IMG/VR virus record: IMGVR_UViG_3300006654_000661
Coordinates: 1 to 64,000 of that record
Length of the DNA: 64,000 nucleotides
Reading direction: 5' to 3' (one strand)
DNA from: a virus
Both the position numbers and the translations under genes were made by a program. This document shows positions 1-64,000 of this stretch, one piece after another. The stretch's first letter is position 1; each line of letters starts with the position of its first letter. The notes under the pieces were generated by a model. The model was not told where the DNA came from. It did not search any database and saw nothing but the letters and a program-made list of their open reading frames with translations.

Positions 1-1332
1 CTATTTACTGGACTGGTCTGCACTAACATTACTTGCACTAGCTGAACTAGCGGTAACATTTTTGTCATTACTGCTTTCTTGACTAGTAAGCTGAACACTA
101 CCATTTTTAGCATTAACATCACGCTTAGTCATCGACTTGCGATGCATCATATCAAGTACCAAGCTCCACAATGGCGAAGGCGAACGCAGAGTTGTTAAGT
201 TATTACCTAAACGCCTTAACTGACGGCGAACCATAGCCATGTTTGCTAAACTTGCTAATGACTTATCTTTCCACGTACAGTGCGGAATAACACCCGAATA
301 ACGCCATTCTTGCTGCCACTTCTTGGCTAAATCAGGCGTAATGGCCAACGCACTGGCTAACCCCACCAAAGAACAACCTTGCTGAATCACTTTTTCAGCA
401 ACTTCAGCCCGCTTTATACCGCCCGTTGTCATTAACGGAATATCGGTTTTGGTTTCAAGGGTGTGCGCAAATTCAAGAAAATATGCTTCACGAGCAAGGG
501 TAGTATCGTCTCGAGTTTGCCCTTGCATGGCTGGCGCTTCATAACTACCGCCTGACAATTCCACCACATCAACACCTAGCGCCTCTAAACGGCGTACCAC
601 TTCACAGGCATCATCAAAACTAAACCCATTGCGCTGAAAATCAGCAGAATTAAGTTTAACCATAACAATAAAGCCACTTGGGCATACCGCGCGAATTTGG
701 CTAACAATATTAATCAGTAAACGTGCACGATTAATAATAGAACCGCCCCACTCGTCTTGTCGCTGATTGGTTAGTGGCGATAAAAATTGGGTGAGTAGAT
801 AACCATGGGCCGCGTGAATTTCAACGCCATCAAAACCCGCTTTTTGCGCTTGCACTGCCGTTTCAACAAAGCGTTTGCACACATCGTGAATGTCTTGGCA
901 AGTCATTTCTTTTGGAACGGCAAACAGTTTTGAGTGTTTACCCATCTTAAGAGGTACAGCCGAGGGCGCAATGGCTTTACCCTGCATGGCTTTAAATACC
1001 TGACGACCAGGGTGATTAATTTGCATCACCGCTAACGCGCCATTGGATTTGATAATTTTAGCCCAGCGCTCGAACGGCTCTAAGGGAGAGTTTTTATCTA
1101 GTACAACACCACCTGGGCCTGTCATCGACTCGCGATCGACCATCACGTTGCCCGTAATAACCATGCCCAAGTTCCCATGCGCCCAGTACCGATAAAGGGT
1201 ATACAGCGCACTACCAGGAAGACTGCCCGCACTCGACATGTTCTCTTCCATCGCCGCTTTTACGAGACGATTACGTACCACTACCCCGCAAGGTAAGGTA
1301 TAAGGGGTATATATTATTGAGTCTGAAGGCAT
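1..1332 (-). CDS. NADH:flavin oxidoreductase, Old Yellow Enzyme family
   Basis: An FMN-dependent ene-reductase/NADH:flavin oxidoreductase of the OYE (2,4-dienoyl-CoA reductase N-terminal domain) type, expected to be cytosolic. The family signature is visible about halfway: an HAAHGYLLTQFLSP stretch followed by NQRQDEWGGS. A late TTGG segment and a GLASALAITPDL segment match the phosphate-binding end of the TIM barrel. The frame is open up to 1458, but the ATG at 1330-1332 (MPSDSIIYT) fits the family N-terminus best, giving about 443 residues; the longer version would overlap the ssrA promoter. The last 60 or so residues are a Ser/Asn/Ala-rich tail beyond the barrel. Divergent from ssrA and outside the prophage, so a host gene. 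The substrate cannot be deduced. Confidence 0.85.
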   Translation of the reverse strand: MPSDSIIYTPYTLPCGVVVRNRLVKAAMEENMSSAGSLPGSALYTLYRYWAHGNLGMVITGNVMVDRESMTGPGGVVLDKNSPLEPFERWAKIIKSNGALAVMQINHPGRQVFKAMQGKAIAPSAVPLKMGKHSKLFAVPKEMTCQDIHDVCKRFVETAVQAQKAGFDGVEIHAAHGYLLTQFLSPLTNQRQDEWGGSIINRARLLINIVSQIRAVCPSGFIVMVKLNSADFQRNGFSFDDACEVVRRLEALGVDVVELSGGSYEAPAMQGQTRDDTTLAREAYFLEFAHTLETKTDIPLMTTGGIKRAEVAEKVIQQGCSLVGLASALAITPDLAKKWQQEWRYSGVIPHCTWKDKSLASLANMAMVRRQLRRLGNNLTTLRSPSPLWSLVLDMMHRKSMTKRDVNAKNGSVQLTSQESSNDKNVTASSASASNVSADQSSK

Positions 1333-1420
1333 TGGCACATCAATTGTAATTTTAAGCCGGTACACTTTAATGGTTATCGCCGATAAATGCATCTTTTGAA
1401 AGCAAAATATAAAGAAATCA

Positions 1421-1448
1421 TTTAACCGCAAGCAAGTTATGTTATACT
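1421..1448 (+). promoter_or_regulatory. ssrA promoter
   Basis: A TATACT -10 box (1443-1448) lies 14 bp before the tmRNA 5' end, with a weak TTTAAC -35-like box (1421-1426) 16 bp upstream. Spacing and position fit a sigma-70 promoter for the stable RNA; it lies between the divergent oxidoreductase gene and ssrA. Confidence 0.6.
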
Positions 1449-1462
1449 GCGCTTTCACACTC

Positions 1463-1820
1463 GGGGCTGATTAGGATTCGACAGGATCTTGGAAGCCGGA
1501 GGTGCATGCAGAGGTGCGGCTGGCCTCTTAAAAAAGCCGCATACAAATAGTCGCAAACGACGAAAACTACGCACTAGCCGCTTAATAACCGGTATAGGCC
1601 CTTCCACCACAGCTTTGTTTGCTAGCGTGGATTCGGAAGGTCATCCAAGCAAACTAGCGAGGGAAACTCTCCTGAGGTTGAACCGCGAAATAGTATCGGG
1701 ACAGCTACCAAGAACCCTGTTTGTCGGGGTCTAAAGTAGTTAAAGAAAAGACAAACTAAGCATGTAGTACCAAAGGTAGACATTTTCTGGACGCGGGTTC
1801 AAATCCCGCCAGCTCCACCA
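1463..1820 (+). ncRNA. ssrA: tmRNA (transfer-messenger RNA)
   Basis: Trans-translation RNA that rescues stalled ribosomes. The 5' end GGGGCTGATTAGGATTCGAC pairs through the 7-bp acceptor stem with CAGCTCC before the encoded CCA at the 3' end. The tag reading frame begins at the resume codon GCA at 1553 and reads ANDENYALAA then TAA (1583-1585). The T-arm (GCGGGTTCAAATCCCGC) is intact. The last 31 bases are the attachment site of the downstream prophage, so the functional 3' end is now supplied by the prophage attL. The native terminator appears to have been displaced to 62827. Confidence 0.97.
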
Positions 1821-1821
1821 A
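1790..1821 (+). repeat. attL core of the prophage (tmRNA 3' end)
   Basis: The T-arm, acceptor and CCA segment of ssrA recurs exactly at 56850-56881, 32 of 32 bases, and its last 27 bases recur again at 62791-62817. Integration at the 3' end of tmRNA genes is well known for tyrosine-integrase elements. The copy restores the gene, which explains why ssrA is intact. Confidence 0.95.
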
Positions 1822-1828
1822 CAACGGG

Positions 1829-1863
1829 GTAGCTAAACCCACGCCAAACAAGGGTTTAGCTAC
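1829..1863 (+). terminator. Strong hairpin just after tmRNA, possible replacement terminator
   Basis: A perfect 12-bp inverted repeat (1829-1840 with 1852-1863) with an 11-nt loop starts 9 bp after the tmRNA CCA. It has no following T-run, so termination is uncertain; it could instead stop 3' exonucleases or serve transcription coming the other way. It belongs to the prophage left end. Confidence 0.5.
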
Positions 1864-1890
1864 TACCACCCCACTAGAACACCGCTAATA

Positions 1891-1919
1891 AATGACACGC
1901 AATGACACACGAATGACAC
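1891..1919 (+). promoter_or_regulatory. Candidate integrase arm-type sites at attL
   Basis: Three copies of AATGACAC in direct order (1891-1898, 1901-1908, 1912-1919), about 10 bp apart, lie 70-100 bp inside the prophage left end. The same octamer occurs twice at 56775-56782 and 56786-56793, just inside the right end. Short direct repeats on both arms flanking a core are the usual arrangement of lambda-family integrase arm sites. The assignment is inferred. Confidence 0.6.
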
Positions 1920-2000
1920 TCGCTTTGAATTGATCCGAAGCGCCAAACGATCACGCTTAACACATAAATAAAAACTGCTATACTTTGCTTAATTGAACTT

Positions 2001-2126
2001 GTGAGAAACAATGTGATCCGCGACAAAATAGGAAACTACATCAAACAGGCTTGGATAATTTTATTTATCTGCGTGTTCGTGCTGCTTCCTATTTATATCG
2101 GCGTGACCAACGTACTTAACCACTAA
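2001..2126 (+). CDS. Possible 41-residue single-TM peptide at the left end of the prophage
   Basis: A GTG-started frame (VRNNVIRDK...) encodes a basic N-terminus followed by a hydrophobic helix of about 18 residues (WIILFICVFVLLPIYIGV). It runs opposite to the late genes and overlaps the last 11 bp of the polyvalent gene. No good ribosome binding site is visible. If real, its position beside attL on the non-late strand would suit a lysogen-expressed small membrane protein. Low confidence. Confidence 0.3.
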   Translation: MRNNVIRDKIGNYIKQAWIILFICVFVLLPIYIGVTNVLNH

Positions 2127-5100
2127 TCTCGTTATACTTCAGATTAAAGCGATCAATTGCCGTTTCTATTTGCGCCTCAATTTTTTCTACCACTTCTTTA
2201 TTATCCTTCTCTTTAAAGCGGTCTAATCGTTTACGCAATTGCTTCAACTGTTTTTGCGTGCGCTTGGCGTCATCAGATAATCGTAGCAAAGCTTTATTCT
2301 CTTTCCTGAACTCAAGCCGTTCCTTTCCTTTTAATGATTCAAGCTCAGCTTGTAACGTTTCCACTTCATCAAGTCTTTCGTAGAAAGTATTGCTGTCACC
2401 GTGATCCGTTGTCTCGCCATAAAAACGGCGAATGAATGGTGTTCTTGATGGTTCGAACTCACCTTGCGCACCACGCGTTGCTGTTTCTGCAGTGTTAAGA
2501 ACAAAGCGAGAAGCACCACTACCGATATATTCAAGCATGTAGCGAACGGTTTCAGGGTGAACGTCAATCAAGCCACTTTGATATTCACTACCGCCAGTGC
2601 CTTTATTTAACCCCATAGCTACTTGCTTATAAAATTCATTGGTAGATTTGAACCCGCTACCAGCATCCGATTTTTTACTACCATAGTTTTCATTAGCTTC
2701 ACTATAAATGGCGCTACCGAAAAAGTTGCTGTTAGTTGCCAGGTCAATGAACGGTTTACCGATTTGCGGCATGATAGTTTTAACGCCAGTTTCCAAAGCA
2801 TCATTACCTTCAGACAATCCGATCGGAAGAAATGAGCCCATCACCGCTTTAACTAAGAAGCCTGCATTATCTGACACTTCGCCACCGCTAATAACTGACT
2901 CCGCTGCCGTACCGAAATTAGCAAAAACGTTATAGCCGTAAGGCATTGGGAAAGTTACATACTCTTTACTACCTGGAAGCATTAAAACAAAATTACGCTC
3001 TTTTACATACTCCGGTACTTTATCCCAATAGCTTTCACCATCATCATCTTCACCAGCAATAAAGCGATTCATTAACGCCATACTAAAGCCAACGCCAGCC
3101 ATAGCAATGCCAGCCTTTTGAGCGAGGTTAAGCTTTCTCTCGCCATCTACCGTTTTGAATGTACCAATAGCACGCGCAAAGTTCGCGGTTCCTTGAATGC
3201 CAGCATTAGCAAATAAGTAAAGGGAGTTTAACCACGTACCAGCTTGGCCTTTACGGTTAAAGTTAACCGTTAGATTTTTGGCTACTACTGCGGCTTGATG
3301 CCTGCTTATTCCTGCATCGATAGCGTTCTTGTAGACAGATAGGCGAATCGTGTTTTCAACTGCAGAGTTATAATCTTCGATAAACTTTAACGCCGCTTTA
3401 CCATGCTTAATAAGACCGCCTTTACTTTGCAGCTTCATTAATTTTTGCAAGTCTTTGCTTTGCGTTTCAATATCCTTCATATCGAAGTAACCGGTTTTAG
3501 CACCGGCTTTTCTAAAGTCATCGAATATTTGCGACCATTCAGTATCAGTTCGGTTTTCCCGTAGCGCACGGCGAATACCAGCTAATGCTTTAGGCATATC
3601 ACGTAAAACGTTTTTGGTTAGTGATTTTATGTCAGTGCTTTTTAACTTCCCATCGTCTACGTCACTTTCTGCCGCCATGTTATAAAGCGCGGTTTGAATA
3701 TCTCGCGTAACGTTAGTGATCAAGAATTCAGGGTTTGCAGAGGTAGCCATCATTGACAAAAATCTGTTTACCGAGCCAAGCACCTGAGTAATTCTATTGC
3801 CATTATCAACCCCAACATTTTTCATTTGCATGGCCAAAACGGGATCATCTAGCTTTATGTAATAGCTCATTCCATCGCGCTTGGTAGCGAACCATTCAGA
3901 TTGTGGTTTATCAGATAACGCCGACATCTTTTCTTTAGACATTGGCATCATTTTAATTTTACCGTCCGGCCCTTTCTTCCTTTCTAATGGCCCTTCAGTA
4001 GTGTAAGCGCTCCATAGTTCAGGGTTCGGCGCCTCTTCAATCAAATTCAATAACGCGTTACCCACTTCATTTTTGTGACCGCGAGTAATGGCGCGTTGCG
4101 TATCAAGGTATGCGTGAAGCAAAGGGCTTTCAGCGCGAGACTTACGGCCAAGTGCGGAAATGCTTTCTTTTCCTTTAATGTTGAAACCCATTCCGGTTCC
4201 CTGGGGCTTTCCACCTTCGTCTTTTGCTTGCCCTTTTAATGGCACATAAAAGCGGTAGTTATCCTGAAAGCCTGAGAACGTTTCTTCATCAATAAGGCCT
4301 TGCTCAAACATTTGCTGTGTGCGCTCGTCTATCATTTCACGCACGCTGTTTTGCAATTCAGTGTAAACGCTGCGGCGAGGATCACGATTTACAGCATCGA
4401 TAATTCGTCTTGCTTCGTCATCCGTCATACCTGAGCCAGCGGTCATTTCTTCATCCATGCTATGAATGTGAGCGTTACGCTCTGGCGCGTGCAAGGCATA
4501 TAAAAACAAGTCCAATTCTTCTTGCTTGATATTATGCTTTGCCATTTTTTCGGCCATGGGTTCAAGATACTTTTCAGCTAATAGTCTGAAATCTTCCTCT
4601 ACTTTCCCATAGTAAAGCGACTCAATTCCGTAAACGTCTGCTGAATCAGAAGTGTCTATTCCAGCTTTTCGCACGGTATCTTGCGCACGCTTAACGCGGT
4701 TGAATTTATCTTGAATAAAGCGTAGTGCGTTATCCGTCCAACTCTCTTCTGGCATAGTGAAAGGTGTAGCATCATCAGTTGTGCGGAACATGGCGGCGTC
4801 TTCATTTTGCAATGGCTTACCGGTATATTTTGCCTTGCTACCAAATGGAATGAAGTAACTCGTGCCATTTTCATCGCTCATTTCAATTGCATCAAAATCT
4901 TGAGCAACGGCAATCTTGCCTCTTAAATTTTGAATTTCCCATGAAACCTCAGCATCGTCACCAGACAAGAAATCAATATCGTATTCACTTTGGGCTTGGT
5001 CGTAGAATGCTGCTTCTGTCAGCGCTTCTATTTCAGAGCCTTCAAGGTAAGAGTATTCTTCTTTTGTTGTCTCTAATGCTTTATCCCAATCTAAATCGCT

Positions 5101-8100
5101 TGTTTCTGCAACCTTTCCCTTTCTTGGGTAATAGGTGTGATGAAACCCTCCATTATTTAGTGCGCTTCCTTTCTCACCGGCCAAGGTGAATACGCCATCA
5201 AACATACCAAAAGGAATTGGCTTTGCTTTTATCTCACCATCAAAATCCCCATCTGACTCATGTGTCAATGGAAACCCTGTATCATAGCCTTGCCGCTCTA
5301 AATCCGCTTTATTATTTCCGTTCAAACTAAACACCGCCGCTTTATTATCCGTGCTTGCAGGGCCATTTTTCGCCGCCGCTCTTGCCTTTTTAAGCAGGTA
5401 GAATAAATCGCTATCAGATACTTTAGCAAGTTTAGCTAAACCTAAGTCGCGCAATTTCTGACGAATAAGCCCTACAATCTCTTTTGCCAAGCGTTTAACA
5501 GTTGGCTTATTGCTTTGCTGCATGTGCGCTAGAAGTTCATCCATCAGCACGCGGTTTTTCATTTCCTGCGGCATATTGGTGCCATCTAAACCATTGATGT
5601 ATTTATCTAGTTTAATGCCGTGGCGCTTGGCGGTTTCGCGCAATCCTTTAAGGCCACCATTGGCAACGAATAGCGAATTAAGCTTTTTGGTAATGTCATT
5701 GCCGAATAGATTTTTAATGCCTAAGTGACCATAAGCCTCATGGAAAAGCGTTGTTTCCATATCGAGTGCGCTGGTATGCTGATCTAAAACTACATGGACC
5801 TTACCTTTATGGAATACACCTTTTACTTGATACTCTGCGCCTTGGGCTTTTGCTGCATCTTTTATTTCGCTAGGAAGATCATCATAAGAAGAAACAACCG
5901 AAACGTAATTCTTACCGGCACTACTGAGCCCCTTGAGGAAGCGGCCGACGATTTCATTTGCATTAGAACGACTAACGGCACTCGTGTTGGCGTTACTAGT
6001 GACAGTGCCAGCGTTGAGAGCGAATAAAGGCGGTTCAACATCAGAGTCAGCATCTTGAGGTTTATCGATAACTATTGTTTTTGAATTTACATTCGTTGAA
6101 TTGATAGCCTCTTTAAATGCACCTTCTGGTAATGGCGTTTCATCTGCGCCAATTTCGTCCAGCCATTCTCTAAACTGCTTATCTACTTTGTTTGAGCGCT
6201 CACCGGCCATGCTACTTGTAACAGCAACCAATCTACCGCCAGGCTTTAAGAATCGATACGCATGTGCAACGTGTCGCGCCTCTTGTCCTTTGGAAAAAGG
6301 TGGGTTCATTATGATGCGGTCATAATCTGCACTTGGGTTCATGGTAAGGAAGTCAGCACTGGTAGGGCGATAACCTTGCTCGGTCAAATATTCGCGTAAA
6401 CCGTTTGCCAGTTCGTTAGTGTCAACATTGTCTTTGCCAACTACCTCGGCGGCAGCATCAGCCAAGCTACCCACACCGGCGCTAGGCTCAAATACACTCA
6501 TGCCCTCTTCAATCTCGGCAAGTTCCATCACTTGCTTTGCCACAATAGGCGTAGAGTTAAAGAAGTCGTTTTCTTTGTACTGGCCTTGAAACTTAGAGAG
6601 CTCTATTTGCTTTTTGAGTTTATTGCTTCTCTTTGCAGGCTGCACGCTGCGGGTAATAGCGTCATATTCAAGCAATGCCGCACGCAACATAGGTGTTGAG
6701 ACAATACCCATACGCTGCAGGCGGTTAAAGTCTTTGGCCACTTCTTCATAATAAGCGTTTTCAGAATTAGCCTGTATAAACTCTTTGAATTTACCGAAGT
6801 GTTTATGGTTGGCAATATACATATCACCGCGACCATCTTTTTGCTTTCTCATTTCCGCTTCAGCATCAGCAAGCAACTTTTTACCTGCCATTGTATAGCC
6901 TTTGGTTTCGGCCATTTTGCTGGCTACACGCTTCACCATATCAGGGTACATGCGAGTGAGCGGGTATTCTGCCGAACGTACTTTTTGTTCAGGCGTGACG
7001 CCTTCTTTCCATTTAAGACCGCCAGCCACGCCGCCTTCGCGCTTGGTTTCAACTAAATCCTTGTCAGCATAGAGGCGTAATCTATTCCATGATGATGCAA
7101 GCAAATCGCGCTCAGTGCCGTTTGATAGCTTGGTTAGGTATTTGGCCGTTCCATCCTTGATAGCATTCGCCAATGCGCGTAATTCTTTCGCCTTAGCTAG
7201 CTCGGCCTCTACACTTTCCATTGCGTAACCGGCTTCTCTAGCACGCTTGGCTGTGTTAGTTTTTCTGCTTGCGCCTAAAGATTCATTAGCACGCTCTTCA
7301 ATCCTGTCGGCTAATTCTTCTAGGCTTGCGGTTTTATCCTTGGCTACTTTCGTTTTCTCTACGCTTTCACCTTCAAGCACTTTGAGGAATTCGCTTCTAG
7401 CATCTTCAGTTCTAAATTGAAAGCCAGGTATTGCACCTTGCTTATTGTATGCAGAGTAATAGCCGCCAAGCTGCTTTGATTTGGTGTTGAGCTCGGTATA
7501 CAAATCACGGTCTACGCGATCAGCCAGTGACACAATGAATAACTCATGCCCTTTCTTGCTGTGTGTTGACTCGTGTAATTCGTAATTAACCTCACCGTCT
7601 ACGGCGCTTATCTGCTTGGTTGCTCTTGCTTCTTGTTCTGCCAATCTTTCATCAGCATGAAGCCTGTCGTATTGCGCCCACTGTTCTGGTGTAAAGTCTT
7701 TTTGTAGCCCGTTTCTAGCCGCGTTCCTGAAATCTTCAAGCGTTTGCGGGTTACTCATGCCTTCAATTCGCTGTCTACGCTCGTTGAATGCTTCGTCAAC
7801 TTTATCCTTACGCGCTTTCATGTTTTCGCGTAGCTGTTCATCGGTTAGATTTTTAAGCTTTTCCTTGGTCGATTCATACCAAGATTTACCACCAAAGTCC
7901 GTGATTGAAATCACGCCACTGTCAGAAGTAACGAAACCAAACTCCGTTACCATTTGACGGTAAGAGGCATTTACCAGTTGATCCTTTTTCATGCCTGAGT
8001 CATGCCAGCCGCGATAAAATTTATCTTTTATCTGCGCCACGGTATGCGAGGCAATGTGTTCTTTCATTTCTGCTTCGTTATCAATGACCACATCAAGTGC

Positions 8101-11100
8101 GGCCCTTGCTTCATCAGCCGTTATGGTTTCATCAGCATTGCGGTACTTATCCCAAAACGCTTGTCTTTGCTCCGTTGGAGATAGGTTTTTAGTTTTTTGA
8201 TTGGGTTTTGATTGTGCTGGTTTTGCTTGCTCGCCTTCAAGAATAGTTTTTGCGCGTTTAGCCAGGTTAGACCGTGCACCAACCACTTTCACTAGGCCAC
8301 CCATTTTATTGAGCGCCTTATCTACCGATTGAACCAAGTCTTTTGCGTCAGCTTCGCTCATGCCATCAAGAATGGTTTCCATTTTCTTGTTTGCGAATTT
8401 GCGAGTTTCTTTTGCGAGTTCGTTTCGGCCATCAGTAAGATCAGCGGCAATGGTGCCAGCCAAGCGGGTAAACTCGTTTCTATCTTTTACCTTTTTGCTG
8501 TCCGCTTCCTTTTGAGCCTTTTGCTTTCTCTGCGCGTCATTCATTACCGCTTCGACTGAAGAGGCAATTCTCTTGCGCATACGATCAAGTTTATCGACTT
8601 CGGTGGTAAAGGCCTTGTTATTCTTCTCGGCTCGCTTGTTGTATTTATTGGTGTCTAAATTATCGCGCCCTGAAACAATCCAGCTTGGGTTGTTTTGGCT
8701 TCGTATAGACTCACGGCGAGTGAATTGCGCTTGCTCATTCAGATAGTTTTCAGTTAACTCTTTCGCCTTTGCCTTGCGTTCTGGCGTATCGAGTAAACCT
8801 TTTTCATTAAGCTCATTAAGAATGTCATCAGCCGCGCTATTGAGTTCAGCATTAAAGTCACGACCACGCCCTAAGTGTGTAGTGCGGTTGTAGGCTTCTT
8901 CAACGTCTTTGCTAATAGAGGGAACGGTAACGGTTACGCCGTGGGTTTCTTTTTTGGTTTCGGTGGGTTCGGCAAGTTGAGCCTTTCTTGCATTTGCAGC
9001 GGCTTCAACTTCCCTAATAAAGTCAACGCTACTTGTTTTATCTTGCTTGACTTCTTGAATTACATTATCAAAATCCGTGTCACTTTTAAGGTACTTGATT
9101 CGAGATAGCAACCCTTTGCGATAAGCTTCGACTTGCTTCTTTTGCGTTTCAGGGTTTACAGTTGAAACGTTGCTTACTTCGCTTTCTGTGCCTGCTTGCC
9201 CAGTATGTTCAGGGCTAACTGTTTCTAACTCACCGCCAAACATATCATTTTGACTTTCATCAGCAATGCTTTCAGGCTGTTCAACTTCGACCTGCTCTTG
9301 AGGTTTAGTGTCTAATGGGCTTGCACCTATTTCGTTTCTAATCTCTGAAACTAGCTCCGGTTTAGTTTCCCAGCTATCCCATGCTTTAGCTTGCGTTGAT
9401 ATTTCTTCAATCCGCTTATTTAAGCTTTTAGGATCCTTAACGTTAACGCCTTCCGCTTTTGCTAGTTTAGGGTTTTTAGCTGCGCCTCGAATAGCATTTA
9501 ACCTAGTGCGCAATTCTCTTTGCTTGGTGGCTGCAACCTTTGCCATTTCCTCAGCTTCCCGCATTGCTGAATCATCAAAGCCAAATAAGTCGCCTGTTTG
9601 CTGTTCTTGACCGCTATCCTTGCGCATTGATTTAACTGCGCGAATAAGGTTTTCTGCGTAGGTAATGGAGCGCTGATCATTCATCAGCGCCTTTAATGCT
9701 AGTGATTGTAACGCTTCATCTTTGGGGGCGGTTTCGGCTATTCGCTCTGCGGCTTGTCCTGTAATTCTGCCACTCCGTTGCGCTTCAACTGTCTCGCGAG
9801 TAGCACTAGACGCGATTCTGTAGGCCGTTCTCCCGATTGCACGGTCGAGTAAGCCGAGTTCTTTTGCATCCTCTTCTGTGAGTTTGTCTTGTTGGAATAG
9901 TTCGACATAATCCTCTACCTGCCCTTTATCTTCACGAATATTAAGTATAGCATCGGTACGCTTTCCGTCCTCCGCTGTAAAGCCTTCATCCTCATAATGA
10001 TACTGTGCGGGGATATTGTCTACCCCTGCTCGCTTAGCTAAATCAAATCTGTGACGCCCAGTAATAATTTCTTTATCACCGTTTGACCGAACCCATACTT
10101 GAATTGGGGCCATGCCTACTGGGTCATATTTTCCGGTTAGCGGCTCAACAACACCATCTTGATCTGCGCCTGACTTGAACTGAGGAATGTCATCAGATAA
10201 TTTCAACTCTGATAACGGTGCTTCAATAACAACTTTTTCATGTGGGTTTAGTGGATTGTCATTTGTGTCTCGTCGTGCTGCCAAAGAAGTATTCTCTGCA
10301 TCGCCTGTTCCAATTGCTCCGTTTGCACTCTCACGTAACCGTCCTCCATTATCTCCCCGTACATCGCGTGGTAATGAAGTTCCAGCGCTTCCCACTTGCT
10401 GATCACTTGGTTGTTCAATGCTTCCTGTATCCAATCCAACATTGCTATTCTCCGATACCCAGCCATAGCCGCCATTTACTTCAATGACCTGCGGGTTTAA
10501 TCCCTGCTCTTTGGCTTGACGAAATTCCTTTGTCAGTTGTGCGGCTCTGCGCCCACTGAACGGATCGCCATTGCGTTTAACTTGAACGTTTCTACCATCT
10601 TCACCAAAAATAATATCTTTTTGCGGTAAAGCTCGGTTAGACACTTCGCCAACATTATCCGCAAATTCTTGCGCCTGCTGCATGGGCCTGCCATCTTCAG
10701 CAATAATCGTATCGGCGCGATTAGGCAATCCGCGAGGGCGTTCAAACTCACCATCTATAATAGGCGCCTCTAATACTTGGCCGACTGGCACGGAACGCGG
10801 TGGTTCGCGGTACTGCTCATACTCTCCATCAAAAGTATATGGCTGCATTTGCCCACGGTAAGGCATATCGTTTTGACCATACTGCCAATTAGGTTGCGTA
10901 TCGCCTGCGGTTTCGCCAGGAATAACTTCAACTTCGTTACCGGTAATAGCCTGCTCTTGTGCTGGCCCAATATCCGCAAACGGGTCTGGTGTCTCAAGCG
11001 CTTCATTGATGCCTTGTGTAAGGTCGGTTTCTTCCATTTCGCTAATGGTGGGTTTCTCACCGCGATAACGGTTGTAGGCTGATTGACCTGCTTCGGTTCC

Positions 11101-11832
11101 CCCACGAATAGTACCGCCAACTGCTGCACCGCCCACAAATGCTTCGTCTAGGTTTTCCAGTTCATCAAGCGATTTACCGCCACCCCATTGCGCTAATGCT
11201 TCTTGTCCGGTTTCCGTAATACCTTCTGTTAAAGCAGATTGACCAACACGCTTAATAACGTTTTTGCCTTCACCACCAAGTATTCGACCAATGGAAGATT
11301 CCACCCCAAGACGCTCTAAGCCTGCTTGACCAAAACCTGAAACGGTTGCACGCCATGGCTGTTTATTATCTTCTGGCTGCGTTTCGTATGCCTCGTTAGA
11401 CATACCGCCACCCATAGCAAACAAGCCAAGCGGGTTTAATGCTGCGGCCATCATAGGCACTGACTGTGCAGTCATTTCGCCAACATAACTACCCACATCA
11501 CTGAATGAATCAATATCTTTGTATGACGCTACTGAAGGTGTATAAGCTTGCTGTTCGCGAATGTTAGTTTGTATACCTTCATCTGCCCACTTCGATAGCG
11601 AGCCACCTTGCCCAATAGTACGGCCAATAGCGTTTGTTTGCTCTTCTTTGGGTACGCCTACATCAGTAAAGCCTTTTACAGCGCGATAGCCTAACTCTTG
11701 TAATTTATCTACGCCTGCGCCCAATGCAGGCATAATGCCCGACTCGCCTTGTTGCGCATCGGGTAAGTCTGCAAAAGGGTCGCTTTGTGTATCAGGAAGA
11801 TCAGCAAATGGGTTGTTCTGGTCAATAGCCAT
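2116..11832 (-). CDS. Giant polyvalent virion protein (ParB-like, N6-methylase, metallopeptidase, LPD38-like)
   Basis: A 3238-residue protein, last of the late operon. It starts with a repeated NPFADLPD/DPFADLPD motif. Around residues 540-640 is a ParB/sulfiredoxin-like nuclease domain (GDKEIITGRHRFDLAKRAG). About 1760-1930 is an adenine methylase domain with FEPSAGVGSLA (SAM motif I) and NPPF. Near 2030 is HEAYGHLG, a zinc metallopeptidase-type helix. Around 2650-2960 is a segment resembling the LPD38 domain (NPEFLITNVTRD; later TVNFNRKGQAG). Long charged linkers separate these, and the C-terminus is a Lys/Glu coiled coil. This is the polyvalent-protein arrangement, in which injected virion proteins protect incoming DNA (compare P1 DarB). 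Ejection with the DNA is inferred from its place after the internal-protein genes. Confidence 0.85.
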   Translation of the reverse strand: MAIDQNNPFADLPDTQSDPFADLPDAQQGESGIMPALGAGVDKLQELGYRAVKGFTDVGVPKEEQTNAIGRTIGQGGSLSKWADEGIQTNIREQQAYTPSVASYKDIDSFSDVGSYVGEMTAQSVPMMAAALNPLGLFAMGGGMSNEAYETQPEDNKQPWRATVSGFGQAGLERLGVESSIGRILGGEGKNVIKRVGQSALTEGITETGQEALAQWGGGKSLDELENLDEAFVGGAAVGGTIRGGTEAGQSAYNRYRGEKPTISEMEETDLTQGINEALETPDPFADIGPAQEQAITGNEVEVIPGETAGDTQPNWQYGQNDMPYRGQMQPYTFDGEYEQYREPPRSVPVGQVLEAPIIDGEFERPRGLPNRADTIIAEDGRPMQQAQEFADNVGEVSNRALPQKDIIFGEDGRNVQVKRNGDPFSGRRAAQLTKEFRQAKEQGLNPQVIEVNGGYGWVSENSNVGLDTGSIEQPSDQQVGSAGTSLPRDVRGDNGGRLRESANGAIGTGDAENTSLAARRDTNDNPLNPHEKVVIEAPLSELKLSDDIPQFKSGADQDGVVEPLTGKYDPVGMAPIQVWVRSNGDKEIITGRHRFDLAKRAGVDNIPAQYHYEDEGFTAEDGKRTDAILNIREDKGQVEDYVELFQQDKLTEEDAKELGLLDRAIGRTAYRIASSATRETVEAQRSGRITGQAAERIAETAPKDEALQSLALKALMNDQRSITYAENLIRAVKSMRKDSGQEQQTGDLFGFDDSAMREAEEMAKVAATKQRELRTRLNAIRGAAKNPKLAKAEGVNVKDPKSLNKRIEEISTQAKAWDSWETKPELVSEIRNEIGASPLDTKPQEQVEVEQPESIADESQNDMFGGELETVSPEHTGQAGTESEVSNVSTVNPETQKKQVEAYRKGLLSRIKYLKSDTDFDNVIQEVKQDKTSSVDFIREVEAAANARKAQLAEPTETKKETHGVTVTVPSISKDVEEAYNRTTHLGRGRDFNAELNSAADDILNELNEKGLLDTPERKAKAKELTENYLNEQAQFTRRESIRSQNNPSWIVSGRDNLDTNKYNKRAEKNNKAFTTEVDKLDRMRKRIASSVEAVMNDAQRKQKAQKEADSKKVKDRNEFTRLAGTIAADLTDGRNELAKETRKFANKKMETILDGMSEADAKDLVQSVDKALNKMGGLVKVVGARSNLAKRAKTILEGEQAKPAQSKPNQKTKNLSPTEQRQAFWDKYRNADETITADEARAALDVVIDNEAEMKEHIASHTVAQIKDKFYRGWHDSGMKKDQLVNASYRQMVTEFGFVTSDSGVISITDFGGKSWYESTKEKLKNLTDEQLRENMKARKDKVDEAFNERRQRIEGMSNPQTLEDFRNAARNGLQKDFTPEQWAQYDRLHADERLAEQEARATKQISAVDGEVNYELHESTHSKKGHELFIVSLADRVDRDLYTELNTKSKQLGGYYSAYNKQGAIPGFQFRTEDARSEFLKVLEGESVEKTKVAKDKTASLEELADRIEERANESLGASRKTNTAKRAREAGYAMESVEAELAKAKELRALANAIKDGTAKYLTKLSNGTERDLLASSWNRLRLYADKDLVETKREGGVAGGLKWKEGVTPEQKVRSAEYPLTRMYPDMVKRVASKMAETKGYTMAGKKLLADAEAEMRKQKDGRGDMYIANHKHFGKFKEFIQANSENAYYEEVAKDFNRLQRMGIVSTPMLRAALLEYDAITRSVQPAKRSNKLKKQIELSKFQGQYKENDFFNSTPIVAKQVMELAEIEEGMSVFEPSAGVGSLADAAAEVVGKDNVDTNELANGLREYLTEQGYRPTSADFLTMNPSADYDRIIMNPPFSKGQEARHVAHAYRFLKPGGRLVAVTSSMAGERSNKVDKQFREWLDEIGADETPLPEGAFKEAINSTNVNSKTIVIDKPQDADSDVEPPLFALNAGTVTSNANTSAVSRSNANEIVGRFLKGLSSAGKNYVSVVSSYDDLPSEIKDAAKAQGAEYQVKGVFHKGKVHVVLDQHTSALDMETTLFHEAYGHLGIKNLFGNDITKKLNSLFVANGGLKGLRETAKRHGIKLDKYINGLDGTNMPQEMKNRVLMDELLAHMQQSNKPTVKRLAKEIVGLIRQKLRDLGLAKLAKVSDSDLFYLLKKARAAAKNGPASTDNKAAVFSLNGNNKADLERQGYDTGFPLTHESDGDFDGEIKAKPIPFGMFDGVFTLAGEKGSALNNGGFHHTYYPRKGKVAETSDLDWDKALETTKEEYSYLEGSEIEALTEAAFYDQAQSEYDIDFLSGDDAEVSWEIQNLRGKIAVAQDFDAIEMSDENGTSYFIPFGSKAKYTGKPLQNEDAAMFRTTDDATPFTMPEESWTDNALRFIQDKFNRVKRAQDTVRKAGIDTSDSADVYGIESLYYGKVEEDFRLLAEKYLEPMAEKMAKHNIKQEELDLFLYALHAPERNAHIHSMDEEMTAGSGMTDDEARRIIDAVNRDPRRSVYTELQNSVREMIDERTQQMFEQGLIDEETFSGFQDNYRFYVPLKGQAKDEGGKPQGTGMGFNIKGKESISALGRKSRAESPLLHAYLDTQRAITRGHKNEVGNALLNLIEEAPNPELWSAYTTEGPLERKKGPDGKIKMMPMSKEKMSALSDKPQSEWFATKRDGMSYYIKLDDPVLAMQMKNVGVDNGNRITQVLGSVNRFLSMMATSANPEFLITNVTRDIQTALYNMAAESDVDDGKLKSTDIKSLTKNVLRDMPKALAGIRRALRENRTDTEWSQIFDDFRKAGAKTGYFDMKDIETQSKDLQKLMKLQSKGGLIKHGKAALKFIEDYNSAVENTIRLSVYKNAIDAGISRHQAAVVAKNLTVNFNRKGQAGTWLNSLYLFANAGIQGTANFARAIGTFKTVDGERKLNLAQKAGIAMAGVGFSMALMNRFIAGEDDDGESYWDKVPEYVKERNFVLMLPGSKEYVTFPMPYGYNVFANFGTAAESVISGGEVSDNAGFLVKAVMGSFLPIGLSEGNDALETGVKTIMPQIGKPFIDLATNSNFFGSAIYSEANENYGSKKSDAGSGFKSTNEFYKQVAMGLNKGTGGSEYQSGLIDVHPETVRYMLEYIGSGASRFVLNTAETATRGAQGEFEPSRTPFIRRFYGETTDHGDSNTFYERLDEVETLQAELESLKGKERLEFRKENKALLRLSDDAKRTQKQLKQLRKRLDRFKEKDNKEVVEKIEAQIETAIDRFNLKYNEISG

Positions 11833-11839
11833 TTATCAC

Positions 11840-13132
11840 CTAAAGGTTAATTTGGTCTTGTGGTACGCCCATATCTACGAGGCGTTGAATTACAGCGTTG
11901 CGGTCTTTACCACTTTGAATGGCTGCGGCTGCTTGCTGAAGCACTTTAGAATATTGACCGGCACCTGGGTCTGGTTTAGGCGTGCCGCCTTGACCACCTT
12001 CAGGTGAGTTAAGGTAGCCGGTATACTCTTTAATGATGGCTTGTGTTGCTTGCGAGCGATCTTCTGGTTCATCCATAAACTGAGCCTCTTCCCAGCGAGG
12101 ATCTTTTTGCGCCAGTTCAAGTGCCGTTTTCCGCATCGTTGCGCCACTAGGGTCTTTTTGTGAGAAGTATTTAGCTTCCACTAAGTCTTTTGCGGGTATG
12201 CCGGTCATTTGAGAAAGCATGGCCACGCTAGTTACTTCCGCTGGCACGTTGTTGCCTTTACCATTGTTCGGGCTTAGGTATCGATTTGCATTGCCTTGCA
12301 TTTGCTCATAAACGCCTGATGATTTAAGGATGCTCGCGAGTTGCCCCATTGATGCGGCGGTGCCGTAAAGATCATCAGCGGTAAATACCTTGTCGGGGTC
12401 GTTCGGGTCAATGCCTCGCATTTCACTGATATAGGAATTGTAAAAGCCGTTGTCAGTAGTGACTCGAATAGGAACCTTGACGCTTCCGTCTTGTTGCTTG
12501 GCAAAGTCGATAATCGTAATATCTTTAATGGTGCCGCCATCACGCCCTTTCATCTTACCCGCGTTGCGATTTAACTTTGACTTAAATAGAACATTTGACT
12601 GGTCAACAACGGTTTTAATGTCGTTCTTTTCCATTGCTTCGCTGATTTTAATTGCGGCGTCTGCGCCATGAACGCTTTGAAGTGGTTCAATGTTAGTGCC
12701 CTTAAATACTGGATCTGTGACAAAGCCAGCCCAGTCTTTTGAAGCAGAATAAGCCTGGTACTTCTCAGCTGCATCTTTGTTGTTTTGACCTTTAACTTTA
12801 TAGGCTTGATTGGTCTTTGCTGAACTCAGATTAAAATCATTAACTTTATTCTGTGTGCGTTGACCTTCTATGCCTAACTGCTGCCCTTCAACTTGTAGGC
12901 CGCGCATCGTGTCTCGGTGTTGGGTTGATGCGGGTAAGTCATCTACTTGGTTTTGCAGTAACGTTCTGTTTAAACCTGCCGTTTCCATGTTAGCGCCGTG
13001 GCTTTCTTCAGCCATATTCATGCGGCGATTTTGCAAACCAAGTTGCTGTTGTTGGTACTTACGGCTGTCCTGCTGGTTGTAGTAATCATTCATCATGCCA
13101 AACCCTTGGCGAAACCCATCTACTAAGCTCAT
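11840..13132 (-). CDS. Probable internal virion (ejection) protein
   Basis: 430 residues, no signal peptide. The N-terminal 110 residues are Gln/Asn/Arg-rich and helical (YYNQQDSRKYQQQQLGLQN), as in T7-type and P22-type ejection proteins, and the C-terminus ends in a compact helical segment. It lies 7 bp upstream of the polyvalent gene and overlaps the preceding gene by one base, so the three are translated together. Function is inferred from position and composition; no enzymatic motif was seen. Confidence 0.55.
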   Translation of the reverse strand: MSLVDGFRQGFGMMNDYYNQQDSRKYQQQQLGLQNRRMNMAEESHGANMETAGLNRTLLQNQVDDLPASTQHRDTMRGLQVEGQQLGIEGQRTQNKVNDFNLSSAKTNQAYKVKGQNNKDAAEKYQAYSASKDWAGFVTDPVFKGTNIEPLQSVHGADAAIKISEAMEKNDIKTVVDQSNVLFKSKLNRNAGKMKGRDGGTIKDITIIDFAKQQDGSVKVPIRVTTDNGFYNSYISEMRGIDPNDPDKVFTADDLYGTAASMGQLASILKSSGVYEQMQGNANRYLSPNNGKGNNVPAEVTSVAMLSQMTGIPAKDLVEAKYFSQKDPSGATMRKTALELAQKDPRWEEAQFMDEPEDRSQATQAIIKEYTGYLNSPEGGQGGTPKPDPGAGQYSKVLQQAAAAIQSGKDRNAVIQRLVDMGVPQDQINL

Positions 13133-13422
13133 TAGAACAACTCCGATAAAAGTAAACCTGCGGCTAAGCCTATACCGCCCGTAGCGAGTGCTGATGCACC
13201 AATAGACGCCGCACCAAGCCCCATGCTACTGGCCATGTTTGCACCAATCGCGGCACCGGCTGATGCGCCTGCGCCTGCATTCGCTTTCTTCTGACCTTTC
13301 TCAGCCTGCTTTATATTGTCGTTAGCAATGTTGCGCTGCGTTTCGCTTTGAGCGGTCTGGCTCATGCCTTGTAACGCTTGATTCTTTTTGCTGTAACCGG
13401 TGTCTACTAATCCGTAACCCAT
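13132..13422 (-). CDS. Small Gly/Ala-rich hydrophobic phage protein
   Basis: 96 residues. A polar, Gln/Asn/Lys-rich first half is followed by a long Gly/Ala-rich hydrophobic stretch from about residue 50 (AGAGASAGAAIGANMASSMGL) to a leucine-rich end. The composition suits a membrane-inserting internal virion protein that helps form the DNA channel. A holin role is less likely, because holin and endolysin genes lie elsewhere. Tightly packed with its neighbours in the ejection-protein cluster. Confidence 0.5.
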   Translation of the reverse strand: MGYGLVDTGYSKKNQALQGMSQTAQSETQRNIANDNIKQAEKGQKKANAGAGASAGAAIGANMASSMGLGAASIGASALATGGIGLAAGLLLSELF

Positions 13423-13424
13423 GA

Positions 13425-13901
13425 TTAACCCCCTACTTGATCTGAAACGAGGCCGCGAACCGAAGTGCCGCCCGTTACCATGTTTTGTTGCATATCAGCG
13501 TTAGCGACTCGCGTATTGTTTTTCGCGTGCGCGGCTGAAAGCGCTTTATCAATACTGGTTTGCTTAGTTGAATACGCCTTTTCATCTGCGTTCTGCTGCA
13601 CCCCGTAACGCTGTGAAGCTAAAGCCCCTGCGCTAAATTGCGGGTTTGAATATGAGGAATTAACGTTAGTGGTGATGCGAGATAGCTGATCGTTGAGCAA
13701 TTCACGCGATTGCGCTAAATCCATCATTCGCGTTTCGTAAGGCTGGAAACGCTGCTCGTAATCTTCGTATTGCCCTCTGATGATTTGGGCATACGTTTTT
13801 GATGCGTATTCATCATCGTTAGGGCTTATGTAGCCCGATGAACTGCCAGCAACACCTTCAGCCAGTGTGTAGGCCCTATCAATAAAAGATGAATAAGCCA
13901 T
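13425..13901 (-). CDS. Phage protein in the internal-virion cluster
   Basis: 158 residues, mostly polar and helical with Gln-rich runs and no transmembrane segment or catalytic motif. Its start codon overlaps the stop of the upstream gene (ATGTAATG-type junction), indicating coupled translation. By position it is a small internal or head-tail protein. No homologue was recognised. Confidence 0.5.
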   Translation of the reverse strand: MAYSSFIDRAYTLAEGVAGSSSGYISPNDDEYASKTYAQIIRGQYEDYEQRFQPYETRMMDLAQSRELLNDQLSRITTNVNSSYSNPQFSAGALASQRYGVQQNADEKAYSTKQTSIDKALSAAHAKNNTRVANADMQQNMVTGGTSVRGLVSDQVGG

Positions 13902-14479
13902 TAGATACCACCATCGTCACTGGTTTGCTGTAAGCCGTAACGGGTACCGGCACCAATTACCGCCCCGCCTAATTGCGCATTGTCTTGGCTATTGCCAATT
14001 GAGATACGCGCATCGTTATATGCCTTCTGTCCTGACATACTGGCTACATCACTTAAACCCTGCACTGACTCTGTGGATTGCCCTTGCCCCATGCGAACAA
14101 TATTTTGTATACCGCCAACATATCTATTTTGCTGGCCTAATTGCGCTTGAGATATTGAATCAGCTTTAGCACTTGACTTGCTTCTATCAAGCTTGCTCAT
14201 TTGTGATTTGAATGCACCAGAATTAGGATTGATGCCAGCACCCACCATGGCGCGTGAAGTATCAGCCACCGCCGTAGAAAATTCACTTTCAACAGGAACC
14301 GCCGCTAACCCCGCGACTTGGTTGTATTGCTCCGATGTATTCATTCTATCTACATCGTCCATATACGCGTTTTCAAAAGGCCGATAGTTTTTTAAATAGT
14401 CTTGCCATTGCTTTTGTGAAACCTCAGCGAGCGCTTTTTGCTCTTCGGTTTCTTCAATATCATTATCGCCGCCGCCCAT
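13901..14479 (-). CDS. Phage internal virion-like protein
   Basis: 192 residues. An acidic start (GGGDNDIEETEEQKALAEVSQKQW) leads into a long Gln/Ala/Ser-rich helical region and a Gly-rich end. The overall look is that of gp14-type internal core proteins of podoviruses, but similarity is only compositional. It sits 1 bp downstream of the GNAT-like gene and overlaps the next gene. Confidence 0.5.
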   Translation of the reverse strand: MGGGDNDIEETEEQKALAEVSQKQWQDYLKNYRPFENAYMDDVDRMNTSEQYNQVAGLAAVPVESEFSTAVADTSRAMVGAGINPNSGAFKSQMSKLDRSKSSAKADSISQAQLGQQNRYVGGIQNIVRMGQGQSTESVQGLSDVASMSGQKAYNDARISIGNSQDNAQLGGAVIGAGTRYGLQQTSDDGGI

Positions 14480-14480
14480 A

Positions 14481-14861
14481 TTAATTAACCTCTATTTGGT
14501 AAACTGTGTAATCTTCACGCTGCCCTATGCGCTGGTAGCCGTATCGGGCGCCCAGCTTGGCAAAGCCTTTTCGTTTTGTTTCAAACCGTATAAATTTCAT
14601 GCCTGATGCTTTGGCCATGGAAAGCACAAGATGAAAGTATTCACCCACGCCTTTGGGGTTTTTGTGGATGCCCACCCACACCAACATGCCTACGCGATCA
14701 TAATCATCAATAATCGGGCGCAGTATGATAAGTGTGTTTTTGCGGTAAATAGGCGTAGCAATGTTTAGCTGTATTGCTTCTGTCACCTGGGAGAGTAATT
14801 TGGGTTCGTTGAAACGCTGGCCAAGCGCTTCAATATCGGGTATGAATTCTTCGGGCAGCAT
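14481..14861 (-). CDS. GNAT-fold-like phage protein
   Basis: 126 residues. The alternating strand/helix pattern and the segment MAKASGMKFIRFETKRKGFAKLGARYGYQ resemble the C-terminal half of a GNAT acetyltransferase (helix, FIRFETKR strand, then FAKLGARYGY). Related genes sit before ejection-protein genes in other podophages, where they are thought to help virion assembly rather than acetylate a known substrate. The acetyl-CoA loop is not convincing, so catalysis is doubtful. Its ATG directly abuts a terminator hairpin: the only G-rich ribosome binding site candidate (GGGG, 10-13 bases before the ATG) is part of that hairpin. Confidence 0.6.
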   Translation of the reverse strand: MLPEEFIPDIEALGQRFNEPKLLSQVTEAIQLNIATPIYRKNTLIILRPIIDDYDRVGMLVWVGIHKNPKGVGEYFHLVLSMAKASGMKFIRFETKRKGFAKLGARYGYQRIGQREDYTVYQIEVN

Positions 14862-14866
14862 AAACG

Positions 14867-14889
14867 AAAAAACCCCGCCATAAGCGAGG
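14867..14889 (-). terminator. Intrinsic terminator 1 of a tandem pair, reading leftward
   Basis: On the minus strand, CCTCGC, a TTAT loop and GCGGGG are followed by six T residues. It ends 5 bases before the ATG of the GNAT-like gene. Together with the next hairpin it separates the head/tail genes from the internal-virion and polyvalent genes. Confidence 0.8.
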
Positions 14890-14905
14890 TCTAAGAGTTA
14901 AAAAC

Positions 14906-14932
14906 AAAAATGCCCCGCACTAAGCGAGGCAT
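14906..14932 (-). terminator. Intrinsic terminator 2 of a tandem pair, reading leftward
   Basis: On the minus strand, ATGCCTCGC pairs with GCGGGGCAT across a five-base TTAGT loop and is followed by TTTTTG. It is the first of the two terminators met by leftward late transcription. Confidence 0.8.
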
Positions 14933-14980
14933 TGGTAAGTATGGTTAAAATTACTGCAAAACTCGTTTTTTGTCAATCGC

Positions 14981-15199
14981 TCACTTTTTGGTGAACTTCG
15001 CTTTAACCCACTTGCTATGCTCTACAAGCTCACGCCCTTCATCGCCAATATCAATGCCCTGACTATCAAGGTGGCTGAACGTTTTAACGATGGCATCTAA
15101 TTGATCGCCTATTGGCATGTAGGCTTTTTTTCGTGGCGCACTGTGGCCAATGGAAATGTTAGCTTTCAACGTATAGTACCTTTGTTTCGTATAGCTCAT
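14981..15199 (-). CDS. Small phage protein of unknown function
   Basis: 72 residues, basic. It overlaps the end of the upstream gene by 41 bp if the ATG at 15199 is used. A TTG at 15167-15169 with an AAAGG sequence at proper spacing would cut the overlap to 11 bp and give 62 residues, so the start is unsettled. No motif recognised; a virion-associated role is inferred from its place in the tail cluster. Confidence 0.55.
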   Translation of the reverse strand: MSYTKQRYYTLKANISIGHSAPRKKAYMPIGDQLDAIVKTFSHLDSQGIDIGDEGRELVEHSKWVKAKFTKK

Positions 15200-15533
15200 G
15201 CGCTAGGGTGAATGTAATTTCGATAGGCTGATCAAGTTCTAATTCAAACTCGCCCGTATCATCCATTACGAATTGCTCGTTTTCTGCTGTGATAATGGTG
15301 CCTTCAGGCACATTAGAAAGCGTAATATCGTTGCCGTTCCTTGACGTTTGCACCGAAAACTGATGCTTAGAAGTGATTTCACCATTAACAACAATCTGCG
15401 TTTTAGGGTTAGACACTTCCATTAATCTGCCTTCACCCGGCATTAGGTTGGGTAGCTTTGAAGAAGAGCAGGACGCGAAGCGCAATATCCTGCCCGTTGC
15501 TAAATTGTATTCTGTGTAATTAACGTTTGGCAC
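15159..15533 (-). CDS. Tail-cluster protein, beta-rich
   Basis: 124 residues, rich in short beta-strand-like segments and turns, ending in ELDQPIEITFTLAHELYETKVLYVES. It overlaps the upstream J-like gene by 14 bp and the downstream small gene. No catalytic motif. A small adhesion-complex or assembly protein is the best guess from context. Confidence 0.5.
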   Translation of the reverse strand: MPNVNYTEYNLATGRILRFASCSSSKLPNLMPGEGRLMEVSNPKTQIVVNGEITSKHQFSVQTSRNGNDITLSNVPEGTIITAENEQFVMDDTGEFELELDQPIEITFTLAHELYETKVLYVES

Positions 15534-17511
15534 TTTGCACCACCGTACTCATTGAAATGGTATGAGCCTCACCTGCGCTTACGCCGGTGACCTTTACCCT
15601 TACCGACTCTTCAGATAGTTCAGGAATAAAAATAGTAACAGGCGTGAAAAAGGATATGCCGCCGTTTTCTGGCTGGCCGACTGTGACTGATTTAGACGCC
15701 AGAACGGTTTGGTAAAAGTTAGATTCAAATACTTCAACCGTGAATGTAATTTGGTCGGCAGGGCTCCCGCCTGTTGTTCTAATCGCCTCAATAACCACAT
15801 CAACAAGCAAGTTACCTTTTACCACTTCGCCATCGTGATAATGGGAAGCTGACCACATTTCTGCAGAGCCACCTTTAGCCACGTTAATGGGGTCTGTTTC
15901 TGAGTAGCTTTTAACGGTTACCGCGTTGTTCTTAATCTTTAACGTGTCAACGGTTAGGTTTTTAATAAATGTACCGTCTACACCATCAGCATCCATAATC
16001 AAGTTGTTATCGTTGTCGTACAACTCCATGCCACGCGCAATAACCTCGCCGGTATTGGTTAGTGCAAACTTGGCATTACCCAATGAACGTGAATCAGTAT
16101 CGGTTTCAACGTTGTAATAAACGGCTTCGCCGTACCAGAATGCAAGAAAGTCATCGGGCTCAATTGCAAGTGAATGATTGCCGTTCACCATCCAAAGTGC
16201 GTTACCTGTAATCTGAGCGCCCTTCAACTTCCATGCGGTTAATTCACCGTTCACAAGAACTTCATTTTCAAATACCGCAGAGAATTGCACCGCTAGTGTA
16301 TTGAGGAACGCATCACCAATGACCGCATCTTTAATGACAACGCGCCCATCAGTTACGCCGAATATCGCTTCCCACTCACCATCAACCGGATTAAATACCG
16401 CAAAGTTATCCACGGACACCATGAATGAAGTCACGCCATTTACATCAACAAAGCCCACGCCATGCTGTAAATCGCCCACTTGAGACTGTACGCCCCACTG
16501 TTTTGTATACTCGCCATTCAAGTCAACGGTTACGCCAATTGTCGCGGCTATTGAGTAAGTTTCACCTTTATATTCAACATTATAGCTTTCTATCTCTTCC
16601 GCTATCATGCCATCGTCACCGGCTAAAACCTGCGACATTTTGTTGATAAACGAACTTGATAAGTTGCCATCGCTACCAATGACAGATACTTGCAGCGCGT
16701 AAAGCTGCGCTATCCAACTGGTATAATTAGTTTCTGTGGTAACAACCTGCTCAAACAACCCTTTTGCCAGCGCTTCAATTTCTTCGCCATGCTCGTTAAT
16801 TAATATGGTTTTTTGTATGAAATCAAAATCGTCCATGACTTGATTCATGTTAGCTATCTTGCTATCAAACTCAGTTTGAAAGGCTTCTAGTGTCGCTAAG
16901 CTTTCCTCTTGAAATTCATCAATGACCGTATCAATGTCGGGCAACGTTTCCGCATAAACACCACTGGCGCCGTGAACGGGCCCAGGTAAGCCGCTTGTAT
17001 TTACAAAACGAACCCAATAGTAATACCCTGTTTCGGGTAAAACGCTATCCATATACATCGAACCGGCTACCGTGGCCACCAATACGGCTTCGCCCTCTTC
17101 CCTTGGGTCGGTCATATCGCCTAGTGCATCAACGGTATTTCGCCATATTTCAGCATGCTCATGGCCTGCGTAGTTGGGAAAATCCCACTGCACCATGATA
17201 GTAGTGAACGCGGCTGATGCTCGTACATTAACCGGCTTTGTTGGTGTTTCTGCGCTTGGGTCAACAACGCCGCCACTACCTGCACCAGTACCGATAATGG
17301 TCGTGCCGCTAGTGCCGGTGAACTTCCCTTTACTATCTAAAATGCCGAACTCTTTTAAGTCACGCACCAGTACAGCGCGATCATTTTCGTTTTTCGTTTG
17401 GCCAGTCAGAATAGCGATGTTGCTTGAAAGGGAATTAATGTGGTTTTGTTGGTCGGGCTTGTCGAAACGTGGCTTACCGCCTACGCCTGAAAATGCTTTT
17501 TTACTAGCCAT
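15520..17511 (-). CDS. Tail tip/central fibre protein with FN3 and DUF1983-like regions
   Basis: 663 residues. Residues about 85-190 form a fibronectin type III-like domain (KPVNVRASAAFTTIMVQWDF ... YYYWVRFVNTSG). The middle, about 300-470, resembles DUF1983, the domain in the C-terminal part of lambda gpJ-type host-specificity proteins (GVSFMVSVDNFAVFNP-like register followed by VTDGRVVIKDAVIGDAF). The C-terminal part is beta-rich. The product is therefore likely a trimeric tail fibre or tip protein, exposed on the virion. It overlaps both neighbours by a few bases. Confidence 0.7.
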   Translation of the reverse strand: MASKKAFSGVGGKPRFDKPDQQNHINSLSSNIAILTGQTKNENDRAVLVRDLKEFGILDSKGKFTGTSGTTIIGTGAGSGGVVDPSAETPTKPVNVRASAAFTTIMVQWDFPNYAGHEHAEIWRNTVDALGDMTDPREEGEAVLVATVAGSMYMDSVLPETGYYYWVRFVNTSGLPGPVHGASGVYAETLPDIDTVIDEFQEESLATLEAFQTEFDSKIANMNQVMDDFDFIQKTILINEHGEEIEALAKGLFEQVVTTETNYTSWIAQLYALQVSVIGSDGNLSSSFINKMSQVLAGDDGMIAEEIESYNVEYKGETYSIAATIGVTVDLNGEYTKQWGVQSQVGDLQHGVGFVDVNGVTSFMVSVDNFAVFNPVDGEWEAIFGVTDGRVVIKDAVIGDAFLNTLAVQFSAVFENEVLVNGELTAWKLKGAQITGNALWMVNGNHSLAIEPDDFLAFWYGEAVYYNVETDTDSRSLGNAKFALTNTGEVIARGMELYDNDNNLIMDADGVDGTFIKNLTVDTLKIKNNAVTVKSYSETDPINVAKGGSAEMWSASHYHDGEVVKGNLLVDVVIEAIRTTGGSPADQITFTVEVFESNFYQTVLASKSVTVGQPENGGISFFTPVTIFIPELSEESVRVKVTGVSAGEAHTISMSTVVQSAKR

Positions 17512-19162
17512 TAAGCTCCCCAGGTGAACTCGCTAACGCTATGGTTTCAATTTCATCACTGCCCACTACATCAAAGTGAAGTCTGGCACCACGAAAAGCA
17601 GGTAATCGAAATACTGGATCGGGGCCGGTAAGTGGCGCACTCATAATAGTTGCGCCATCGGCGTAAATGTTCACGGTGGTATTTGATAGATTTTCAGCAA
17701 AGACTTTCATGCAAGATAATGTGGTGCGGTTAATATCAAACTGCTTTGACGCCCACTCGTAATTTAATGCCGTTCCTTCATCAAACTTTGTCAGCACATC
17801 ATCAACTATTAAGTAAAGTGAACCGGACACCGGATCAAAGTAACCGGCTGATGCGTAGAAATCTAACTCAAAGAAATCACCACGGCGCAAATCAAAAACA
17901 AAGCCTGCACTCTCGCCATAAAAGCCCACGTAGTAATCGTGATAGCGATAGGCTTCAACGGTGCTAGGGTCAAACGATTGCCAATATTCCTTATCAATCA
18001 AATCGATTGTGATAAGTTGTGCACCACTTTGCGAGATTGACACCAAACCATCATGGCTCGCATAAATCGCCGCCTCACCCATATCCACCATTGAGCGCTT
18101 TGAAGTACAAGGTAATGCCGCGTCAATAACTTGCATGGTAAAGCTATCAGGCAATGTACCTTGCATGATCACCGGCTTGTTATCAGTCGCAATCACGACT
18201 CCCGCACTCATTTCAGCCATAGCAACAACGGTATCTTGTAGCGTTTGACGGTAGCCAAGTGGGTACGCGTAAGGCAAATAGGGTTCACTGGGTACTACGG
18301 TGTTACCAACGAAACCAATAACCACGCCATTAGACGTAGCAATAAGGCCCGTTAAGTTCTCCGGTGGCTTGGTGTATTCTTCTGTCGCTAACTCTGCACC
18401 CAATTCATACACAGATTTAGTATCGATGTACTCGCTTGTGTTAACGGGTATTTCATCCACTAAAAACAACTCGGTAATGTCGCCAGAAGTCGCTGTTCGG
18501 TAAATGCGTCTAAGGCTTATCTTCTGCGTACCGAAGCCGCCCGTATCTGAAAAAGTCAGCGTTACGCTATCATTCTCATGGAATATGGTTAATTCGCCTG
18601 AGATATTGCTAGGGGCGCTTTCTTCGCCAAAGTCGGTAACGTAGGTGCAAACGTAAAAACGGGTTTCATCATCGTCCGTTTCCATGTTAATGAATCCGCT
18701 TTCTGTTTCGGTTTCATAGTCGCTTGCGCTTTCACCTGCAGCTAAGTCTGCTGATTGGTCGTAATAACTGACCGTTGCGTTAAAGGCATCCGGTGAGTCT
18801 AGGCCAATAGTGTTATTAGCAAACGGCTGTACGCCCGTACCAGTTGCAATGCTGCTGTTAGTATACTTGGGTACGCCATCGCCGGTGTAATAGGCTCTGT
18901 CGTATTCATCCTCAGCAATAGGGCTATCTACCACATCAACATCCAAAGGCCAGCTAAACCAGTGCGTGCCCTGGTAAAGAAAAATAGTTTTTGCGTTATT
19001 CGCTATTGTGGGGGCTGGCGATACGTTCACATTTCCTTTCAGTGGCGTAAGGTTTCCGTTCCTTACAATGCAGTTGGTTGCCTTTTGCGCCTGCTCATTG
19101 TTAATGAGGCGAGGCGCATAAGCGTTATTTTGACCTTTAAATGCTGATACGGCTATTTTCAT
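17504..19162 (-). CDS. Large beta-rich tail or DNA-stabilisation protein
   Basis: 552 residues from the ATG at 19160-19162 (MKIAVSAFKGQNNAYAPRL); the frame runs open further upstream but overlaps the preceding gene, which argues for this start. Repeated beta segments with aromatic and Gly residues throughout suggest a beta-propeller, the fold used by podovirus nozzle/stabilisation proteins such as P22 gp10. Position between the fibres also fits a tail hub role. The family is not certain. Confidence 0.55.
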   Translation of the reverse strand: MKIAVSAFKGQNNAYAPRLINNEQAQKATNCIVRNGNLTPLKGNVNVSPAPTIANNAKTIFLYQGTHWFSWPLDVDVVDSPIAEDEYDRAYYTGDGVPKYTNSSIATGTGVQPFANNTIGLDSPDAFNATVSYYDQSADLAAGESASDYETETESGFINMETDDDETRFYVCTYVTDFGEESAPSNISGELTIFHENDSVTLTFSDTGGFGTQKISLRRIYRTATSGDITELFLVDEIPVNTSEYIDTKSVYELGAELATEEYTKPPENLTGLIATSNGVVIGFVGNTVVPSEPYLPYAYPLGYRQTLQDTVVAMAEMSAGVVIATDNKPVIMQGTLPDSFTMQVIDAALPCTSKRSMVDMGEAAIYASHDGLVSISQSGAQLITIDLIDKEYWQSFDPSTVEAYRYHDYYVGFYGESAGFVFDLRRGDFFELDFYASAGYFDPVSGSLYLIVDDVLTKFDEGTALNYEWASKQFDINRTTLSCMKVFAENLSNTTVNIYADGATIMSAPLTGPDPVFRLPAFRGARLHFDVVGSDEIETIALASSPGELNG

Positions 19163-19605
19163 AATACGGGCTCTAGCACTGGCACAATGTAGACTTGACC
19201 ACCAAAGACCGGTGGCAATTTGTAACCTGCGGCATTCCATACAACAAATTGATGGCGTAGCGAGCCCTTGTGCTTTTTGTCTAAAACATCGCTGCTTACA
19301 TGGATCATAAACTGCGAACCTAAAGCCGATATGCCTTCATTTAACTTTATTGAAGCAACGGTTTTCCCTCTGGTGGTCGCTATCCTGTACTCTGCATCAG
19401 AAAAAAGGCTTGGGTTTAAAACCAAGCCTTTTTCGTCTAATACTTCACACAATATGAAGTTATCGGAATACTGATAGAGTGATACGGGGTCGCGATAAAT
19501 ATCATTGAATGTACCAATGTCACTTGATATTTCGATGTAATTAACGGTTTCATCAAATGCGTAGCTGCTCGCTACATTCCAGTTGCCTGATACATTCCAA
19601 GTCAT
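19159..19605 (-). CDS. Virion-associated protein of unknown function
   Basis: 148 residues, beta-rich, starting MTWNVSGNWNVASSY. Start overlaps the stop of the 1066-residue fibre gene by one base, and its end overlaps the next start by 4 bases. It looks like a single compact beta domain. Likely a fibre accessory or connector; no homologue recognised. Confidence 0.5.
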   Translation of the reverse strand: MTWNVSGNWNVASSYAFDETVNYIEISSDIGTFNDIYRDPVSLYQYSDNFILCEVLDEKGLVLNPSLFSDAEYRIATTRGKTVASIKLNEGISALGSQFMIHVSSDVLDKKHKGSLRHQFVVWNAAGYKLPPVFGGQVYIVPVLEPVL

Positions 19606-22600
19606 TATTTTGTTACCCCTTCAAAACTACCGCCAGTATTTGGGAAGTTATCACCTACCCATAACCCAACGATTTGAACACCAACTTCTAAATCAATATC
19701 TACGTCCATGACATCATCTGTAAACGTGGCATCGCCGTTGTAGATAACGGTAGATAAGTCGGATATTTCAAAAATCGACACCTCATACACACCGGAGCCT
19801 GAGCCTTTGATGGTAACCGATAAGTTTGAGCTTTCTACGGCTACCACTTCTGCGGCAACAGGAACGCTCACAGTATCAGTAGCAGTAAGTCCGTTGCTGT
19901 CTGTTACTGTTAACTCATATGTTAGCGTTTGGGCTGCGTCAGAGTTGGGAGCAGCGCCGGTAGGGTTATTAATAAGCGGGTTAGATAACGCTACAACTGT
20001 GCCGGTCGAAATCTGAACCCACCTATAACTAACAATGGCTGCACCTGATTGGGTAGCAACACCTGAACCATTTAGCTGAAATTGAGCTCCAGCGGTAACG
20101 GTAGGTAAATCATTGCCAGCGTTAGCGGTTGGCGGGGTGTTTACTACTGGCTCGGCATTAGTTGTTATCGTTTGTATTGTGCTTGGCGCGGAATCACCTA
20201 GAGCATTCGAAGCTCTTGTGTAAACAGTGTATTCAGTATCAGGCTGCAAACCTGTGAATGTGCCGTTATCCTGTTCTACACCGTCTAGGAAATACTTATA
20301 CCCTGTAGCACCTGAAACATTACTCGCAGTAAGCGTTACTGTATCAGTAGTTTTGCTGGTAGTTAGTGTCGGCGCACTTGGAACCGCAATAGCATCGTTA
20401 CTGTAAGCTTCTAGCGATAACCCGCCAAACGCATACGATCCCTCAGCTTCTTCTACACCAGCAAAATAACCCCGTGTGAAAACCTTCAACTCTTTAGTGA
20501 AGTCAAATCCGGTAATGTCGAACACATCACAAAGCGCTACGCCTTCTAGCGTCACGATCTTATTCAAGCTGGGTATTATCCGAATACCGACCATGTGCTT
20601 GCTGGATTCATCTTCTGGGTAGCCACTTGCAGAGAATGAGTTACTTTGCCCGAAGTAGTTTGCCGTTACCCGATTGGTTTCATCCGTAGCACCTTCAATT
20701 GCAATTTCCATCGGCTGTGCGGGCGAACCGGTTTCAGGGGCGGCAGGCCATTGGTATGCGATTTTAGCTGTGGTAGTGCCGAGGTCGTCAATTAAACCAA
20801 ATTCGAGCGTTTGCAATTCAATGCCGTTTTTGCCAATCCTATCAAATTTAATATCGATAACATCGTAATCGGCCAGTGTGATAGTTGCGGTAGAAATTGC
20901 CGTGCTTGGCGTACCATCCATAGGTAATGGGATGGTTGTAAGCTTCCGATTTTGGATAGAACCGCTTGGGGCGGCATCAACAAAATACGGAGTATGGCTA
21001 TACGTTAAGTTTGGCGCTGTTCCATTATCCGGTGTAGTGGTGCTTAATAGCTCGTTTCTCTCGGCTAGTGTGTGGAAAACTTCCCATGTATGCGGAACGT
21101 CCTCTATTAAGTACGCACCAAGTGCGCGAGAACCATCTTCGGCAATAGCCGTGTAAAAGCTAAAAGTTTGACCATCGAAAGTTATTTCTCTTAATCCTGA
21201 ACCGACTTGACTGGCATCAAACTCGCCGCTTGCACCGCGAACTACGGTGGGTTCGATATATGACACAATATTAAAATTGTCATCAATTAAAAATTCGCAA
21301 ATATCGCCCTCTGTGCTTGTTGTTCCACCAACCGCCAAGCGGTAGTGCCCTGTTGCACGATAGTAAGCCCCCTCTTTTCTAACTTGACCTAAGTTTGTTA
21401 AGTTCACAACGCGGTTACTATCAAAGCCAGCGGCTTCGTTTAGTATTCCATATTGGGATGAAACAGTTGTTATTCTATAAAAGTTTTTACAGTCGTTAGA
21501 GCCATATATGGCGTTAGTGCCCCCTAGCGCACCAGTGCCACCGCCATGCAAGGCTTTAGCAATATATGTATAAGGAAAGCTTTCAATCGGGTTAACCTCG
21601 ATAATAGCGTAACCGTTATGCCCTTCACCTTCGATTTGATACGGGTCATACCAAAATGTACTAATGTTATTACCTGAGAAATCAACACCGTTTGTGCCGC
21701 CCGCACGTTTAGTAGTTTGGCTACTTTTACCGCTAACACCTACGCTTGATAGGTTTACACCGAAGTTGTGCCAGTGTATGTAAACTGTGCCATCAACAAC
21801 ATTCACGGTTGCTGTCTCTGTCTGCGTACCGTTCGAAGGTGATACAAATATAGGGTTGGTTTTAGTTGTGATGTGGTCGAACTCTGGTCGAGTTGCAACG
21901 TTCTGCCATTCCACTAATGCTGCTTGGTTAAATACCAACTTGCCGTTAACTAAGATTGTTAAGTTACCAAGGGCTTTTTCCCAAACTCGCAAATAAACAC
22001 CACCATCACCTGTGCTGTGGTCAGGTGTAGTGTAGAAAAGCATGGGGTATTGCTCATGCGGCCAGAACGGTATCTCTGAGCCAAGAACGGGCCACGGCCA
22101 GTATTCATACTCACTAGATGCCATTTGTGAGTGAGTGTAAGCGGCTACGCCAAGCTTTGTTGCTTGACGCTTAAAACCATCAATCATCACACTTTGAATG
22201 TCAGGTATTGGCTCTACTGGGTCAGGTTCGGGGTCTGGGTCTACTGGGTCAACTGCGGTTGCTTCGGTATCTTGAAACTCTACCGAGCGTAATTCATAGT
22301 CACCGGCACCACTGTAGATAACCGTTCCGTCTTGGGTTTCTAAATAATCATCGGTTGTAGAACCCCGTGATACCTCTGGAGCGTCCTTGTAATTTGCAAA
22401 TATTTCATGGGCGTTGCCATTGGCCAGTATCCTAAATACTACAGGCCCACCATTCCAACTTATAGCACCTGAAATATCAGTATCGATGTACAGCGTAGAA
22501 GTTCCACCAACCATTTTACCGGCACGAAAAACGCCAGTGGTGGCGCTGTATGAAACGAACCAGTGATTTGATGCGTCTACGTAACGGTATCTTATTTGTA

Positions 22601-22805
22601 GATAAGACGAGTTATTAGTCTCTTTATTAAAAATAAGAGAAATATCGTTATCTGCCGCTGAATCATCGAGGGCGATTTCAGTAACAGCGTTATAGGGCAT
22701 TAAAAGACCCGTACCTGTAAATGTTGGGTTACCGGTGTTTACCGTTACCCCCTCTGGCACGGCGCTACCTTCTGGCAGGTATAGATTAACAAATACGTCT
22801 GACAT
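19605..22805 (-). CDS. Multidomain tail fibre/adhesin (LamG-like, FN3, PKD domains)
   Basis: 1066 residues. The N-terminal 190 residues look like a concanavalin/LamG-type jelly roll. An acidic, Pro-rich linker (PVDPDPEPDPVEP) follows, then a long beta-rich central region with many Trp, Gly and Asn residues. Near residues 800-890 is an FN3-like domain (VPSAPTLTTSKTTDTVTLTA ... LQPDTEYTVYTRA). At about 890-980 is a PKD-like domain (TPPTANAGNDLPTVTAG ... YELTVTDSNGLTATDTVSV). These extracellular adhesion modules point to a receptor-binding protein that recognises surface polysaccharide or protein. No catalytic residues identified. Confidence 0.75.
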   Translation of the reverse strand: MSDVFVNLYLPEGSAVPEGVTVNTGNPTFTGTGLLMPYNAVTEIALDDSAADNDISLIFNKETNNSSYLQIRYRYVDASNHWFVSYSATTGVFRAGKMVGGTSTLYIDTDISGAISWNGGPVVFRILANGNAHEIFANYKDAPEVSRGSTTDDYLETQDGTVIYSGAGDYELRSVEFQDTEATAVDPVDPDPEPDPVEPIPDIQSVMIDGFKRQATKLGVAAYTHSQMASSEYEYWPWPVLGSEIPFWPHEQYPMLFYTTPDHSTGDGGVYLRVWEKALGNLTILVNGKLVFNQAALVEWQNVATRPEFDHITTKTNPIFVSPSNGTQTETATVNVVDGTVYIHWHNFGVNLSSVGVSGKSSQTTKRAGGTNGVDFSGNNISTFWYDPYQIEGEGHNGYAIIEVNPIESFPYTYIAKALHGGGTGALGGTNAIYGSNDCKNFYRITTVSSQYGILNEAAGFDSNRVVNLTNLGQVRKEGAYYRATGHYRLAVGGTTSTEGDICEFLIDDNFNIVSYIEPTVVRGASGEFDASQVGSGLREITFDGQTFSFYTAIAEDGSRALGAYLIEDVPHTWEVFHTLAERNELLSTTTPDNGTAPNLTYSHTPYFVDAAPSGSIQNRKLTTIPLPMDGTPSTAISTATITLADYDVIDIKFDRIGKNGIELQTLEFGLIDDLGTTTAKIAYQWPAAPETGSPAQPMEIAIEGATDETNRVTANYFGQSNSFSASGYPEDESSKHMVGIRIIPSLNKIVTLEGVALCDVFDITGFDFTKELKVFTRGYFAGVEEAEGSYAFGGLSLEAYSNDAIAVPSAPTLTTSKTTDTVTLTASNVSGATGYKYFLDGVEQDNGTFTGLQPDTEYTVYTRASNALGDSAPSTIQTITTNAEPVVNTPPTANAGNDLPTVTAGAQFQLNGSGVATQSGAAIVSYRWVQISTGTVVALSNPLINNPTGAAPNSDAAQTLTYELTVTDSNGLTATDTVSVPVAAEVVAVESSNLSVTIKGSGSGVYEVSIFEISDLSTVIYNGDATFTDDVMDVDIDLEVGVQIVGLWVGDNFPNTGGSFEGVTK

Positions 22806-22818
22806 TCTTTATTCTCTC

Positions 22819-25707
22819 TTAAACTGTTATTGAAATTGTGTTAGACCAAGCGCCAGTTAAAGCACCGTTAAAACACCGGCATCGAATTTGATAGTCTCCA
22901 CTTGCTAAGTTTGCGGTTCTTTTAAAGCACCCAAGAACGCCAGGTAATCCGATATCAGGAAAATTCAAGCCGTACCAACTTGCACCGCCAATACTCTTTA
23001 TTTGAAATTCCATATCGGTCATTGCGACACGACAGTGGTCATTAATTGTCGGATAGGTTTTTAAGACACATACACTACCCGAATTTATACGTACCGCACC
23101 TACGTCTGAGAAGTAATCGTTAGGTCGAATTTGGGAAAGCATTTGTTCTCGAGTTACGCATCTAACGCCATCAACGTAGCTATTCCAGATATGAATAAGG
23201 GTGTAAGACTGAGAGGGTGCAAACGATTCTTTAGTACCCCATTCCGTGATGAAGTCACAATTTGCAACAAGGCCGGTACCGTTGCGGTTCAACCTGAATT
23301 GGCGATAGCCGCCGATGAACGTTGAATGGTTTACTTCTGTCCTTTTCTTACTATCAATAACACCATCAGAACTACCTTTGCCGCGCATACCTAATACCCA
23401 ACCGCGAGCGTCAAATGTTTCAGCGTTCGTTAACCCGTTAAATACAATAACGTCAGAGTTACCGAACTGGCTGCTGTATACTCCGCGTGAGGACTCTAAC
23501 AACAAATCACAATCGATGTAGCATGCTTGGATATTCTCAAAGTATGGGCCTGTATTCATTTCAGGAGATATAGCGTTTTGCCACTTTTCATACTCACCGG
23601 TATACCCACCAGTTACTTTGAGCTTGTAAACCTCTAAGTTGTCCCCCCCACGTAAGTTAATTGTGGACTTTCTACCTACGCTGAAAACATCTTCAAAAAG
23701 GTAAGTGCCGCCGTTTCTGTCGTAATAACCGTTTCTGGCGCTCTCGGCTAACTCGCCTGTTTTACTGACTCTGGGTGTTACCGTGTCCGTAATACGTTCG
23801 ATAGGTGTTAGATACCACTCCAACTCAACATCGTTACCGCTTACCGTAGCTTCTAGTTCGGGTACTGAGGGGGTTTCTGTCCGAAGCAACTTCCGCACAT
23901 AGATATTTAGCACAGCACCAGTGAACGATTGGCCTTCTATTAGTACAGCGTTGGCATTGCTTGGCGCTCGAATCAGCCACACTTCTGTACCATCTATATA
24001 GTGGCTGTATTGGCCTTGAGCCGTGCCGATTGACGGTATTACACCGCCTGATGTGCGCCCTTCTACCTTCACCGATATTTGGTAAATCTCGTCAACTTCA
24101 AAAGCGTAACTAGCACTTAAAGAGGTATTTGTATTGCTGCCTGTGTATGCCGCACCGTCTTTACTCCAACCTGAGCTACTAAAAGAATCAGGCTGAACTA
24201 CTTTTGCACCCACTTCTGGTGATGCTTGCACTATGAATTGGTGTACGTAAATATTCTCCGCTGTTGAGTAGCGAAAATAATCTACTTCGGTTTCCCCAGG
24301 GTCTAAATGTAAATACGCCTCGGCTGGGTCAAACCTAACCGAACCCGCTGTAGTCGATGCGACTCTAGCACCGCTTGGTAATGTCACTACGCTGCTGAAA
24401 GGTTCGGTATTGCCCTGAATAGAAACAGCATCACGTAAAGCGGGTATGTGACCTAGTGGCTGGAAGTGAATGGCGTTGTTATAAACAGGGATGGTTTCAA
24501 TCGTAGTGACCGCCTTTTCCCCACGCCAACTATCGCCAAAACCTAAATCTACGGTTTCGTTATAAAGAACGCCGTTAATGGTAACGTTGTTTAAAATAAT
24601 GGTTGAAGCGCCGATACCGGTAGCAAACGGTAGTGGTGGATTTATTTGGTAATCACCGCCATTTACAGTAACGGTTGAACCATAGGCTAAAACAACCACG
24701 CCTAACCCGCCGGTTTCATCTAAATTGCAACCGCAATTATTAAGCTCTCCGTCTTTTTCAAAGTAGTAAGCGTAGCTATCGCCTTCTATCTGTCGTAAGA
24801 ACGTAATCATACAATCACGGGCTTTTGCGTACTCAGCAAAGTAGATACCAGCGCCACACTTATCAGATACCAGGCCTTTAACGTCAGCTTCGCAATAGAA
24901 CTTAAACGCATTGCCGCTAAAGCCATTAATGGTGTTGTATCTAACCGTTGCGAGTGAGCCAACACCAAACGTTACACCATGGTAAATAACGCCATCTTCA
25001 TCGTATTGGTGGTATTCGTTATCAATAGTCAGTGCAATAACTTCTACTTCACTATGCCCATTCTCTACGGATAATCCGCAATCGCCTTCACCAGTGGCAT
25101 TAATGTCTTGAAGCGACACATTGCTTGAAGAAAGTGGCACATCAAGCAGCTTCGCCACAACATCGATGAAGGTTATATTTCTCAACACCCAGTCAATCAT
25201 GCGGTAACCTTCCGTTTTAATAAGTGGCGTATTAATCAGCACTGCGTCTTGAACGGCTATCCCTTCAACTTGACCTGATAGGGTTATCGCTGGGTCAGAG
25301 TTTTTCATTTTCAGGCCGAAGAAGCGGAAATGATTGGCACTAATATCAAATAGGGAATTAGCGTTACCAACTATGTAAGGGGCGTGATTCTCTATATTTG
25401 TATCAATATCCGCAGTACCCTTTTGAACTCCGAAGTAAATGGAATAGGGCGCCGATTCGCTACCTGAAATATTTAAATACCAAGGGTCACGTATGGGGTG
25501 CCAGTCACGAATTACATTTTTATCTGAAGCAATATAAAAGTTATCGCCTGGCTCTATTCTGTAAGTCGGTAAATCATCCTCTTCACTTTCCCCATAAACT
25601 CTATGAAACACCCCGTTGAAATCTTGTGCGGGGTTGCAATCTGCCCACTCTTCGCCCTCAGTCCAGCCCGCATCTGTGAGCAAGTTAATATCAAAAAGTC
25701 TATTCAT
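22819..25707 (-). CDS. Tailspike-like protein with right-handed beta-helix
   Basis: 962 residues. The central part (about 80-400) has repeating short hydrophobic strands with Asn/Gly turns (NITFIDV, LQDINATGEGDCGLSVENG, IYHGVTFG), typical of right-handed parallel beta-helices; a second such region lies near 650-860. Podoviral spikes with this fold bind and often hydrolyse or lyse capsular or O-antigen polysaccharides. No active-site residues can be assigned by eye. It overlaps the upstream adaptor gene by 8 bp, consistent with attachment of the spike to that protein. Confidence 0.75.
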   Translation of the reverse strand: MNRLFDINLLTDAGWTEGEEWADCNPAQDFNGVFHRVYGESEEDDLPTYRIEPGDNFYIASDKNVIRDWHPIRDPWYLNISGSESAPYSIYFGVQKGTADIDTNIENHAPYIVGNANSLFDISANHFRFFGLKMKNSDPAITLSGQVEGIAVQDAVLINTPLIKTEGYRMIDWVLRNITFIDVVAKLLDVPLSSSNVSLQDINATGEGDCGLSVENGHSEVEVIALTIDNEYHQYDEDGVIYHGVTFGVGSLATVRYNTINGFSGNAFKFYCEADVKGLVSDKCGAGIYFAEYAKARDCMITFLRQIEGDSYAYYFEKDGELNNCGCNLDETGGLGVVVLAYGSTVTVNGGDYQINPPLPFATGIGASTIILNNVTINGVLYNETVDLGFGDSWRGEKAVTTIETIPVYNNAIHFQPLGHIPALRDAVSIQGNTEPFSSVVTLPSGARVASTTAGSVRFDPAEAYLHLDPGETEVDYFRYSTAENIYVHQFIVQASPEVGAKVVQPDSFSSSGWSKDGAAYTGSNTNTSLSASYAFEVDEIYQISVKVEGRTSGGVIPSIGTAQGQYSHYIDGTEVWLIRAPSNANAVLIEGQSFTGAVLNIYVRKLLRTETPSVPELEATVSGNDVELEWYLTPIERITDTVTPRVSKTGELAESARNGYYDRNGGTYLFEDVFSVGRKSTINLRGGDNLEVYKLKVTGGYTGEYEKWQNAISPEMNTGPYFENIQACYIDCDLLLESSRGVYSSQFGNSDVIVFNGLTNAETFDARGWVLGMRGKGSSDGVIDSKKRTEVNHSTFIGGYRQFRLNRNGTGLVANCDFITEWGTKESFAPSQSYTLIHIWNSYVDGVRCVTREQMLSQIRPNDYFSDVGAVRINSGSVCVLKTYPTINDHCRVAMTDMEFQIKSIGGASWYGLNFPDIGLPGVLGCFKRTANLASGDYQIRCRCFNGALTGAWSNTISITV

Positions 25708-27250
25708 AATGGGCTACTCGCAAACGTAATGACTCAATGCGAACGCTGCCGGTGAGCGGGGCAAAGCTGGCTTGTCTTTTAAAATAAAAGCGGTCTTGCT
25801 CAACAATGAAGCGGTAAGTTCCTTCAAAATACGTGGTGTAATCTGCGTTATTTCCTACTGTTAGCGCCATAGGGTTTGGTATATCTGTAACCACCACTAT
25901 TTCGAATTCGTATTCATCCCAAGAATCACCAAAAATACGTAATGCATCGCTACCGCCATCCGCGCCAGCTACCGAAAACAGGCGGGAATCTGTAGTATCT
26001 TGCGACCAACTGCCGCCCATTGAATAAGGCGTTTCGGGCATAACATCGGCGCTATACCAGTAACCATCTTGACGCAATGAGAATTGCATAAACCGATTGT
26101 TTGCCACGCTCCCATCGCTATTGCCGTGGTAAACCCCGACTGACTGGAAATGACTTTTTGCAGCCGATAGGGTTTCAAATCCACTGTCTGTTTCTATGTA
26201 GTCAATAATTCCTATAAACCCACTGGCAAACTGCCCCAAATTCGTCACCGCGCTTGTTACTGTGTGCCACTCAAAATCAGAGAGTGTGGGGTTATCAGGA
26301 AGGCCAGTGCCACCTTCGCCCATCGGGTATACGCGTAGGGTGAGAGAGCCCGTGTAGTTACTGTCAAAGTAAAGGCGGGTGCTAGATGTTTTTACTAAAA
26401 ATTCACGGGTAGCAATGACGTTCGGTATTTTCAACCATTCTTCTGTTAGCGCTATGTAGGCTACTTGGCGCACATCATCAAATAACATTTCTCGGCGGTT
26501 GTTCGGTGAGTGGGTTGGAATATCAACCGTTTTCTTTAGCTTGGGGTAGTCGATTAATCGGTGAGAAAGTGAGGGTTCAATTTTAACCGGTGGGCTTAGC
26601 GCCTGTGTGCGCTTGCTATCCGTTTCAATTGAGTCGGGCAATTGTTCCTGCGTGACTTTACCCGTAACGTTTTCGAAATTTGGCCAGCCTTGAGCATAAT
26701 CAGGCTTGTCGGTAATTTCATCGAACCTCGCCCATCGCGAAGCAGTTTCAGGAATGTTCTGAATGTTTGCCCAGGCAAGTTCAGCTAATGCGCTACCATC
26801 ACCTATATCAATGGTGCCATCAACTAACTTAGTTAACCCCGTAGGCGTCACCACTAAAACCCGCTCACCTTGTTGGTTCGTGATTTGGTAATAGTTGTTA
26901 TTAGTGTTAAACCACCCTGTCATTTCATCTTCGCGTCTGTGCCAATTTTGTTGCAGCAATACAACGTTCTTGGCTATTTCTGCGATTGAATCAGTGGCAA
27001 AGCTTTGAATAATGGAATAACTAACGTCACTTACTGCGTCACCGGCATACGTATCACCGCTTAATCGGTGCTTAATGCGCAACTGGCTATCGGTGTCTAT
27101 CTGGTAAATTTCGTAAAACTCTTTACCGTCTAGCGTGAACAAGTCACCTTCAGAGATATTGCCAACCGACTGAAAGTAAGTATCGATACCCGTAACAATA
27201 TTAGAGTTACTAGGAACCGATACCGTGCCGGTGTTATAAACGTTAGTCAT
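25700..27250 (-). CDS. Tail fibre with conserved N-terminal attachment domain
   Basis: 516 residues. The N-terminal 90 residues (MTNVYNTGTVSVPSNSNIVTG ... GDLFTLDGKEFYEIYQI) match the small domain found at the start of many phage tail fibres, used to dock on the tail. After a short helical segment the rest is beta-rich, with SADVMPETPYSMGGSWSQ and similar stretches. It starts 4 bp inside the tubular-protein gene, so translation is coupled. Confidence 0.7.
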   Translation of the reverse strand: MTNVYNTGTVSVPSNSNIVTGIDTYFQSVGNISEGDLFTLDGKEFYEIYQIDTDSQLRIKHRLSGDTYAGDAVSDVSYSIIQSFATDSIAEIAKNVVLLQQNWHRREDEMTGWFNTNNNYYQITNQQGERVLVVTPTGLTKLVDGTIDIGDGSALAELAWANIQNIPETASRWARFDEITDKPDYAQGWPNFENVTGKVTQEQLPDSIETDSKRTQALSPPVKIEPSLSHRLIDYPKLKKTVDIPTHSPNNRREMLFDDVRQVAYIALTEEWLKIPNVIATREFLVKTSSTRLYFDSNYTGSLTLRVYPMGEGGTGLPDNPTLSDFEWHTVTSAVTNLGQFASGFIGIIDYIETDSGFETLSAAKSHFQSVGVYHGNSDGSVANNRFMQFSLRQDGYWYSADVMPETPYSMGGSWSQDTTDSRLFSVAGADGGSDALRIFGDSWDEYEFEIVVVTDIPNPMALTVGNNADYTTYFEGTYRFIVEQDRFYFKRQASFAPLTGSVRIESLRLRVAHYE

Positions 27251-27858
27251 AGGAAGCTAGGGTATTCCAAACGCATGTTATTGGGCATGTTGTTCAATCT
27301 GACTTCATCAGCCTTTTTATTCTTCGCATCGAGGAATAAGTTTTCGTAATAGGCCACTTCATCAGGTGAAAACCAGTCGGTGTTGGGGTGTTTCTTTAGC
27401 AGTGCTAATGCGCCCCAGCGAATGGCCTCGGCGTTATCATCAAAAACACATCGGTCAATGACCGGCGCTGAAAACGTAGGGCGAACCGCAACAGTCACGG
27501 TTAACTCTTCATCTTCTTTGGGGATAGGCATTAGCTTTATTGAGCGGTTGGACCTGCCAACATAATAGCGAGGCGTGCCGGTACCCGTCTTTTTATCGTA
27601 CTGCTGCGCTTGAGTGAGTGCGTCATTTTCGCCGCGCTTTACTTCAAGAATAGAAACGACTTCAACAAACTGATCGTAACCATCTATGTCGTAAACTGAC
27701 TCACCCGCTGTCACGCACAATTCAATTTCTTGCTGGTAGGCGAAAACATGGCGAAAGAAGTCACGCGCTGACTCTCGAATGGCATTAGCCGCCGTAAACG
27801 CCGGTATGTTTGGCGTATACGGTGCGACTAATGTGGTTAAGCTGTCAAAGCTAACCAT
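27247..27858 (-). CDS. Tail tubular/adaptor protein (T7 gp11-like)
   Basis: 203 residues. Resembles tail tubular protein A of podoviruses, which forms the ring below the portal: an N-terminal helical region (FTAANAIRESARDFFRHVFAYQQ), a central strand-rich part (YDIDGYDQFVEVVSILEVKRG) and a C-terminal helical section with Asn-rich turns. Position directly after the adaptor gene and before fibres supports the role. Assignment is by pattern and gene order. Confidence 0.65.
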   Translation of the reverse strand: MVSFDSLTTLVAPYTPNIPAFTAANAIRESARDFFRHVFAYQQEIELCVTAGESVYDIDGYDQFVEVVSILEVKRGENDALTQAQQYDKKTGTGTPRYYVGRSNRSIKLMPIPKEDEELTVTVAVRPTFSAPVIDRCVFDDNAEAIRWGALALLKKHPNTDWFSPDEVAYYENLFLDAKNKKADEVRLNNMPNNMRLEYPSFL

Positions 27859-27860
27859 GC

Positions 27861-28511
27861 TTACATTCGCTCTTCAGGGTTCGCCGCTTTATCTACGCCC
27901 GATTTGTTACCTAGCGTTCGCTCAAACTTGTTGTAGTGCGATTCGGCACGTTGCGCGTTAGAGGCGTAATCAGCGTCTTTCGAGTAGGCCGCATAAAGCA
28001 TGTACTCTTTAATAGCGTTAAAATAGCTATCATCGATACTGATTGTGGTGGTGTCGTTTTCAAAATCCGTTACTTCTGCGGCTTCCGGTGCTACTGAATA
28101 GATAACTTGAATACTTACTGCCACTGAAGGCTGCGGATAAATGTAAACGGTTTTAGGGTCGCGCTCGTCAAATACCCAGTTAGTAACGCGGCTACCTATT
28201 GAGTTATGCCAGTTAGGTATTTGATCGTCCAATGTGGTGCGACTGGTTTTACGAATGGGGCTACCTGACGCCACATCGTAAACAATATCCATCCAGCGTA
28301 GACCATCATCAGGAAGAGTTTGCTTGCTTTTACCTGCTTCGGTGATGAAGTCTTCATTTTTGGTGCTGGCATCAGGGCGAAGGTTTACTACTGCCATGAC
28401 AGCATTGTTATAACCATTCAATAATTCTTGGTCTGGCCATCGAGTGCCAGTGGTATCCACCAACGTAGCTCGAACTTGCGAGATTGCATCAATAACTTTG
28501 CGTGTTGACAT
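27861..28511 (-). CDS. Phage head-tail adaptor protein (DUF6682-like)
   Basis: 216 residues. Opens with a helical MSTRKVIDAISQVRATLVD and WPDQELLNGYNNAVMAVVNLRPDA, a layout I recognise from DUF6682-type phage adaptor proteins. The central part has the LPDDGLRWMDIVYDVASGSPI segment and a beta hairpin; the C-terminus is helical. Such proteins join the portal ring to the tail. It lies between the head gene block and the tubular protein gene. Confidence 0.7.
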   Translation of the reverse strand: MSTRKVIDAISQVRATLVDTTGTRWPDQELLNGYNNAVMAVVNLRPDASTKNEDFITEAGKSKQTLPDDGLRWMDIVYDVASGSPIRKTSRTTLDDQIPNWHNSIGSRVTNWVFDERDPKTVYIYPQPSVAVSIQVIYSVAPEAAEVTDFENDTTTISIDDSYFNAIKEYMLYAAYSKDADYASNAQRAESHYNKFERTLGNKSGVDKAANPEERM

Positions 28512-28526
28512 TAGTAAACCTCGTTC

Positions 28527-28895
28527 TTACTCGTTAGTAGCGCTAGTGGTTTTAGCCGCTGGCTTAGCTGTGGTTTTCGCTGCAGGCTCGGCCGCTGCTT
28601 TTTCCATTGCTTCTACTTTCGCTTTTAACTCGGCATTTTCTTTGGCAAGTTCTTCGTTCTTTTCAGTGGCGGTGGAGCTTGCAGAGCCAGAGCCTTTGGC
28701 TTCTTTTGCAATAGCGGCATCGTATTGCTTTTTAGTGATTTCAATCATCCCGAACTTTCCTTTTCGGAATTGCTTAACGATGGCAGGCGTAGCAACAAAA
28801 ACGCGGCCAGACTTCGCTTTTACATAATCAGGCGTAGCGTTGTTTTCATCTTGAATATCAACCGCACCGGGTGAGATAGGTTTTACTTGTGACAT
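28527..28895 (-). CDS. Small head-region protein with Ala/Lys-rich coiled-coil tail
   Basis: 122 residues from the ATG at 28893-28895, preceded by AAGGAA at good spacing; the longer open frame lacks such a site. The first 60 residues look like a small folded domain (VKAKSGRVFVATPAIVKQFRKG). From about residue 75 on it is a Glu/Ala/Lys coiled coil ending in Ala/Thr/Lys repeats. Immediately downstream of the capsid gene beyond a terminator; head decoration or completion is possible. Confidence 0.55.
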   Translation of the reverse strand: MSQVKPISPGAVDIQDENNATPDYVKAKSGRVFVATPAIVKQFRKGKFGMIEITKKQYDAAIAKEAKGSGSASSTATEKNEELAKENAELKAKVEAMEKAAAEPAAKTTAKPAAKTTSATNE

Positions 28896-28911
28896 TTCTA
28901 ATTCCTTAAAC

Positions 28912-28937
28912 AAAAAAGCCCCCAATTAAGGGGGGCT
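28912..28937 (-). terminator. Intrinsic terminator after the capsid gene
   Basis: Minus strand: AGCCCCC, a short AT loop and GGGGGCT followed by TTTTT. It lies between the capsid gene and the downstream head protein gene and would partly uncouple high-level capsid transcription from the tail genes. Confidence 0.85.
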
Positions 28938-28954
28938 GAATTAACGAGGTGGGA

Positions 28955-29887
28955 TTAACCTAGACGCATTACGCTGTGACCAAGTTGCTCAGGAAGCAAC
29001 ACATCAAAGCCGTACACAAACAATGAACGCACTAAATCACCGAAGTCATTCGGGTTTTTAAGGGTTTCCATTTCTGTGATTTGCGCAGCGAATGAAAGGG
29101 CCGACTTGTGACCAAACAGAACGTCATACGCACCATTCGTTACACGAATATTACGTGAAGAGTAGATATGTAAGCGGTCAATCATGCCGATTTTGCCAGA
29201 GCGAAGCGTAGAGTTACCGTCACCGGTTAAGCTCGCGTCTTTCAATTCTGATGTTTTGATACGTGCGCACATTGAAGGCGGTAGAGCCACGTAACGATCT
29301 TCATCAGGCGTATCAGTTTCATCAAGACACACACCAAAACGCTCAACCAATACATCGATGATGTTTGATTTTGTTACATCAAGGGGTGCGGCTGCTGTAC
29401 CCAAGTCAATAGAGCCAGTGTCTTTACCTGCTGCTGCACCGGCGTTTACCGCGCCTGCACCTGCGTAGATAGAGCCAAGGATATTGGCATCAACACGGCG
29501 TTTCATCTTCATGCCACCGTCTTGCGTGAAAGTATCCATCAGATTAATGTCTGATTGGTATTCATCAACGCTGTTTACTTTGAACGCGAAGTAGTGGCCT
29601 TGGTCGATAGCTAACGACACTGGCGCACTTTCTGGCTGTTCGTAGTTCAGGTTTTGGCCTTTCTCGTAGTCACTGATAGTAATATCAGGAACCGTGCGGA
29701 TATTAACCTTGTCACCCACTGACTTAATCTCACCTTCGTAGTCAGTATTAGCGATTTCCATGTAAATACAGTTCTCGTAATACTTCGTAAGAAGTTTCTT
29801 AGACCAAATTTCAGGGATGAAACCTGAATTGTTGTTTGCACCAGTATTTGAATAGTTAACACTACCGGAAGCGACTGGATAACCCAT
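28955..29887 (-). CDS. Major capsid protein
   Basis: 310 residues. It follows a scaffold-like gene and precedes a terminator, the usual place. The sequence FIPEIWSKKLLTKYYENCIYMEIANTD with VGDKVNIRTVP, then MKMKRRVDANILGSIYAGAGA and a C-terminal SLFVYGFDVLLPEQLG, matches the pattern of HK97-fold coat proteins with an N-arm, E-loop and spine helix. No signal of protease maturation was seen. Its start has an AGGAG-like ribosome binding site. Confidence 0.85.
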   Translation of the reverse strand: MGYPVASGSVNYSNTGANNNSGFIPEIWSKKLLTKYYENCIYMEIANTDYEGEIKSVGDKVNIRTVPDITISDYEKGQNLNYEQPESAPVSLAIDQGHYFAFKVNSVDEYQSDINLMDTFTQDGGMKMKRRVDANILGSIYAGAGAVNAGAAAGKDTGSIDLGTAAAPLDVTKSNIIDVLVERFGVCLDETDTPDEDRYVALPPSMCARIKTSELKDASLTGDGNSTLRSGKIGMIDRLHIYSSRNIRVTNGAYDVLFGHKSALSFAAQITEMETLKNPNDFGDLVRSLFVYGFDVLLPEQLGHSVMRLG

Positions 29888-29917
29888 TTTTATTACTCCT
29901 AAATTGCCTGCTGCGGC

Positions 29918-30895
29918 TTAGTCAATTACATTGCCTGCAGCGTGTGCGGCGAAAAGTTTTCGCTCCCACTCTTTAAACTCGCCTTCGGTTAGCTTGCCTT
30001 TGTTGTAGTCATCGTAAAGACGGTTAATTTGCTCTTTCGTCCACACGTTATCGTCACCCATGGCATCACCAGGGGCGCGACTTGATACATCAACTTGACT
30101 TGCTAGAGGGTTGTTTGAAAAGTTGGAACGCTCTTGTGCTTTGAAGGCTTTGAAAAAGAATGCGGTACGATTAATATCGCCGCGACTAAACGCGCCATTC
30201 ATCAACGTGTTTCGTTCCTCGCCACTTGCTTCATCAATACCTTTTAGCCATTCGTGAAACATCGGGTCGGTGTTAACTTGCTCGAAATCAATGTTGCTCT
30301 TACTCAGTTCGGCATTTAATTCACGCATGCGCATATTGCCTGCGGTTTCATTAGTGGCCTGTTCTGTTTGTGTAAGCTTTGATTGGAGTGAGTTGACCAG
30401 ATTCGATAAACGCTGTATCTCGGCAGAGGTGCCCGAATTACCAGCGCTGGCTTGTTCTGCTACTGCGCGTGCGAAATCTTCGCCGTACTCGTCAACCAAG
30501 GTTTTATTTAGCTTTACTTCGCTGCTAGGTTTGGCGCTCGACTGTTGCTGTTGCTCTAATTGTTGCTTCAGTTGAGTGTTTTCAGTCTCTAAAGACTGTA
30601 AGCGGTGTTGTAAGCTAGGGTCTTGGCTGCGCTGTTGAGCTTCACGTAAATCATCGTTTAGCTTTTTAGTATCAGCGTTGTACTTGCCTTGCAGTACGCG
30701 GTATTTATGTTCCCACGTTTGTTCAGAGTCCGATTGCGGCGGCTGCGGCGGCTGCTGTTCGGGTGTTCTGTTCTCTTGTGGTTGCTGTGGCTCGTCAGTG
30801 TTCCCAGTTTCGGGAGTTGACGCTTTTTGTTGCTGTTGACGAATTAACTCGTTTGCTTCTTCATCTGCATTTTGCAGTGCCTGGGGTAAAGCCAT
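29918..30895 (-). CDS. Scaffolding protein
   Basis: 325 residues from the ATG at 30893-30895, chosen because GAGGATAAG lies just upstream; the longer frame has no such site. Nearly all Gln/Glu/Asn/Pro-rich and predicted coiled coil (QSLETENTQLKQQLEQQQQ), ending in a compact charged helix-turn-helix (YDDYNKGKLTEGEFKEWERKL), which is the usual coat-binding end of scaffolds. It lies immediately before the capsid gene, as in P22-like and epsilon15-like phages. Confidence 0.8.
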   Translation of the reverse strand: MALPQALQNADEEANELIRQQQQKASTPETGNTDEPQQPQENRTPEQQPPQPPQSDSEQTWEHKYRVLQGKYNADTKKLNDDLREAQQRSQDPSLQHRLQSLETENTQLKQQLEQQQQSSAKPSSEVKLNKTLVDEYGEDFARAVAEQASAGNSGTSAEIQRLSNLVNSLQSKLTQTEQATNETAGNMRMRELNAELSKSNIDFEQVNTDPMFHEWLKGIDEASGEERNTLMNGAFSRGDINRTAFFFKAFKAQERSNFSNNPLASQVDVSSRAPGDAMGDDNVWTKEQINRLYDDYNKGKLTEGEFKEWERKLFAAHAAGNVID

Positions 30896-30969
30896 TTGTC
30901 TTATCCTCGGTGAGTCAGTATTCGGGAGCCCGAAGGTATTCCCACTGGTGTTCACTTTTGTTTAGATAT

Positions 30970-30995
30970 AAAAAAAGGCCGCTATTAAGCGACCT
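30970..30995 (-). terminator. Intrinsic terminator before the scaffold gene
   Basis: Minus strand: AGGTCGC, loop TTAATA, GCGGCCT then a T-run of at least six. It lies between the 79-residue gene and the scaffold gene. The roughly 100 bp after it contain a short inverted repeat (TCGGGAGCCCGA, about 30931-30942) and could house a promoter for the capsid genes. Confidence 0.8.
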
Positions 30996-31027
30996 TTGTT
31001 GTTTCCCTTTCGGGAGTAAAGAAACTG

Positions 31028-31267
31028 CTATTCGAACTGAGCCAACGTGGTATTCGGATCGTGTAGCAATTCCAATAATTCTTCGAGCGTGTTTATAGCG
31101 CCTTGGCTTTTAAACATTTGCTGCGTATCTACTGCGGTTTTTAACGCCTCAACATTCTGAGAAACCAACATTTCAGCAATGCTTACTATGTGGTCGTATT
31201 GGTCAGGCTTGGTATTTTTTAGAAATACCAGTGACTTTAGTTGTTGAACCGTCAATCCCGTTATCAT
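31028..31267 (-). CDS. Small helical phage protein after the portal gene
   Basis: 79 residues, predicted all-helical (LTVQQLKSLVFLKNTKPDQYDHIVS). Its start overlaps the portal stop (ATGA), so translation is coupled. No motif recognised; possibly a portal or head-completion accessory. Confidence 0.55.
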   Translation of the reverse strand: MITGLTVQQLKSLVFLKNTKPDQYDHIVSIAEMLVSQNVEALKTAVDTQQMFKSQGAINTLEELLELLHDPNTTLAQFE

Positions 31268-33240
31268 TGTGGCGGCTGGCCTTGTGCGGCTTGCTGCTGT
31301 GCGGCTGCCACTTCATTCATTAGCTTTTGGCGCAATTCATCTTCGGTAGGCACAAAACGATTAGCCGGTAAATCTGCGGCTTTCGCTGCGCTTTCTAGCA
31401 ATACTCTTCGACCTTCTTGACCAATGATTTGCATATCTACTGGATTGTTAGTGGTGGCTAGGAACTCAGCTTGACGCATTGCCGTGGCTTCTTTGTGCAT
31501 TAGCGCATCAGAGCCACGCGCTTTCACTTGCGCATCACCTTTGATTTCTTCAGGCACATCGGGATCAATCATGGCGCTGGTGTAAAGATTAGAAACAAGG
31601 GGCTCAATAACGTGAATATCTACGCCTCGTACCACTTCTTTCATGGACTTGCTGGCCGCATTCATCAGCATAGATAAACCGGATGCGGTTTTACCTGCGC
31701 CTGCTGCTTGGTCTGAACCATACGCATAAGCAGGAATACCGCTCTTATCATCGGCGTAACGCTCAAAGCGCTCATACACACTAAGCAACTCATTAGCTTT
31801 AATGTCAGGACTAAAGAAGTTGATACCGGGCTTACTTTGCCCTGCACCGTTTACGCCTTTGCTACTGAATTGCCATATCTTGCCTGGGTAAATGCTAGTA
31901 ATGTTTGCGCCCTGTGGTATCTGTGCCAAATCGATAGCCACTTGAGGTTGCGCACCAATGGCCATGTTATTAATCAGGGCTCGCATTGTGGCGTTAGCTG
32001 AATCCTGAATGTCAGCAATAATCTCGGCTAGTGCTTCACCGCAAAATGAATTAGGCAAACTTCTGAATGTTGACTTGTAATAGCCAGGCTTGCCGTTAGG
32101 GTCAGGGTTGACCGTAGCTTTAATGGTGTAGTTACCCACGACAACAACGGTGACAGGGTACTCGGTGTAAGGATCATCTATTTGATGTTCGATACCCCAG
32201 TCTATTAACTGCTTGCCCTGCATCCATCCGGTGAACTCTAAACCGTCTATGTTTTCATAGTTTGAATGCGTAAAGCTTCGCTTGCCTTCTAATCGTTCGC
32301 GCTCTGAATCATTAAACACCCACTGGCGTAGGCCATGGCGATAATCATTCAATGCCATCATGATATTTCTACCGTTATAGCCTTTAGAGCCTCGCATCGA
32401 TGTCAGCGTTGAAGGTGTAAACCTCACATGCTCAATGTGCCAGTGATCACCGATATTAGTAGTTGACGGTGAAGGGTAGAAATCAAACGGGCTCACGCGT
32501 CTAAATTGACGGACCAACTTATCTTCAATCTTTGGTGCATGTTTACCGGTGCGATTATCCTTAGCCCACTTAACACGCTTTTGTACGCGATAGATTGGGC
32601 CTTTAAGAATGGCGAATGGATAAGTCACCAAATCATCTAAGAACGCATCAAACTCGTCACGGAAACCGCCTTCAACCATCATATCTTCAATGTGGTCGGC
32701 CATTTTTTCCATGCGTGCCGCGGCTTCTTCGTTAATTTCTGACTTAATGCGCTCTCCGTGCTGTTGTAGCACCTGTTCAGACATTGCCATGACTTCACGC
32801 GGGTCGCCTGCCGTTTGCATTGCGTTTTGAATAGCGATGGCAATCATGCTTTGTGCAATTTCTGGCGGCAATTCAGGAACCGGTGTGGCTTCAATGTGAA
32901 AGGGGCGGTCATTACTGGACGCAAACAAGTCACTGAGCCAAGCTTTTGCGGCATGTATCTTGGTGCCGGTCAGGTTCATATAAATTGAACTGCCACCTTG
33001 GGCTTTTATTTCTGATAGCTTGCGAGCGGAATACTCGCCCTTACGTCTGCGTAGGCATTCCGTTAGCCGGTCTGAAATATCCATTTTGTGGTTTTTGGCC
33101 GTAGCCCAACATTTAAGAACATGCTGCGCCAAGTTGTCAGTAATGCGGGAGCTTTGCACCTCGCGATCAGCTTTAATCTTTTCTTCTTTGGCTTCTGTCT
33201 GTTCTCTTTGTAGCTGATCAGCGCCTTTAACTTCCAACAT
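31264..33240 (-). CDS. Portal protein
   Basis: 658 residues from the ATG at 33238-33240 (MLEVKGADQLQ), which overlaps the terminase stop by one base. It follows the terminase and precedes the scaffold. It has the helical wing and stem features of podovirus portals of about this size, with conserved patches such as VSPFDFYPSPSTTNIGDHWHIEHV and YAYGSDQAAGAGKTASGLS, and a Gln/Ala-rich C-terminal barrel-like tail. It forms the dodecameric DNA channel. Confidence 0.85.
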   Translation of the reverse strand: MLEVKGADQLQREQTEAKEEKIKADREVQSSRITDNLAQHVLKCWATAKNHKMDISDRLTECLRRRKGEYSARKLSEIKAQGGSSIYMNLTGTKIHAAKAWLSDLFASSNDRPFHIEATPVPELPPEIAQSMIAIAIQNAMQTAGDPREVMAMSEQVLQQHGERIKSEINEEAAARMEKMADHIEDMMVEGGFRDEFDAFLDDLVTYPFAILKGPIYRVQKRVKWAKDNRTGKHAPKIEDKLVRQFRRVSPFDFYPSPSTTNIGDHWHIEHVRFTPSTLTSMRGSKGYNGRNIMMALNDYRHGLRQWVFNDSERERLEGKRSFTHSNYENIDGLEFTGWMQGKQLIDWGIEHQIDDPYTEYPVTVVVVGNYTIKATVNPDPNGKPGYYKSTFRSLPNSFCGEALAEIIADIQDSANATMRALINNMAIGAQPQVAIDLAQIPQGANITSIYPGKIWQFSSKGVNGAGQSKPGINFFSPDIKANELLSVYERFERYADDKSGIPAYAYGSDQAAGAGKTASGLSMLMNAASKSMKEVVRGVDIHVIEPLVSNLYTSAMIDPDVPEEIKGDAQVKARGSDALMHKEATAMRQAEFLATTNNPVDMQIIGQEGRRVLLESAAKAADLPANRFVPTEDELRQKLMNEVAAAQQQAAQGQPPQ

Positions 33241-34754
33241 TATGCCCAACCTCCTGAACTCTGTACTTGGACTTCTGCAAAGCCAGTGTGAAATGATTCG
33301 TTCATGCGTTCTCTTATTTCGTTTAGCGCTACGGCAAATGTTCTAAATGCGTCTGACGAGTGACTTGCTTCATCGTGTACCGGTTGTGACTTCCATACGC
33401 CGTGCTTATCATCCCAATCTTTTCGGTAAGCAGATAAACCAGAGAAACCTTTTTCTGTCTTAACTTCATCAAACCAACACAAGGGAAGCACTGTTCTCAC
33501 CGCTTCAATGCCATCGGCAATGGATAATTTAGGCGCAGTAATAAAGTCGATACCTAATGATTGAGCCGTTTCTAGTCGAGATTTACCCGTACCTAGCTCT
33601 CTAACAGCAATATCATGCGGCGCTACGTGAAATCCGTAGTTGTATCGAAGCTTCTCCCTCAGTTCATCAAGCACAGACTTGTAGAATGCGAGCCCTTCAC
33701 CGGAGTTTTGATAGTAATTGATGACGCGATACTCACGCCCGACCTGCTGGATAAACCAAATACACATCGTATCCGACATACCCAAATCCCAAAACGTGTG
33801 AACTAAAGCGCTTGGCTCTAGTGGTACGCTGGTTAGTCGGCCATCAGAATAAATGTCATTAATCTGGCGATGGTAGTAAGCGCCTTCAATGGACTGTTCG
33901 AAAGCCTCTTCCGGTGTAGCAGGATATTCACGGCGAATATCTGCACCAAGCGACTTCTCTTTTGAGGTGTACCAAGCCAACTGGCCATTGGTTAAGCGTA
34001 TTGCGTATTTCTGCTCAAGCTGCTCTTTGTACTCAAGCAACCTATCAGGAACAATAACGCTTTCACCTTCGAGCGTGTAATCAGGGTTTTCATGCCAGGG
34101 GAAGAAAAACAATTCCCACTCCATTTGCCCAGGCTCCATACCTTTACGCTGCCGGTTCAATGCTTCTTGGCAATAATCGTAGAAGTAACCCACTTTCCCT
34201 TCGGCGGTAGATTCGATAGTGATAACACAATCTTTTGAAACCGCTTCAAACGCACCGGTAACAATCTCTTTTGCTTTATGTGGGTACTTGGCGCAGATTT
34301 TACCGAACTCACTGATATGCAAATACGTGAGCGTTCCACCACGAAACGAGGTGCCTACTGCAATAGAAGAGCCGTTAACGAAAACTAATTCACCGGCCCT
34401 TGCTATTTCCGCTGGCATCATCCCTCGAATGGTTGGCGGTAATGCGTTATACGCAAACTCTATCTTTTCACGGAAGAGTCTTATCGAATCGTCACGGCTA
34501 TGCGTGATAACGGCGCACTTTGTATTGTTGTTAAACAAGCACGCGTCTAACATAAATATCATTGTGAAAGTCGTGAAGCCAAGCTGCCTGGCTTTCAGAA
34601 TAATATTTCGGTAGTGCATCCCTTCGAAGAACACCATTTGCGCTTCGTTGAGCTTAAACTTTATCTTCTTACCGTTTTTATCAGTAATGAAGTACAGGTT
34701 ATTGATGCGCCAACGCCAATTACTGAGGTTAGCTTTTAGTTCTTCCTCAGTCAT
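33240..34754 (-). CDS. Terminase large subunit
   Basis: 504 residues. The N-terminal ATPase shows an adenine-binding region (MHYRNIILKARQLGFTTFTM, with the RQLGFTT Walker A variant), and CVITIESTAEG has the Walker B/catalytic Glu. The C-terminal RNase H-like nuclease begins at HTFWDLGMSDTMCIW, with the acidic WDLG start. It works with the small subunit to package DNA from concatemers. Lies directly upstream of the portal, sharing a stop/start overlap. Confidence 0.9.
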   Translation of the reverse strand: MTEEELKANLSNWRWRINNLYFITDKNGKKIKFKLNEAQMVFFEGMHYRNIILKARQLGFTTFTMIFMLDACLFNNNTKCAVITHSRDDSIRLFREKIEFAYNALPPTIRGMMPAEIARAGELVFVNGSSIAVGTSFRGGTLTYLHISEFGKICAKYPHKAKEIVTGAFEAVSKDCVITIESTAEGKVGYFYDYCQEALNRQRKGMEPGQMEWELFFFPWHENPDYTLEGESVIVPDRLLEYKEQLEQKYAIRLTNGQLAWYTSKEKSLGADIRREYPATPEEAFEQSIEGAYYHRQINDIYSDGRLTSVPLEPSALVHTFWDLGMSDTMCIWFIQQVGREYRVINYYQNSGEGLAFYKSVLDELREKLRYNYGFHVAPHDIAVRELGTGKSRLETAQSLGIDFITAPKLSIADGIEAVRTVLPLCWFDEVKTEKGFSGLSAYRKDWDDKHGVWKSQPVHDEASHSSDAFRTFAVALNEIRERMNESFHTGFAEVQVQSSGGWA

Positions 34755-34823
34755 TTTGAATCAATATCCACTTTTTGAGATAAAACCCCGTACATTTTCC
34801 AATGAAACGGAATAGTTATTTAA

Positions 34824-35378
34824 TTACTTTGCATGTTTAGGCAAAACTGAGCGCGTTTCGCCATTACTTTCTGATATTTCAGCAATGAGATTATTAACAG
34901 TTAACTCGCCTTCTATCTCACGTTTCTCTTTAAACGCTTGAACATCGATGTGCTTACCAAGTAACTCAAGGTTCTTTACTTTGTCTGGCCATTTGATTTT
35001 GCGAAGTACAGTTTTGACCTCGCCCATCATTAACTCTTGAATATCGAGGCCCGAAATTGTTCTACGCCACGTTTTAGGCCACTGCGTAATAGCCTTGATA
35101 TGACCGCTATCATCCAAAATATCAGCAACGTCCATTTCATCAATTTCAATAAGACGCTTAAGCACATAATCGGCATTGACTTCGTTCTTTTCGAGCCTTT
35201 TATTTTGCGCTTTTGATATGGCATCTTGAATATTAGGTTTTCTGAGGTTTTCGTTACCTGTCTCGCAAGCGGTCTTTTTACTGTAACCGGCGCGTATAGC
35301 TGCCTGTGTTGCGTTTAAATCGACAAGGTACTCACTGACAAACAATTCTTGTTTTTTTGTCAGCTTCTTAATAGTCAT
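34824..35378 (-). CDS. Terminase small subunit
   Basis: 184 residues from the ATG at 35376-35378 (MTIKKLTKKQELF); the frame extends upstream but that part overlaps another gene and looks random. The N-terminus carries the Terminase_2-type pattern: LTKKQELFVSEYLVDLNATQ, then AAIRAGYSKKTA, a helix-turn-helix for pac/cos recognition. The C-terminal half is a helical oligomerisation region. Immediately upstream of the large subunit. Confidence 0.85.
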   Translation of the reverse strand: MTIKKLTKKQELFVSEYLVDLNATQAAIRAGYSKKTACETGNENLRKPNIQDAISKAQNKRLEKNEVNADYVLKRLIEIDEMDVADILDDSGHIKAITQWPKTWRRTISGLDIQELMMGEVKTVLRKIKWPDKVKNLELLGKHIDVQAFKEKREIEGELTVNNLIAEISESNGETRSVLPKHAK

Positions 35379-35386
35379 TTGATTCT

Positions 35387-35674
35387 CTATGCCACGTTGC
35401 CGCTTAAAGCACGCTGCCCATCTTGGGGCGCTCCGCGCTCGAACGTATATGAAGTGAAGTTGTTTTGTTGTAGCCAAGCTTTGATTGCAACTCTCACTTT
35501 GAATGAGTAGTTACCATAAGCGTTAGTGAGTCTTGCTTTACCTTGGCCGTTGTGTGAAACGTTGACAGTAAAAAGGCGCTTTGCTCGTTGTGGGCTGTAT
35601 ACCCTGAGCGTAGCGCCTGTTAATTCGGATTCGACTTCTAGACCATCCGCAGTGATTACGGTGGTGAATGCCAC
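35387..35674 (-). CDS. Small phage protein between terminase and holin
   Basis: 95 residues, a beta-rich start (VITADGLEVESELTGATLRVYS) then a basic helical end. Two bases after it starts the holin-like gene. No motif identified. Confidence 0.45.
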   Translation of the reverse strand: MAFTTVITADGLEVESELTGATLRVYSPQRAKRLFTVNVSHNGQGKARLTNAYGNYSFKVRVAIKAWLQQNNFTSYTFERGAPQDGQRALSGNVA

Positions 35675-35676
35675 GT

Positions 35677-35949
35677 TTAGCCCTCTTTGCTCTCCGCCAT
35701 TGTGCGGATAGTGATTTCATGAAGCTCTTGTTTTCTTCGCTCGTCTGCCAGCTTATATCTATCGTCACGCTTCTTGAAGTAGTAGTTAAGACATAGGCCA
35801 GCAGCACCAATCAACATACCGAAAATTATGCCGAACTCTTGAGAGGCGAGAAATCCCCAAAATGCTGAGATACCGCCCCCAATGTAGGTCGTTATAGATG
35901 ATTTGTCGGCCATTTCTTGATTAAATTCGTGTTGGTAGTGAGTGTTCAT
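35677..35949 (-). CDS. Class II-type holin candidate
   Basis: 90 residues. Two hydrophobic helices (about 22-36 and 41-57: ISAFWGFLASQEFGIIFGML then IGAAGLCLNYYF) followed by a strongly charged C-terminus (KKRDDRYKLADERRKQELHE), the layout of class II holins. The ATG has AAGG upstream. It lies within the lysis cluster with a second membrane protein and an endolysin. Confidence 0.65.
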   Translation of the reverse strand: MNTHYQHEFNQEMADKSSITTYIGGGISAFWGFLASQEFGIIFGMLIGAAGLCLNYYFKKRDDRYKLADERRKQELHEITIRTMAESKEG

Positions 35950-36020
35950 GCTGTTGCCCTTTTTGTGGTTTCAACAACATGGTTATTCAAATATCGTTCC
36001 ATTGGGTATTAGACAAAAGT

Positions 36021-36536
36021 TTAACTTTTCTTATTGAATGCCAATAGATTGCGTTTACCTATCTCTCTCAACCCTGCGTAAGCGGTAGGTAGAGTAAGGA
36101 ACGCGCCCAATATTGTTAAGTCTGCTGACTCGGTAATAAATACGTAGACGATACCGGCGATTAGTGAAGCCGTTGCGTGAAGTGGACGAACATATTTCAC
36201 GGCACCTTCTGCATTATCGCCATTGCGTATGGTTTGCTGTGTCTCTGAATGGCTACGCTGTTTATCTTGAAGTTCTAGCGCCATCACAGATTCAAGGTGC
36301 CTGTTTACTTCCGCTTCGCGTGCTGCGGCTATTTCTTCTAGCCTTGCCATCGCTTCAGGGTCATTTTGCAGTGTCGCTAATGCTTTATCGGGGTTTGTCG
36401 TGCCAGTAGCTTGAGCAACCATTGAAGCGCCAGCGCTTACCGCACCAACCACGTTACCGGTTAGTAGTGAACCAACTAGACCGGCTACGCCTGTTTTGTT
36501 TTCGCTTAGGAACCCACCTACGTCTGACCAATTCAT
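36021..36536 (-). CDS. 3TM-type holin (GTA_holin_3TM-like)
   Basis: 171 residues from ATG 36534-36536, whose start overlaps the stop of the small gene upstream (TAATG). A hydrophobic Gly/Ala-rich N-terminal helix, a long charged helical middle, then two C-terminal hydrophobic helices with the YVRPLHATASLIAGIVYVF motif resemble holins of the GTA_holin_3TM family. Works with the endolysin downstream of the small gene. Both it and the preceding holin candidate may act as a holin/antiholin pair. Confidence 0.75.
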   Translation of the reverse strand: MNWSDVGGFLSENKTGVAGLVGSLLTGNVVGAVSAGASMVAQATGTTNPDKALATLQNDPEAMARLEEIAAAREAEVNRHLESVMALELQDKQRSHSETQQTIRNGDNAEGAVKYVRPLHATASLIAGIVYVFITESADLTILGAFLTLPTAYAGLREIGKRNLLAFNKKS

Positions 36537-36640
36537 TAATCCCATACTCCAACCGGCGAATCCCATAACTCATCACTGACCTTGATGAAATCATAACCTT
36601 CTTCGCTGCAAACCCTATCTGTCCAGCCATCAATTCTCAT
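36536..36640 (-). CDS. 34-residue acidic protein, coupled to the 3TM holin
   Basis: ATG at 36638-36640, GGTGAG upstream, stop TAA sharing two bases with the holin ATG. The short product (MRIDGWTDRVCSEEGYDFIK and a Trp-rich end) is acidic with no membrane segment. Translation coupling on both sides supports a real gene; it may tune holin expression. Confidence 0.6.
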   Translation of the reverse strand: MRIDGWTDRVCSEEGYDFIKVSDELWDSPVGVWD

Positions 36641-36649
36641 TTTCTCACC

Positions 36650-37078
36650 CTATGGCTTATACAATTCGAAGTGTGGCAAGTCGAGAAACCTTTCATCGCG
36701 GCTTCTACCGTCCATATCCCAATCACCACCCCACCGTAGTAAGTGGGTAATTTTCTTTTCAGCATAAAGCTGACGAGCAATACACATTACGTGACCAGCG
36801 AATACAGCAAATGCTAATTCGTCTTTCCAGTCTGTATTTGTTAGCTCAATGAAGTAAGGGCCGGCATCTATAGCAAGTGAGGGGGTTTTATTGTGTTTCG
36901 AATCAGGCCAGCGCAATTGGCTTAACTTATCGGCGTAGGCCTTGTTTTGTTCTTTCTCGCCGCGATGGCCGCAGAAGATAGACGCGTTAATAACCTTTTT
37001 TACTTCGTTGAATATAACCTGTATATCAACATGGCACGTATCAAGACGCGCTTGTGAAGTTTTGCCATAAGGAAACAT
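36650..37078 (-). CDS. Endolysin, M15 family L-alanyl-D-glutamate peptidase
   Basis: 142 residues, single domain without signal peptide, so released by the holin. Zinc motif SKHNKTPSLAID gives His62 and Asp71, and LPHFEL gives His136 with catalytic Glu138, matching the VanY/M15_4 group to which T5 endolysin belongs. It would cut the L-Ala to D-Glu bond of peptidoglycan peptides. No spanin genes were recognised next to it. Confidence 0.85.
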   Translation of the reverse strand: MFPYGKTSQARLDTCHVDIQVIFNEVKKVINASIFCGHRGEKEQNKAYADKLSQLRWPDSKHNKTPSLAIDAGPYFIELTNTDWKDELAFAVFAGHVMCIARQLYAEKKITHLLRWGGDWDMDGRSRDERFLDLPHFELYKP

Positions 37079-37091
37079 AAAATTCAGCCAT

Positions 37092-37122
37092 AAAAAAAGC
37101 CCCGACTGGTAAGGTCAGGGCT
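37092..37122 (-). terminator. Intrinsic terminator upstream of the endolysin
   Basis: Minus strand: AGCCCTGAC pairs with GTCGGGGCT (one G-T pair) and is followed by seven T residues. It stands at the boundary between early-middle genes and the lysis/structural genes, the place where an antiterminator would have to act. Confidence 0.85.
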
Positions 37123-37197
37123 TTGTGTGAGGTAACGCGAGTATGGTTATATTCTATGCAAAGCTCGGTAATGAGTCAACTACTGTATTTCCCTCTT

Positions 37198-37323
37198 TCA
37201 ATTAAAAATAAATGCGAAAACCAACAACTCTAAAGAGATAATATTTATTGCTATTGATAAGTTGAGTAACCGGCCAGTTTTGCGAGACTCCCTTACAAGT
37301 TCTTCAAGCTCTTGCTCATTCAT
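37198..37323 (-). CDS. 41-residue single-TM protein downstream of Lar
   Basis: ATG at 37321-37323, overlapping the stop of the Lar-like gene, so probably translationally coupled. Charged N-terminus (MNEQELEELVRESRKTGRLL) then a hydrophobic helix (LSIAINIISLELLVFAFIF). Ends before an AT-rich stretch and the terminator. Might be a small lysis or conversion membrane peptide; no homologue recognised. Confidence 0.55.
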   Translation of the reverse strand: MNEQELEELVRESRKTGRLLNLSIAINIISLELLVFAFIFN

Positions 37324-37504
37324 CTTGATCATCCGCTCTCGCGTTCCAAGCCTTAACAATTTTCTCTTTATCTCTATGCGGTGACATTAATACAGGGCAT
37401 CCAGTACAGCCAATCATGCTTCTTAACAAACCCTGAACAATGCCCGTTTCCATTCCCGCTTCGCTGCCGCAGAATGGGCAAGGCTTTAATTTCTGCTCAC
37501 TCAT
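37316..37504 (-). CDS. Lar-like restriction alleviation protein
   Basis: 62 residues. Zinc-ribbon pattern KPCPFCGSEAG, then IGCTGCPV, and an ending with KAWNARAD, which is the Lar/restriction-alleviation signature (CPFCG...C..C...WN.R). Family members in Rac prophage modulate type I restriction. It fits with Dam and the polyvalent methylase as further DNA protection. Overlaps both neighbours by four to eight bases. Confidence 0.8.
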   Translation of the reverse strand: MSEQKLKPCPFCGSEAGMETGIVQGLLRSMIGCTGCPVLMSPHRDKEKIVKAWNARADDQDE

Positions 37505-38028
37505 GCCGCTTCATCCTCTCTCATTGCTGCGCTTACGTGACTTAATGCTGAACTGTTCCAGTCAAATAACTGCTGAAGTATCGCATTGTAGGCATCTTCT
37601 ATCTTAGCCGGAAGCTTATTGCCCTTAATACCCAGCCTACGGCAAATCTCGCTTTTACTGGTTGGTTTAAGTTCTTGCTCGCCGGTCTTGCGATTTAGAC
37701 GCATGATTGGCTTTTGAATCTCTTTGATAGCGCAATTGATTAGCTTGGCTACTGACACATCAGGTAAATCAATCTCTTTCTCTACCATTACGCCCATAAC
37801 GCCTGCTTTAACGTGAACGCGTGAGCTTCTATCATCAGCATAAAGCAACCTGGCTAAGTAGTAGGCATGGCGATTTAGCTTATTACCCGTATCAGGGTGA
37901 GCCATTGCCAGAGCCCCAGCCACCTCATTTACATCAGGAGCCGTACCACTAAACCCCATACCGTCTATTTGCTTTGACTTTGTTGTCATTCTACCTATAT
38001 CTCTGATTGGGTGTGCCATAGTTTTCAC
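37501..38028 (-). CDS. Unknown protein in the Q antiterminator position
   Basis: 175 residues, no transmembrane segment. Helical with a basic middle and a C-terminal helix-turn-helix-like part (SKSEICRRLGIKGNKLPAKI). It lies directly after ninG and before the lysis genes beyond a terminator, the slot of late antiterminator Q in lambdoid phages. That role is inferred from order only. Confidence 0.5.
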   Translation of the reverse strand: MKTMAHPIRDIGRMTTKSKQIDGMGFSGTAPDVNEVAGALAMAHPDTGNKLNRHAYYLARLLYADDRSSRVHVKAGVMGVMVEKEIDLPDVSVAKLINCAIKEIQKPIMRLNRKTGEQELKPTSKSEICRRLGIKGNKLPAKIEDAYNAILQQLFDWNSSALSHVSAAMREDEAA

Positions 38029-38042
38029 CTTTAGCGCACGGC

Positions 38043-38612
38043 TTATGCCGCTTTTTGTTTCTGCATTTCGCGAACTCGCTTGCGATAATGCACCTTTATT
38101 TCTTTAATCTGTTCTATTGTGTAGCGCTTGGGTTCGTGTGGACCTTCAAGCCACTCCACTTTCTCTAATCCGATTTTCTCAATGAGATTAATGCGGTACT
38201 TAATTAAGTTGCCCGATAGATGGTTATTGCAGGGCGCACATTGCTTATGATTATTTAGCGGTTCAAAGCGTAATTCTGGCGAGCTTCCCACACTTCGGTA
38301 GTGACCGGCATGGTACTGGCCAGTGTGAAACTTACCGCAACTGATACAAGGCTCTTCCGCATCACGCAGCCGGATATAGGCGTTGAATGCCGTTTGTGCC
38401 TCTCTAAGATGCTCGCCCTTTGTTTTAAGGCTCTCTTTCTTTGCCTTGTGGATTTTCGATTCAATCTGCCTTCCCTTCTTAGCCAGTTTGGAAACGTTAG
38501 CTGCTGCCCACTCTGCAAAGCAGTTGGTACCGCAAAAGGCTTTTAGCTGCCTTAGTAGCATTTCCTCTTGTGGGCCTTTCTTTTTGCAGTGTGAGCAACG
38601 TCTATTTTTCAC
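38043..38612 (-). CDS. ninG: NinG/Rap recombination protein
   Basis: 189 residues. The pattern of CSHCKKKGP at the start, CGTNCFAEW, then CISCGKFHTGQYHAGHYRSVGS and CAPCNNHLSGN is the NinG (Rap) zinc/HNH-like arrangement; lambda NinG resolves recombination intermediates. It fits with bet, exo and ninB in this phage. It overlaps the upstream gene by 11 bp. Confidence 0.9.
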   Translation of the reverse strand: MKNRRCSHCKKKGPQEEMLLRQLKAFCGTNCFAEWAAANVSKLAKKGRQIESKIHKAKKESLKTKGEHLREAQTAFNAYIRLRDAEEPCISCGKFHTGQYHAGHYRSVGSSPELRFEPLNNHKQCAPCNNHLSGNLIKYRINLIEKIGLEKVEWLEGPHEPKRYTIEQIKEIKVHYRKRVREMQKQKAA

Positions 38613-39030
38613 GATTGCGGCCCCTCGCTAGTGATGACCAAACGGCCGAATGGTGGCGAGGCCATAGGTTCGGTGCGCACCCTTCACACAAGCAGTCAGC
38701 ATTAAGGAAAAACTTCTTTGCGCATTCTGTTGCTGGATAGTGCTTAACCTCACCTGGTCCAATCTTTAAAACAGGTGAATCTATTTCGTGAATCATCCCT
38801 GGGTGGTAATGCTTTACCGGCTCTTCTCTCACGATGAGTTGGTCAACTTCGGAGTAGCACAGATAGTGCAATTTAATCGGCCGTTGCTGTCGCTCTACCA
38901 GCACGCCGTTAACCCTTGCCGAATTAACAATAAACTTTTCATCGCTACCTACAGGTATCGCATAACAAACCGTTCTTGTTGGTGTAATCAAACCTTTTCC
39001 TCCATGATTGCGGAGCCTGAAAACTTCCAT
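38602..39030 (-). CDS. Phage protein of unknown function between ninB and ninG
   Basis: 142 residues, with Cys residues near the end (ADCLCEGCAPN) that could bind a metal. ATG at 39030, 43 bp inside the preceding gene. No family recognised. Located in the ninR-like block of small accessory replication/recombination genes. Confidence 0.45.
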   Translation of the reverse strand: MEVFRLRNHGGKGLITPTRTVCYAIPVGSDEKFIVNSARVNGVLVERQQRPIKLHYLCYSEVDQLIVREEPVKHYHPGMIHEIDSPVLKIGPGEVKHYPATECAKKFFLNADCLCEGCAPNLWPRHHSAVWSSLARGRNREK

Positions 39031-39458
39031 TGAACGCGCAAGCCAGATTTCTCAATAATTTGCTTAGTTTCAGTGATAATCCTTTTCAGTCTTTCGTTTT
39101 CATTACTGGCTGCGGCCAACTCTCTTTGTGCTGACAAGGAGCGCTCCAATTGATTAACCAACTGACGAACTTCAGTGTTTTGTTTTGCAATATCTTTTAG
39201 AGCCTCAATCTCACGCTTAATCTTTTCCTCCCTCTCCCACCAACAAGTAATAATTGGGAAAGAATGTGAATAATTAAGGTGATGAACAAGGCCAGGGGTG
39301 CGCGTTCTTACGTCTAAGGTGTAATGCCCCTTATTTAACAGTGCGCGAACCTCATTGCGATACGCATCGCCAGCATCACGATAAGCTTTAGCGTGTCTAA
39401 TCTTCTCGTCTACCTGCTCATACTCTTCAAGCGGCATAGTTATTGTTTTTTCGCTCAC
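38988..39458 (-). CDS. Coiled-coil phage protein of the nin region
   Basis: 156 residues from a GTG at 39456-39458 that overlaps the ninB stop (GTGA) and is preceded by GGGGG at good spacing. Helical, with heptad-like Lys/Glu/Leu repeats in the last 90 residues (EIEALKDIAKQNTEVRQLVN). Unknown function. Confidence 0.5.
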   Translation of the reverse strand: MSEKTITMPLEEYEQVDEKIRHAKAYRDAGDAYRNEVRALLNKGHYTLDVRTRTPGLVHHLNYSHSFPIITCWWEREEKIKREIEALKDIAKQNTEVRQLVNQLERSLSAQRELAAASNENERLKRIITETKQIIEKSGLRVQWKFSGSAIMEEKV

Positions 39459-39889
39459 TGTCTTGCCCCCATATTCTCTTTGCATGGCCACGGCACAAAG
39501 ATACCTGCTCGCTCTCCAAATATTTTATTAATTGAATCGCTCACTACAACGCACTCACTGGAACTCATGCTTGACGTTGACTTCTTACCTGTAACAGCCT
39601 CAGTTATTGGATGAATAACCAACGCTTTAAAGGCTGAGCCGGTCCATGGAACATCAGGCTTTTTCATGGTTTCGTTAATCACGTGCCTGACATCAAAACC
39701 CATTTCATTTAGCTTTGATGCGTACCATTCAGACCAAAGGTGTAGAGAATTATTTTGTAACCGACTGCGCTGCTTCTCGTTCGTTGTTTGAATCATTAAC
39801 CACTTGTCTCGCTGCCAGTTTTCGCGCAACTCTTGAATGGCGGCGTCTAGTGACTGTTGACTGTTGATAACGCGAAATTGACCTTTCAC
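39455..39889 (-). CDS. ninB: NinB recombination protein
   Basis: 144 residues from a GTG at 39887-39889. This start is favoured because AAGGAG lies 8 bases upstream and the GTGA overlap links it to the previous small gene. Conserved NinB segments are visible: QRSRLQNNSLHLW and the DVRHVINETMKKPDVPWTG region, and KALVIHPITEAVTGKKSTSSM. NinB binds ssDNA and takes part in phage recombination (Orf function in lambda). Confidence 0.88.
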   Translation of the reverse strand: MKGQFRVINSQQSLDAAIQELRENWQRDKWLMIQTTNEKQRSRLQNNSLHLWSEWYASKLNEMGFDVRHVINETMKKPDVPWTGSAFKALVIHPITEAVTGKKSTSSMSSSECVVVSDSINKIFGERAGIFVPWPCKENMGARQ

Positions 39890-40065
39890 AATTCCAACTC
39901 CTTCCACATTTTCTCGAAGTGGTCCTTTTCAGAAAGTGCTAATGCGCTGAAGGCTTTCTTTTCCTCAGCTTTACGCGCTGCATTCATGCGACCTTTCATT
40001 TCAGGGCTTTGGCTTTCTTGCTTACCCTTTGGTGGGCGTAACCAGTTAGTGCAAGGCTGTGTCAT
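39886..40065 (-). CDS. 59-residue basic protein between dam and ninB
   Basis: ATG at 40063-40065 overlaps the dam-gene stop (ATGA), and its own stop overlaps the ninB GTG (GTGA), so three genes are coupled without gaps. Product is basic and helical: MTQPCTNWLRPPKGKQESQS, then an Ala/Lys/Glu-rich helix. Unknown function. Confidence 0.7.
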   Translation of the reverse strand: MTQPCTNWLRPPKGKQESQSPEMKGRMNAARKAEEKKAFSALALSEKDHFEKMWKELEL

Positions 40066-40586
40066 GCGGCCACCTCCAATGCGTTTACCTTCCCTTTGCT
40101 TAATAGCGTTTCGCGGGTTACAAAAGACACATAACCGGCACCTATTCGGTGTGGGTCAAATACGAAAATTGCAGAACCTTTGTTGTTACCGGATTGAGGC
40201 TTGCCATTTTTAAGGAATGCCAAGCGGCCTTCGGTAACAAACCGGATTTCGCTAGCGTACTGGGCGGCCAAGCTGAACCATTTCACTGATGGGTCGCACA
40301 TAACGAGCATTACAGTGCCACGGCCAGCGGCTTGAGCTTCAATTGCTTTAACCACCCATGGTAAAATTTTGCTGTAAGGGGGATTGCACCAAAGATAAGA
40401 AGCATATCCAGCCCCAAACATTGACCCGGCTATACCCCAGTCTTGGACTAGCGCATTTTGGTCGATGGTCCAATATTCAGCACACTTTGCTGTTTCATCT
40501 TCTGCGCAAACATCAAAGCCAAAACCAAATTCCATATCTAACGCGTTAAACACCTCTGGCGGTGTACTCCATAAATCATTAGACAT
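40062..40586 (-). CDS. Phage DNA N-6-adenine methyltransferase
   Basis: 174 residues, single-domain phage Dam (PF05869 type). The WSTPPEVFNALD start, FDVCAEDETAKC and the catalytic WCNPPYS (DPPY class) are visible. Probably methylates adenine in GATC-like sites of replicating phage DNA to evade restriction or time packaging. Overlaps the small gene downstream by 3 bp. Confidence 0.9.
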   Translation of the reverse strand: MSNDLWSTPPEVFNALDMEFGFGFDVCAEDETAKCAEYWTIDQNALVQDWGIAGSMFGAGYASYLWCNPPYSKILPWVVKAIEAQAAGRGTVMLVMCDPSVKWFSLAAQYASEIRFVTEGRLAFLKNGKPQSGNNKGSAIFVFDPHRIGAGYVSFVTRETLLSKGKVNALEVAA

Positions 40587-40840
40587 TACGCGGCACTCCT
40601 TTCACGAATAGCCATAAAGCTTTTGAAAACACTGGTGCGGCGGTACTTCTGCATGTTTTCGCATATTTCGACAAAACCCTTTTTCTTAAGCGCTTTCAAG
40701 TGGTCCATAGCGCAATTAGGGTTTACGCCAAAATGTTCACCAATGATGGTTATCGATGGAAAGTTGTCATTTTCAGCAATGAATTTATCAATGAAATTCA
40801 TGTACTCGATTTGCTTACCGGTTGGTTCGATGTTTTTCAC
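40586..40840 (-). CDS. Winged-helix DNA-binding protein, LexA N-terminal-like
   Basis: 84 residues. GKQIEYMNFIDKFIAENDNFPSITIIGEHFGVNPNCAMDHLKALKKKGFVEI resembles the LexA-type wHTH (initial helix, HTH, wing) without a peptidase domain. In the replication operon between the loader gene and dam. Probably regulates phage genes; target unknown. Confidence 0.65.
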   Translation of the reverse strand: MKNIEPTGKQIEYMNFIDKFIAENDNFPSITIIGEHFGVNPNCAMDHLKALKKKGFVEICENMQKYRRTSVFKSFMAIRERSAA

Positions 40841-41415
40841 GCGCTTTTCTCCCTAAACTTAGCTAATCCTTTTTCGAGATTTGCCAGTGAACCGGCTTGC
40901 TTCGCCTTGTGAGCCTGCAAGTCTGCGAGCCCTGCCACGTTATTCGGTAACTCTTCAAGTGGGCGCTTTTCAAATTCCAGGTAGGTAGCAACGAACTTCT
41001 TTTGCACCCATTGCAATGAGTCCAACTTCTGTTCGCACATGAACGGCCACCCACCCAAGGCAGTAACAACAGCACCGGTAATAGGATCTTTAAATTTTGG
41101 GGTCTCATATTTGCCGCATCCCCTAATGGCAGCGGTAACACGAAGCCATTGCATTTCAGCTTGGCCTTGAAGGTTTTCTAGCTTTTCCTTGTCACCTACT
41201 GTTAGGAACCTGATTATATCGGCAGGCTTAGGCGGGTACTGGCCGCGATCAGGGTCAGAAATATGTTTAGTTAGCGCACTGCAAACATCATCGATGCTGT
41301 ACGGCTTGAGGGATGCCCACCAGACTTTTACGAGCCCCGCTGAAACTTCCTTGCTGTAAATCTCGAAAGTACCAAAAATGGCCTTACTGAATCGCTCTCT
41401 CTCTGAATCAATCAC
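40837..41415 (-). CDS. Replication protein P-like helicase loader (DUF6475-like)
   Basis: 192 residues. The FGTFEIYSKEVSAGLVKVWWASLKPYSIDDVCSALTKHI and PPKPADIIRFLT segments are characteristic of phage replication loader proteins that follow the O gene and recruit DnaB. It overlaps the O gene by 8 bp and the wHTH gene by 4. The family name is from memory of this pattern and is less certain than the role. Confidence 0.7.
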   Translation of the reverse strand: MIDSERERFSKAIFGTFEIYSKEVSAGLVKVWWASLKPYSIDDVCSALTKHISDPDRGQYPPKPADIIRFLTVGDKEKLENLQGQAEMQWLRVTAAIRGCGKYETPKFKDPITGAVVTALGGWPFMCEQKLDSLQWVQKKFVATYLEFEKRPLEELPNNVAGLADLQAHKAKQAGSLANLEKGLAKFREKSA

Positions 41416-42256
41416 GATTGCTCTCCCCCTCAGCTATGAAGCTTGATAGCACTTCAATGTTATTTTGCGTTCTGCGCTCACTGAAACTAACGGCGCGATT
41501 TGCTGGCTTGTTGGGTTCAAATAATCCTTGGTAATTGTTTGCAATGCTGGTCTGAATGATTTCATCCAGGTTGTGACCTTTTGCTTGCCATGCTTCCAAT
41601 CGTTTGATTTGCATCTTTGCCGATCTCACGGTCATGGGCTTTTTATTTTCAGCGCGATTTTCTACCCAGTTAACCCACATATCGAAAGACAAGCTGCGAG
41701 GTATATCCATCGATAGAATTTCAGATTTAACACTAGGCTTTTTGTTACCCTTTTCTTTTGTATTAATTTCTTTTGTTATAGTTTCTTTCTTTTGTGGGGG
41801 TCTAATTGGTTGAGTTTTTTCAACCGATTGGTTGATTTCTTGAACCGATTGGTTGATTTCTAAGAACCGATTGGTTGATTTTTTTTGTGTGGACTTCTTA
41901 ACCGATTGGTTGATTTTCCATTCGCTGATAACTGGGTTTATGCCGGTCTTTTTACCATCTTTTCTAATGACATTTTTAGCATTCAATGAGCGAACAATTT
42001 TACTTACGTGTGCTTCACTCATGCCTGTGATTTCTGAAAGCTGTACATTGGCAATCCAGTCATCTTTTTTGTGAAATCGGAAAGTTTTAGATATGAGCGC
42101 AAACAAAATTTGATACTCGCAACCTGATAGGCTTGCGTGATTTTTTGCCAACGCGTTGGTAAGTTCGTGAGCCAACCTATCAAAGCCATTTTCTATATCT
42201 GCTTTCACAATGGGCCTATGGTCGTTTAATTTGATTACTTGTTCTGCATGCTGCAT
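41408..42256 (-). CDS. Replication initiator, phage replication protein O
   Basis: 282 residues, Phage_rep_O type. N-terminal winged-helix (NGFDRLAHELTNALAKNHAS, LSGCEYQILFALISKTFRFHKKDDW, MSEAHVSKIVRSLNAKNVI) binds the origin. The middle is an unusual low-complexity stretch containing repeated INQSV units, encoded by the origin iterons. The C-terminal part is a helical loader-binding region (FDMWVNWVENRAENKK). ATG at 42254-42256 with GAGG upstream. The gene overlap with the P-like loader mirrors lambda O-P. Confidence 0.9.
   Translation of the reverse strand: MQHAEQVIKLNDHRPIVKADIENGFDRLAHELTNALAKNHASLSGCEYQILFALISKTFRFHKKDDWIANVQLSEITGMSEAHVSKIVRSLNAKNVIRKDGKKTGINPVISEWKINQSVKKSTQKKSTNRFLEINQSVQEINQSVEKTQPIRPPQKKETITKEINTKEKGNKKPSVKSEILSMDIPRSLSFDMWVNWVENRAENKKPMTVRSAKMQIKRLEAWQAKGHNLDEIIQTSIANNYQGLFEPNKPANRAVSFSERRTQNNIEVLSSFIAEGESNRD
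41801..41916 (-). repeat. Iteron origin of replication inside the O gene
   Basis: Four exact copies of the 17-mer AACCGATTGGTTGATTT (plus-strand sense) at 41822-41838, 41843-41859, 41865-41881 and 41900-41916, and one degenerate copy at 41801-41817. Each contains the dyad AACC-GATT-GGTT. An AT-rich tract (about 41720-41800) lies beside them on the left. This matches the lambda ori plan of iterons plus AT-rich DNA inside O. Confidence 0.85.
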
Positions 42257-42830
42257 AATTACCTCGTTACTTCGTTAACAACCCCGCGTTTTGCTTTCCA
42301 CGGCATGCGGGGTTTTTTATTGCCTGTAACAATCACATTTAACTTTGTGATTGTTGTTGGTAACCCGTTGGGGCCAAGTGGGTGAACCTTGGCTGCAAGC
42401 TCAGTCTATGTGTCGCCATCTGCCGCCAATAATCGGTGTTAACCTCCGCTTGCCAGTTAACTGCCTTACCGATACCTATTTATTTATTAACCCTCACGCA
42501 GTTGGTAAAACTGGCTCTCATAGAGACTCGGGAAAGCGCCGACTACATTTGTGCAATCCGCATAACGCTTTGATGAAGATGCCTACTCCTTTGAGAATTG
42601 ATACGTTACTCAAAGTGGTTGCAGCTAGGCGAGGCACCTTCTCAAAACGTGCCGGTTACCCTCTTCCGGCGTTGCGTCATGCCAGTACCAAACTGACCTT
42701 GTTGCAACGGAGCACTTAAATTCGGTAAGTGAGCCTAGTTTGTGTGGGCTACCGCCAGTAGTGACAAACGTATCTGGCGGAATTACAAAACCCTTCTCTT
42801 CTTCAGTGGTATGAGTTACAAACGCTTCTA
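42257..42830. other. 570-bp region upstream of O without a supported protein gene
   Basis: Only frames of 30 codons or fewer on the minus strand and one improbable plus-strand frame. It contains a rightward terminator at 42281-42318, a 10-bp perfect hairpin at 42328-42355, and an inverted repeat CCGCCAG/CTGGCGG near 42752-42780. An untranslated leader or small RNA for the replication operon is possible. In lambda the cII gene sits here, but no cII-like frame was found. Confidence 0.5.
42281..42318 (+). terminator. Rightward intrinsic terminator upstream of O
   Basis: ACCCCGC pairs with GCGGGGT (42307-42313) across a 19-nt loop, followed by a six-T run on the plus strand. It would stop transcripts entering from the O side, antisense to the replication operon. 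No plus-strand gene is visible upstream. Confidence 0.65.
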
Positions 42831-42833
42831 CCC

Positions 42834-42861
42834 AAAAACCCCGCGACTAGGCAGGGTTTTC
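42834..42861 (-). terminator. Probable bidirectional terminator after the secreted protein gene
   Basis: AAACCCCGC and GCAGGGTTT pair with one mismatch around a 6-nt loop, with TTTTT on the minus side and TTTT on the plus side. It is placed just after the stop of the signal-peptide gene at 42893. Confidence 0.65.
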
Positions 42862-42892
42862 AGTTTTATTGACACGATTTATTGTCTGTGGA

Positions 42893-43228
42893 TTAGAATC
42901 GCCAGCCGACTTCATGCCTATGACGATAACCGTCAGTAATTTGATGTTGACTCAAGTTAACGTTAGCGAGTTTCGTAGCCTCACCAGCCATTACAGGCTT
43001 TGTAATGTGTTCACTTGCCTTGGTGGGCACAAAGCCAACCAAGTACGCTTCACGCTCAATTTCGAACGCTTCAGTGGGGGCAATTGCAATTTCAAGCTTT
43101 GAATCAACAAGGCTTTCAGTTTGCGCAACTATTACAATGTCGTGTTTAGGCAATTCAGCGTGAGCAGTCGAAGCAATAGCAGTAGCTAAGCCAATAGCGG
43201 CACCAATAACTAAAATTGTCTTTCTCAT
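42893..43228 (-). CDS. Small secreted (periplasmic) phage protein
   Basis: 111 residues with a clear signal peptide (MRKTILVIGAAIGLATAIAS, cleavage after TAHA). The mature part is about 87 residues, ending in a His-rich HQITDGYRHRHEVGWRF. AAGGGA precedes the ATG. The mature C-terminus is reminiscent of short outer-membrane-like proteins but this is not certain. A role in blocking superinfection or changing the envelope early in infection is possible. Confidence 0.6.
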   Translation of the reverse strand: MRKTILVIGAAIGLATAIASTAHAELPKHDIVIVAQTESLVDSKLEIAIAPTEAFEIEREAYLVGFVPTKASEHITKPVMAGEATKLANVNLSQHQITDGYRHRHEVGWRF

Positions 43229-43486
43229 TTCAGTTCCCTTTTATTGTTATTAACGAGAGCAGTATGCTTTCACCGACTTAACCCCAATTAAGGGGCTTAT
43301 TGTCTTGTCTCTCCAAGTGTCACCCGACTTTCGCCGTTATTCAGGTCACTAACCCATGTCAGAGTAAAACATCGCTCTTGTGGCTTATGCTTCGCTTATC
43401 TGAATGTCCTCGCAACATGGAAGAAATTGCTCAGGCGGTACACTCAGGGCGATTTAGCGCAACATCAAACGCTTACTGCTAAGGAA
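43229..43486. other. 258-bp gap between early genes
   Basis: No protein gene supported. It holds a weak hairpin AACCCC/GGGGCTT near 43281-43299 and short minus-strand frames of 19 codons or less. It may contain an early promoter or a small RNA. Confidence 0.35.
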
Positions 43487-43783
43487 TTACTTGTTTAATT
43501 GCTCTTTCAGTAGATAGCCTTCAAGCGCCCAAATTTTATTTCTAGCGTTATCACGCGCTATCTTTCGCCCTATTTCTGCATCAAAGTTTTCAGGGCTGGC
43601 ACAAGCTGACTCGCCAAGGACCGTGAAGCCATTTTCGAGCGTTAAAAGGCAAGTGGTAAAAGTCGTACCATCAAAAACATGGTACTGCTCTGACTTAATC
43701 TTACTTTCTATAATTTCAGGTGTGATGCGCGGTGCAGTTAATCCCTTTTCCTGAATTTCGTTTTCAATATCGTTGTCGCTCAT
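43487..43783 (-). CDS. N4 gp49/Sf6 gp66 family protein
   Basis: 98 residues from the ATG at 43781-43783, which has GAAAGGA at proper distance (another ATG lies 6 bases upstream). The string ENGFTVLGESACASPENFDA followed by EIGRKIARDNARNKIWALEGYLL is the hallmark of the Phage_gp49_66 family. These small proteins are common in podo- and siphophage early regions; function unknown. Confidence 0.85.
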   Translation of the reverse strand: MSDNDIENEIQEKGLTAPRITPEIIESKIKSEQYHVFDGTTFTTCLLTLENGFTVLGESACASPENFDAEIGRKIARDNARNKIWALEGYLLKEQLNK

Positions 43784-43871
43784 TCTCATTCCTTTCAGTT
43801 GATTTTTTATTAGCGCTCTATGGGCAAAACGCTAACAAAAAAGGCTACAAACCACATAGCCAACAGGGAAA

Positions 43872-44159
43872 CTACCAAGCACGCTTATCAGGGCGAACGT
43901 AAGGTTCGCGCTTGAAAGAAACGTCTAATACGAACGTTATGAATTTCAAAATTACAGCGCACACAAGGATTGAAATTGCCGCTATAACTATCACGCCACC
44001 AAAAAACGCTGAAACTGGCCACACTAACGCGGCGATAAACCCAAAAATTTGCAGGTCTAGGTAGTTGTGTTCTTCGCGCTTTGTTGAGTACATAAAACAA
44101 AAAATAAAAAACTCAAATACGAAAACAACAGATAAGTAATTATCAAGTAGCCATTCCAT
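43872..44159 (-). CDS. Early membrane protein with two or three TM helices
   Basis: 95 residues. Hydrophobic segments at about 8-25 (YLSVVFVFEFFIFCFMY), 38-58 (IFGFIAALVWPVSAFFGGVI) and 58-78 (VIAAISILVCAVILKFITFV), and a basic C-terminus. The ATG overlaps the stop of the preceding 25-residue gene. Early-expressed phage membrane proteins often exclude other phages; that is only a suggestion. Confidence 0.55.
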   Translation of the reverse strand: MEWLLDNYLSVVFVFEFFIFCFMYSTKREEHNYLDLQIFGFIAALVWPVSAFFGGVIVIAAISILVCAVILKFITFVLDVSFKREPYVRPDKRAW

Positions 44160-44236
44160 TACGCGGCCCTTCTAGTGGGTGTGTGAGTGGGTTTTGGTTG
44201 AGTACGCACAGGGCGTATAGGAACTACTTTGCTCAT
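44159..44236 (-). CDS. 25-residue basic Pro-rich peptide
   Basis: MSKVVPIRPVRTQPKPTHTP then TRRAA and a TAA that overlaps the next ATG (TAATG). AAAGGAG lies 7 bases upstream of the ATG. Both signals support translation, perhaps mainly to couple the membrane-protein gene. Strongly basic and proline-rich. Confidence 0.6.
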   Translation of the reverse strand: MSKVVPIRPVRTQPKPTHTPTRRAA

Positions 44237-44249
44237 GCTGCTTTCTCCT

Positions 44250-44447
44250 TTACTTATTAGGGACTTTTGAGTCCCTCAAAATCTTCTTCATAGCCATTGA
44301 TGACGGGCATATATCGGTTAATACAGATCCAAGACCTTCAAGCATTGCTCGTTGCGCTGCTTCCTCAAGACTTACGCCAAGCTCATCTGCATGCTTTTGT
44401 AGTAGTTCTAATTCGTCGTTACTGAGCTCTATTTTTTCTTCGGTCAT
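44250..44447 (-). CDS. Small acidic early protein
   Basis: 65 residues, helical and acidic at the N-terminus (MTEEKIELSNDELELLQKHA). The segment SLEEAAQRAMLEGL is reminiscent of small antitoxin-like or RHH proteins, but no strand was recognised. A 7-bp hairpin (44259-44276) covers its last codons. Confidence 0.5.
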   Translation of the reverse strand: MTEEKIELSNDELELLQKHADELGVSLEEAAQRAMLEGLGSVLTDICPSSMAMKKILRDSKVPNK

Positions 44448-44503
44448 TATTGAGGGCCTTAAAAAGTCTTAGATGAACCCTCTTTGGGTTCTTCGTTAAT
44501 GTT

Positions 44504-44692
44504 CTAAGCTGCTGTACGCTCTTTGCTTCCAAACGAAACAGACTCTTTTAGGCCACGCATGAAAATGTCACGAACAATTACCGCTTTTTGTCCGCCAGTG
44601 TTTTTCACTAGCGCCTCAAGCAATTCATTAACGTCATCATCTAAACGAACTTTCACTTCGTTCTTTTTGATTTTTCTTGGGTCTGCGTACAT
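44504..44692 (-). CDS. Ribbon-helix-helix (Arc/CopG-like) regulator
   Basis: 62 residues. EVKVRLDDDVNELLEALVKNTGGQKAVIVRDIFMRGL shows a beta strand (EVKVRL), two helices and a turn, the RHH DNA-binding fold. It follows cro in the early operon. Probably an additional early regulator, in the position of P22 arc/mnt-type or lambda early genes. Confidence 0.65.
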   Translation of the reverse strand: MYADPRKIKKNEVKVRLDDDVNELLEALVKNTGGQKAVIVRDIFMRGLKESVSFGSKERTAA

Positions 44693-44708
44693 AGCCTTTA
44701 TCTCCGTA

Positions 44709-44894
44709 TTAACTGGCTTTTTTAAGTTCTGGTTCTTCCGCTTTAAGCTTGCCGTTTGTTATCCGCTCAAGCTGATAAGCTCTAAGTAAAGGAATGTTTT
44801 CTTTCCATTGTGATATTGCTGAAGGAGCAATATTCATCGCGTTAGCAAGCTTTGTTGCACTCCCAAAGTAAGAAATAGCTTCATGCTTTTTCAC
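44709..44894 (-). CDS. Cro-like repressor
   Basis: 61 residues from a GTG at 44892-44894 with GAGG upstream. EAISYFGSATKLANAMNIAPSAISQWKENIPLLRAYQLERITNGKL is the Cro HTH pattern (phage Cro of P22/HK022 kind), with no peptidase domain. First gene of the leftward operon, divergent from the CI-like gene. Confidence 0.85.
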   Translation of the reverse strand: MKKHEAISYFGSATKLANAMNIAPSAISQWKENIPLLRAYQLERITNGKLKAEEPELKKAS

Positions 44895-44913
44895 AGCTGC
44901 AACCTCGTTATTA

Positions 44914-44975
44914 GTAAGATATCTTAAAAATAAACCTTAATATATCTTACGTCAAGTTGTTTTAAGATAACTTAA
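44914..44975. promoter_or_regulatory. Three operators in the cro-cI intergenic region
   Basis: Near-palindromes on the consensus TTAAGATATCTTAA at 44914-44927, 44937-44950 and 44962-44975, spaced 23 and 25 bp centre to centre. The leftward promoter (44927-44955) has the middle operator between its boxes. The same operator type recurs at 46237-46250 and 46271-46284. Binding by CI and Cro is inferred. Confidence 0.85.
44927..44955 (-). promoter_or_regulatory. Leftward early promoter (PR equivalent)
   Basis: Minus strand: TTGACG (44950-44955), a 17-bp spacer and TATTTT (44927-44932), about 35 bp before the cro GTG. Operator 2 lies in the spacer and operator 1 begins at the -10. Confidence 0.75.
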
Positions 44976-44993
44976 AAGCAAATTTGGTGATTT

Positions 44994-45698
44994 ATGGATA
45001 CTTTTGGCTACTGTTTAGAAAAAGCCAGGAAAAAAGCGGGGTACAAATCCGCTGGCGAGTTTGGAAAGAAACTTGGCGTTTCCCATGTAACCGTTAGGGC
45101 TTGGGAAAAAGATGAATACAAACCGAGTAGTGACAATATTTTTGAAATAGTCAATGTGCTAGGCGAGCATAGCTACGGCCTACCCAATGTTCACTCCTCT
45201 AAAAAAATAGACGAGTCTAATGCAGAGTATGTAGGCCATGTTGATGTTTGGGATAGCAATACAGAATTAGACGAGGATGAAGTAGAAGTGCCGTTTTTCA
45301 TGGATGTAGAACTAGCTGCTGGCGTAGGTGGTGAATTAGCAATAGAGATTCAGGGGCCTAAATTAAGATTTTCAAAGTCAACATTAAGGCGTTGTGGAGT
45401 TCAGGCCGAAGCCGCGGCCTGCGTAAAGGTCTCAGGCAATAGTATGGAACCAAGGCTTTTTGATGGCGATGTTGTTGGAGTAAATACTTTAGATAAACAT
45501 ATTGTTGATGGAAAAGTTTACGCGATAAATCATGCTGGGCTTTTGCGTGTGAAGCGGATTTACAGGATGCCTGGCGGCGGATTGAGGATAAACAGCATTA
45601 ATCACGCAGAACACCCTGATGAGTTATATTCTCAGCAGGAAGTTGCTGACATAATGATCATAGGAAAAGTATTTTGGCATTCTAGCATCTGGGACTAA
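44994..45698 (+). CDS. CI-like prophage repressor (HTH + S24 peptidase)
   Basis: 234 residues. The N-terminal HTH (AGYKSAGEFGKKLGVSHVTVRAWEKDEYKP) is joined by a linker to a LexA/CI-type self-cleaving peptidase: cleavage pair Ala109-Gly110 in ELAAGVGG, catalytic Ser150 in VSGNSMEP and Lys187 in LRVKRI. The lysogen should therefore be SOS-inducible through RecA-stimulated cleavage. Its own promoter lies in the operator region. Autoregulation is inferred. Confidence 0.93.
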   Translation: MDTFGYCLEKARKKAGYKSAGEFGKKLGVSHVTVRAWEKDEYKPSSDNIFEIVNVLGEHSYGLPNVHSSKKIDESNAEYVGHVDVWDSNTELDEDEVEVPFFMDVELAAGVGGELAIEIQGPKLRFSKSTLRRCGVQAEAAACVKVSGNSMEPRLFDGDVVGVNTLDKHIVDGKVYAINHAGLLRVKRIYRMPGGGLRINSINHAEHPDELYSQQEVADIMIIGKVFWHSSIWD

Positions 45699-45716
45699 TC
45701 AAGAAGGAAATCATTA

Positions 45717-46169
45717 ATGAAGCTAGCCATCCCCCTACTAATCTTTCTTAATATTTTGAATACCGCCCATGCTGGCATTTTTGGCCCTGATAACTATGAG
45801 GAATGTGTCCTCGATAAAATGAAGGGGCAAGCAAAAAACCTAATATATGTTGCTAGAAAGGCGTGTGAGAAAAAATTCCCCTACGAAAAAGACTTAGGAA
45901 GTTACTCAAGCGAGTACGAGTTTTCTTGGATGCCTTATAATGATAATTCAGTTTATTTCTCAATAAGCAAAAACTATGGTGAATACAAAATCACTAGAGT
46001 AAATGTTACGTTTAGCTCAAGCCTATGCAGCGACAATACTTCATTACCAAGTGAGCACACCAAAACAGTAGAGCTAAGTGATAAAGAAGACGCCTCTATT
46101 ACTTCCGTACCTGCAATATCCTATAAATGTGCCAGAGTTAATAACTTATGGGGGATCATAAAATCATAG
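45717..46169 (+). CDS. Secreted Cys-containing protein co-transcribed with the repressor
   Basis: 150 residues with a signal peptide (MKLAIPLLIFLNILNTAHA, cut after AHA). The mature part has six Cys residues (ECVLDK, KACEKKF, SSLCSDN, YKCARV among others), consistent with disulphides in the periplasm. It starts 18 bp after the repressor gene and ends before a strong terminator, so it is likely expressed in the lysogen. A lysogenic conversion or superinfection-exclusion factor is plausible. No homologue recognised. Confidence 0.65.
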   Translation: MKLAIPLLIFLNILNTAHAGIFGPDNYEECVLDKMKGQAKNLIYVARKACEKKFPYEKDLGSYSSEYEFSWMPYNDNSVYFSISKNYGEYKITRVNVTFSSSLCSDNTSLPSEHTKTVELSDKEDASITSVPAISYKCARVNNLWGIIKS

Positions 46170-46192
46170 CTATAAATTTTATCTAGGAACTG

Positions 46193-46217
46193 AAACCGCT
46201 TTATGGCGGTTTTTTTG
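46193..46217 (+). terminator. Intrinsic terminator of the repressor operon
   Basis: AAACCGC, a short loop and GCGGTTT followed by a T-run. Ends transcription from the cI promoter and separates it from the early rightward promoter. Confidence 0.9.
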
Positions 46218-46236
46218 TATCCTAAAAAAAGATAAT

Positions 46237-46286
46237 TTAAGTTTTCTTACATTTAATATTGACAATTTATTTAAGTTATCTTAAAT
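46237..46286 (+). promoter_or_regulatory. Rightward early promoter (PL equivalent) with two operators
   Basis: TTGACA (46259-46264), 16-bp spacer, TTAAAT (46281-46286). Two copies of the repressor operator type flank it, TTAAGTTTTCTTAC at 46237-46250 and TTAAGTTATCTTAA at 46271-46284, the latter within the spacer and -10. The prophage repressor should silence this operon directly. Confidence 0.85.
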
Positions 46287-46321
46287 TTAGCCTATCAACT
46301 TAAATTGATAAGGCTTAAACC

Positions 46322-46705
46322 ATGACCTACTGCCACGTATCAAATCAACTCGCTTGGCACGCTAATAAGCCAGAGCCTAAAACCTTTGGCGATCTTGGCG
46401 AATGGGAGCAAGAGTACATTGTTACCGAGCTTTCTGAGTCAGTGCTTAGCGATAAGGCTTCACTTAAATGGGTTGATTACCCTCATGTGATTGACGCTGA
46501 CTTTGCGATGCAGAGCCTTCTTGAAGAAGCAGACTTCATCGAAGAGTTAGCAAAATCAGTGCTTCAAACATCAAGCGCTAAAACGCTACTCCTAAATCAA
46601 CTTAAAGCTGAAACCAAAGGGCTAATCAAGTGCGCATTAGATAAGTGCAACATGCCGCCAAATGGTTATGACTTTGAAGAAATTTTGGGGAGCTACGCAG
46701 CATGA
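46322..46705 (+). CDS. First gene of the rightward early operon, unknown
   Basis: 127 residues, acidic and mostly helical (LGEWEQEYIVTELSESVL). No motif recognised. It follows the repressor-controlled promoter with a 30-bp leader and its stop overlaps the start of the LuxR-type gene (ATGA). Confidence 0.5.
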   Translation: MTYCHVSNQLAWHANKPEPKTFGDLGEWEQEYIVTELSESVLSDKASLKWVDYPHVIDADFAMQSLLEEADFIEELAKSVLQTSSAKTLLLNQLKAETKGLIKCALDKCNMPPNGYDFEEILGSYAA

Positions 46706-47148
46706 ATGCAAATGGCGTTCACCTCACCCCAAGAGAGCAGCAGGTTTATGACCTGATGATAACCGGCACTAGTCAACGCACTGCGGCCAAGATTATCGGC
46801 ATTTCAGTTAGAAGCGTGAAGTTTTACACCGCATCTATTTTCAAAAAGCTTGGCGTTTACTCAACGCGTCAAGTTGTGGCCACTCATTACATGGGCTTAG
46901 ACCAAGTTAATGAGAGTGGCGTGCCAGGTGTTGAATCGCTATCGAAAGCAGAGCGCCGCGTTTACGACCAAGTGGTTACTGGTGTTAGCCGAAAAGAAAT
47001 TGCATCAAGAGTTTTTCGGGCTGATACCACGGTCACTTTTCATTTGAAAAATATCAGTAAAAAGCTTGGCGTTAACTCAATGCTTGAATTGATATTTCTT
47101 CATTATGTTGGTGATAGCGAGTCTTTAATAGAAAGAGAGGCAGCATGA
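46702..47148 (+). CDS. Protein of two LuxR-type HTH domains
   Basis: 148 residues made of two GerE-like modules and nothing else: LTPREQQVYDLMITGTSQRTAAKIIGISVRSVKFYTASIFKKLGV and LSKAERRVYDQVVTGVSRKEIASRVFRADTTVTFHLKNISKKLGV. Each has the family's HTH and the TVxxHLxNIxKKLGV-type end. No receiver or autoinducer domain. Probably an early transcription regulator of phage or host genes, acting as an intramolecular dimer. Confidence 0.85.
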   Translation: MNANGVHLTPREQQVYDLMITGTSQRTAAKIIGISVRSVKFYTASIFKKLGVYSTRQVVATHYMGLDQVNESGVPGVESLSKAERRVYDQVVTGVSRKEIASRVFRADTTVTFHLKNISKKLGVNSMLELIFLHYVGDSESLIEREAA

Positions 47149-47240
47149 TTTATTTAATTATTTTGCTAGGGCCATGCTTTCTTTTGCTGGCAACTATATC
47201 GCTAATTGAAGCCATTAAAGGCGTTAATTTTAATAAATAA
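47145..47240 (+). CDS. 31-residue single-TM peptide
   Basis: ATG overlaps the stop of the LuxR-type gene (ATGA). MIYLIILLGPCFLLLATISL then IEAIKGVNFNK: an N-terminal membrane helix and a short basic tail. The coupling supports it; the function is unknown. Confidence 0.6.
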   Translation: MIYLIILLGPCFLLLATISLIEAIKGVNFNK

Positions 47241-47258
47241 AACCAAAGGATAAAGACG

Positions 47259-47882
47259 ATGAAACTATTAGATTTTTTGCAGCAAAGAAATATTTCACAT
47301 GAGGTTGCTGGTAATAAAGTCCTCGTAGGTGGCTCCCTTTACCTTCGTGGCACTCAAATCACTGAGCTACCAGAGGGTTTGAATGTAGGTGGCTCTCTTG
47401 ACCTTGAGGAAACTCAAATCACTGAGCTACCAGAGGGTTTGAATGTAGGTGGCTCCCTTTACCTTCGTGGCACTCAAATCACTGAGCTACCAGAGGGCTT
47501 GAATGTAGGTGACTCCCTTTACCTTTGTGGCACTCAAATCACTGAGCTACCAGAGGGCTTGAATGTAGGTGACTCCCTTTACCTTGAGGAAACTCAAATC
47601 ACCGAGCTACCAGAGTCATTTTCATGCGAATCGCTTTATTTGAACCCAGAGAATTTTAAAGAAATAGAAAGCAAAAGTAACTGCGGTGCTCACTCTAGAA
47701 CCATTTTTGTGTTGATAAATAAAGGCGAATTCTATGTGGCAGCAGGATGCTTTTTTGACACGTTCACGAACTTTTGTGAAGCGGTCAATGGTAAATATTC
47801 GGACCATTCTGCTAAAAAGTACATTGCTGACGCTCAAGAGTGTATTGAAAAGCTTACAGCTAATTTAGCAAGCGTAGCATAA
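47259..47882 (+). CDS. Leucine-rich-repeat-like protein with 20-residue repeats
   Basis: 207 residues. Residues about 24-119 are five repeats of 20 residues, consensus GGSLYLRGTQITELPEGLNV, of the type seen in phage LRR-like proteins and bacterial LRR effectors. The C-terminal 80 residues (SESLYLNPENF ... AAGCFFDTFTNFCEAVNGKY) form a separate domain. The repeats are also nearly identical as DNA, see the repeat entry. Possibly a binding protein of unknown partner. Confidence 0.7.
   Translation: MKLLDFLQQRNISHEVAGNKVLVGGSLYLRGTQITELPEGLNVGGSLDLEETQITELPEGLNVGGSLYLRGTQITELPEGLNVGDSLYLCGTQITELPEGLNVGDSLYLEETQITELPESFSCESLYLNPENFKEIESKSNCGAHSRTIFVLINKGEFYVAAGCFFDTFTNFCEAVNGKYSDHSAKKYIADAQECIEKLTANLASVA
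47325..47615 (+). repeat. Five 60-bp in-frame DNA repeats
   Basis: Copies begin at 47325, 47385, 47445, 47505 and 47565; the last is incomplete. Differences are few and clustered: an LRGTQ/LEETQ/LCGTQ variation and GGSL versus GDSL. Such near-identity suggests recent duplication or exchange and potential length variation. Confidence 0.9.
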
Positions 47883-47883
47883 A

Positions 47884-47955
47884 CCACGCCCCTAACTAAA
47901 GGGGCGCTAACCAACGGCTACCGCGTTTTGGACGGACAAGGTAGCCATAAGCACC
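47884..47955 (+). other. Two short hairpins between early genes
   Basis: CGCCCCT/AGGGGCG (47887-47907) and GGCTACC/GGTAGCC (47915-47945), with no T-run after either. They may form an RNA element in the early transcript leader of the next gene. Confidence 0.4.
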
Positions 47956-47969
47956 GGAGATAATAAACG

Positions 47970-48272
47970 ATGAAAATCCGAACCACAAACACTAAAGGCT
48001 TATTTTGCCTTGAATGGAAAGACGATGGCATAAGTGGCGGTGAGTATTTTACTCGCCTTGAGACCATCACCAACTCACTCGACACCGATGTAACGCTATG
48101 GCGTGAAGGTGTGCCAGGCACCGTTTTAAATATTGACCCTGAAGCGGTTGATAGCTTCTTTGAAATGGCTAGCAACGTTGACGTTCCTATTGATGTAATT
48201 AACGCCTTCCCTGCAACTGAAACTATTTCATCGTCTGCCAAGGATGGCTTTTTTGGGGAGGATGCCGCGTGA
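47970..48272 (+). CDS. Unknown early phage protein
   Basis: 100 residues, acidic, beta then helical: MKIRTTNTKGLFCLEWKDDG ... NIDPEAVDSFFEMASNVD. Stop overlaps the next start (GTGA). Probably an accessory early protein; no motif. Confidence 0.5.
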   Translation: MKIRTTNTKGLFCLEWKDDGISGGEYFTRLETITNSLDTDVTLWREGVPGTVLNIDPEAVDSFFEMASNVDVPIDVINAFPATETISSSAKDGFFGEDAA

Positions 48273-48550
48273 AAATTGAACACACTCGCGTTTCACAGGA
48301 TGGGCACCAGAGAGTGACTAGCCCTAAAAAAACGACTTATTGGACGGTTGAGCATGATGGTAAGCAATATCAAATCCAGCAAGAAACCGATTCATCTGGT
48401 CGCCCTCACGACTATGAATATCACGTAAACCGATTGCGTATCGTGAAGGTTGCGCATGACCTTTCAACAGTTTCAGCAAGTTTAACGAGCTTTGTAGATA
48501 TTACGCTCGCGGTAATGCTGGCGAAGTTTGTAAAGGAGAATGCCGCGTGA
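48269..48550 (+). CDS. Unknown early phage protein
   Basis: 93 residues, beta-rich, starting from a GTG that overlaps the previous stop. It ends with a hydrophobic helix (SFVDITLAVMLAKFV). Its stop overlaps the start of the next 51-residue gene. No family recognised. Confidence 0.5.
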   Translation: MKIEHTRVSQDGHQRVTSPKKTTYWTVEHDGKQYQIQQETDSSGRPHDYEYHVNRLRIVKVAHDLSTVSASLTSFVDITLAVMLAKFVKENAA

Positions 48551-48702
48551 TTTTCAAATATAAAAGCATTAAACCAGCTCGCCGTGAGCGCCTATTTTGG
48601 GATTTTTTAGGCTTAAACACACGCATTTCAGCAAAAGCCAACCGCTATAAAGTTGAGCTTATCGCATTCGATTCATTATTAGGGAGAGTAAATCATGGGT
48701 AA
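48547..48702 (+). CDS. 51-residue basic protein before bet
   Basis: GTG start overlaps the previous stop (GTGA), and its stop overlaps the bet start by 8 bp. Basic: VIFKYKSIKPARRERLFWDF then LGLNTRISAKANRYKVEL. Coupling to both neighbours supports it. Confidence 0.6.
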   Translation: MIFKYKSIKPARRERLFWDFLGLNTRISAKANRYKVELIAFDSLLGRVNHG

Positions 48703-49549
48703 TCAAATTCAAAGTTGGGAAGAGCAAAACAGTTATTTGGTAGCGCGAGGCATTGACGAATCAACATGGAACGCGCTTTGTTCGACCATTTACCCAGGTG
48801 CAAAACCTGACTCGATTGTAATGGCTGTTGATTATTGTCATGCGCGCCAATTGGACATAATGCTAAAACCTGTTCATTTGGTGCCAATGAGCATCAAGAA
48901 CGCTCAAACAGGAAATTATGAATACCGTGATGTTCCAATGCCTGGCGTAGGGCTTTACCGCATCCAAGCGGAGCGAACTGGCAACTATGTGGGAGCTGAT
49001 GCACCTGAGTTCGGCCCAATGATTGAGCGTGATTTTAAAGGAAAAAACAACCAAGTAGTAGCGTGCCGCTTTCCAGAATGGTGCAAATATACAGTTTATA
49101 AGCTCGCTAAAAACGGGGAGCGAGTAGCTTACTCAGCACTTGAATACTGGGAGGAAAACTACGCAACGGCTGGTAAATATTCAGAAGCACCTAATTCGAT
49201 GTGGCTAAAACGCCCACGCGGACAGTTGGCCAAATGCGCAGAGGCGCAAGCTTTGCGCCGTGGCTGGCCTGAAATAGGACAAGAAGCAACAGCCGAAGAA
49301 ATGGAGGGTAAGCACCGTTTTGAGCGCGAGATCAACCCAACCCATTCAATTTCACCCGCCGAACCTAAGACTTTACCCGTTTACACGCAGGGCCAGTTCA
49401 ACGAGAACGCTAATTCTTGGGCTAATGCAATTAGTGCAGGCAAAGCAACGCCTGAAAAAATTATCGCCATGGTGTCGAGCAAGTATGACTTGCCTAAACA
49501 AATCCGTGAGCAAATTGAAACCATCGTAGACGTAGCAGAGGAAGCGTAA
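48695..49549 (+). CDS. bet: RecT/Red-beta family recombinase (Bet)
   Basis: 284 residues. Single-strand annealing protein: LSGYFCHARQLDIMLKPVHLVPMSIKN-like and GVGLYRIQAERTGNYVGAD regions, then WLKRPRGQLAKCAEAQALRRGWP, which is the characteristic RecT/Bet core. Acts with the exonuclease encoded next. Gap of 2 bases to it. Confidence 0.92.
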   Translation: MGNQIQSWEEQNSYLVARGIDESTWNALCSTIYPGAKPDSIVMAVDYCHARQLDIMLKPVHLVPMSIKNAQTGNYEYRDVPMPGVGLYRIQAERTGNYVGADAPEFGPMIERDFKGKNNQVVACRFPEWCKYTVYKLAKNGERVAYSALEYWEENYATAGKYSEAPNSMWLKRPRGQLAKCAEAQALRRGWPEIGQEATAEEMEGKHRFEREINPTHSISPAEPKTLPVYTQGQFNENANSWANAISAGKATPEKIIAMVSSKYDLPKQIREQIETIVDVAEEA

Positions 49550-49551
49550 TT

Positions 49552-51294
49552 ATGAATTTCTTAACTGACTTAGTTCAAGGCTCAAAAGAGTGGCTAGAAG
49601 TTCGCAAGAACTACTTCACGGCTAGTGAAGCAGCAGCAATGCTTGGTTTAAGCAAATACACCTCTCGTAGCGATTTGCTTAAACAGAAAGCTACAGGCGT
49701 AACGCCAGAAGTTACGCCCTCTCAGCAACGCCTTTTCAATAAGGGGCACGCTACCGAAGAAGTGGCACGCCCTATTGCTGAAGCCTATATAGGTGAAGAG
49801 CTTTACCCAGCAACTATCACAAACGAAATTGAAGGTTTAAAGCTTCTAGCTTCAATGGATGGCTTAACCATGATGGGTGATCGTGGCTGGGAATGCAAAA
49901 TGTGGAATGCTGAGTTTGCCGAAATGGTTAAAAACGGAATCGTACCAGATACGCATTGGCCGCAACTTGAACAGCAGACGCTTGTAAGTGGTGCAGAAAA
50001 GATTCTATTCACGGTTACTGATGGCACCGAAGAAAAGCGCGAACAGGTATGGTACGAGTCAGTGCCAGAACGCCGCGCACAAGTCATTAACGGCTGGAAA
50101 CAGTTTAAAGCCGACCTTAAAGCGTACGTTCTCACCGAATCTACAGAAAAGGTAGAAGCAGAGCCAGTACGTGAACTGCCAGCCATTAACTACAAAATGA
50201 ATGGCTTAGCACTAGAGTCAAACCTAGAAGCGTACAAGCAAGCTGCCACTGACCTTGTAGCGCTATCTGAAAAGCCACTTGAATCAGACCAAGACTTTGC
50301 CGATGCCGAAGCGCGTCAAAAGGTTTTCACAAAAGCAGAGAAAGACATTAAGGACGCATGTGATCGCGTTATGGGTGAGATTGATTCAATCGATACCTTT
50401 GTAAAAGACATGCGCTTTATCTCTGAACAGATTCGCCAAGCGCGACTAGCTGAAGGTAAGCAAATTAAGGCGCGTAAAGAAGAGTTGCGCGAAGAGATTT
50501 TAAACAAGGCTAATCAAGAAGCTTCAAAGGCGCTTAACGAGGCGATGGCAAAAGTTAATGCCAAGCTACCTAACATCGACTTTAACCCAGCCGGTGCCAT
50601 GAAAGGCAAGCGCACTATTGAGTCATTGCAAGACGCAGCTGATACCGAAGTAGCGAAAGCAAAAATCCAAATCGCTGAGTTTGTCGAAGTAGCGCAAGCC
50701 AACATGCTTGTTATTGCTGATAACCGCGAGTTCGATTTCCTATTTAACGACTGGGCCCAAATTGCTTTTAAAGCAACTGAGGACTTCAAAACATTGGTAA
50801 CAGCTCGCATTGCGACTTACCAGGCTGACCAAAAAGCTAAAGAAGATGCAGAACGTGAACGCATTCGCCAAGAAGAACAAGCGAAGCTGCAACGTGAAGC
50901 TGAAGCGAAAGCGCGAGCAGAAGAACAAGCCAAGCGTGACGCAGAAGAAAAAGCCCGTTTTGATGCGGAAGAACAAGCAAGGCTGATGCAGGGCGATAGC
51001 AAGCGAACAAGCGAAGGCATGCAAGGGCAAAGCAAGCATGGTTCGGCAGGACAAATGCAAGATGGAGCAAAAATAAATGAGCCAAAAGAAGAAGTTCAGC
51101 CAGAACAGAAAGCGGAGCCAGCGCCTAGCGTGGTTCGACAAGAGCAAAACCCAGTGCGCCACTATGGGCTAATGGAGCTTAACGCAATGGATCAGCTAGC
51201 AAAGCTAGTTGAGGAAGCAAACAAGCCTTACGCAAATGACCTACGCCAGTTCGTTGAGTTGGTTAAGGCTAACAACTTGAAGAAGGTGGCTTAG
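49552..51294 (+). CDS. YqaJ-type lambda exonuclease fused to a long coiled coil (DUF1351-like)
   Basis: 580 residues. The first 195 are a YqaJ/lambda exonuclease domain (GSKEWLEVRKNYFTASEAAAMLG, KGHATEEVARP, MDGLTMMGDRGWECKMWN with the D...EcK catalytic pattern, WPQLEQQTLVSG). The remaining 385 are helical: about 215-420 resembles DUF1351 proteins, then a Glu/Arg/Ala coil (420-490) and a Gln-rich linker to a C-terminal helical domain. It generates 3' overhangs for Bet. The fusion is longer than lambda Exo (226 residues). Confidence 0.88.
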   Translation: MNFLTDLVQGSKEWLEVRKNYFTASEAAAMLGLSKYTSRSDLLKQKATGVTPEVTPSQQRLFNKGHATEEVARPIAEAYIGEELYPATITNEIEGLKLLASMDGLTMMGDRGWECKMWNAEFAEMVKNGIVPDTHWPQLEQQTLVSGAEKILFTVTDGTEEKREQVWYESVPERRAQVINGWKQFKADLKAYVLTESTEKVEAEPVRELPAINYKMNGLALESNLEAYKQAATDLVALSEKPLESDQDFADAEARQKVFTKAEKDIKDACDRVMGEIDSIDTFVKDMRFISEQIRQARLAEGKQIKARKEELREEILNKANQEASKALNEAMAKVNAKLPNIDFNPAGAMKGKRTIESLQDAADTEVAKAKIQIAEFVEVAQANMLVIADNREFDFLFNDWAQIAFKATEDFKTLVTARIATYQADQKAKEDAERERIRQEEQAKLQREAEAKARAEEQAKRDAEEKARFDAEEQARLMQGDSKRTSEGMQGQSKHGSAGQMQDGAKINEPKEEVQPEQKAEPAPSVVRQEQNPVRHYGLMELNAMDQLAKLVEEANKPYANDLRQFVELVKANNLKKVA

Positions 51295-51334
51295 GCCACC
51301 TCTGTAACTTTCTTACTAAAAGGTAATAAATATT

Positions 51335-51679
51335 ATGAGCGAATCAAAACAAACAAACGTTGACGATTTTGTAAGCGAGCTAGAAGCAGGCATTTTCAAA
51401 GAGCGTTTAGCCATGATGCTAACAGAGGCAGCGCTTGGCGCAGTAATGCACAACCGCAAAGGTAAGGTTAACGTTAGTTTTGACATTACCCGCGTCAATG
51501 AGTCAGGCCAAGTAATGATCAGCGCCAACTTGAAAAACACCAAGCCTACAAAGCGTGGCGCCATCACTGAAGAAGTGAAAAGCGATACGCCTATGTGGGT
51601 AGGTAAAGGCGGTGTTATCACCATCGAGCAACCAAAAGAAGAAATGAGCGGTCAATTCACTTTAATTCACAGCAAATAA
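51335..51679 (+). CDS. Unknown recombination-operon protein
   Basis: 114 residues; a helical first half (FVSELEAGIFKERLAMMLTEAALGAVMHN) then beta strands (VNVSFDITRV, QVMISANLKNT). Often found next to exo in related phages, function unknown. AAAAGG-like ribosome binding site upstream. Confidence 0.55.
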   Translation: MSESKQTNVDDFVSELEAGIFKERLAMMLTEAALGAVMHNRKGKVNVSFDITRVNESGQVMISANLKNTKPTKRGAITEEVKSDTPMWVGKGGVITIEQPKEEMSGQFTLIHSK

Positions 51680-51688
51680 GGCAAAAAA

Positions 51689-52510
51689 ATGAGCATGGAT
51701 AAATCAGCAATAGAAAAAATTCAGGAAAGCAATGCGCTTTCTATCGCACGCGAACAGCTAGACAAGCAAAAATTACCTGGCGTATTAGTGGCACCGGACA
51801 ACACAAAGTTGGCAGACCTTGAACAGTTTATGCCGAATGCACGCCACTTCAAACTTAGATTTGACACAAAAGTTATCGGTGAGTTTGTTCGCTACGTTAG
51901 CCAGCATGCAACAAAAGACAGTGGCATTTTTGTTGATGATGAAAATCTATCTGCAGGGTGCTGCGTTGATCTAGGCACAACTGATAAGCCTTTGCATAAA
52001 TACCATGGCGCAAATCTAAGGCTTAAAAAAACGGCTGCTTACTCTGCAATTCTTGGCAAGGTTGGATGCAAGCTAGGACAGAAAGAAGCGGCTGAATTTA
52101 TCGAAGATTGGAAACATGAAATTGCAACCATTCTTACCAGCGAAGAAGGGGAAATGACAGTTGGCCAAGCTGCATCTTCAATGCGAAACCTATCGATTGA
52201 ACAAGCACGCGAAACCAATTCAACAGTTAGTGACTTTGGTTACAGCGCCAGTGCGCAAGAGCGACTAGAAGCTAAAAACAAAGACCGCCTGCCTGCATTC
52301 ATCAAATTTTCCATAGCGCCGTATCATGGGCTTGGTGAGCGTGAAATTATCTTGCGAGTAGGTGTAATACCAAGTGGTGATGCACCAACCATCACGTTTC
52401 GAATTGTGGGTGATGAAGCGCTTAAAGAAGAGTTAGCATTCGAGTTCAAAGATATTCTTGAAGATAAGCTAATTAAGTGTGAAGCCCCAATTTACATCGG
52501 CACTATCTAA
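51689..52510 (+). CDS. DUF2303 (YfdQ-like) protein
   Basis: 273 residues, resembling the YfdQ/DUF2303 phage family: LPGVLVAPDNTKLADLEQFM, RFDTKVIGEFVRYV, DLGTTDKPLHKYH, and a repeated beta C-terminus (ITFRIVGDEALKEELAFEFKD). Common next to exo/bet in phages; the function is unknown but likely in DNA metabolism. Confidence 0.8.
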   Translation: MSMDKSAIEKIQESNALSIAREQLDKQKLPGVLVAPDNTKLADLEQFMPNARHFKLRFDTKVIGEFVRYVSQHATKDSGIFVDDENLSAGCCVDLGTTDKPLHKYHGANLRLKKTAAYSAILGKVGCKLGQKEAAEFIEDWKHEIATILTSEEGEMTVGQAASSMRNLSIEQARETNSTVSDFGYSASAQERLEAKNKDRLPAFIKFSIAPYHGLGEREIILRVGVIPSGDAPTITFRIVGDEALKEELAFEFKDILEDKLIKCEAPIYIGTI

Positions 52511-52525
52511 CCTGAAATGTAGGCA

Positions 52526-52541
52526 AGCCCCTTCGGGGGCT
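52526..52541 (+). terminator. UUCG-tetraloop hairpin after the DUF2303 gene
   Basis: AGCCCC, loop TTCG, GGGGCT: a 6-bp GC stem closed by a UUCG tetraloop. No T-run follows, so it is more likely an mRNA stability or processing element than a terminator. Confidence 0.45.
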
Positions 52542-52553
52542 AAGGTTATCAAA

Positions 52554-52688
52554 ATGGAAAACCCAACCCCTGAAGATTGGCCAGATGAAAAGCGTATTGA
52601 ACTTATCGGGCACAATGGCCCAACTGGTGAACACTACTTTTGGGAATTGTATAACAAGCTAGTTGAAGCGGGAGTGTATGACGCATGA
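52554..52688 (+). CDS. 44-residue acidic phage protein
   Basis: ATG at 52554 (MENPTPEDWPDEKRIELIGH); an upstream extension of the frame overlaps the DUF2303 gene and looks random. Acidic, with a WELYNKLVEAGV helix. Stop overlaps the next start. Confidence 0.55.
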   Translation: MENPTPEDWPDEKRIELIGHNGPTGEHYFWELYNKLVEAGVYDA

Positions 52689-52873
52689 CCACAATTTTAA
52701 TAAATGATAAGCCGGTGCGCTTTCATGCCACGTTAGTCACAAGAGTTCAGGCAATGGTAGAGCGAGGAATGACCGCCGAAGCTATAGCAACAAAGATAGC
52801 AAGGAACGTAACCGTTACCGCTGAGCTAGTTTCTACTATTAAAGGTAATGCACAATTGGAGCAAGTAGCATGA
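52685..52873 (+). CDS. Small HTH-like phage protein
   Basis: 62 residues. RVQAMVERGMTAEAIATKIARNVTVTAELVSTI has the helix-turn-helix shape of a short DNA-binding protein. Overlaps both neighbours by 4 bases. Confidence 0.5.
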   Translation: MTTILINDKPVRFHATLVTRVQAMVERGMTAEAIATKIARNVTVTAELVSTIKGNAQLEQVA

Positions 52874-53472
52874 GTGATTTAGAAAAGTTATTTGAACATG
52901 CGCCGGAAGGGGCTACTGAGATAGCAGTATTTCCTGACGGTGAGCTAAGATACGCTACAGAGGGTAAAACTTGGTATGCTCCACGCTGGATAGCTCGACC
53001 TCATAAATGGCAAACCATAGCCACCCGCCCACAACCGGAACCACGCAAGACTGTGGAAGATGTTGTTGAGTGGGCAGAGAGGCGGTGGCGGGCAGGCGAA
53101 ACTGCGATATGCGAACTTGATGGGGAATTGTATTTCGCTGATAACAATTTACGAATGCGAAATGTTATCTGCACCCGCGAACAATTCGAAGCCTGTGTTG
53201 CTAATAATAAACCTGATTGGAGAAACAACATGAAAAATCCGCCTATGGGGAAGTACGTAATGGGCTTTTTTAAGTCCTCTGTGAAATCCATTCCTTACCA
53301 TATTTGTGACTGCTACTTTGATGGAGAGTACTGGAAAACTATGGGTAATGACAGAGTAGAGGATTTTTATGGTTGTCCTCCGTATGCTTGGTCTGAGCTG
53401 GCACAACCTCCAATCGAAAACGTAACTAAAGCCGAAGCTGAAAAACTGCTTGGCGTTAAAATCACAGATTAA
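52870..53472 (+). CDS. Unknown phage protein, Trp- and Cys-rich
   Basis: 200 residues, with many Trp (AERRWRAGETAICELDGE), a CYFDGEYWK stretch and a C-terminal helix. Overlaps the 62-residue gene by four bases. Ends 11 bp before the tRNA-like RNA cluster. No family recognised. Confidence 0.5.
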   Translation: MSDLEKLFEHAPEGATEIAVFPDGELRYATEGKTWYAPRWIARPHKWQTIATRPQPEPRKTVEDVVEWAERRWRAGETAICELDGELYFADNNLRMRNVICTREQFEACVANNKPDWRNNMKNPPMGKYVMGFFKSSVKSIPYHICDCYFDGEYWKTMGNDRVEDFYGCPPYAWSELAQPPIENVTKAEAEKLLGVKITD

Positions 53473-53693
53473 CAATTTCAATCCTACTGTTACTCGCTCA
53501 ATTGCTATTTGTCTTTTGACCCACACGCATCAAGAGGTTGCGCAAGCACAACGAAATAGCGAGAGTCACGGCAAGAGTAGACTACTACGAAAGTGACAAA
53601 TTAGGTGACGAGTGATGCGTGTCCTCGGTGTACTAACGTAAGCTTAGTTTTAGTTATTGGTTCGACTCCTTTACAGTAGACCAATTTCAATCC
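53473..53693 (+). repeat. Direct repeat CAATTTCAATCC bracketing the first tRNA-like RNA
   Basis: The 12-mer occurs at 53473-53484 and 53682-53693, 209 bp apart. It brackets the first RNA and leads directly into the second. It may be a duplication scar or a processing signal. Confidence 0.7.
53484..53683 (+). ncRNA. tRNA-like structured RNA 1 (about 200 nt, CCA-ended)
   Basis: CTACTGT (53484-53490) pairs perfectly with ACAGTAG (53673-53679); then a discriminator A and an encoded CCA. The T-loop TTCGACT sits exactly one 5-nt half-stem before the acceptor strand, as in tRNA, though the T-stem (ATTGG/CCTTT) has two mismatches. Between are long pairings: ACACGCATC with GATGCGTGT (9 bp), and GCTATTT with AAATAGC (7 bp). 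The two cross, predicting a pseudoknot. There is no normal anticodon arm and no clear D-arm. No published family matched. A real or decayed tRNA-derived RNA is the reading. Confidence 0.5.
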
Positions 53694-53828
53694 ACGTTTT
53701 GCAGACGCTTTTAGTTGTAAACCTGTGCTGAATCATGAATAAGTCAGGTCAGCTACTAATACGTAGGTGCAACATGCCAATAGCGCTAACGGCGAATATG
53801 CGAGGTTCGACTCCTCGGGCGTGGTCCA
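53692..53828 (+). ncRNA. tRNA-like structured RNA 2 (137 nt, CCA-ended)
   Basis: CCACGTT pairs with GGCGTGG (five Watson-Crick pairs and two G-U), then discriminator T and CCA. The T-arm is perfect (CGAGG, TTCGACT, CCTCG). After the acceptor comes a D-arm-like GCAG...CTGT with a D-loop containing TAGTTGTAAA. The middle is too long (about 70 nt) for an anticodon arm plus variable loop, and contains GCTGA/TCAGC. A tRNA with an insertion, or a specialised tRNA mimic, are the alternatives. Confidence 0.5.
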
Positions 53829-53886
53829 TTTTTAATGAGAATCAGTTATGAATTCTTTATAAACTACCTATTAAAAAGGAATAATT

Positions 53887-54276
53887 ATGACCAGTCCTGT
53901 TACCGGTATTGAAGGTCTTCGTGTACTTACTGAAACTACATTTGATGGTTTCCCTGATTCCACTATTCAAAAGTGGATTGAAGAAGCTGTAAAGCAGTAT
54001 GACGACCTTAAGCAAGATAAGCAGGAGTTGATTGAGCGTGTTAAAGAGTTGGAGCATGGCAACAGAGCTTGTGCCGTAGCAATAAGAGATATGGTATCAA
54101 GAGGTGATATAAAACCACTGATGGTAGGTAATGAAGCGCTCGATGAAATAGTAAACAAATTCGCCATAGATAAGAAGATTGAAGCTCTGGAAGAGTGCGT
54201 CGGAGTTTGCGGCTTCCTGTCTTGCGAAGACTCACTTAAGGCTCGAATAAAACAACTACGCCATGAGGGTGAGTGA
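53887..54276 (+). CDS. Coiled-coil phage protein
   Basis: 129 residues, AAAAAGGA upstream of the ATG. Helical with a coil (QYDDLKQDKQELIERVKELE) and a CVGVCGFLSCEDSL Cys patch at the C-terminus. Stop overlaps the next gene. No family recognised. Confidence 0.5.
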   Translation: MTSPVTGIEGLRVLTETTFDGFPDSTIQKWIEEAVKQYDDLKQDKQELIERVKELEHGNRACAVAIRDMVSRGDIKPLMVGNEALDEIVNKFAIDKKIEALEECVGVCGFLSCEDSLKARIKQLRHEGE

Positions 54277-54470
54277 TGGGTTACTGCGCCGTAAAATACA
54301 AAGAACTTCCTGAGGTGTGTAAGTCTTGCGAGTTTCGTGATTCTGATTCAGATAATTATGAATATGGTGGCACTTATTGGTATTACTGCACCAAAGGTCT
54401 TTATCTACCGACGAAGAAAAACTCATGCAAGGTTAAAAATAGGTTGCTACGCAAAGGGGGTGAGTCGTGA
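54273..54470 (+). CDS. Small Cys-rich phage protein, probable zinc finger
   Basis: 65 residues. Two Cys pairs and more: YCAVKYKELPEVCKSCEFRD and YYCTKGLYLPTKKNSCKV. The pattern suggests one zinc site. Starts at the GTG or the adjacent ATG, overlapping the previous stop. Confidence 0.5.
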   Translation: MMGYCAVKYKELPEVCKSCEFRDSDSDNYEYGGTYWYYCTKGLYLPTKKNSCKVKNRLLRKGGES

Positions 54471-54964
54471 AACGCAAAGCTAACACACCAATAAAGCGCA
54501 AGCTAATGATTGCACGCACCGCGCTTAAAAACCTTTGTATAGCCATGGTGCTTGGCGAATCAAAGCATTGCACGGTGATGAATTATAAATCTTGCAACGA
54601 AATTACGGTATCTCGACAAGTAGCAGATCTTATAGCCGGTCTACCATGGAAATGGCAAATCGAATGTTCAGTAGTTTGCCGTGATCAGCAGGGTAAAGAA
54701 TACGTAGTAAGCGAAACCGTTCACTGTGAATCAGCTTACCGCCAGTCGGACCCACGGCTAAATGATTTTTTAAATGTTCACTACAAAGCGTTTTTAGAAA
54801 AACAAAACCCGCTACACGTTATTACTCTTGCATGGGTAGCAGTGCCAGTAATTGGAAATGAAGTGGAGTTGGAAATAGAAACGCTAGATAAGATTTATAC
54901 CAAGCTAGGTGCGTATGAATTTTTATCTACCTGGGAAAATAATAAGTTGGAGGCGGCAGCGTGA
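54467..54964 (+). CDS. Unknown phage protein
   Basis: 165 residues with a basic N-terminus (MKRKANTPIKRKLMIARTAL), which overlaps the preceding gene. Two Cys pairs (SKHCTVMNYKSC) and a helical C-terminus. No motif recognised. Confidence 0.45.
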   Translation: MKRKANTPIKRKLMIARTALKNLCIAMVLGESKHCTVMNYKSCNEITVSRQVADLIAGLPWKWQIECSVVCRDQQGKEYVVSETVHCESAYRQSDPRLNDFLNVHYKAFLEKQNPLHVITLAWVAVPVIGNEVELEIETLDKIYTKLGAYEFLSTWENNKLEAAA

Positions 54965-55224
54965 GTGAGTCTGTTTTAGTTCATCACCAAAGCTTCAAAT
55001 GCCGCCATAACAGATACATAGTTGACCCAAGATTAAGTGCTGTTGAGTGCGGTATATGTGGCGAAAAGCTCAATCCGATGTGGGTTTTAGAGCAGCTTTG
55101 CGGTAGAGAAAATAGAGCGGCAGATAGGCTTGAATTCCTTAAAAAAGAAGCGGAAAAAGCCATAAACAAAAATCGCTGCAAGTGCGAAAAGTGTGGCGAG
55201 ATGACACGAATTCAAAGGAGTTAA
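54961..55224 (+). CDS. Small zinc-ribbon-like phage protein
   Basis: 87 residues, with FKCRHNRYIVD ... AVECGICGEKLNP and a C-terminal CKCEKCGEMTRIQRS; four Cys pairs in zinc-ribbon style. GTG start overlaps the previous stop. Function unknown. Confidence 0.5.
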   Translation: MSESVLVHHQSFKCRHNRYIVDPRLSAVECGICGEKLNPMWVLEQLCGRENRAADRLEFLKKEAEKAINKNRCKCEKCGEMTRIQRS

Positions 55225-55227
55225 TCA

Positions 55228-55440
55228 ATGACTAACCAAGAGATTCTATCGAATGGGCCTGAAGGTTGGACGCATTATTGTATAAGTGGGTTTTATTGGA
55301 GGCTTTTAGGCTTTGGTAAAATTTGGCATTGGAATGAAAATAAATCAGAGTGGAAGCCTGCAGGAAGTCTCAGTATAACCCGCTCGCGCTCTGACATTGA
55401 GCGAATCGTTTATCTTGAGAGTGTTTTGAAGGGGGATTGA
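55228..55440 (+). CDS. Small phage protein before the excisionase
   Basis: 70 residues, Trp-rich (GWTHYCISGFYWRLLGFGKIWHWNEN). AAAGGAG upstream of the ATG. Directly adjacent to the excisionase gene. Confidence 0.5.
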   Translation: MTNQEILSNGPEGWTHYCISGFYWRLLGFGKIWHWNENKSEWKPAGSLSITRSRSDIERIVYLESVLKGD

Positions 55441-55638
55441 GTGATGAACATAGTGCCTTTAAAAGCATATTGCGCAATTAGCCATGAAACCAAAGCTGCT
55501 GTGGAAGCGAGAATCGAACGCGGAATTTGGATTGAAGGTGTACACTATTACAAAATAAACAAAGTTCGCGAACGATGGATCGACATTAAGGCGGTGGAAG
55601 AATGGGCGAGAAACGGAGGAAGCTGCCGCGCGGCGTAA
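55441..55638 (+). CDS. Excisionase
   Basis: 65 residues (or 64 from the ATG at 55444). LKAYCAISHETKAAVEARIERGIWIEGVHYYKINKVRERWIDIKAVEEWARN is the excisionase-like pattern of a winged-helix recombination directionality factor. It overlaps the integrase start by 37 bp, as expected for a coordinated xis-int pair. Confidence 0.8.
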   Translation: MMNIVPLKAYCAISHETKAAVEARIERGIWIEGVHYYKINKVRERWIDIKAVEEWARNGGSCRAA

Positions 55639-56819
55639 GCATAAAGCAAAACCGTGCCAGCGAATCATTGCAGGTAGCGTTCACCTATAAAGGTGTTCGC
55701 TGCCGTGAGGTGTTGCGGATTGAACCCACAACAAGAAACATAAAATATGCCGACAACCTACTAGGCGAAATCCAAAACGCCATTGAGAGAAAAACATTTC
55801 AATACGCGGATTACTTCCCAAATTCTGCCAAGCTAAGAATATTCGGGCGGCAAGTTGATCGCACTAAAACCGTTATTGATTATTTAGACGAGTATCAAAA
55901 CGCCGCAAAATTACGCGGCCTATCTCCTTCTACACTTGAAGGGTATCGTAAGCTTAAAAAATCATTATCTGAATTGCATGATGTACCCGTTACCGAACTA
56001 ACCCCCGCACTATTAAAGGATTTTGTTAGGCGATCAGGTAATTCACCCAAGACGTTGCGCAACAAATTTAGCTATCTACGAAGCGCATTAGCTGAAGCGC
56101 TCACTGATGGGTTAGTAGAGATAAACCCAATTGATACTATTAAGCTATCCAACTACGTGGCCAAAGATAACAAGGTTAGCTTGGATGGCGATCACAATGA
56201 TATTGATCCATTTACGCCAAGTGAAGTTGAGTCAATTCTTAACCACGCTCGCCAAGATGAAATTAATATAGTGAAGTTTGTGTTTAATACTGGGATGCGG
56301 CCTAGTGAGTGGTCAGCGTTAAGGTGGAATGATATTGATTTTATCAATAACCTGGTAGTCGTTAAGGTAGCGATTGTTCACCATCAAATGAAAGGCACAA
56401 AAACCAATGCAGGCAAACGGGCCATTCCATTAAATGATGAAGCGCTTGAGGCGTTAAATGCGCAAAAGGCATTATCATTTGTTGGTGGTGAATTTGTGTT
56501 CCCTCAAAAAGTAGGGATGCCGGTTCAACTCCCTAACGGGGAAATGAATCGGATCAACCCCGACTCATTCAGGAAGCATAAATGGTCGCGGATCTTAAAA
56601 TCTGCGGGGGTTCGTTATCGTTATCCTTATCAGATGCGACACACGTTTGCGACCAGACACATAAGCCAAGGTGTTAACTTGTGGCAATTGGCAAATTGGA
56701 TGGGGCACGCTTCGCCAGAAATGCTATTTAGGCATTACGGTAAATTTATCGAAGATTACGAAAAAACAAAGCAAAATGACACGCAAATGACACGCGACAT
56801 AGGATCGAAAATAAAATAA
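55602..56819 (+). CDS. int: Tyrosine integrase of the prophage
   Basis: 405 residues. An N-terminal arm-binding region of the DUF3596 kind, a SAM-like core-binding domain (about 90-185), then the catalytic domain: Arg233 (TGMRPSE), Arg346 (YPYQMRHTFA), His369 (MGHAS) and nucleophile Tyr379 (RHYGKF). The position of the usual His three residues before the second Arg is Tyr343, as in many integrases of this group. The last codons contain two arm-like octamers. Directs integration at the ssrA 3' end, 30 bp before the attachment core. Confidence 0.93.
   Translation: MGEKRRKLPRGVSIKQNRASESLQVAFTYKGVRCREVLRIEPTTRNIKYADNLLGEIQNAIERKTFQYADYFPNSAKLRIFGRQVDRTKTVIDYLDEYQNAAKLRGLSPSTLEGYRKLKKSLSELHDVPVTELTPALLKDFVRRSGNSPKTLRNKFSYLRSALAEALTDGLVEINPIDTIKLSNYVAKDNKVSLDGDHNDIDPFTPSEVESILNHARQDEINIVKFVFNTGMRPSEWSALRWNDIDFINNLVVVKVAIVHHQMKGTKTNAGKRAIPLNDEALEALNAQKALSFVGGEFVFPQKVGMPVQLPNGEMNRINPDSFRKHKWSRILKSAGVRYRYPYQMRHTFATRHISQGVNLWQLANWMGHASPEMLFRHYGKFIEDYEKTKQNDTQMTRDIGSKIK
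56775..56793 (+). promoter_or_regulatory. Candidate integrase arm sites at the right end
   Basis: AATGACAC at 56775-56782 and 56786-56793, in the final codons of the integrase gene. The same octamer is present three times at 1891-1919. Confidence 0.6.
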
Positions 56820-56849
56820 CCAACAATATCAACGTATTATAAAAATAAA

Positions 56850-56883
56850 GACGCGGGTTCAAATCCCGCCAGCTCCACCAATT
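56850..56883 (+). repeat. Middle attachment site (prophage right end and satellite left end)
   Basis: 32 bases identical to the tmRNA 3' end from 56850, including CCA; bases 56854-56883 (30 bp) match 62791-62820. Thus the copy serves both the prophage right boundary and the left boundary of the small element, as in tandem insertion at one site. Confidence 0.9.
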
Positions 56884-56889
56884 CCAGAT

Positions 56890-56913
56890 GCGGTCTAGAA
56901 CCTTCTAGACCGC
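56890..56913. promoter_or_regulatory. Long palindrome at the left end of the small element
   Basis: GCGGTCTAGAA CC TTCTAGACCGC, an 11-bp perfect arm. It is 7 bp inside the element. With a 2-nt spacer it is more likely a dimeric protein site or cruciform than a terminator. Confidence 0.55.
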
Positions 56914-57047
56914 TCTATCCCTCTAATAACGCTGCTTCCAGCGAATCATCACTTTCTACTAATTCGGTCTCTCAGGGTCTAAATAGGGCTCAAAAGTGTC
57001 GTGAATCTGTACTCGACTGTCGCGAGACTGTCACCTGCCCTAATGAA

Positions 57048-58685
57048 TTGACAAGTGGTATTGGTACACGTGAATGTCACCTTTTTCGCAAAAAAATATT
57101 CGATTTCATATCCCCTCTTGCTTATGACGCTGCGCATAAGTACCTCAAGCTTTCTAAACAACATGACTATGTACAAGCCAACCGCTTCCTTTCCAGCCTA
57201 AATAAACACCTTCACTTAGCAGATCTAAACCTAACTTCTGACATCAAAGAACTCAAAGCCTTTGCTAAATCGAAAGCTATGGAATGCTTGCGCGATACCG
57301 CCGATTTAAGTGAAGCCCACGCACTCTGTCTATGCAAAGCCAAACTACTTAAATACAACATCAGTCTTCCTGACGACATTTCAGCCACTGAGGGCATTAT
57401 TCAAGCGCGTTCAGAGAAATTTTGGTTCAACAAGCTGAAACGAATTGCCAGCCAAAAAGTAGAAGAAATACGTCGACAGTTAGATTTAGTGAATCAGAAA
57501 AAAAGTGCTTATTGCAGTAGTGACCGATTGCGCCAATTTAAGTGGGAAAAAGAGCAAGCCCTTGAGTTTATGAAATCTAAATGGTTCTGCAGTGCTGATG
57601 GTGAGTTTATTTCTATGCTGGATGCTTATCAGGCAAACGTATCTAATCCTGAAGTAAGAAGAGCCGAATTGATGGTTCGAATAAAGGGAACGGAAGAGTA
57701 TTCTAAACTGCTAAACCATGTGGGGTGCTTTTATACCATCACCACACCATCCAAGTTCCATTCACACTACCAATCGGGTAAGCCGAACCCTAAATATTTA
57801 AATTATTCTGTTAAAGATGCTAATGAGTATCTTAATGCCCAATGGCGCAAAGCTAGAGCACAGTTCCATCGCGAAGGAATAGAAGTGTTCGGCTTGCGTG
57901 TTGTTGAGCCACACCATGACGGCACACCACATTGGCATTTATTGCTATTCACACCGCCAGAACAGTTGGCACGTGTAACAAGCATTTTAAGGCATTATGC
58001 AATGGAAGATGATGCCGACGAATCCGGCGCGGACAAAAATAGATTCAAAGCAGAGCCAATAGATCCTGAAAAGGGTTCAGCGCAAGACTATATCGCTAAA
58101 TACATTTGTAAAAATATTGATGGTGAATTTCTAGATACCGACAACTACGGCAACGATGCGAAACAGTCTGCATCAAAAATCACTGCTTGGGCATCACTAT
58201 ACAATATAAGGCAGTTTCAATTTTTAGGGCTGCCTTCGGTTACGTTATGGCGACAGTTAAGAAAGTTAGAATTAGAAAGTAGTGACACACCATTAGGAAA
58301 GCTTCAAAAAGCGGCAGATGAATCTGATTGGCTTTCTTATTTAATAATGATGGGTGGCGCAAACGTGAAGCGTATAGAACGCCCTTTCTCCCTCGAGTAT
58401 GAAAATCAAATTAAAACGCAGTATCAACATTGTGAATTAAGCACCCTTTCAAAACACGCTTACAACCAAAAGCCAAAACACATCCGTTTCACTGAAGGCA
58501 CATACGCTATACCAGATAAAAACTGGCAGCTCTTTTCGTCACCCGCTGAACGAGTTGACAGCCCGCCCTCCCAACGGGAAGGACGGGCTGTCGACGAAGG
58601 CTCAGGGGGTAGCCGAAGGCGACTGGGGATTTCCCGTGAGGGGAAAGCCCCAAAAGCCGAAGGCATCTTGGACTTGTGTAAATAA
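57048..58685 (+). CDS. HUH replication endonuclease, phage P2 gpA-like
   Basis: 545 residues. Rolling-circle initiator pattern: VVEPHHDGTPHWHLLLF gives the HUH metal motif (His295, His297), and DYIAKYICKN gives two tyrosines in YxxxY spacing (Tyr348, Tyr352), the dual-Tyr arrangement of P2 gpA. The N-terminus is helical. No ATG is available in the region; the TTG at 57048 is the best start but lacks a strong ribosome binding site, and the frame is open upstream. The last 45 codons pass through two strong hairpins (58554-58651), giving an odd Gly/Arg/Ser tail. Shorter than P2 gpA (about 760). Confidence 0.88.
   Translation: MTSGIGTRECHLFRKKIFDFISPLAYDAAHKYLKLSKQHDYVQANRFLSSLNKHLHLADLNLTSDIKELKAFAKSKAMECLRDTADLSEAHALCLCKAKLLKYNISLPDDISATEGIIQARSEKFWFNKLKRIASQKVEEIRRQLDLVNQKKSAYCSSDRLRQFKWEKEQALEFMKSKWFCSADGEFISMLDAYQANVSNPEVRRAELMVRIKGTEEYSKLLNHVGCFYTITTPSKFHSHYQSGKPNPKYLNYSVKDANEYLNAQWRKARAQFHREGIEVFGLRVVEPHHDGTPHWHLLLFTPPEQLARVTSILRHYAMEDDADESGADKNRFKAEPIDPEKGSAQDYIAKYICKNIDGEFLDTDNYGNDAKQSASKITAWASLYNIRQFQFLGLPSVTLWRQLRKLELESSDTPLGKLQKAADESDWLSYLIMMGGANVKRIERPFSLEYENQIKTQYQHCELSTLSKHAYNQKPKHIRFTEGTYAIPDKNWQLFSSPAERVDSPPSQREGRAVDEGSGGSRRRLGISREGKAPKAEGILDLCK
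58554..58651 (+). other. Two consecutive hairpins at the end of the rep gene, candidate origin
   Basis: GTTGACAGCCCG (58554-58565) pairs with CGGGCTGTCGAC (58584-58595), with inner CCC/GGG pairing. The second hairpin is GGGGATTTCCC (58625-58635) with GGGAAAGCCCC (58641-58651). P2-type initiators nick at an origin inside their own gene, so this may be the nick site; it could also be a single-strand initiation site. Confidence 0.5.
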
Positions 58686-58716
58686 CTGTACTGAACAAAA
58701 CAAACTAGAGACAAAT

Positions 58717-59118
58717 ATGAAAATTGGTAGAAATGATAAATGCCCATGTGGGAGCAACAAGAAATACAAGCATTGCTGCGCTAATAAAAATGTTACTCGG
58801 GAAAGCAGTACTCCGCTATCTATGTCAGAGCAGCAATTTCTCGGTTATTCACGAGAACGCTTGCCCGAAGAGTCACCATTTGATTTATCTACAGATGGCC
58901 TCTGCTGTTTAGTAATGACATTAGATAGCCGAAAAGCAAATACACTGAATGAAATGCATAACACTGACGCCTTTATTAGCGGCATGGTTATCGTTACTTC
59001 TGGTGAATGCTCTAATGTGCAAATGGCTGGACCGTTCGGTTCATTAGATGAGGCTTTTGAATATTCACGTATCGAGCATGGCGCTATCAGATTCCACAGC
59101 AAACCCGAATTCATATAA
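58717..59118 (+). CDS. SEC-C motif protein
   Basis: 133 residues from ATG 58717. The N-terminus MKIGRNDKCPCGSNKKYKHC is the SEC-C zinc motif (CPCGS...HCC) first seen in SecA. The remaining 100 residues are an alpha/beta domain (LCCLVMTLDSRKANTLNEMH; GPFGSLDEAFEYSRI). SEC-C proteins occur in phage-defence and toxin contexts as well as in SecA. Role here unknown; it follows the replication gene. Confidence 0.75.
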   Translation: MKIGRNDKCPCGSNKKYKHCCANKNVTRESSTPLSMSEQQFLGYSRERLPEESPFDLSTDGLCCLVMTLDSRKANTLNEMHNTDAFISGMVIVTSGECSNVQMAGPFGSLDEAFEYSRIEHGAIRFHSKPEFI

Positions 59119-59165
59119 ACCGCAACGCATTATTCATAATGATCTTTAAAAATACGGTCTTGTTT

Positions 59166-60104
59166 TTAACGAAGGAATGTTCCCTCCTTCGTTATATGGT
59201 CAAAAGAAAACACATGTTCTGACGGTGCCACCCTGCACTTTCCAACGAACCTATTATGAAACTCTCTGCTCTTTTCAATTAGTAGGTCTTCCCCACAAAC
59301 TGAGCATTTCGCTTCAATCGTAACTGCTTTCATGCATATAGGTGCGTTAGTTTGTCCTGTCGCGTTAATCGTTAGTAGCTTATTTTTTGCTAATTTTTTA
59401 GACCAAAATGCAGGATATGTCGTTATCCCTTTATTAAGTAACTCGTGCAGCGTCTTGAAAATGATACCTGCAACTATGCCAAAAATAACCACACATGTAT
59501 TAGTCGTCTTGCTGCCCCACTCTACCAATCCAATAAGCGTGTAGAGTGTTAGTACAATCGACGTCAGTAAACCTATTGCAACTAATATAAGCTTTCTTGG
59601 AGTTAGAATCAGATTGGAAAAAGGTTTAGCCCATGGCAATGCATCATCAATATGTGTGACGACGTACCGCACCTTTAGGGCATTTGAATTTCCTGTACCA
59701 GTCGATTTCACAGAACCAGTGCGAATTCTCCACTTCGTAGGAATGCCACCTTTCGAATTCACGCGCTCTAGTCTAAGTGGGCTTAAATTTTTTTCTGTAA
59801 GTAATGCGTTCAATGAAGATGTTTGAGCAAAAAGCTTTGAGAGTTTTTCTTCATGCCCTTTCATCCAGCGTCTTGCTTTCTCTGAATCGTCTTGCCCATT
59901 CATAGACTTATATATTTCTGCAGCAGTAAAGTAAAAATGGGATTCATCAGCCGCATTTTGTCGAATCAATCGATGAGTTTGTTCTATTAGAAAAGCCCCA
60001 ATTTCTTCACCAACTATGTTCGGTAGGTGAACACTAAAAAACTGCAACGCTACGTCTAACGACTTCTCTAGATCTTCAACATCCTGTTTTTCAACAACTT
60101 CCAT
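59166..60104 (-). CDS. Two-TM protein with winged-helix-like N-terminus and zinc-like C-terminus
   Basis: 312 residues from the ATG at 60104; a longer open frame to 60164 begins with TTG. Residues about 60-145 (FTAAEIYKSMNGQDDSEKARR ... GGIPTKWRIR) resemble a winged helix. Two membrane helices follow (ILVAIGLLTSIVLTLYTLIG; TCVVIFGIVAGIIFKTLHEL). The cytoplasmic end has CSVCGEDL and GKCRVAPSEH, a possible zinc site. It is the only minus-strand gene in the element and diverges from xis-int. No homologue recognised. Could be a defence or exclusion cargo gene. Confidence 0.6.
   Translation of the reverse strand: MEVVEKQDVEDLEKSLDVALQFFSVHLPNIVGEEIGAFLIEQTHRLIRQNAADESHFYFTAAEIYKSMNGQDDSEKARRWMKGHEEKLSKLFAQTSSLNALLTEKNLSPLRLERVNSKGGIPTKWRIRTGSVKSTGTGNSNALKVRYVVTHIDDALPWAKPFSNLILTPRKLILVAIGLLTSIVLTLYTLIGLVEWGSKTTNTCVVIFGIVAGIIFKTLHELLNKGITTYPAFWSKKLAKNKLLTINATGQTNAPICMKAVTIEAKCSVCGEDLLIEKSREFHNRFVGKCRVAPSEHVFSFDHITKEGTFLR
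59167..59193. other. 10-bp inverted repeat between convergent genes
   Basis: TAACGAAGGA (59167-59176) and TCCTTCGTTA (59184-59193) pair perfectly across 7 nt, covering the last codons of the minus-strand gene. T-rich on the left (TTTTT before it). Probably a bidirectional hairpin, possibly a terminator for the convergent pair. Confidence 0.5.
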
Positions 60105-60197
60105 ATTTTCACTACCCGTATGTAACCCGTATGCCCCCTGTTTTAGCAGACCAATCAAGACCAATCTAGTACTTCGTTTATACGGGAGTACAAATTT
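60105..60197. promoter_or_regulatory. Divergent control region of the small element
   Basis: 93 bp between the minus-strand membrane gene and xis. It contains CCCGTATG twice near 60115-60133, an inverted TACGGG near 60181-60186, and a direct repeat AGACCAATC (60149-60167). Likely operator or Xis/Int-binding sites; the binder is unknown. Confidence 0.5.
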
Positions 60198-60374
60198 ATG
60201 AGCGGATTAGTAACAACAGACAAACTTTCTGAAATGACAGGATATTCAAAAGAAGCAATTCGAATGAAGGTGAAAAAAGGTGTTTGGATAAAACAGCGGC
60301 ATTATCTAAAAGCGCCTGATGGCAGATTGATTTTTATCGTTGAAATGATTTACCAATGGATGAAAGGAGAATAA
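60198..60374 (+). CDS. Excisionase of the small element
   Basis: 58 residues, missing from gene calls because of size. VTTDKLSEMTGYSKEAIRMKVKKGVWIKQRHYLKAPDGRLIFIVEMIYQWMKG is a MerR/AlpA-like winged helix with the excisionase pattern. Resembles the prophage excisionase in the GVW...HY and I...W positions, and stands 4 bases before int. Confidence 0.8.
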   Translation: MSGLVTTDKLSEMTGYSKEAIRMKVKKGVWIKQRHYLKAPDGRLIFIVEMIYQWMKGE

Positions 60375-60378
60375 CAAA

Positions 60379-61443
60379 ATGAGTGTTAAAGCTGTAAACG
60401 GCGGATATGTAATAGACTTCACTCTTAACCATGAAAGATTCAGAGAAACGATACCCGCCCCACATAATAAAACCGCTGCAAAAAGAATTGAGGAACAAGA
60501 AGCTATTTACAAGATGGCGATTTCACTAAACGACAAAGCAATTGCGAGTCGCTTTCCCAACAGCAAGATAATGCAAAAAGCTTTTGATAATGGCTGTACT
60601 TACACTATTCACGATTATTCAAACATTTGGTTTAAACAAAAGCAGCGAAACTGGTCACATACAACTATTCGGGGCTATACACAAAAATACAATTCATACA
60701 TTAAGCCTAATTGGGGACACCTGATTTTAAATGAGTTTAAAGCTAGTATGTTTGATGAATGGGCATCTGAATGCTTACTCTCTGGTAAATCAATTAATGA
60801 AACTCGCAATGTGCTTAGTCAGATCTTCAAGCGTGCATACTTTGATGGTGTAATCGACTCAAATCCAGTCGAACGCATTGAAAGGTACAAACAAAAAATT
60901 AATGAACCAAAGCCCTTCAATAAGTCTGAGATCAAAAAAATACTTAATGCGTTACAGTCCCCCTATAAAGAGTTTTTTCAATTTGCATTTTATACAGGCT
61001 TGCGGACTGGTGAATTACTTGGACTTCGTTGGGAAGACGTTGATATAGAAAAACGTTTGGCACACATACGGGTTAATATTACTTCTGGAAAAGAGAAAGT
61101 ACCTAAAACTGCTGGAAGCATTCGAACTATAGAATTGCACTGCTTGGCATTACAGGCTCTTACATCAATAGAATCATCAAAGTTCTTTAATTCGAAAAGA
61201 GTATTTATTGACCCAAAGACTATGAAAGAGTACAAATATGCTGACGGGTTACGTAAATACACTTGGAAACCTGCTCTTAAAAAGCTAAATATTCCTTATC
61301 GTTACCCTTACCAATGTAGGCATACTTATGCATCAATGATGCTATCATCTGGCAAAAATCCTATGTGGGTTGCAAAGCAAATGGGTCATGCTGATTGGGG
61401 AATGATTCGAAAAGTTTATGGAAGATGGATAAACGAGTCTTAG
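60379..61443 (+). CDS. int: Tyrosine integrase of the small element
   Basis: 354 residues. Arm-binding N-terminus, core-binding domain about 75-170, catalytic domain with Arg209 (TGLRTGE), Arg314 (YPYQCRHTYAS), His337 (MGHAD) and Tyr347 (KVYGRW). Tyr311 holds the position of the usual His. Same subgroup as the prophage integrase but only distantly similar, so both evolved the ssrA target separately or from an old ancestor. Confidence 0.93.
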   Translation: MSVKAVNGGYVIDFTLNHERFRETIPAPHNKTAAKRIEEQEAIYKMAISLNDKAIASRFPNSKIMQKAFDNGCTYTIHDYSNIWFKQKQRNWSHTTIRGYTQKYNSYIKPNWGHLILNEFKASMFDEWASECLLSGKSINETRNVLSQIFKRAYFDGVIDSNPVERIERYKQKINEPKPFNKSEIKKILNALQSPYKEFFQFAFYTGLRTGELLGLRWEDVDIEKRLAHIRVNITSGKEKVPKTAGSIRTIELHCLALQALTSIESSKFFNSKRVFIDPKTMKEYKYADGLRKYTWKPALKKLNIPYRYPYQCRHTYASMMLSSGKNPMWVAKQMGHADWGMIRKVYGRWINES

Positions 61444-61494
61444 TTATTTAGTCGTATTTCTTGTACGATTCGGCACAAGAACACAACAAATTCT

Positions 61495-61523
61495 TTGCAA
61501 CTATTTTTTAGTTGCACTATTAT
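61495..61523 (+). promoter_or_regulatory. Promoter and operator of the hicA-hicB-secB cassette
   Basis: TTGCAA (61495-61500), 17-bp spacer, TATTAT (61518-61523). Palindrome TGCAACTA (61496-61503) and TAGTTGCA (61509-61516) lies across the spacer. This is the usual layout for autoregulation by a ribbon-helix-helix antitoxin such as HicB. Confidence 0.7.
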
Positions 61524-61549
61524 CACATGGAACCGATGCGAGTACGGAA

Positions 61550-61810
61550 GTGGGAAGTCAAGACAAATTCAAGATTTACATACAAAGAATACCGGTACCG
61601 AGCGACTGCAGATTTTCTAAACTCAGTAGCTTTTTACAAAATCTCGGTTTTACATTACACAATAGAGGGAAAACCAGCGGGAGTAGGATTATTTTCTTCG
61701 ATGAATCAATGAATAAAATTATCCTTCATAAGCCGCACGGCAGTGATCCCGTTTGTCAAAGTGCACTTAATGATGTTGTACAGAAGTTGAAAGAATATGG
61801 ATATTTGTAG
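61550..61810 (+). CDS. hicA: HicA-type toxin (mRNA interferase)
   Basis: 86 residues from the GTG at 61550; the only other starts are worse. FSKLSSFLQNLGFTLHNRGKTSGSRIIFF, then IILHKPHGSDPV and a final helix, match the HicA double-stranded RNA-binding-like fold, with the invariant His in HKPH. Longer than many HicA proteins (about 60) but in range for the subfamily with KTSGSR. Would cleave mRNA and tmRNA in other systems. Start not certain. Confidence 0.8.
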   Translation: MGSQDKFKIYIQRIPVPSDCRFSKLSSFLQNLGFTLHNRGKTSGSRIIFFDESMNKIILHKPHGSDPVCQSALNDVVQKLKEYGYL

Positions 61811-61819
61811 AGGTGCGAT

Positions 61820-62296
61820 ATGAACGTTTTAGATTATAAAGGGTACATAGGCTCAATAGAAACGTGTCTTCATAAGAAAAATCTTTATGGGAAAATATTA
61901 TATATTAACGATCTAGTTACCTTTTCAGGTGATACAGTATTGGAACTAGAAGCAGAGTTTAAAAGTGCTGTTGATGATTATTTGATAATTTGTGAAGAAT
62001 TAGGAGCTGAACCAGATAAAACATTTAAAGGTTCACTCAATGTTCGGCTTGGTAATGACTTGCACAGGCAGGTTGCTTATCAATCCGAAAGGATGGGCAT
62101 TAAAATTAATGACTTTATCAAAAAAGCCTGCGAGGAAAAATTGATAACTAGAGATGTGATCAATTTGAATGTTACGCACATCACAAGGACTTCTACTACT
62201 CAAGACGTAGTATTTGGAGAAGAAGCTACCTTTAGTTATGCTAATAAATCAATCTCAGCCAAGAATGTTGATTATGATTCAAAGGACTGCCATTAA
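61820..62296 (+). CDS. hicB: HicB-type antitoxin with C-terminal extension
   Basis: 158 residues. The degenerate RNase H-like N-terminus (DYKGYIGSIETCLHKKNLYGKI, FKSAVDDYLIICEELGAEPD), then a ribbon-helix-helix (FKGSLNVRLGNDLHRQVAYQSERMGIKINDFI). The first 107 residues cover the normal HicB. The last 50 (from about LITRDVINLNVTHITRT) are an extension with no motif, the kind of hydrophobic tail called chaperone addiction (ChAD) in TAC antitoxins. GAGGTG ribosome binding site upstream. Confidence 0.85.
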   Translation: MNVLDYKGYIGSIETCLHKKNLYGKILYINDLVTFSGDTVLELEAEFKSAVDDYLIICEELGAEPDKTFKGSLNVRLGNDLHRQVAYQSERMGIKINDFIKKACEEKLITRDVINLNVTHITRTSTTQDVVFGEEATFSYANKSISAKNVDYDSKDCH

Positions 62297-62299
62297 CTA

Positions 62300-62761
62300 A
62301 TGAACATTCAATTAGATTTACTGAGATCAAAGCTCTTACATTCATCATTCGATGATAAAAGATTAGATGTCTCTAACAAAAAAGGCTTAGTTAAAAGTTC
62401 TTTAGCAATTAATTTTGAAGAAATCGATACTACTGAAGACTCGGAAAATAATGTGATCGAATTACATTTTGAGTCTAAATCCGAATTAACTGGATTTGTT
62501 GGTCATGATTTAGAAGACTCAGAGATTGCGTTCTCCTTAACTCTCGAGGCAGTTTCTTCATTCACTGTTGATATAACTTCTGTTTCAAAGGATGTAGAGA
62601 ATACTGTTCAATCCTTAGTTGAAACCGACTATGTCAGATATCTAGTTATGGCGGCATGTAAGCAATTTCACATTGAACAGGCGGGACAATTGTTAAGGTC
62701 AACTAAGTTTAGTAGTGTACCGGCTCAATATTCTGGTGACATTAGCAGTGACGAGAGTTAG
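62300..62761 (+). CDS. SecB-like chaperone candidate, third gene of a TAC cassette
   Basis: 153 residues, 3 bases after hicB. An N-terminal helix (QLDLLRSKLL), then strand pairs (NVIELHFESKSELTG; EIAFSLTLEAVSSFTVDI), then a Tyr-Val-Arg helix (DYVRYLVMAACKQFHIEQAG) and a KFSSVP turn. This strand-strand-helix order resembles SecB, whose equivalent is YPYIRE. The name rests on this pattern plus its place after an extended HicB. Identity is moderate, so the call is inferred. Ends 29 bases before the att core. Confidence 0.55.
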   Translation: MNIQLDLLRSKLLHSSFDDKRLDVSNKKGLVKSSLAINFEEIDTTEDSENNVIELHFESKSELTGFVGHDLEDSEIAFSLTLEAVSSFTVDITSVSKDVENTVQSLVETDYVRYLVMAACKQFHIEQAGQLLRSTKFSSVPAQYSGDISSDES

Positions 62762-62790
62762 CTAAGCAATTGAAATCATGAAAATAGTTA

Positions 62791-62820
62791 CGGGTTCAAA
62801 TCCCGCCAGCTCCACCAATT
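62791..62820 (+). repeat. Right attachment site of the small element
   Basis: 27 bp of tmRNA 3' end plus ATT, identical to 56854-56883. Bases after it (CGTATTAAGCCCC) are the native ssrA downstream sequence, giving the original attB flank. Confidence 0.9.
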
Positions 62821-62826
62821 CGTATT

Positions 62827-62850
62827 AAGCCCCTATTTTAGGGGCTTTTT
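62827..62850 (+). terminator. Native ssrA terminator, now displaced
   Basis: AAGCCCC, a TATTTTA loop and GGGGCTT followed by a T-run. It lies 9 bp after the third CCA, the position expected for the tmRNA terminator in the empty chromosome. Confidence 0.9.
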
Positions 62851-63859
62851 GCTATCTAGCCCACTATATCCTAAAGCTGTAGCAGAATTCCCCCCACTAT
62901 TACCTCACTAACAAAATCAGAAAAGATAAAGCGCTTACTGCCCTCGACGAAGATTAAACTATTTATACTCTTTTCAATTTACTAAATTTCATAGCCAAGC
63001 TCGTGGCATTAGTGCTATCACTCGGTTAAACGTTCCAAGGTTTTATTAAGTGTTAGTACGAGAATACCGATACCTATTCATGGGATGAGAGCCCAGATGT
63101 AGACGTGACGATTGAAATAACCAGGCTCTAAAAACCGGCCAAAATACAATACACTTTAAGCATCATCCCAGTAACCAGAATGAGAAAAATTATGAATGAC
63201 ACATTGGTCGGTATTACTAATTGAGCCTTATTAGTTCTCCTACTAGAGAACGATACGAGAATGATCAATCTGATAATTTTAGCGTAATCTTAACCTTCCT
63301 ATTTAAACCTTCTTATTTATACCTTCTTATTTAAACCTTCTTATTTAAACCTTCTTATTTAAACCTTCTTTTTTAAACAACTAATAACAACTCAATTAAC
63401 ATTCCTCCCCATGCGATGAGCAGCCCAAGTATTAAGATGAAATGCAGAACTAATCTTAAGCAGGTTAAATATCGCACTAACAATTTAAATATTAGCTTAT
63501 CCGATTCAGAAGATGGATTTCTGAAGTTTTACACCTGAAATTACTGCATGAAAATTACGCAAAATAAACAAAATTTGACCGCCAGTTTAATTAACACCTA
63601 AAGATTTTTCATTTTTCAACCAAAAATCCCGCATATAACAAAAACCTAATGTTTAAATAAAAATCAACAATAAGTTAATACTCCCAAAAGGGTTATTCAT
63701 TTCTTCGTAAAAAATTGATTTCGTCTGCTCATGCTCATTAGAATGCGCGCCCTCTTAGACACAAGTATAACTTTGAACACAAAATAACCTTTTAAGGCTT
63801 GCCTAAAATTTGGCCTTATTTGATAACAAGCACGAAAATTTAATTTACCAGGAACACAC
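62851..63859. other. About 1 kb without a recognised gene
   Basis: AT-rich, no convincing frame longer than about 75 codons in either direction. It holds the 14-bp tandem repeat at 63292-63378. The last 150 bp are likely the promoter and leader for the TonB-dependent receptor. May be a remnant of older insertions at ssrA. Confidence 0.4.
63292..63378 (+). repeat. 14-bp tandem repeat, six copies
   Basis: Unit AACCTTCTTATTTA at 63292, 63306, 63320, 63334, 63348 and 63362, with single-base differences in the first, third and last copies, then a partial copy. A minisatellite-like tract, likely to vary among strains. Confidence 0.9.
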
Positions 63860-64000
63860 ATGAAAAATATTGCAACTGCTGTTCGGTTAGCATTGGCTGG
63901 AAGCGTCGCGTTGACCTCCGCCAACGTATTGGCGCAAGACTCTGCGACCAGTGGCGCCGATGTCGAAAAAATTCAAGTTACAGGTTCACGTATTTCTCGT
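63860..64000 (+). CDS. TonB-dependent receptor, 5' end only
   Basis: First 47 codons. Signal peptide MKNIATAVRLALAGSVALTS with cleavage after VLAQ or LA. The mature start EKIQVTGSRISR is the TonB-box/plug start (xKIxVTGSRI) typical of marine Alteromonadales receptors. The rest lies past the window edge. Transport substrate unknown. Confidence 0.85.
   Translation, partial: MKNIATAVRLALAGSVALTSANVLAQDSATSGADVEKIQVTGSRISR

Follow-up and report, generated by a model that had tools for sequence, protein, structure and literature searches.

A probable HicAB-type toxin-antitoxin-chaperone operon as cargo of a small ssrA-integrated element

Three closely spaced genes lie at the right end of a small element integrated at ssrA, and the question they raise is whether a toxin, a long-tailed antitoxin and a third protein together constitute a toxin-antitoxin-chaperone (TAC) system. 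The window considered here is the whole stretch of DNA that was analysed, 64,000 nucleotides of the 66.2-kb viral record IMGVR_UViG_3300006654_000661 (positions 1 to 64,000), and the cassette lies at its right end. The cassette is read as a HicAB-type TAC operon carried as cargo of an ssrA-integrated mobile element, with a probability of about 0.8. Gene content and predicted fold support this reading, which would imply a toxic HicA, an antitoxin that depends on its chaperone and, possibly, an anti-phage activity.

The setting is defined by exact copies of the 26-bp 3' end of ssrA, of which the window holds three where none is expected by chance: the end of ssrA itself at 1795-1820 (tmRNA gene at 1463-1820; ARAGORN, Rfam), a second att core at 56855-56880 and a third at 62792-62817, all on the plus strand. 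The ssrA site is therefore occupied by two elements in tandem: a ~55-kb prophage, which encodes an integrase of its own (55602-56819), and, beyond the middle core, an element of 5.9 kb (56881-62817). The latter encodes, on the plus strand, a replication initiator (57048-58685; Phage_GPA/nicking at origin, Pfam 294 bits, PHROG 91), an excisionase-like protein (60198-60374; PHROG 539, 5.6e-7) and a tyrosine integrase (60379-61443; Pfam PF00589, 67.6 bits). No structural genes were recognised in it with Pfam or PHROGs, and 'satellite' is a reasonable label on this gene content. Its relatives among viral contigs extend to the integrase only, at ~35%, with none for Rep; for the host gene beside ssrA, the nearest genome found is 74% identical. 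The cassette begins after the integrase gene and ends 30 bp inside the attR-side end, so that the sequence-only reading was right to place it at the right end of a small ssrA-inserted element beside a prophage; the A+T-rich composition it had remarked on is also borne out (G+C is ~34% across the cassette and 36-46% over the remainder of the element).

Three further features of this region are recorded for their own sake. The small element encodes a 332-residue protein (59166-60164, minus strand) for which Pfam, PHROGs and tblastn against phages gave no match; the prophage contains a single, very large ORF of 3238 residues (2116-11832, minus strand); and the host intergenic DNA to the right of the element carries tandem repeats of ~14 bp (aaccttcttattta; 63297-63375).

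The first two genes are readily assigned. The product of hicA (61550-61810; GTG start, 86 residues) passes the Pfam HicA_toxin profile (PF07927, 28.5 bits, cut-off 27) and matches PHROG 8887 ('toxin') at 2e-13; that of hicB (61820-62296; 158 residues) scores 48.3 bits with the Pfam HicB profile (PF05534, cut-off 21) and matches PHROG 9151 ('HicB-like antitoxin') at 8e-38, and by these cut-offs the pair is a type II toxin-antitoxin system. HicB comprises a HicB fold and a C-terminal DNA-binding region; the PHROG match covers residues 1-108 only, and a 50-residue tail is therefore left over (residues 109-158; 62144-62293), which ends in histidine and is a candidate ChAD. A third gene (62300-62761) encodes 153 residues. 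The three ORFs are intact, lie on the plus strand and are separated by 9 and 3 bp, a spacing from which co-transcription is likely; ORFs, Pfam and PHROGs thus agree with the earlier description of hicA, a hicB extended by about 50 residues and a third gene at these distances. The PADLOC defence profiles gave no match for the cassette. HicA keeps the GSR...HKPH motifs, and an alignment finds GSR...H-x-PH common to HicAs of two- and three-gene loci; a catalytic change from GSH to GSR was considered as a special feature of this toxin and rejected, because two-gene relatives have GSR too.

Upstream of hicA, a candidate promoter (TTGCAA-N17-TATTAT, 61495-61523, plus strand) matches the consensus at 9 of 12 positions, and its -35 hexamer and spacer are overlapped by a perfect palindrome, TGCAACTA-TTTTT-TAGTTGCA (61496-61516). 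The earlier claim of a good promoter in front of the cassette holds in part: the pair coincides with the operator, but -35/-10 pairs of such quality are no more frequent than chance (5 found, 5.7 expected). The palindromic operator that had also been claimed is present and recurs upstream of distant relatives. A scan for G[CT]AACT-N5-9-AGTT[AG]C upstream of hicAB genes found the pattern at 33 of the 40 loci with a third gene and at 25 of the 105 with two genes; in the background it occurred in 96 of 6335 tiles, and some of these hits are the very operators counted here. The arrangement TGCAACTA-N5-TAGTTGCA is kept from Enterobacteria to Opitutae, upstream of hicAB genes of the RHH type with or without a third gene; throughout the clade, the palindrome very probably serves HicB as its binding site, and since two-gene HicABs carry it as well, it is not specific to TACs. 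The cassette thus pairs an antitoxin bearing a DNA-binding domain with a shared palindrome over its promoter, to which HicB is predicted to bind. A terminator-like hairpin is predicted just outside the small element (62827-62847, plus strand) and would terminate the cassette transcript.

Whether the tail of HicB has anything to do with the third gene was considered across 155 HicB loci made non-redundant by 5-mer sharing, with long HicBs defined as those of at least 140 residues and a third gene as an ORF of 90-220 residues starting no more than 30 bp from the hicB stop. A third gene adjoins 40 of 46 long-tailed HicBs and 6 of 109 short-tailed ones (37 of 43 and 5 of 79 in a first-pass count); the Fisher p of 3e-24 is indicative, because the loci are related by descent and the length cut-off was chosen once the data had been inspected. 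Where no third gene follows, HicB mostly stops at about 108-125 residues. An antitoxin extension linked to the neighbouring gene, as TACs have, is thus observed. Compared with the HicB core, the tails are enriched in H, W, R and S and depleted in L, M and C, in line with ChAD. The nearest HicB, from the host family (locus L234), is 52% identical over its full length within the same layout, while the third proteins can barely be aligned; the chaperone side therefore evolves far faster. Three-gene loci showed no excess proximity to integrases over two-gene loci in the few loci available (1 of 16 and 3 of 37). By eye, the ORFs adjoining short-tailed HicBs include an IS transposase, a SUI1-like protein and a TrpF-like protein, apparently unrelated, and one HicB (L037) ends at 131 residues, apparently cut by an IS transposase gene.

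The third protein had no sequence match in Pfam, NCBIfam, PADLOC, PHROGs or the PDB; tblastn turned up no relative either, whether among phages, plasmids and viral contigs or in genomes, and a host-family search returned chance-level matches only; the SecB profile PF02556 matched nothing in the record, and the third protein of one relative (L032) reached 12.7 bits with that profile (cut-off 26). Synteny by way of HicB relatives did yield counterparts, among them genes in a Rahnella prophage (L002), in E. coli phage mEp234 and at many further loci. An AlphaFold model built from an alignment of these syntenic proteins, which may themselves pull the fold, has four strands followed by a helix (mean pLDDT 82.4, pTM 0.76). 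Its best Foldseek matches in the PDB are SecB of H. influenzae and E. coli and the Mycobacterium tuberculosis (Mtb) Rv1957-ChAD complex (probability 1.00, E 8.7e-5 to 1.7e-3), the only entries of another kind among the top matches being the streptococcal proteins 2hng and 2o2a; TM-scores to the SecB-type matches are modest, at ~0.5. By hhalign, the profile of the relatives scores 23.2 with SecB, in an alignment that spans the C-terminal strands and the helix, and none of 100 column shuffles exceeded 17.9; the window protein as a single sequence gives a null result against SecB and a marginal 17.8 against the relatives' profile, with 1 of 100 shuffles higher. SecB homology is accordingly well supported for the family and supported for the window protein, where predicted structure and synteny carry more weight than sequence does. 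The sequence-only reading had proposed a SecB-like third gene and named structure prediction as a test that could refute it; the prediction favoured the proposal, with SecB and the Mtb TAC chaperone bound to its ChAD at the top. The operon thus has a third gene whose product is predicted to adopt a SecB fold.

A stronger case is made by the relative in phage mEp234, which lends the proposal additional support. The gene beside hicAB in this phage (L003:2748-3878), present in HK106 too, belongs to PHROG 19522 and was deposited as hypothetical; the three-gene locus sits between cI and N in the prophage immunity region. The AlphaFold model of the mEp234 protein has a pLDDT of 91.3, and its best structural match is Rv1957 (TM 0.69-0.71, rmsd 3.1-3.4). 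From this model, the classic coliphages mEp234 and HK106 appear to carry a TAC.

A second regularity concerns the last residue of the antitoxin. A C-terminal histidine is found in 31 of 40 non-redundant three-gene HicBs and in 5 of 109 short ones; in the window its codon lies at 62291-62293, and the HicBs of mEp234 (L003), L030, L067 and L234 end in the same way. The possibility that it is a by-product of gene overlap was rejected: CAT and CAC are used equally (16 and 16) and the spacing between hicB and the third gene ranges from -29 to +26, so that selection acts on the histidine as a residue of the protein and not through overlap. Recognition by some common machinery, a protease for instance, against which the third protein would act as guard, would account for its presence also beside third genes that are not SecB-like.

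Not every third gene is SecB-like. At L062, L072, L130, L133 and L267, proteins of an unnamed family of 104-116 residues with an L-x-KHYG/KHLG motif adjoin long-tailed HicBs ending in histidine (a Pfam search with those of L062 and L072 gave no match), and at L075 (4523-4933) such a HicB is followed by a DUF6941-like gene (25.3 bits), as perhaps at L048 and L268. The third gene is therefore not always a chaperone. A broader scheme, rather doubtful as a whole, is that the near-invariant histidine marks HicB for degradation or serves as a docking site, that third proteins of different kinds can replace one another as its guard, each sensing its own trigger, such as proteins of an invading phage, and that the small ssrA element uses its cassette against rival phages.

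Precedents suggest how the operon might work. The HicAB-SecB system of Methylomonas methanica is controlled by its chaperone, with HicB residues 119-159 forming a transferable ChAD (PMC5105189); in CmdTAC, a phage capsid protein diverts the chaperone and the antitoxin is lost in a ClpP-dependent manner (PMC11618068). By analogy, HicA of the cassette would be an mRNA-cleaving toxin held by HicB, and HicB on the promoter palindrome would repress the operon. The 50-residue tail would render HicB unstable unless bound by the SecB-like protein (chaperone addiction); if the chaperone were then diverted, for instance by freshly synthesised phage proteins, as happens in CmdTAC, HicB would be degraded and HicA released.

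It is conceivable, if improbable, that HicA and HicB work as a two-gene system and that the SecB-fold protein is an accessory, such as a co-repressor or another sensor, with no role in HicB folding. Such a role would suit the long-tailed, histidine-ending HicBs that adjoin L-x-KHYG and DUF6941-like proteins, but HicBs without a third gene mostly have no tail, the tail departs in composition from the HicB core in the way expected of a ChAD, and the closest fold match is a TAC chaperone itself. The cassette might also be the decaying remnant of a TAC without present function, and the high A+T content could be taken in that sense, as could the fact that no collection searched yielded a protein closely related to the third one; the three frames are nevertheless intact and closely spaced, HicA keeps GSR...HKPH and the operator is kept, and the host-family locus L234 retains the whole layout with a HicB 52% identical and a third protein barely similar, which makes decay very improbable.

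A different alternative leaves the TAC core as it is and concerns only the step of phage defence: the TAC may serve to maintain the 5.9-kb element by addiction. Maintenance modules are common on mobile elements of this type, and such a function would fit an element that encodes an integrase, an excisionase and a replication initiator and carries the cassette 30 bp from attR. Against it stand the phage defence provided by CmdTAC and MqsRAC (PMC9519451), the position of the mEp234 relative between cI and N in an immunity region, and the two-gene prophage HicAB2 of P. putida, which gave no prophage stabilisation, and no phage defence either (PMC12894663). Maintenance is a serious possibility, at somewhat less than even odds, and the reading of the cassette as a TAC is the same with either purpose.

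Among characterised systems, one close in kind is that of M. methanica, in which HicA, a HicB with a ChAD extension of ~40-50 residues and a SecB-like third gene likewise form one operon (PMC5105189); since HicAB-SecB TACs are already known, the cassette is not a new kind of system. The M. methanica chaperone shares 53% identity with that of a Vibrio TAC, whereas that of the window has no detectable sequence relative, and the M. methanica HicB ends in ...LEKQYA (from a published primer) instead of histidine. HigB1-HigA1-SecB-TA of Mtb (Rv1955-Rv1957; PDB 5mtw) is alike in layout and logic and provides the nearest solved TAC chaperone fold, but it is a HigBA system and its chaperone is 9-13% identical. 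CmdTAC and MqsRAC (PMC9519451, PMC11618068) share with the proposal a SecB-like third component without which their antitoxins are unstable; their toxins and antitoxins are unrelated to those of the window, and the phage trigger demonstrated for them is here only presumed. Class 4 hicAB loci, with an RHH-type HicB, have in common with the window HicA, a C-terminal DNA-binding domain in HicB and a palindromic operator, and the terms 'chaperone', 'third gene' and 'three-gene' are absent from the main text of the survey, covering 14 contexts, that describes this class (Gerdes, 2024; PMC10865869). The loci of mEp234 and HK106 resemble that of the window in their three genes, long HicB ending in histidine, operator and predicted SecB fold; they differ in lying in a lambdoid prophage and not in a small ssrA element, and their third protein is ~16% identical to that of the window.

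Two things are new in this comparison: a clade of chaperones below sequence detection, present as hypothetical proteins (PHROG 19522) in lambdoid immunity regions, and the C-terminal histidine as a hallmark of three-gene HicBs, which has no mention in the TAC and hicAB literature compared here and is kept where the third gene has been exchanged for one that is not SecB-like. Searches for TAC chaperones rely on similarity to SecB or to closely related TAC chaperones already known, and they miss this clade; the number of HicAB-type TACs is therefore probably underestimated, chiefly in and around prophages. The histidine, encoded equally by CAT and CAC, offers a simple target for an experiment on tail recognition, and, with the mEp234 and HK106 cassettes, a possible use of chaperone-guarded toxins by temperate phages against rivals becomes directly testable in E. 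coli.
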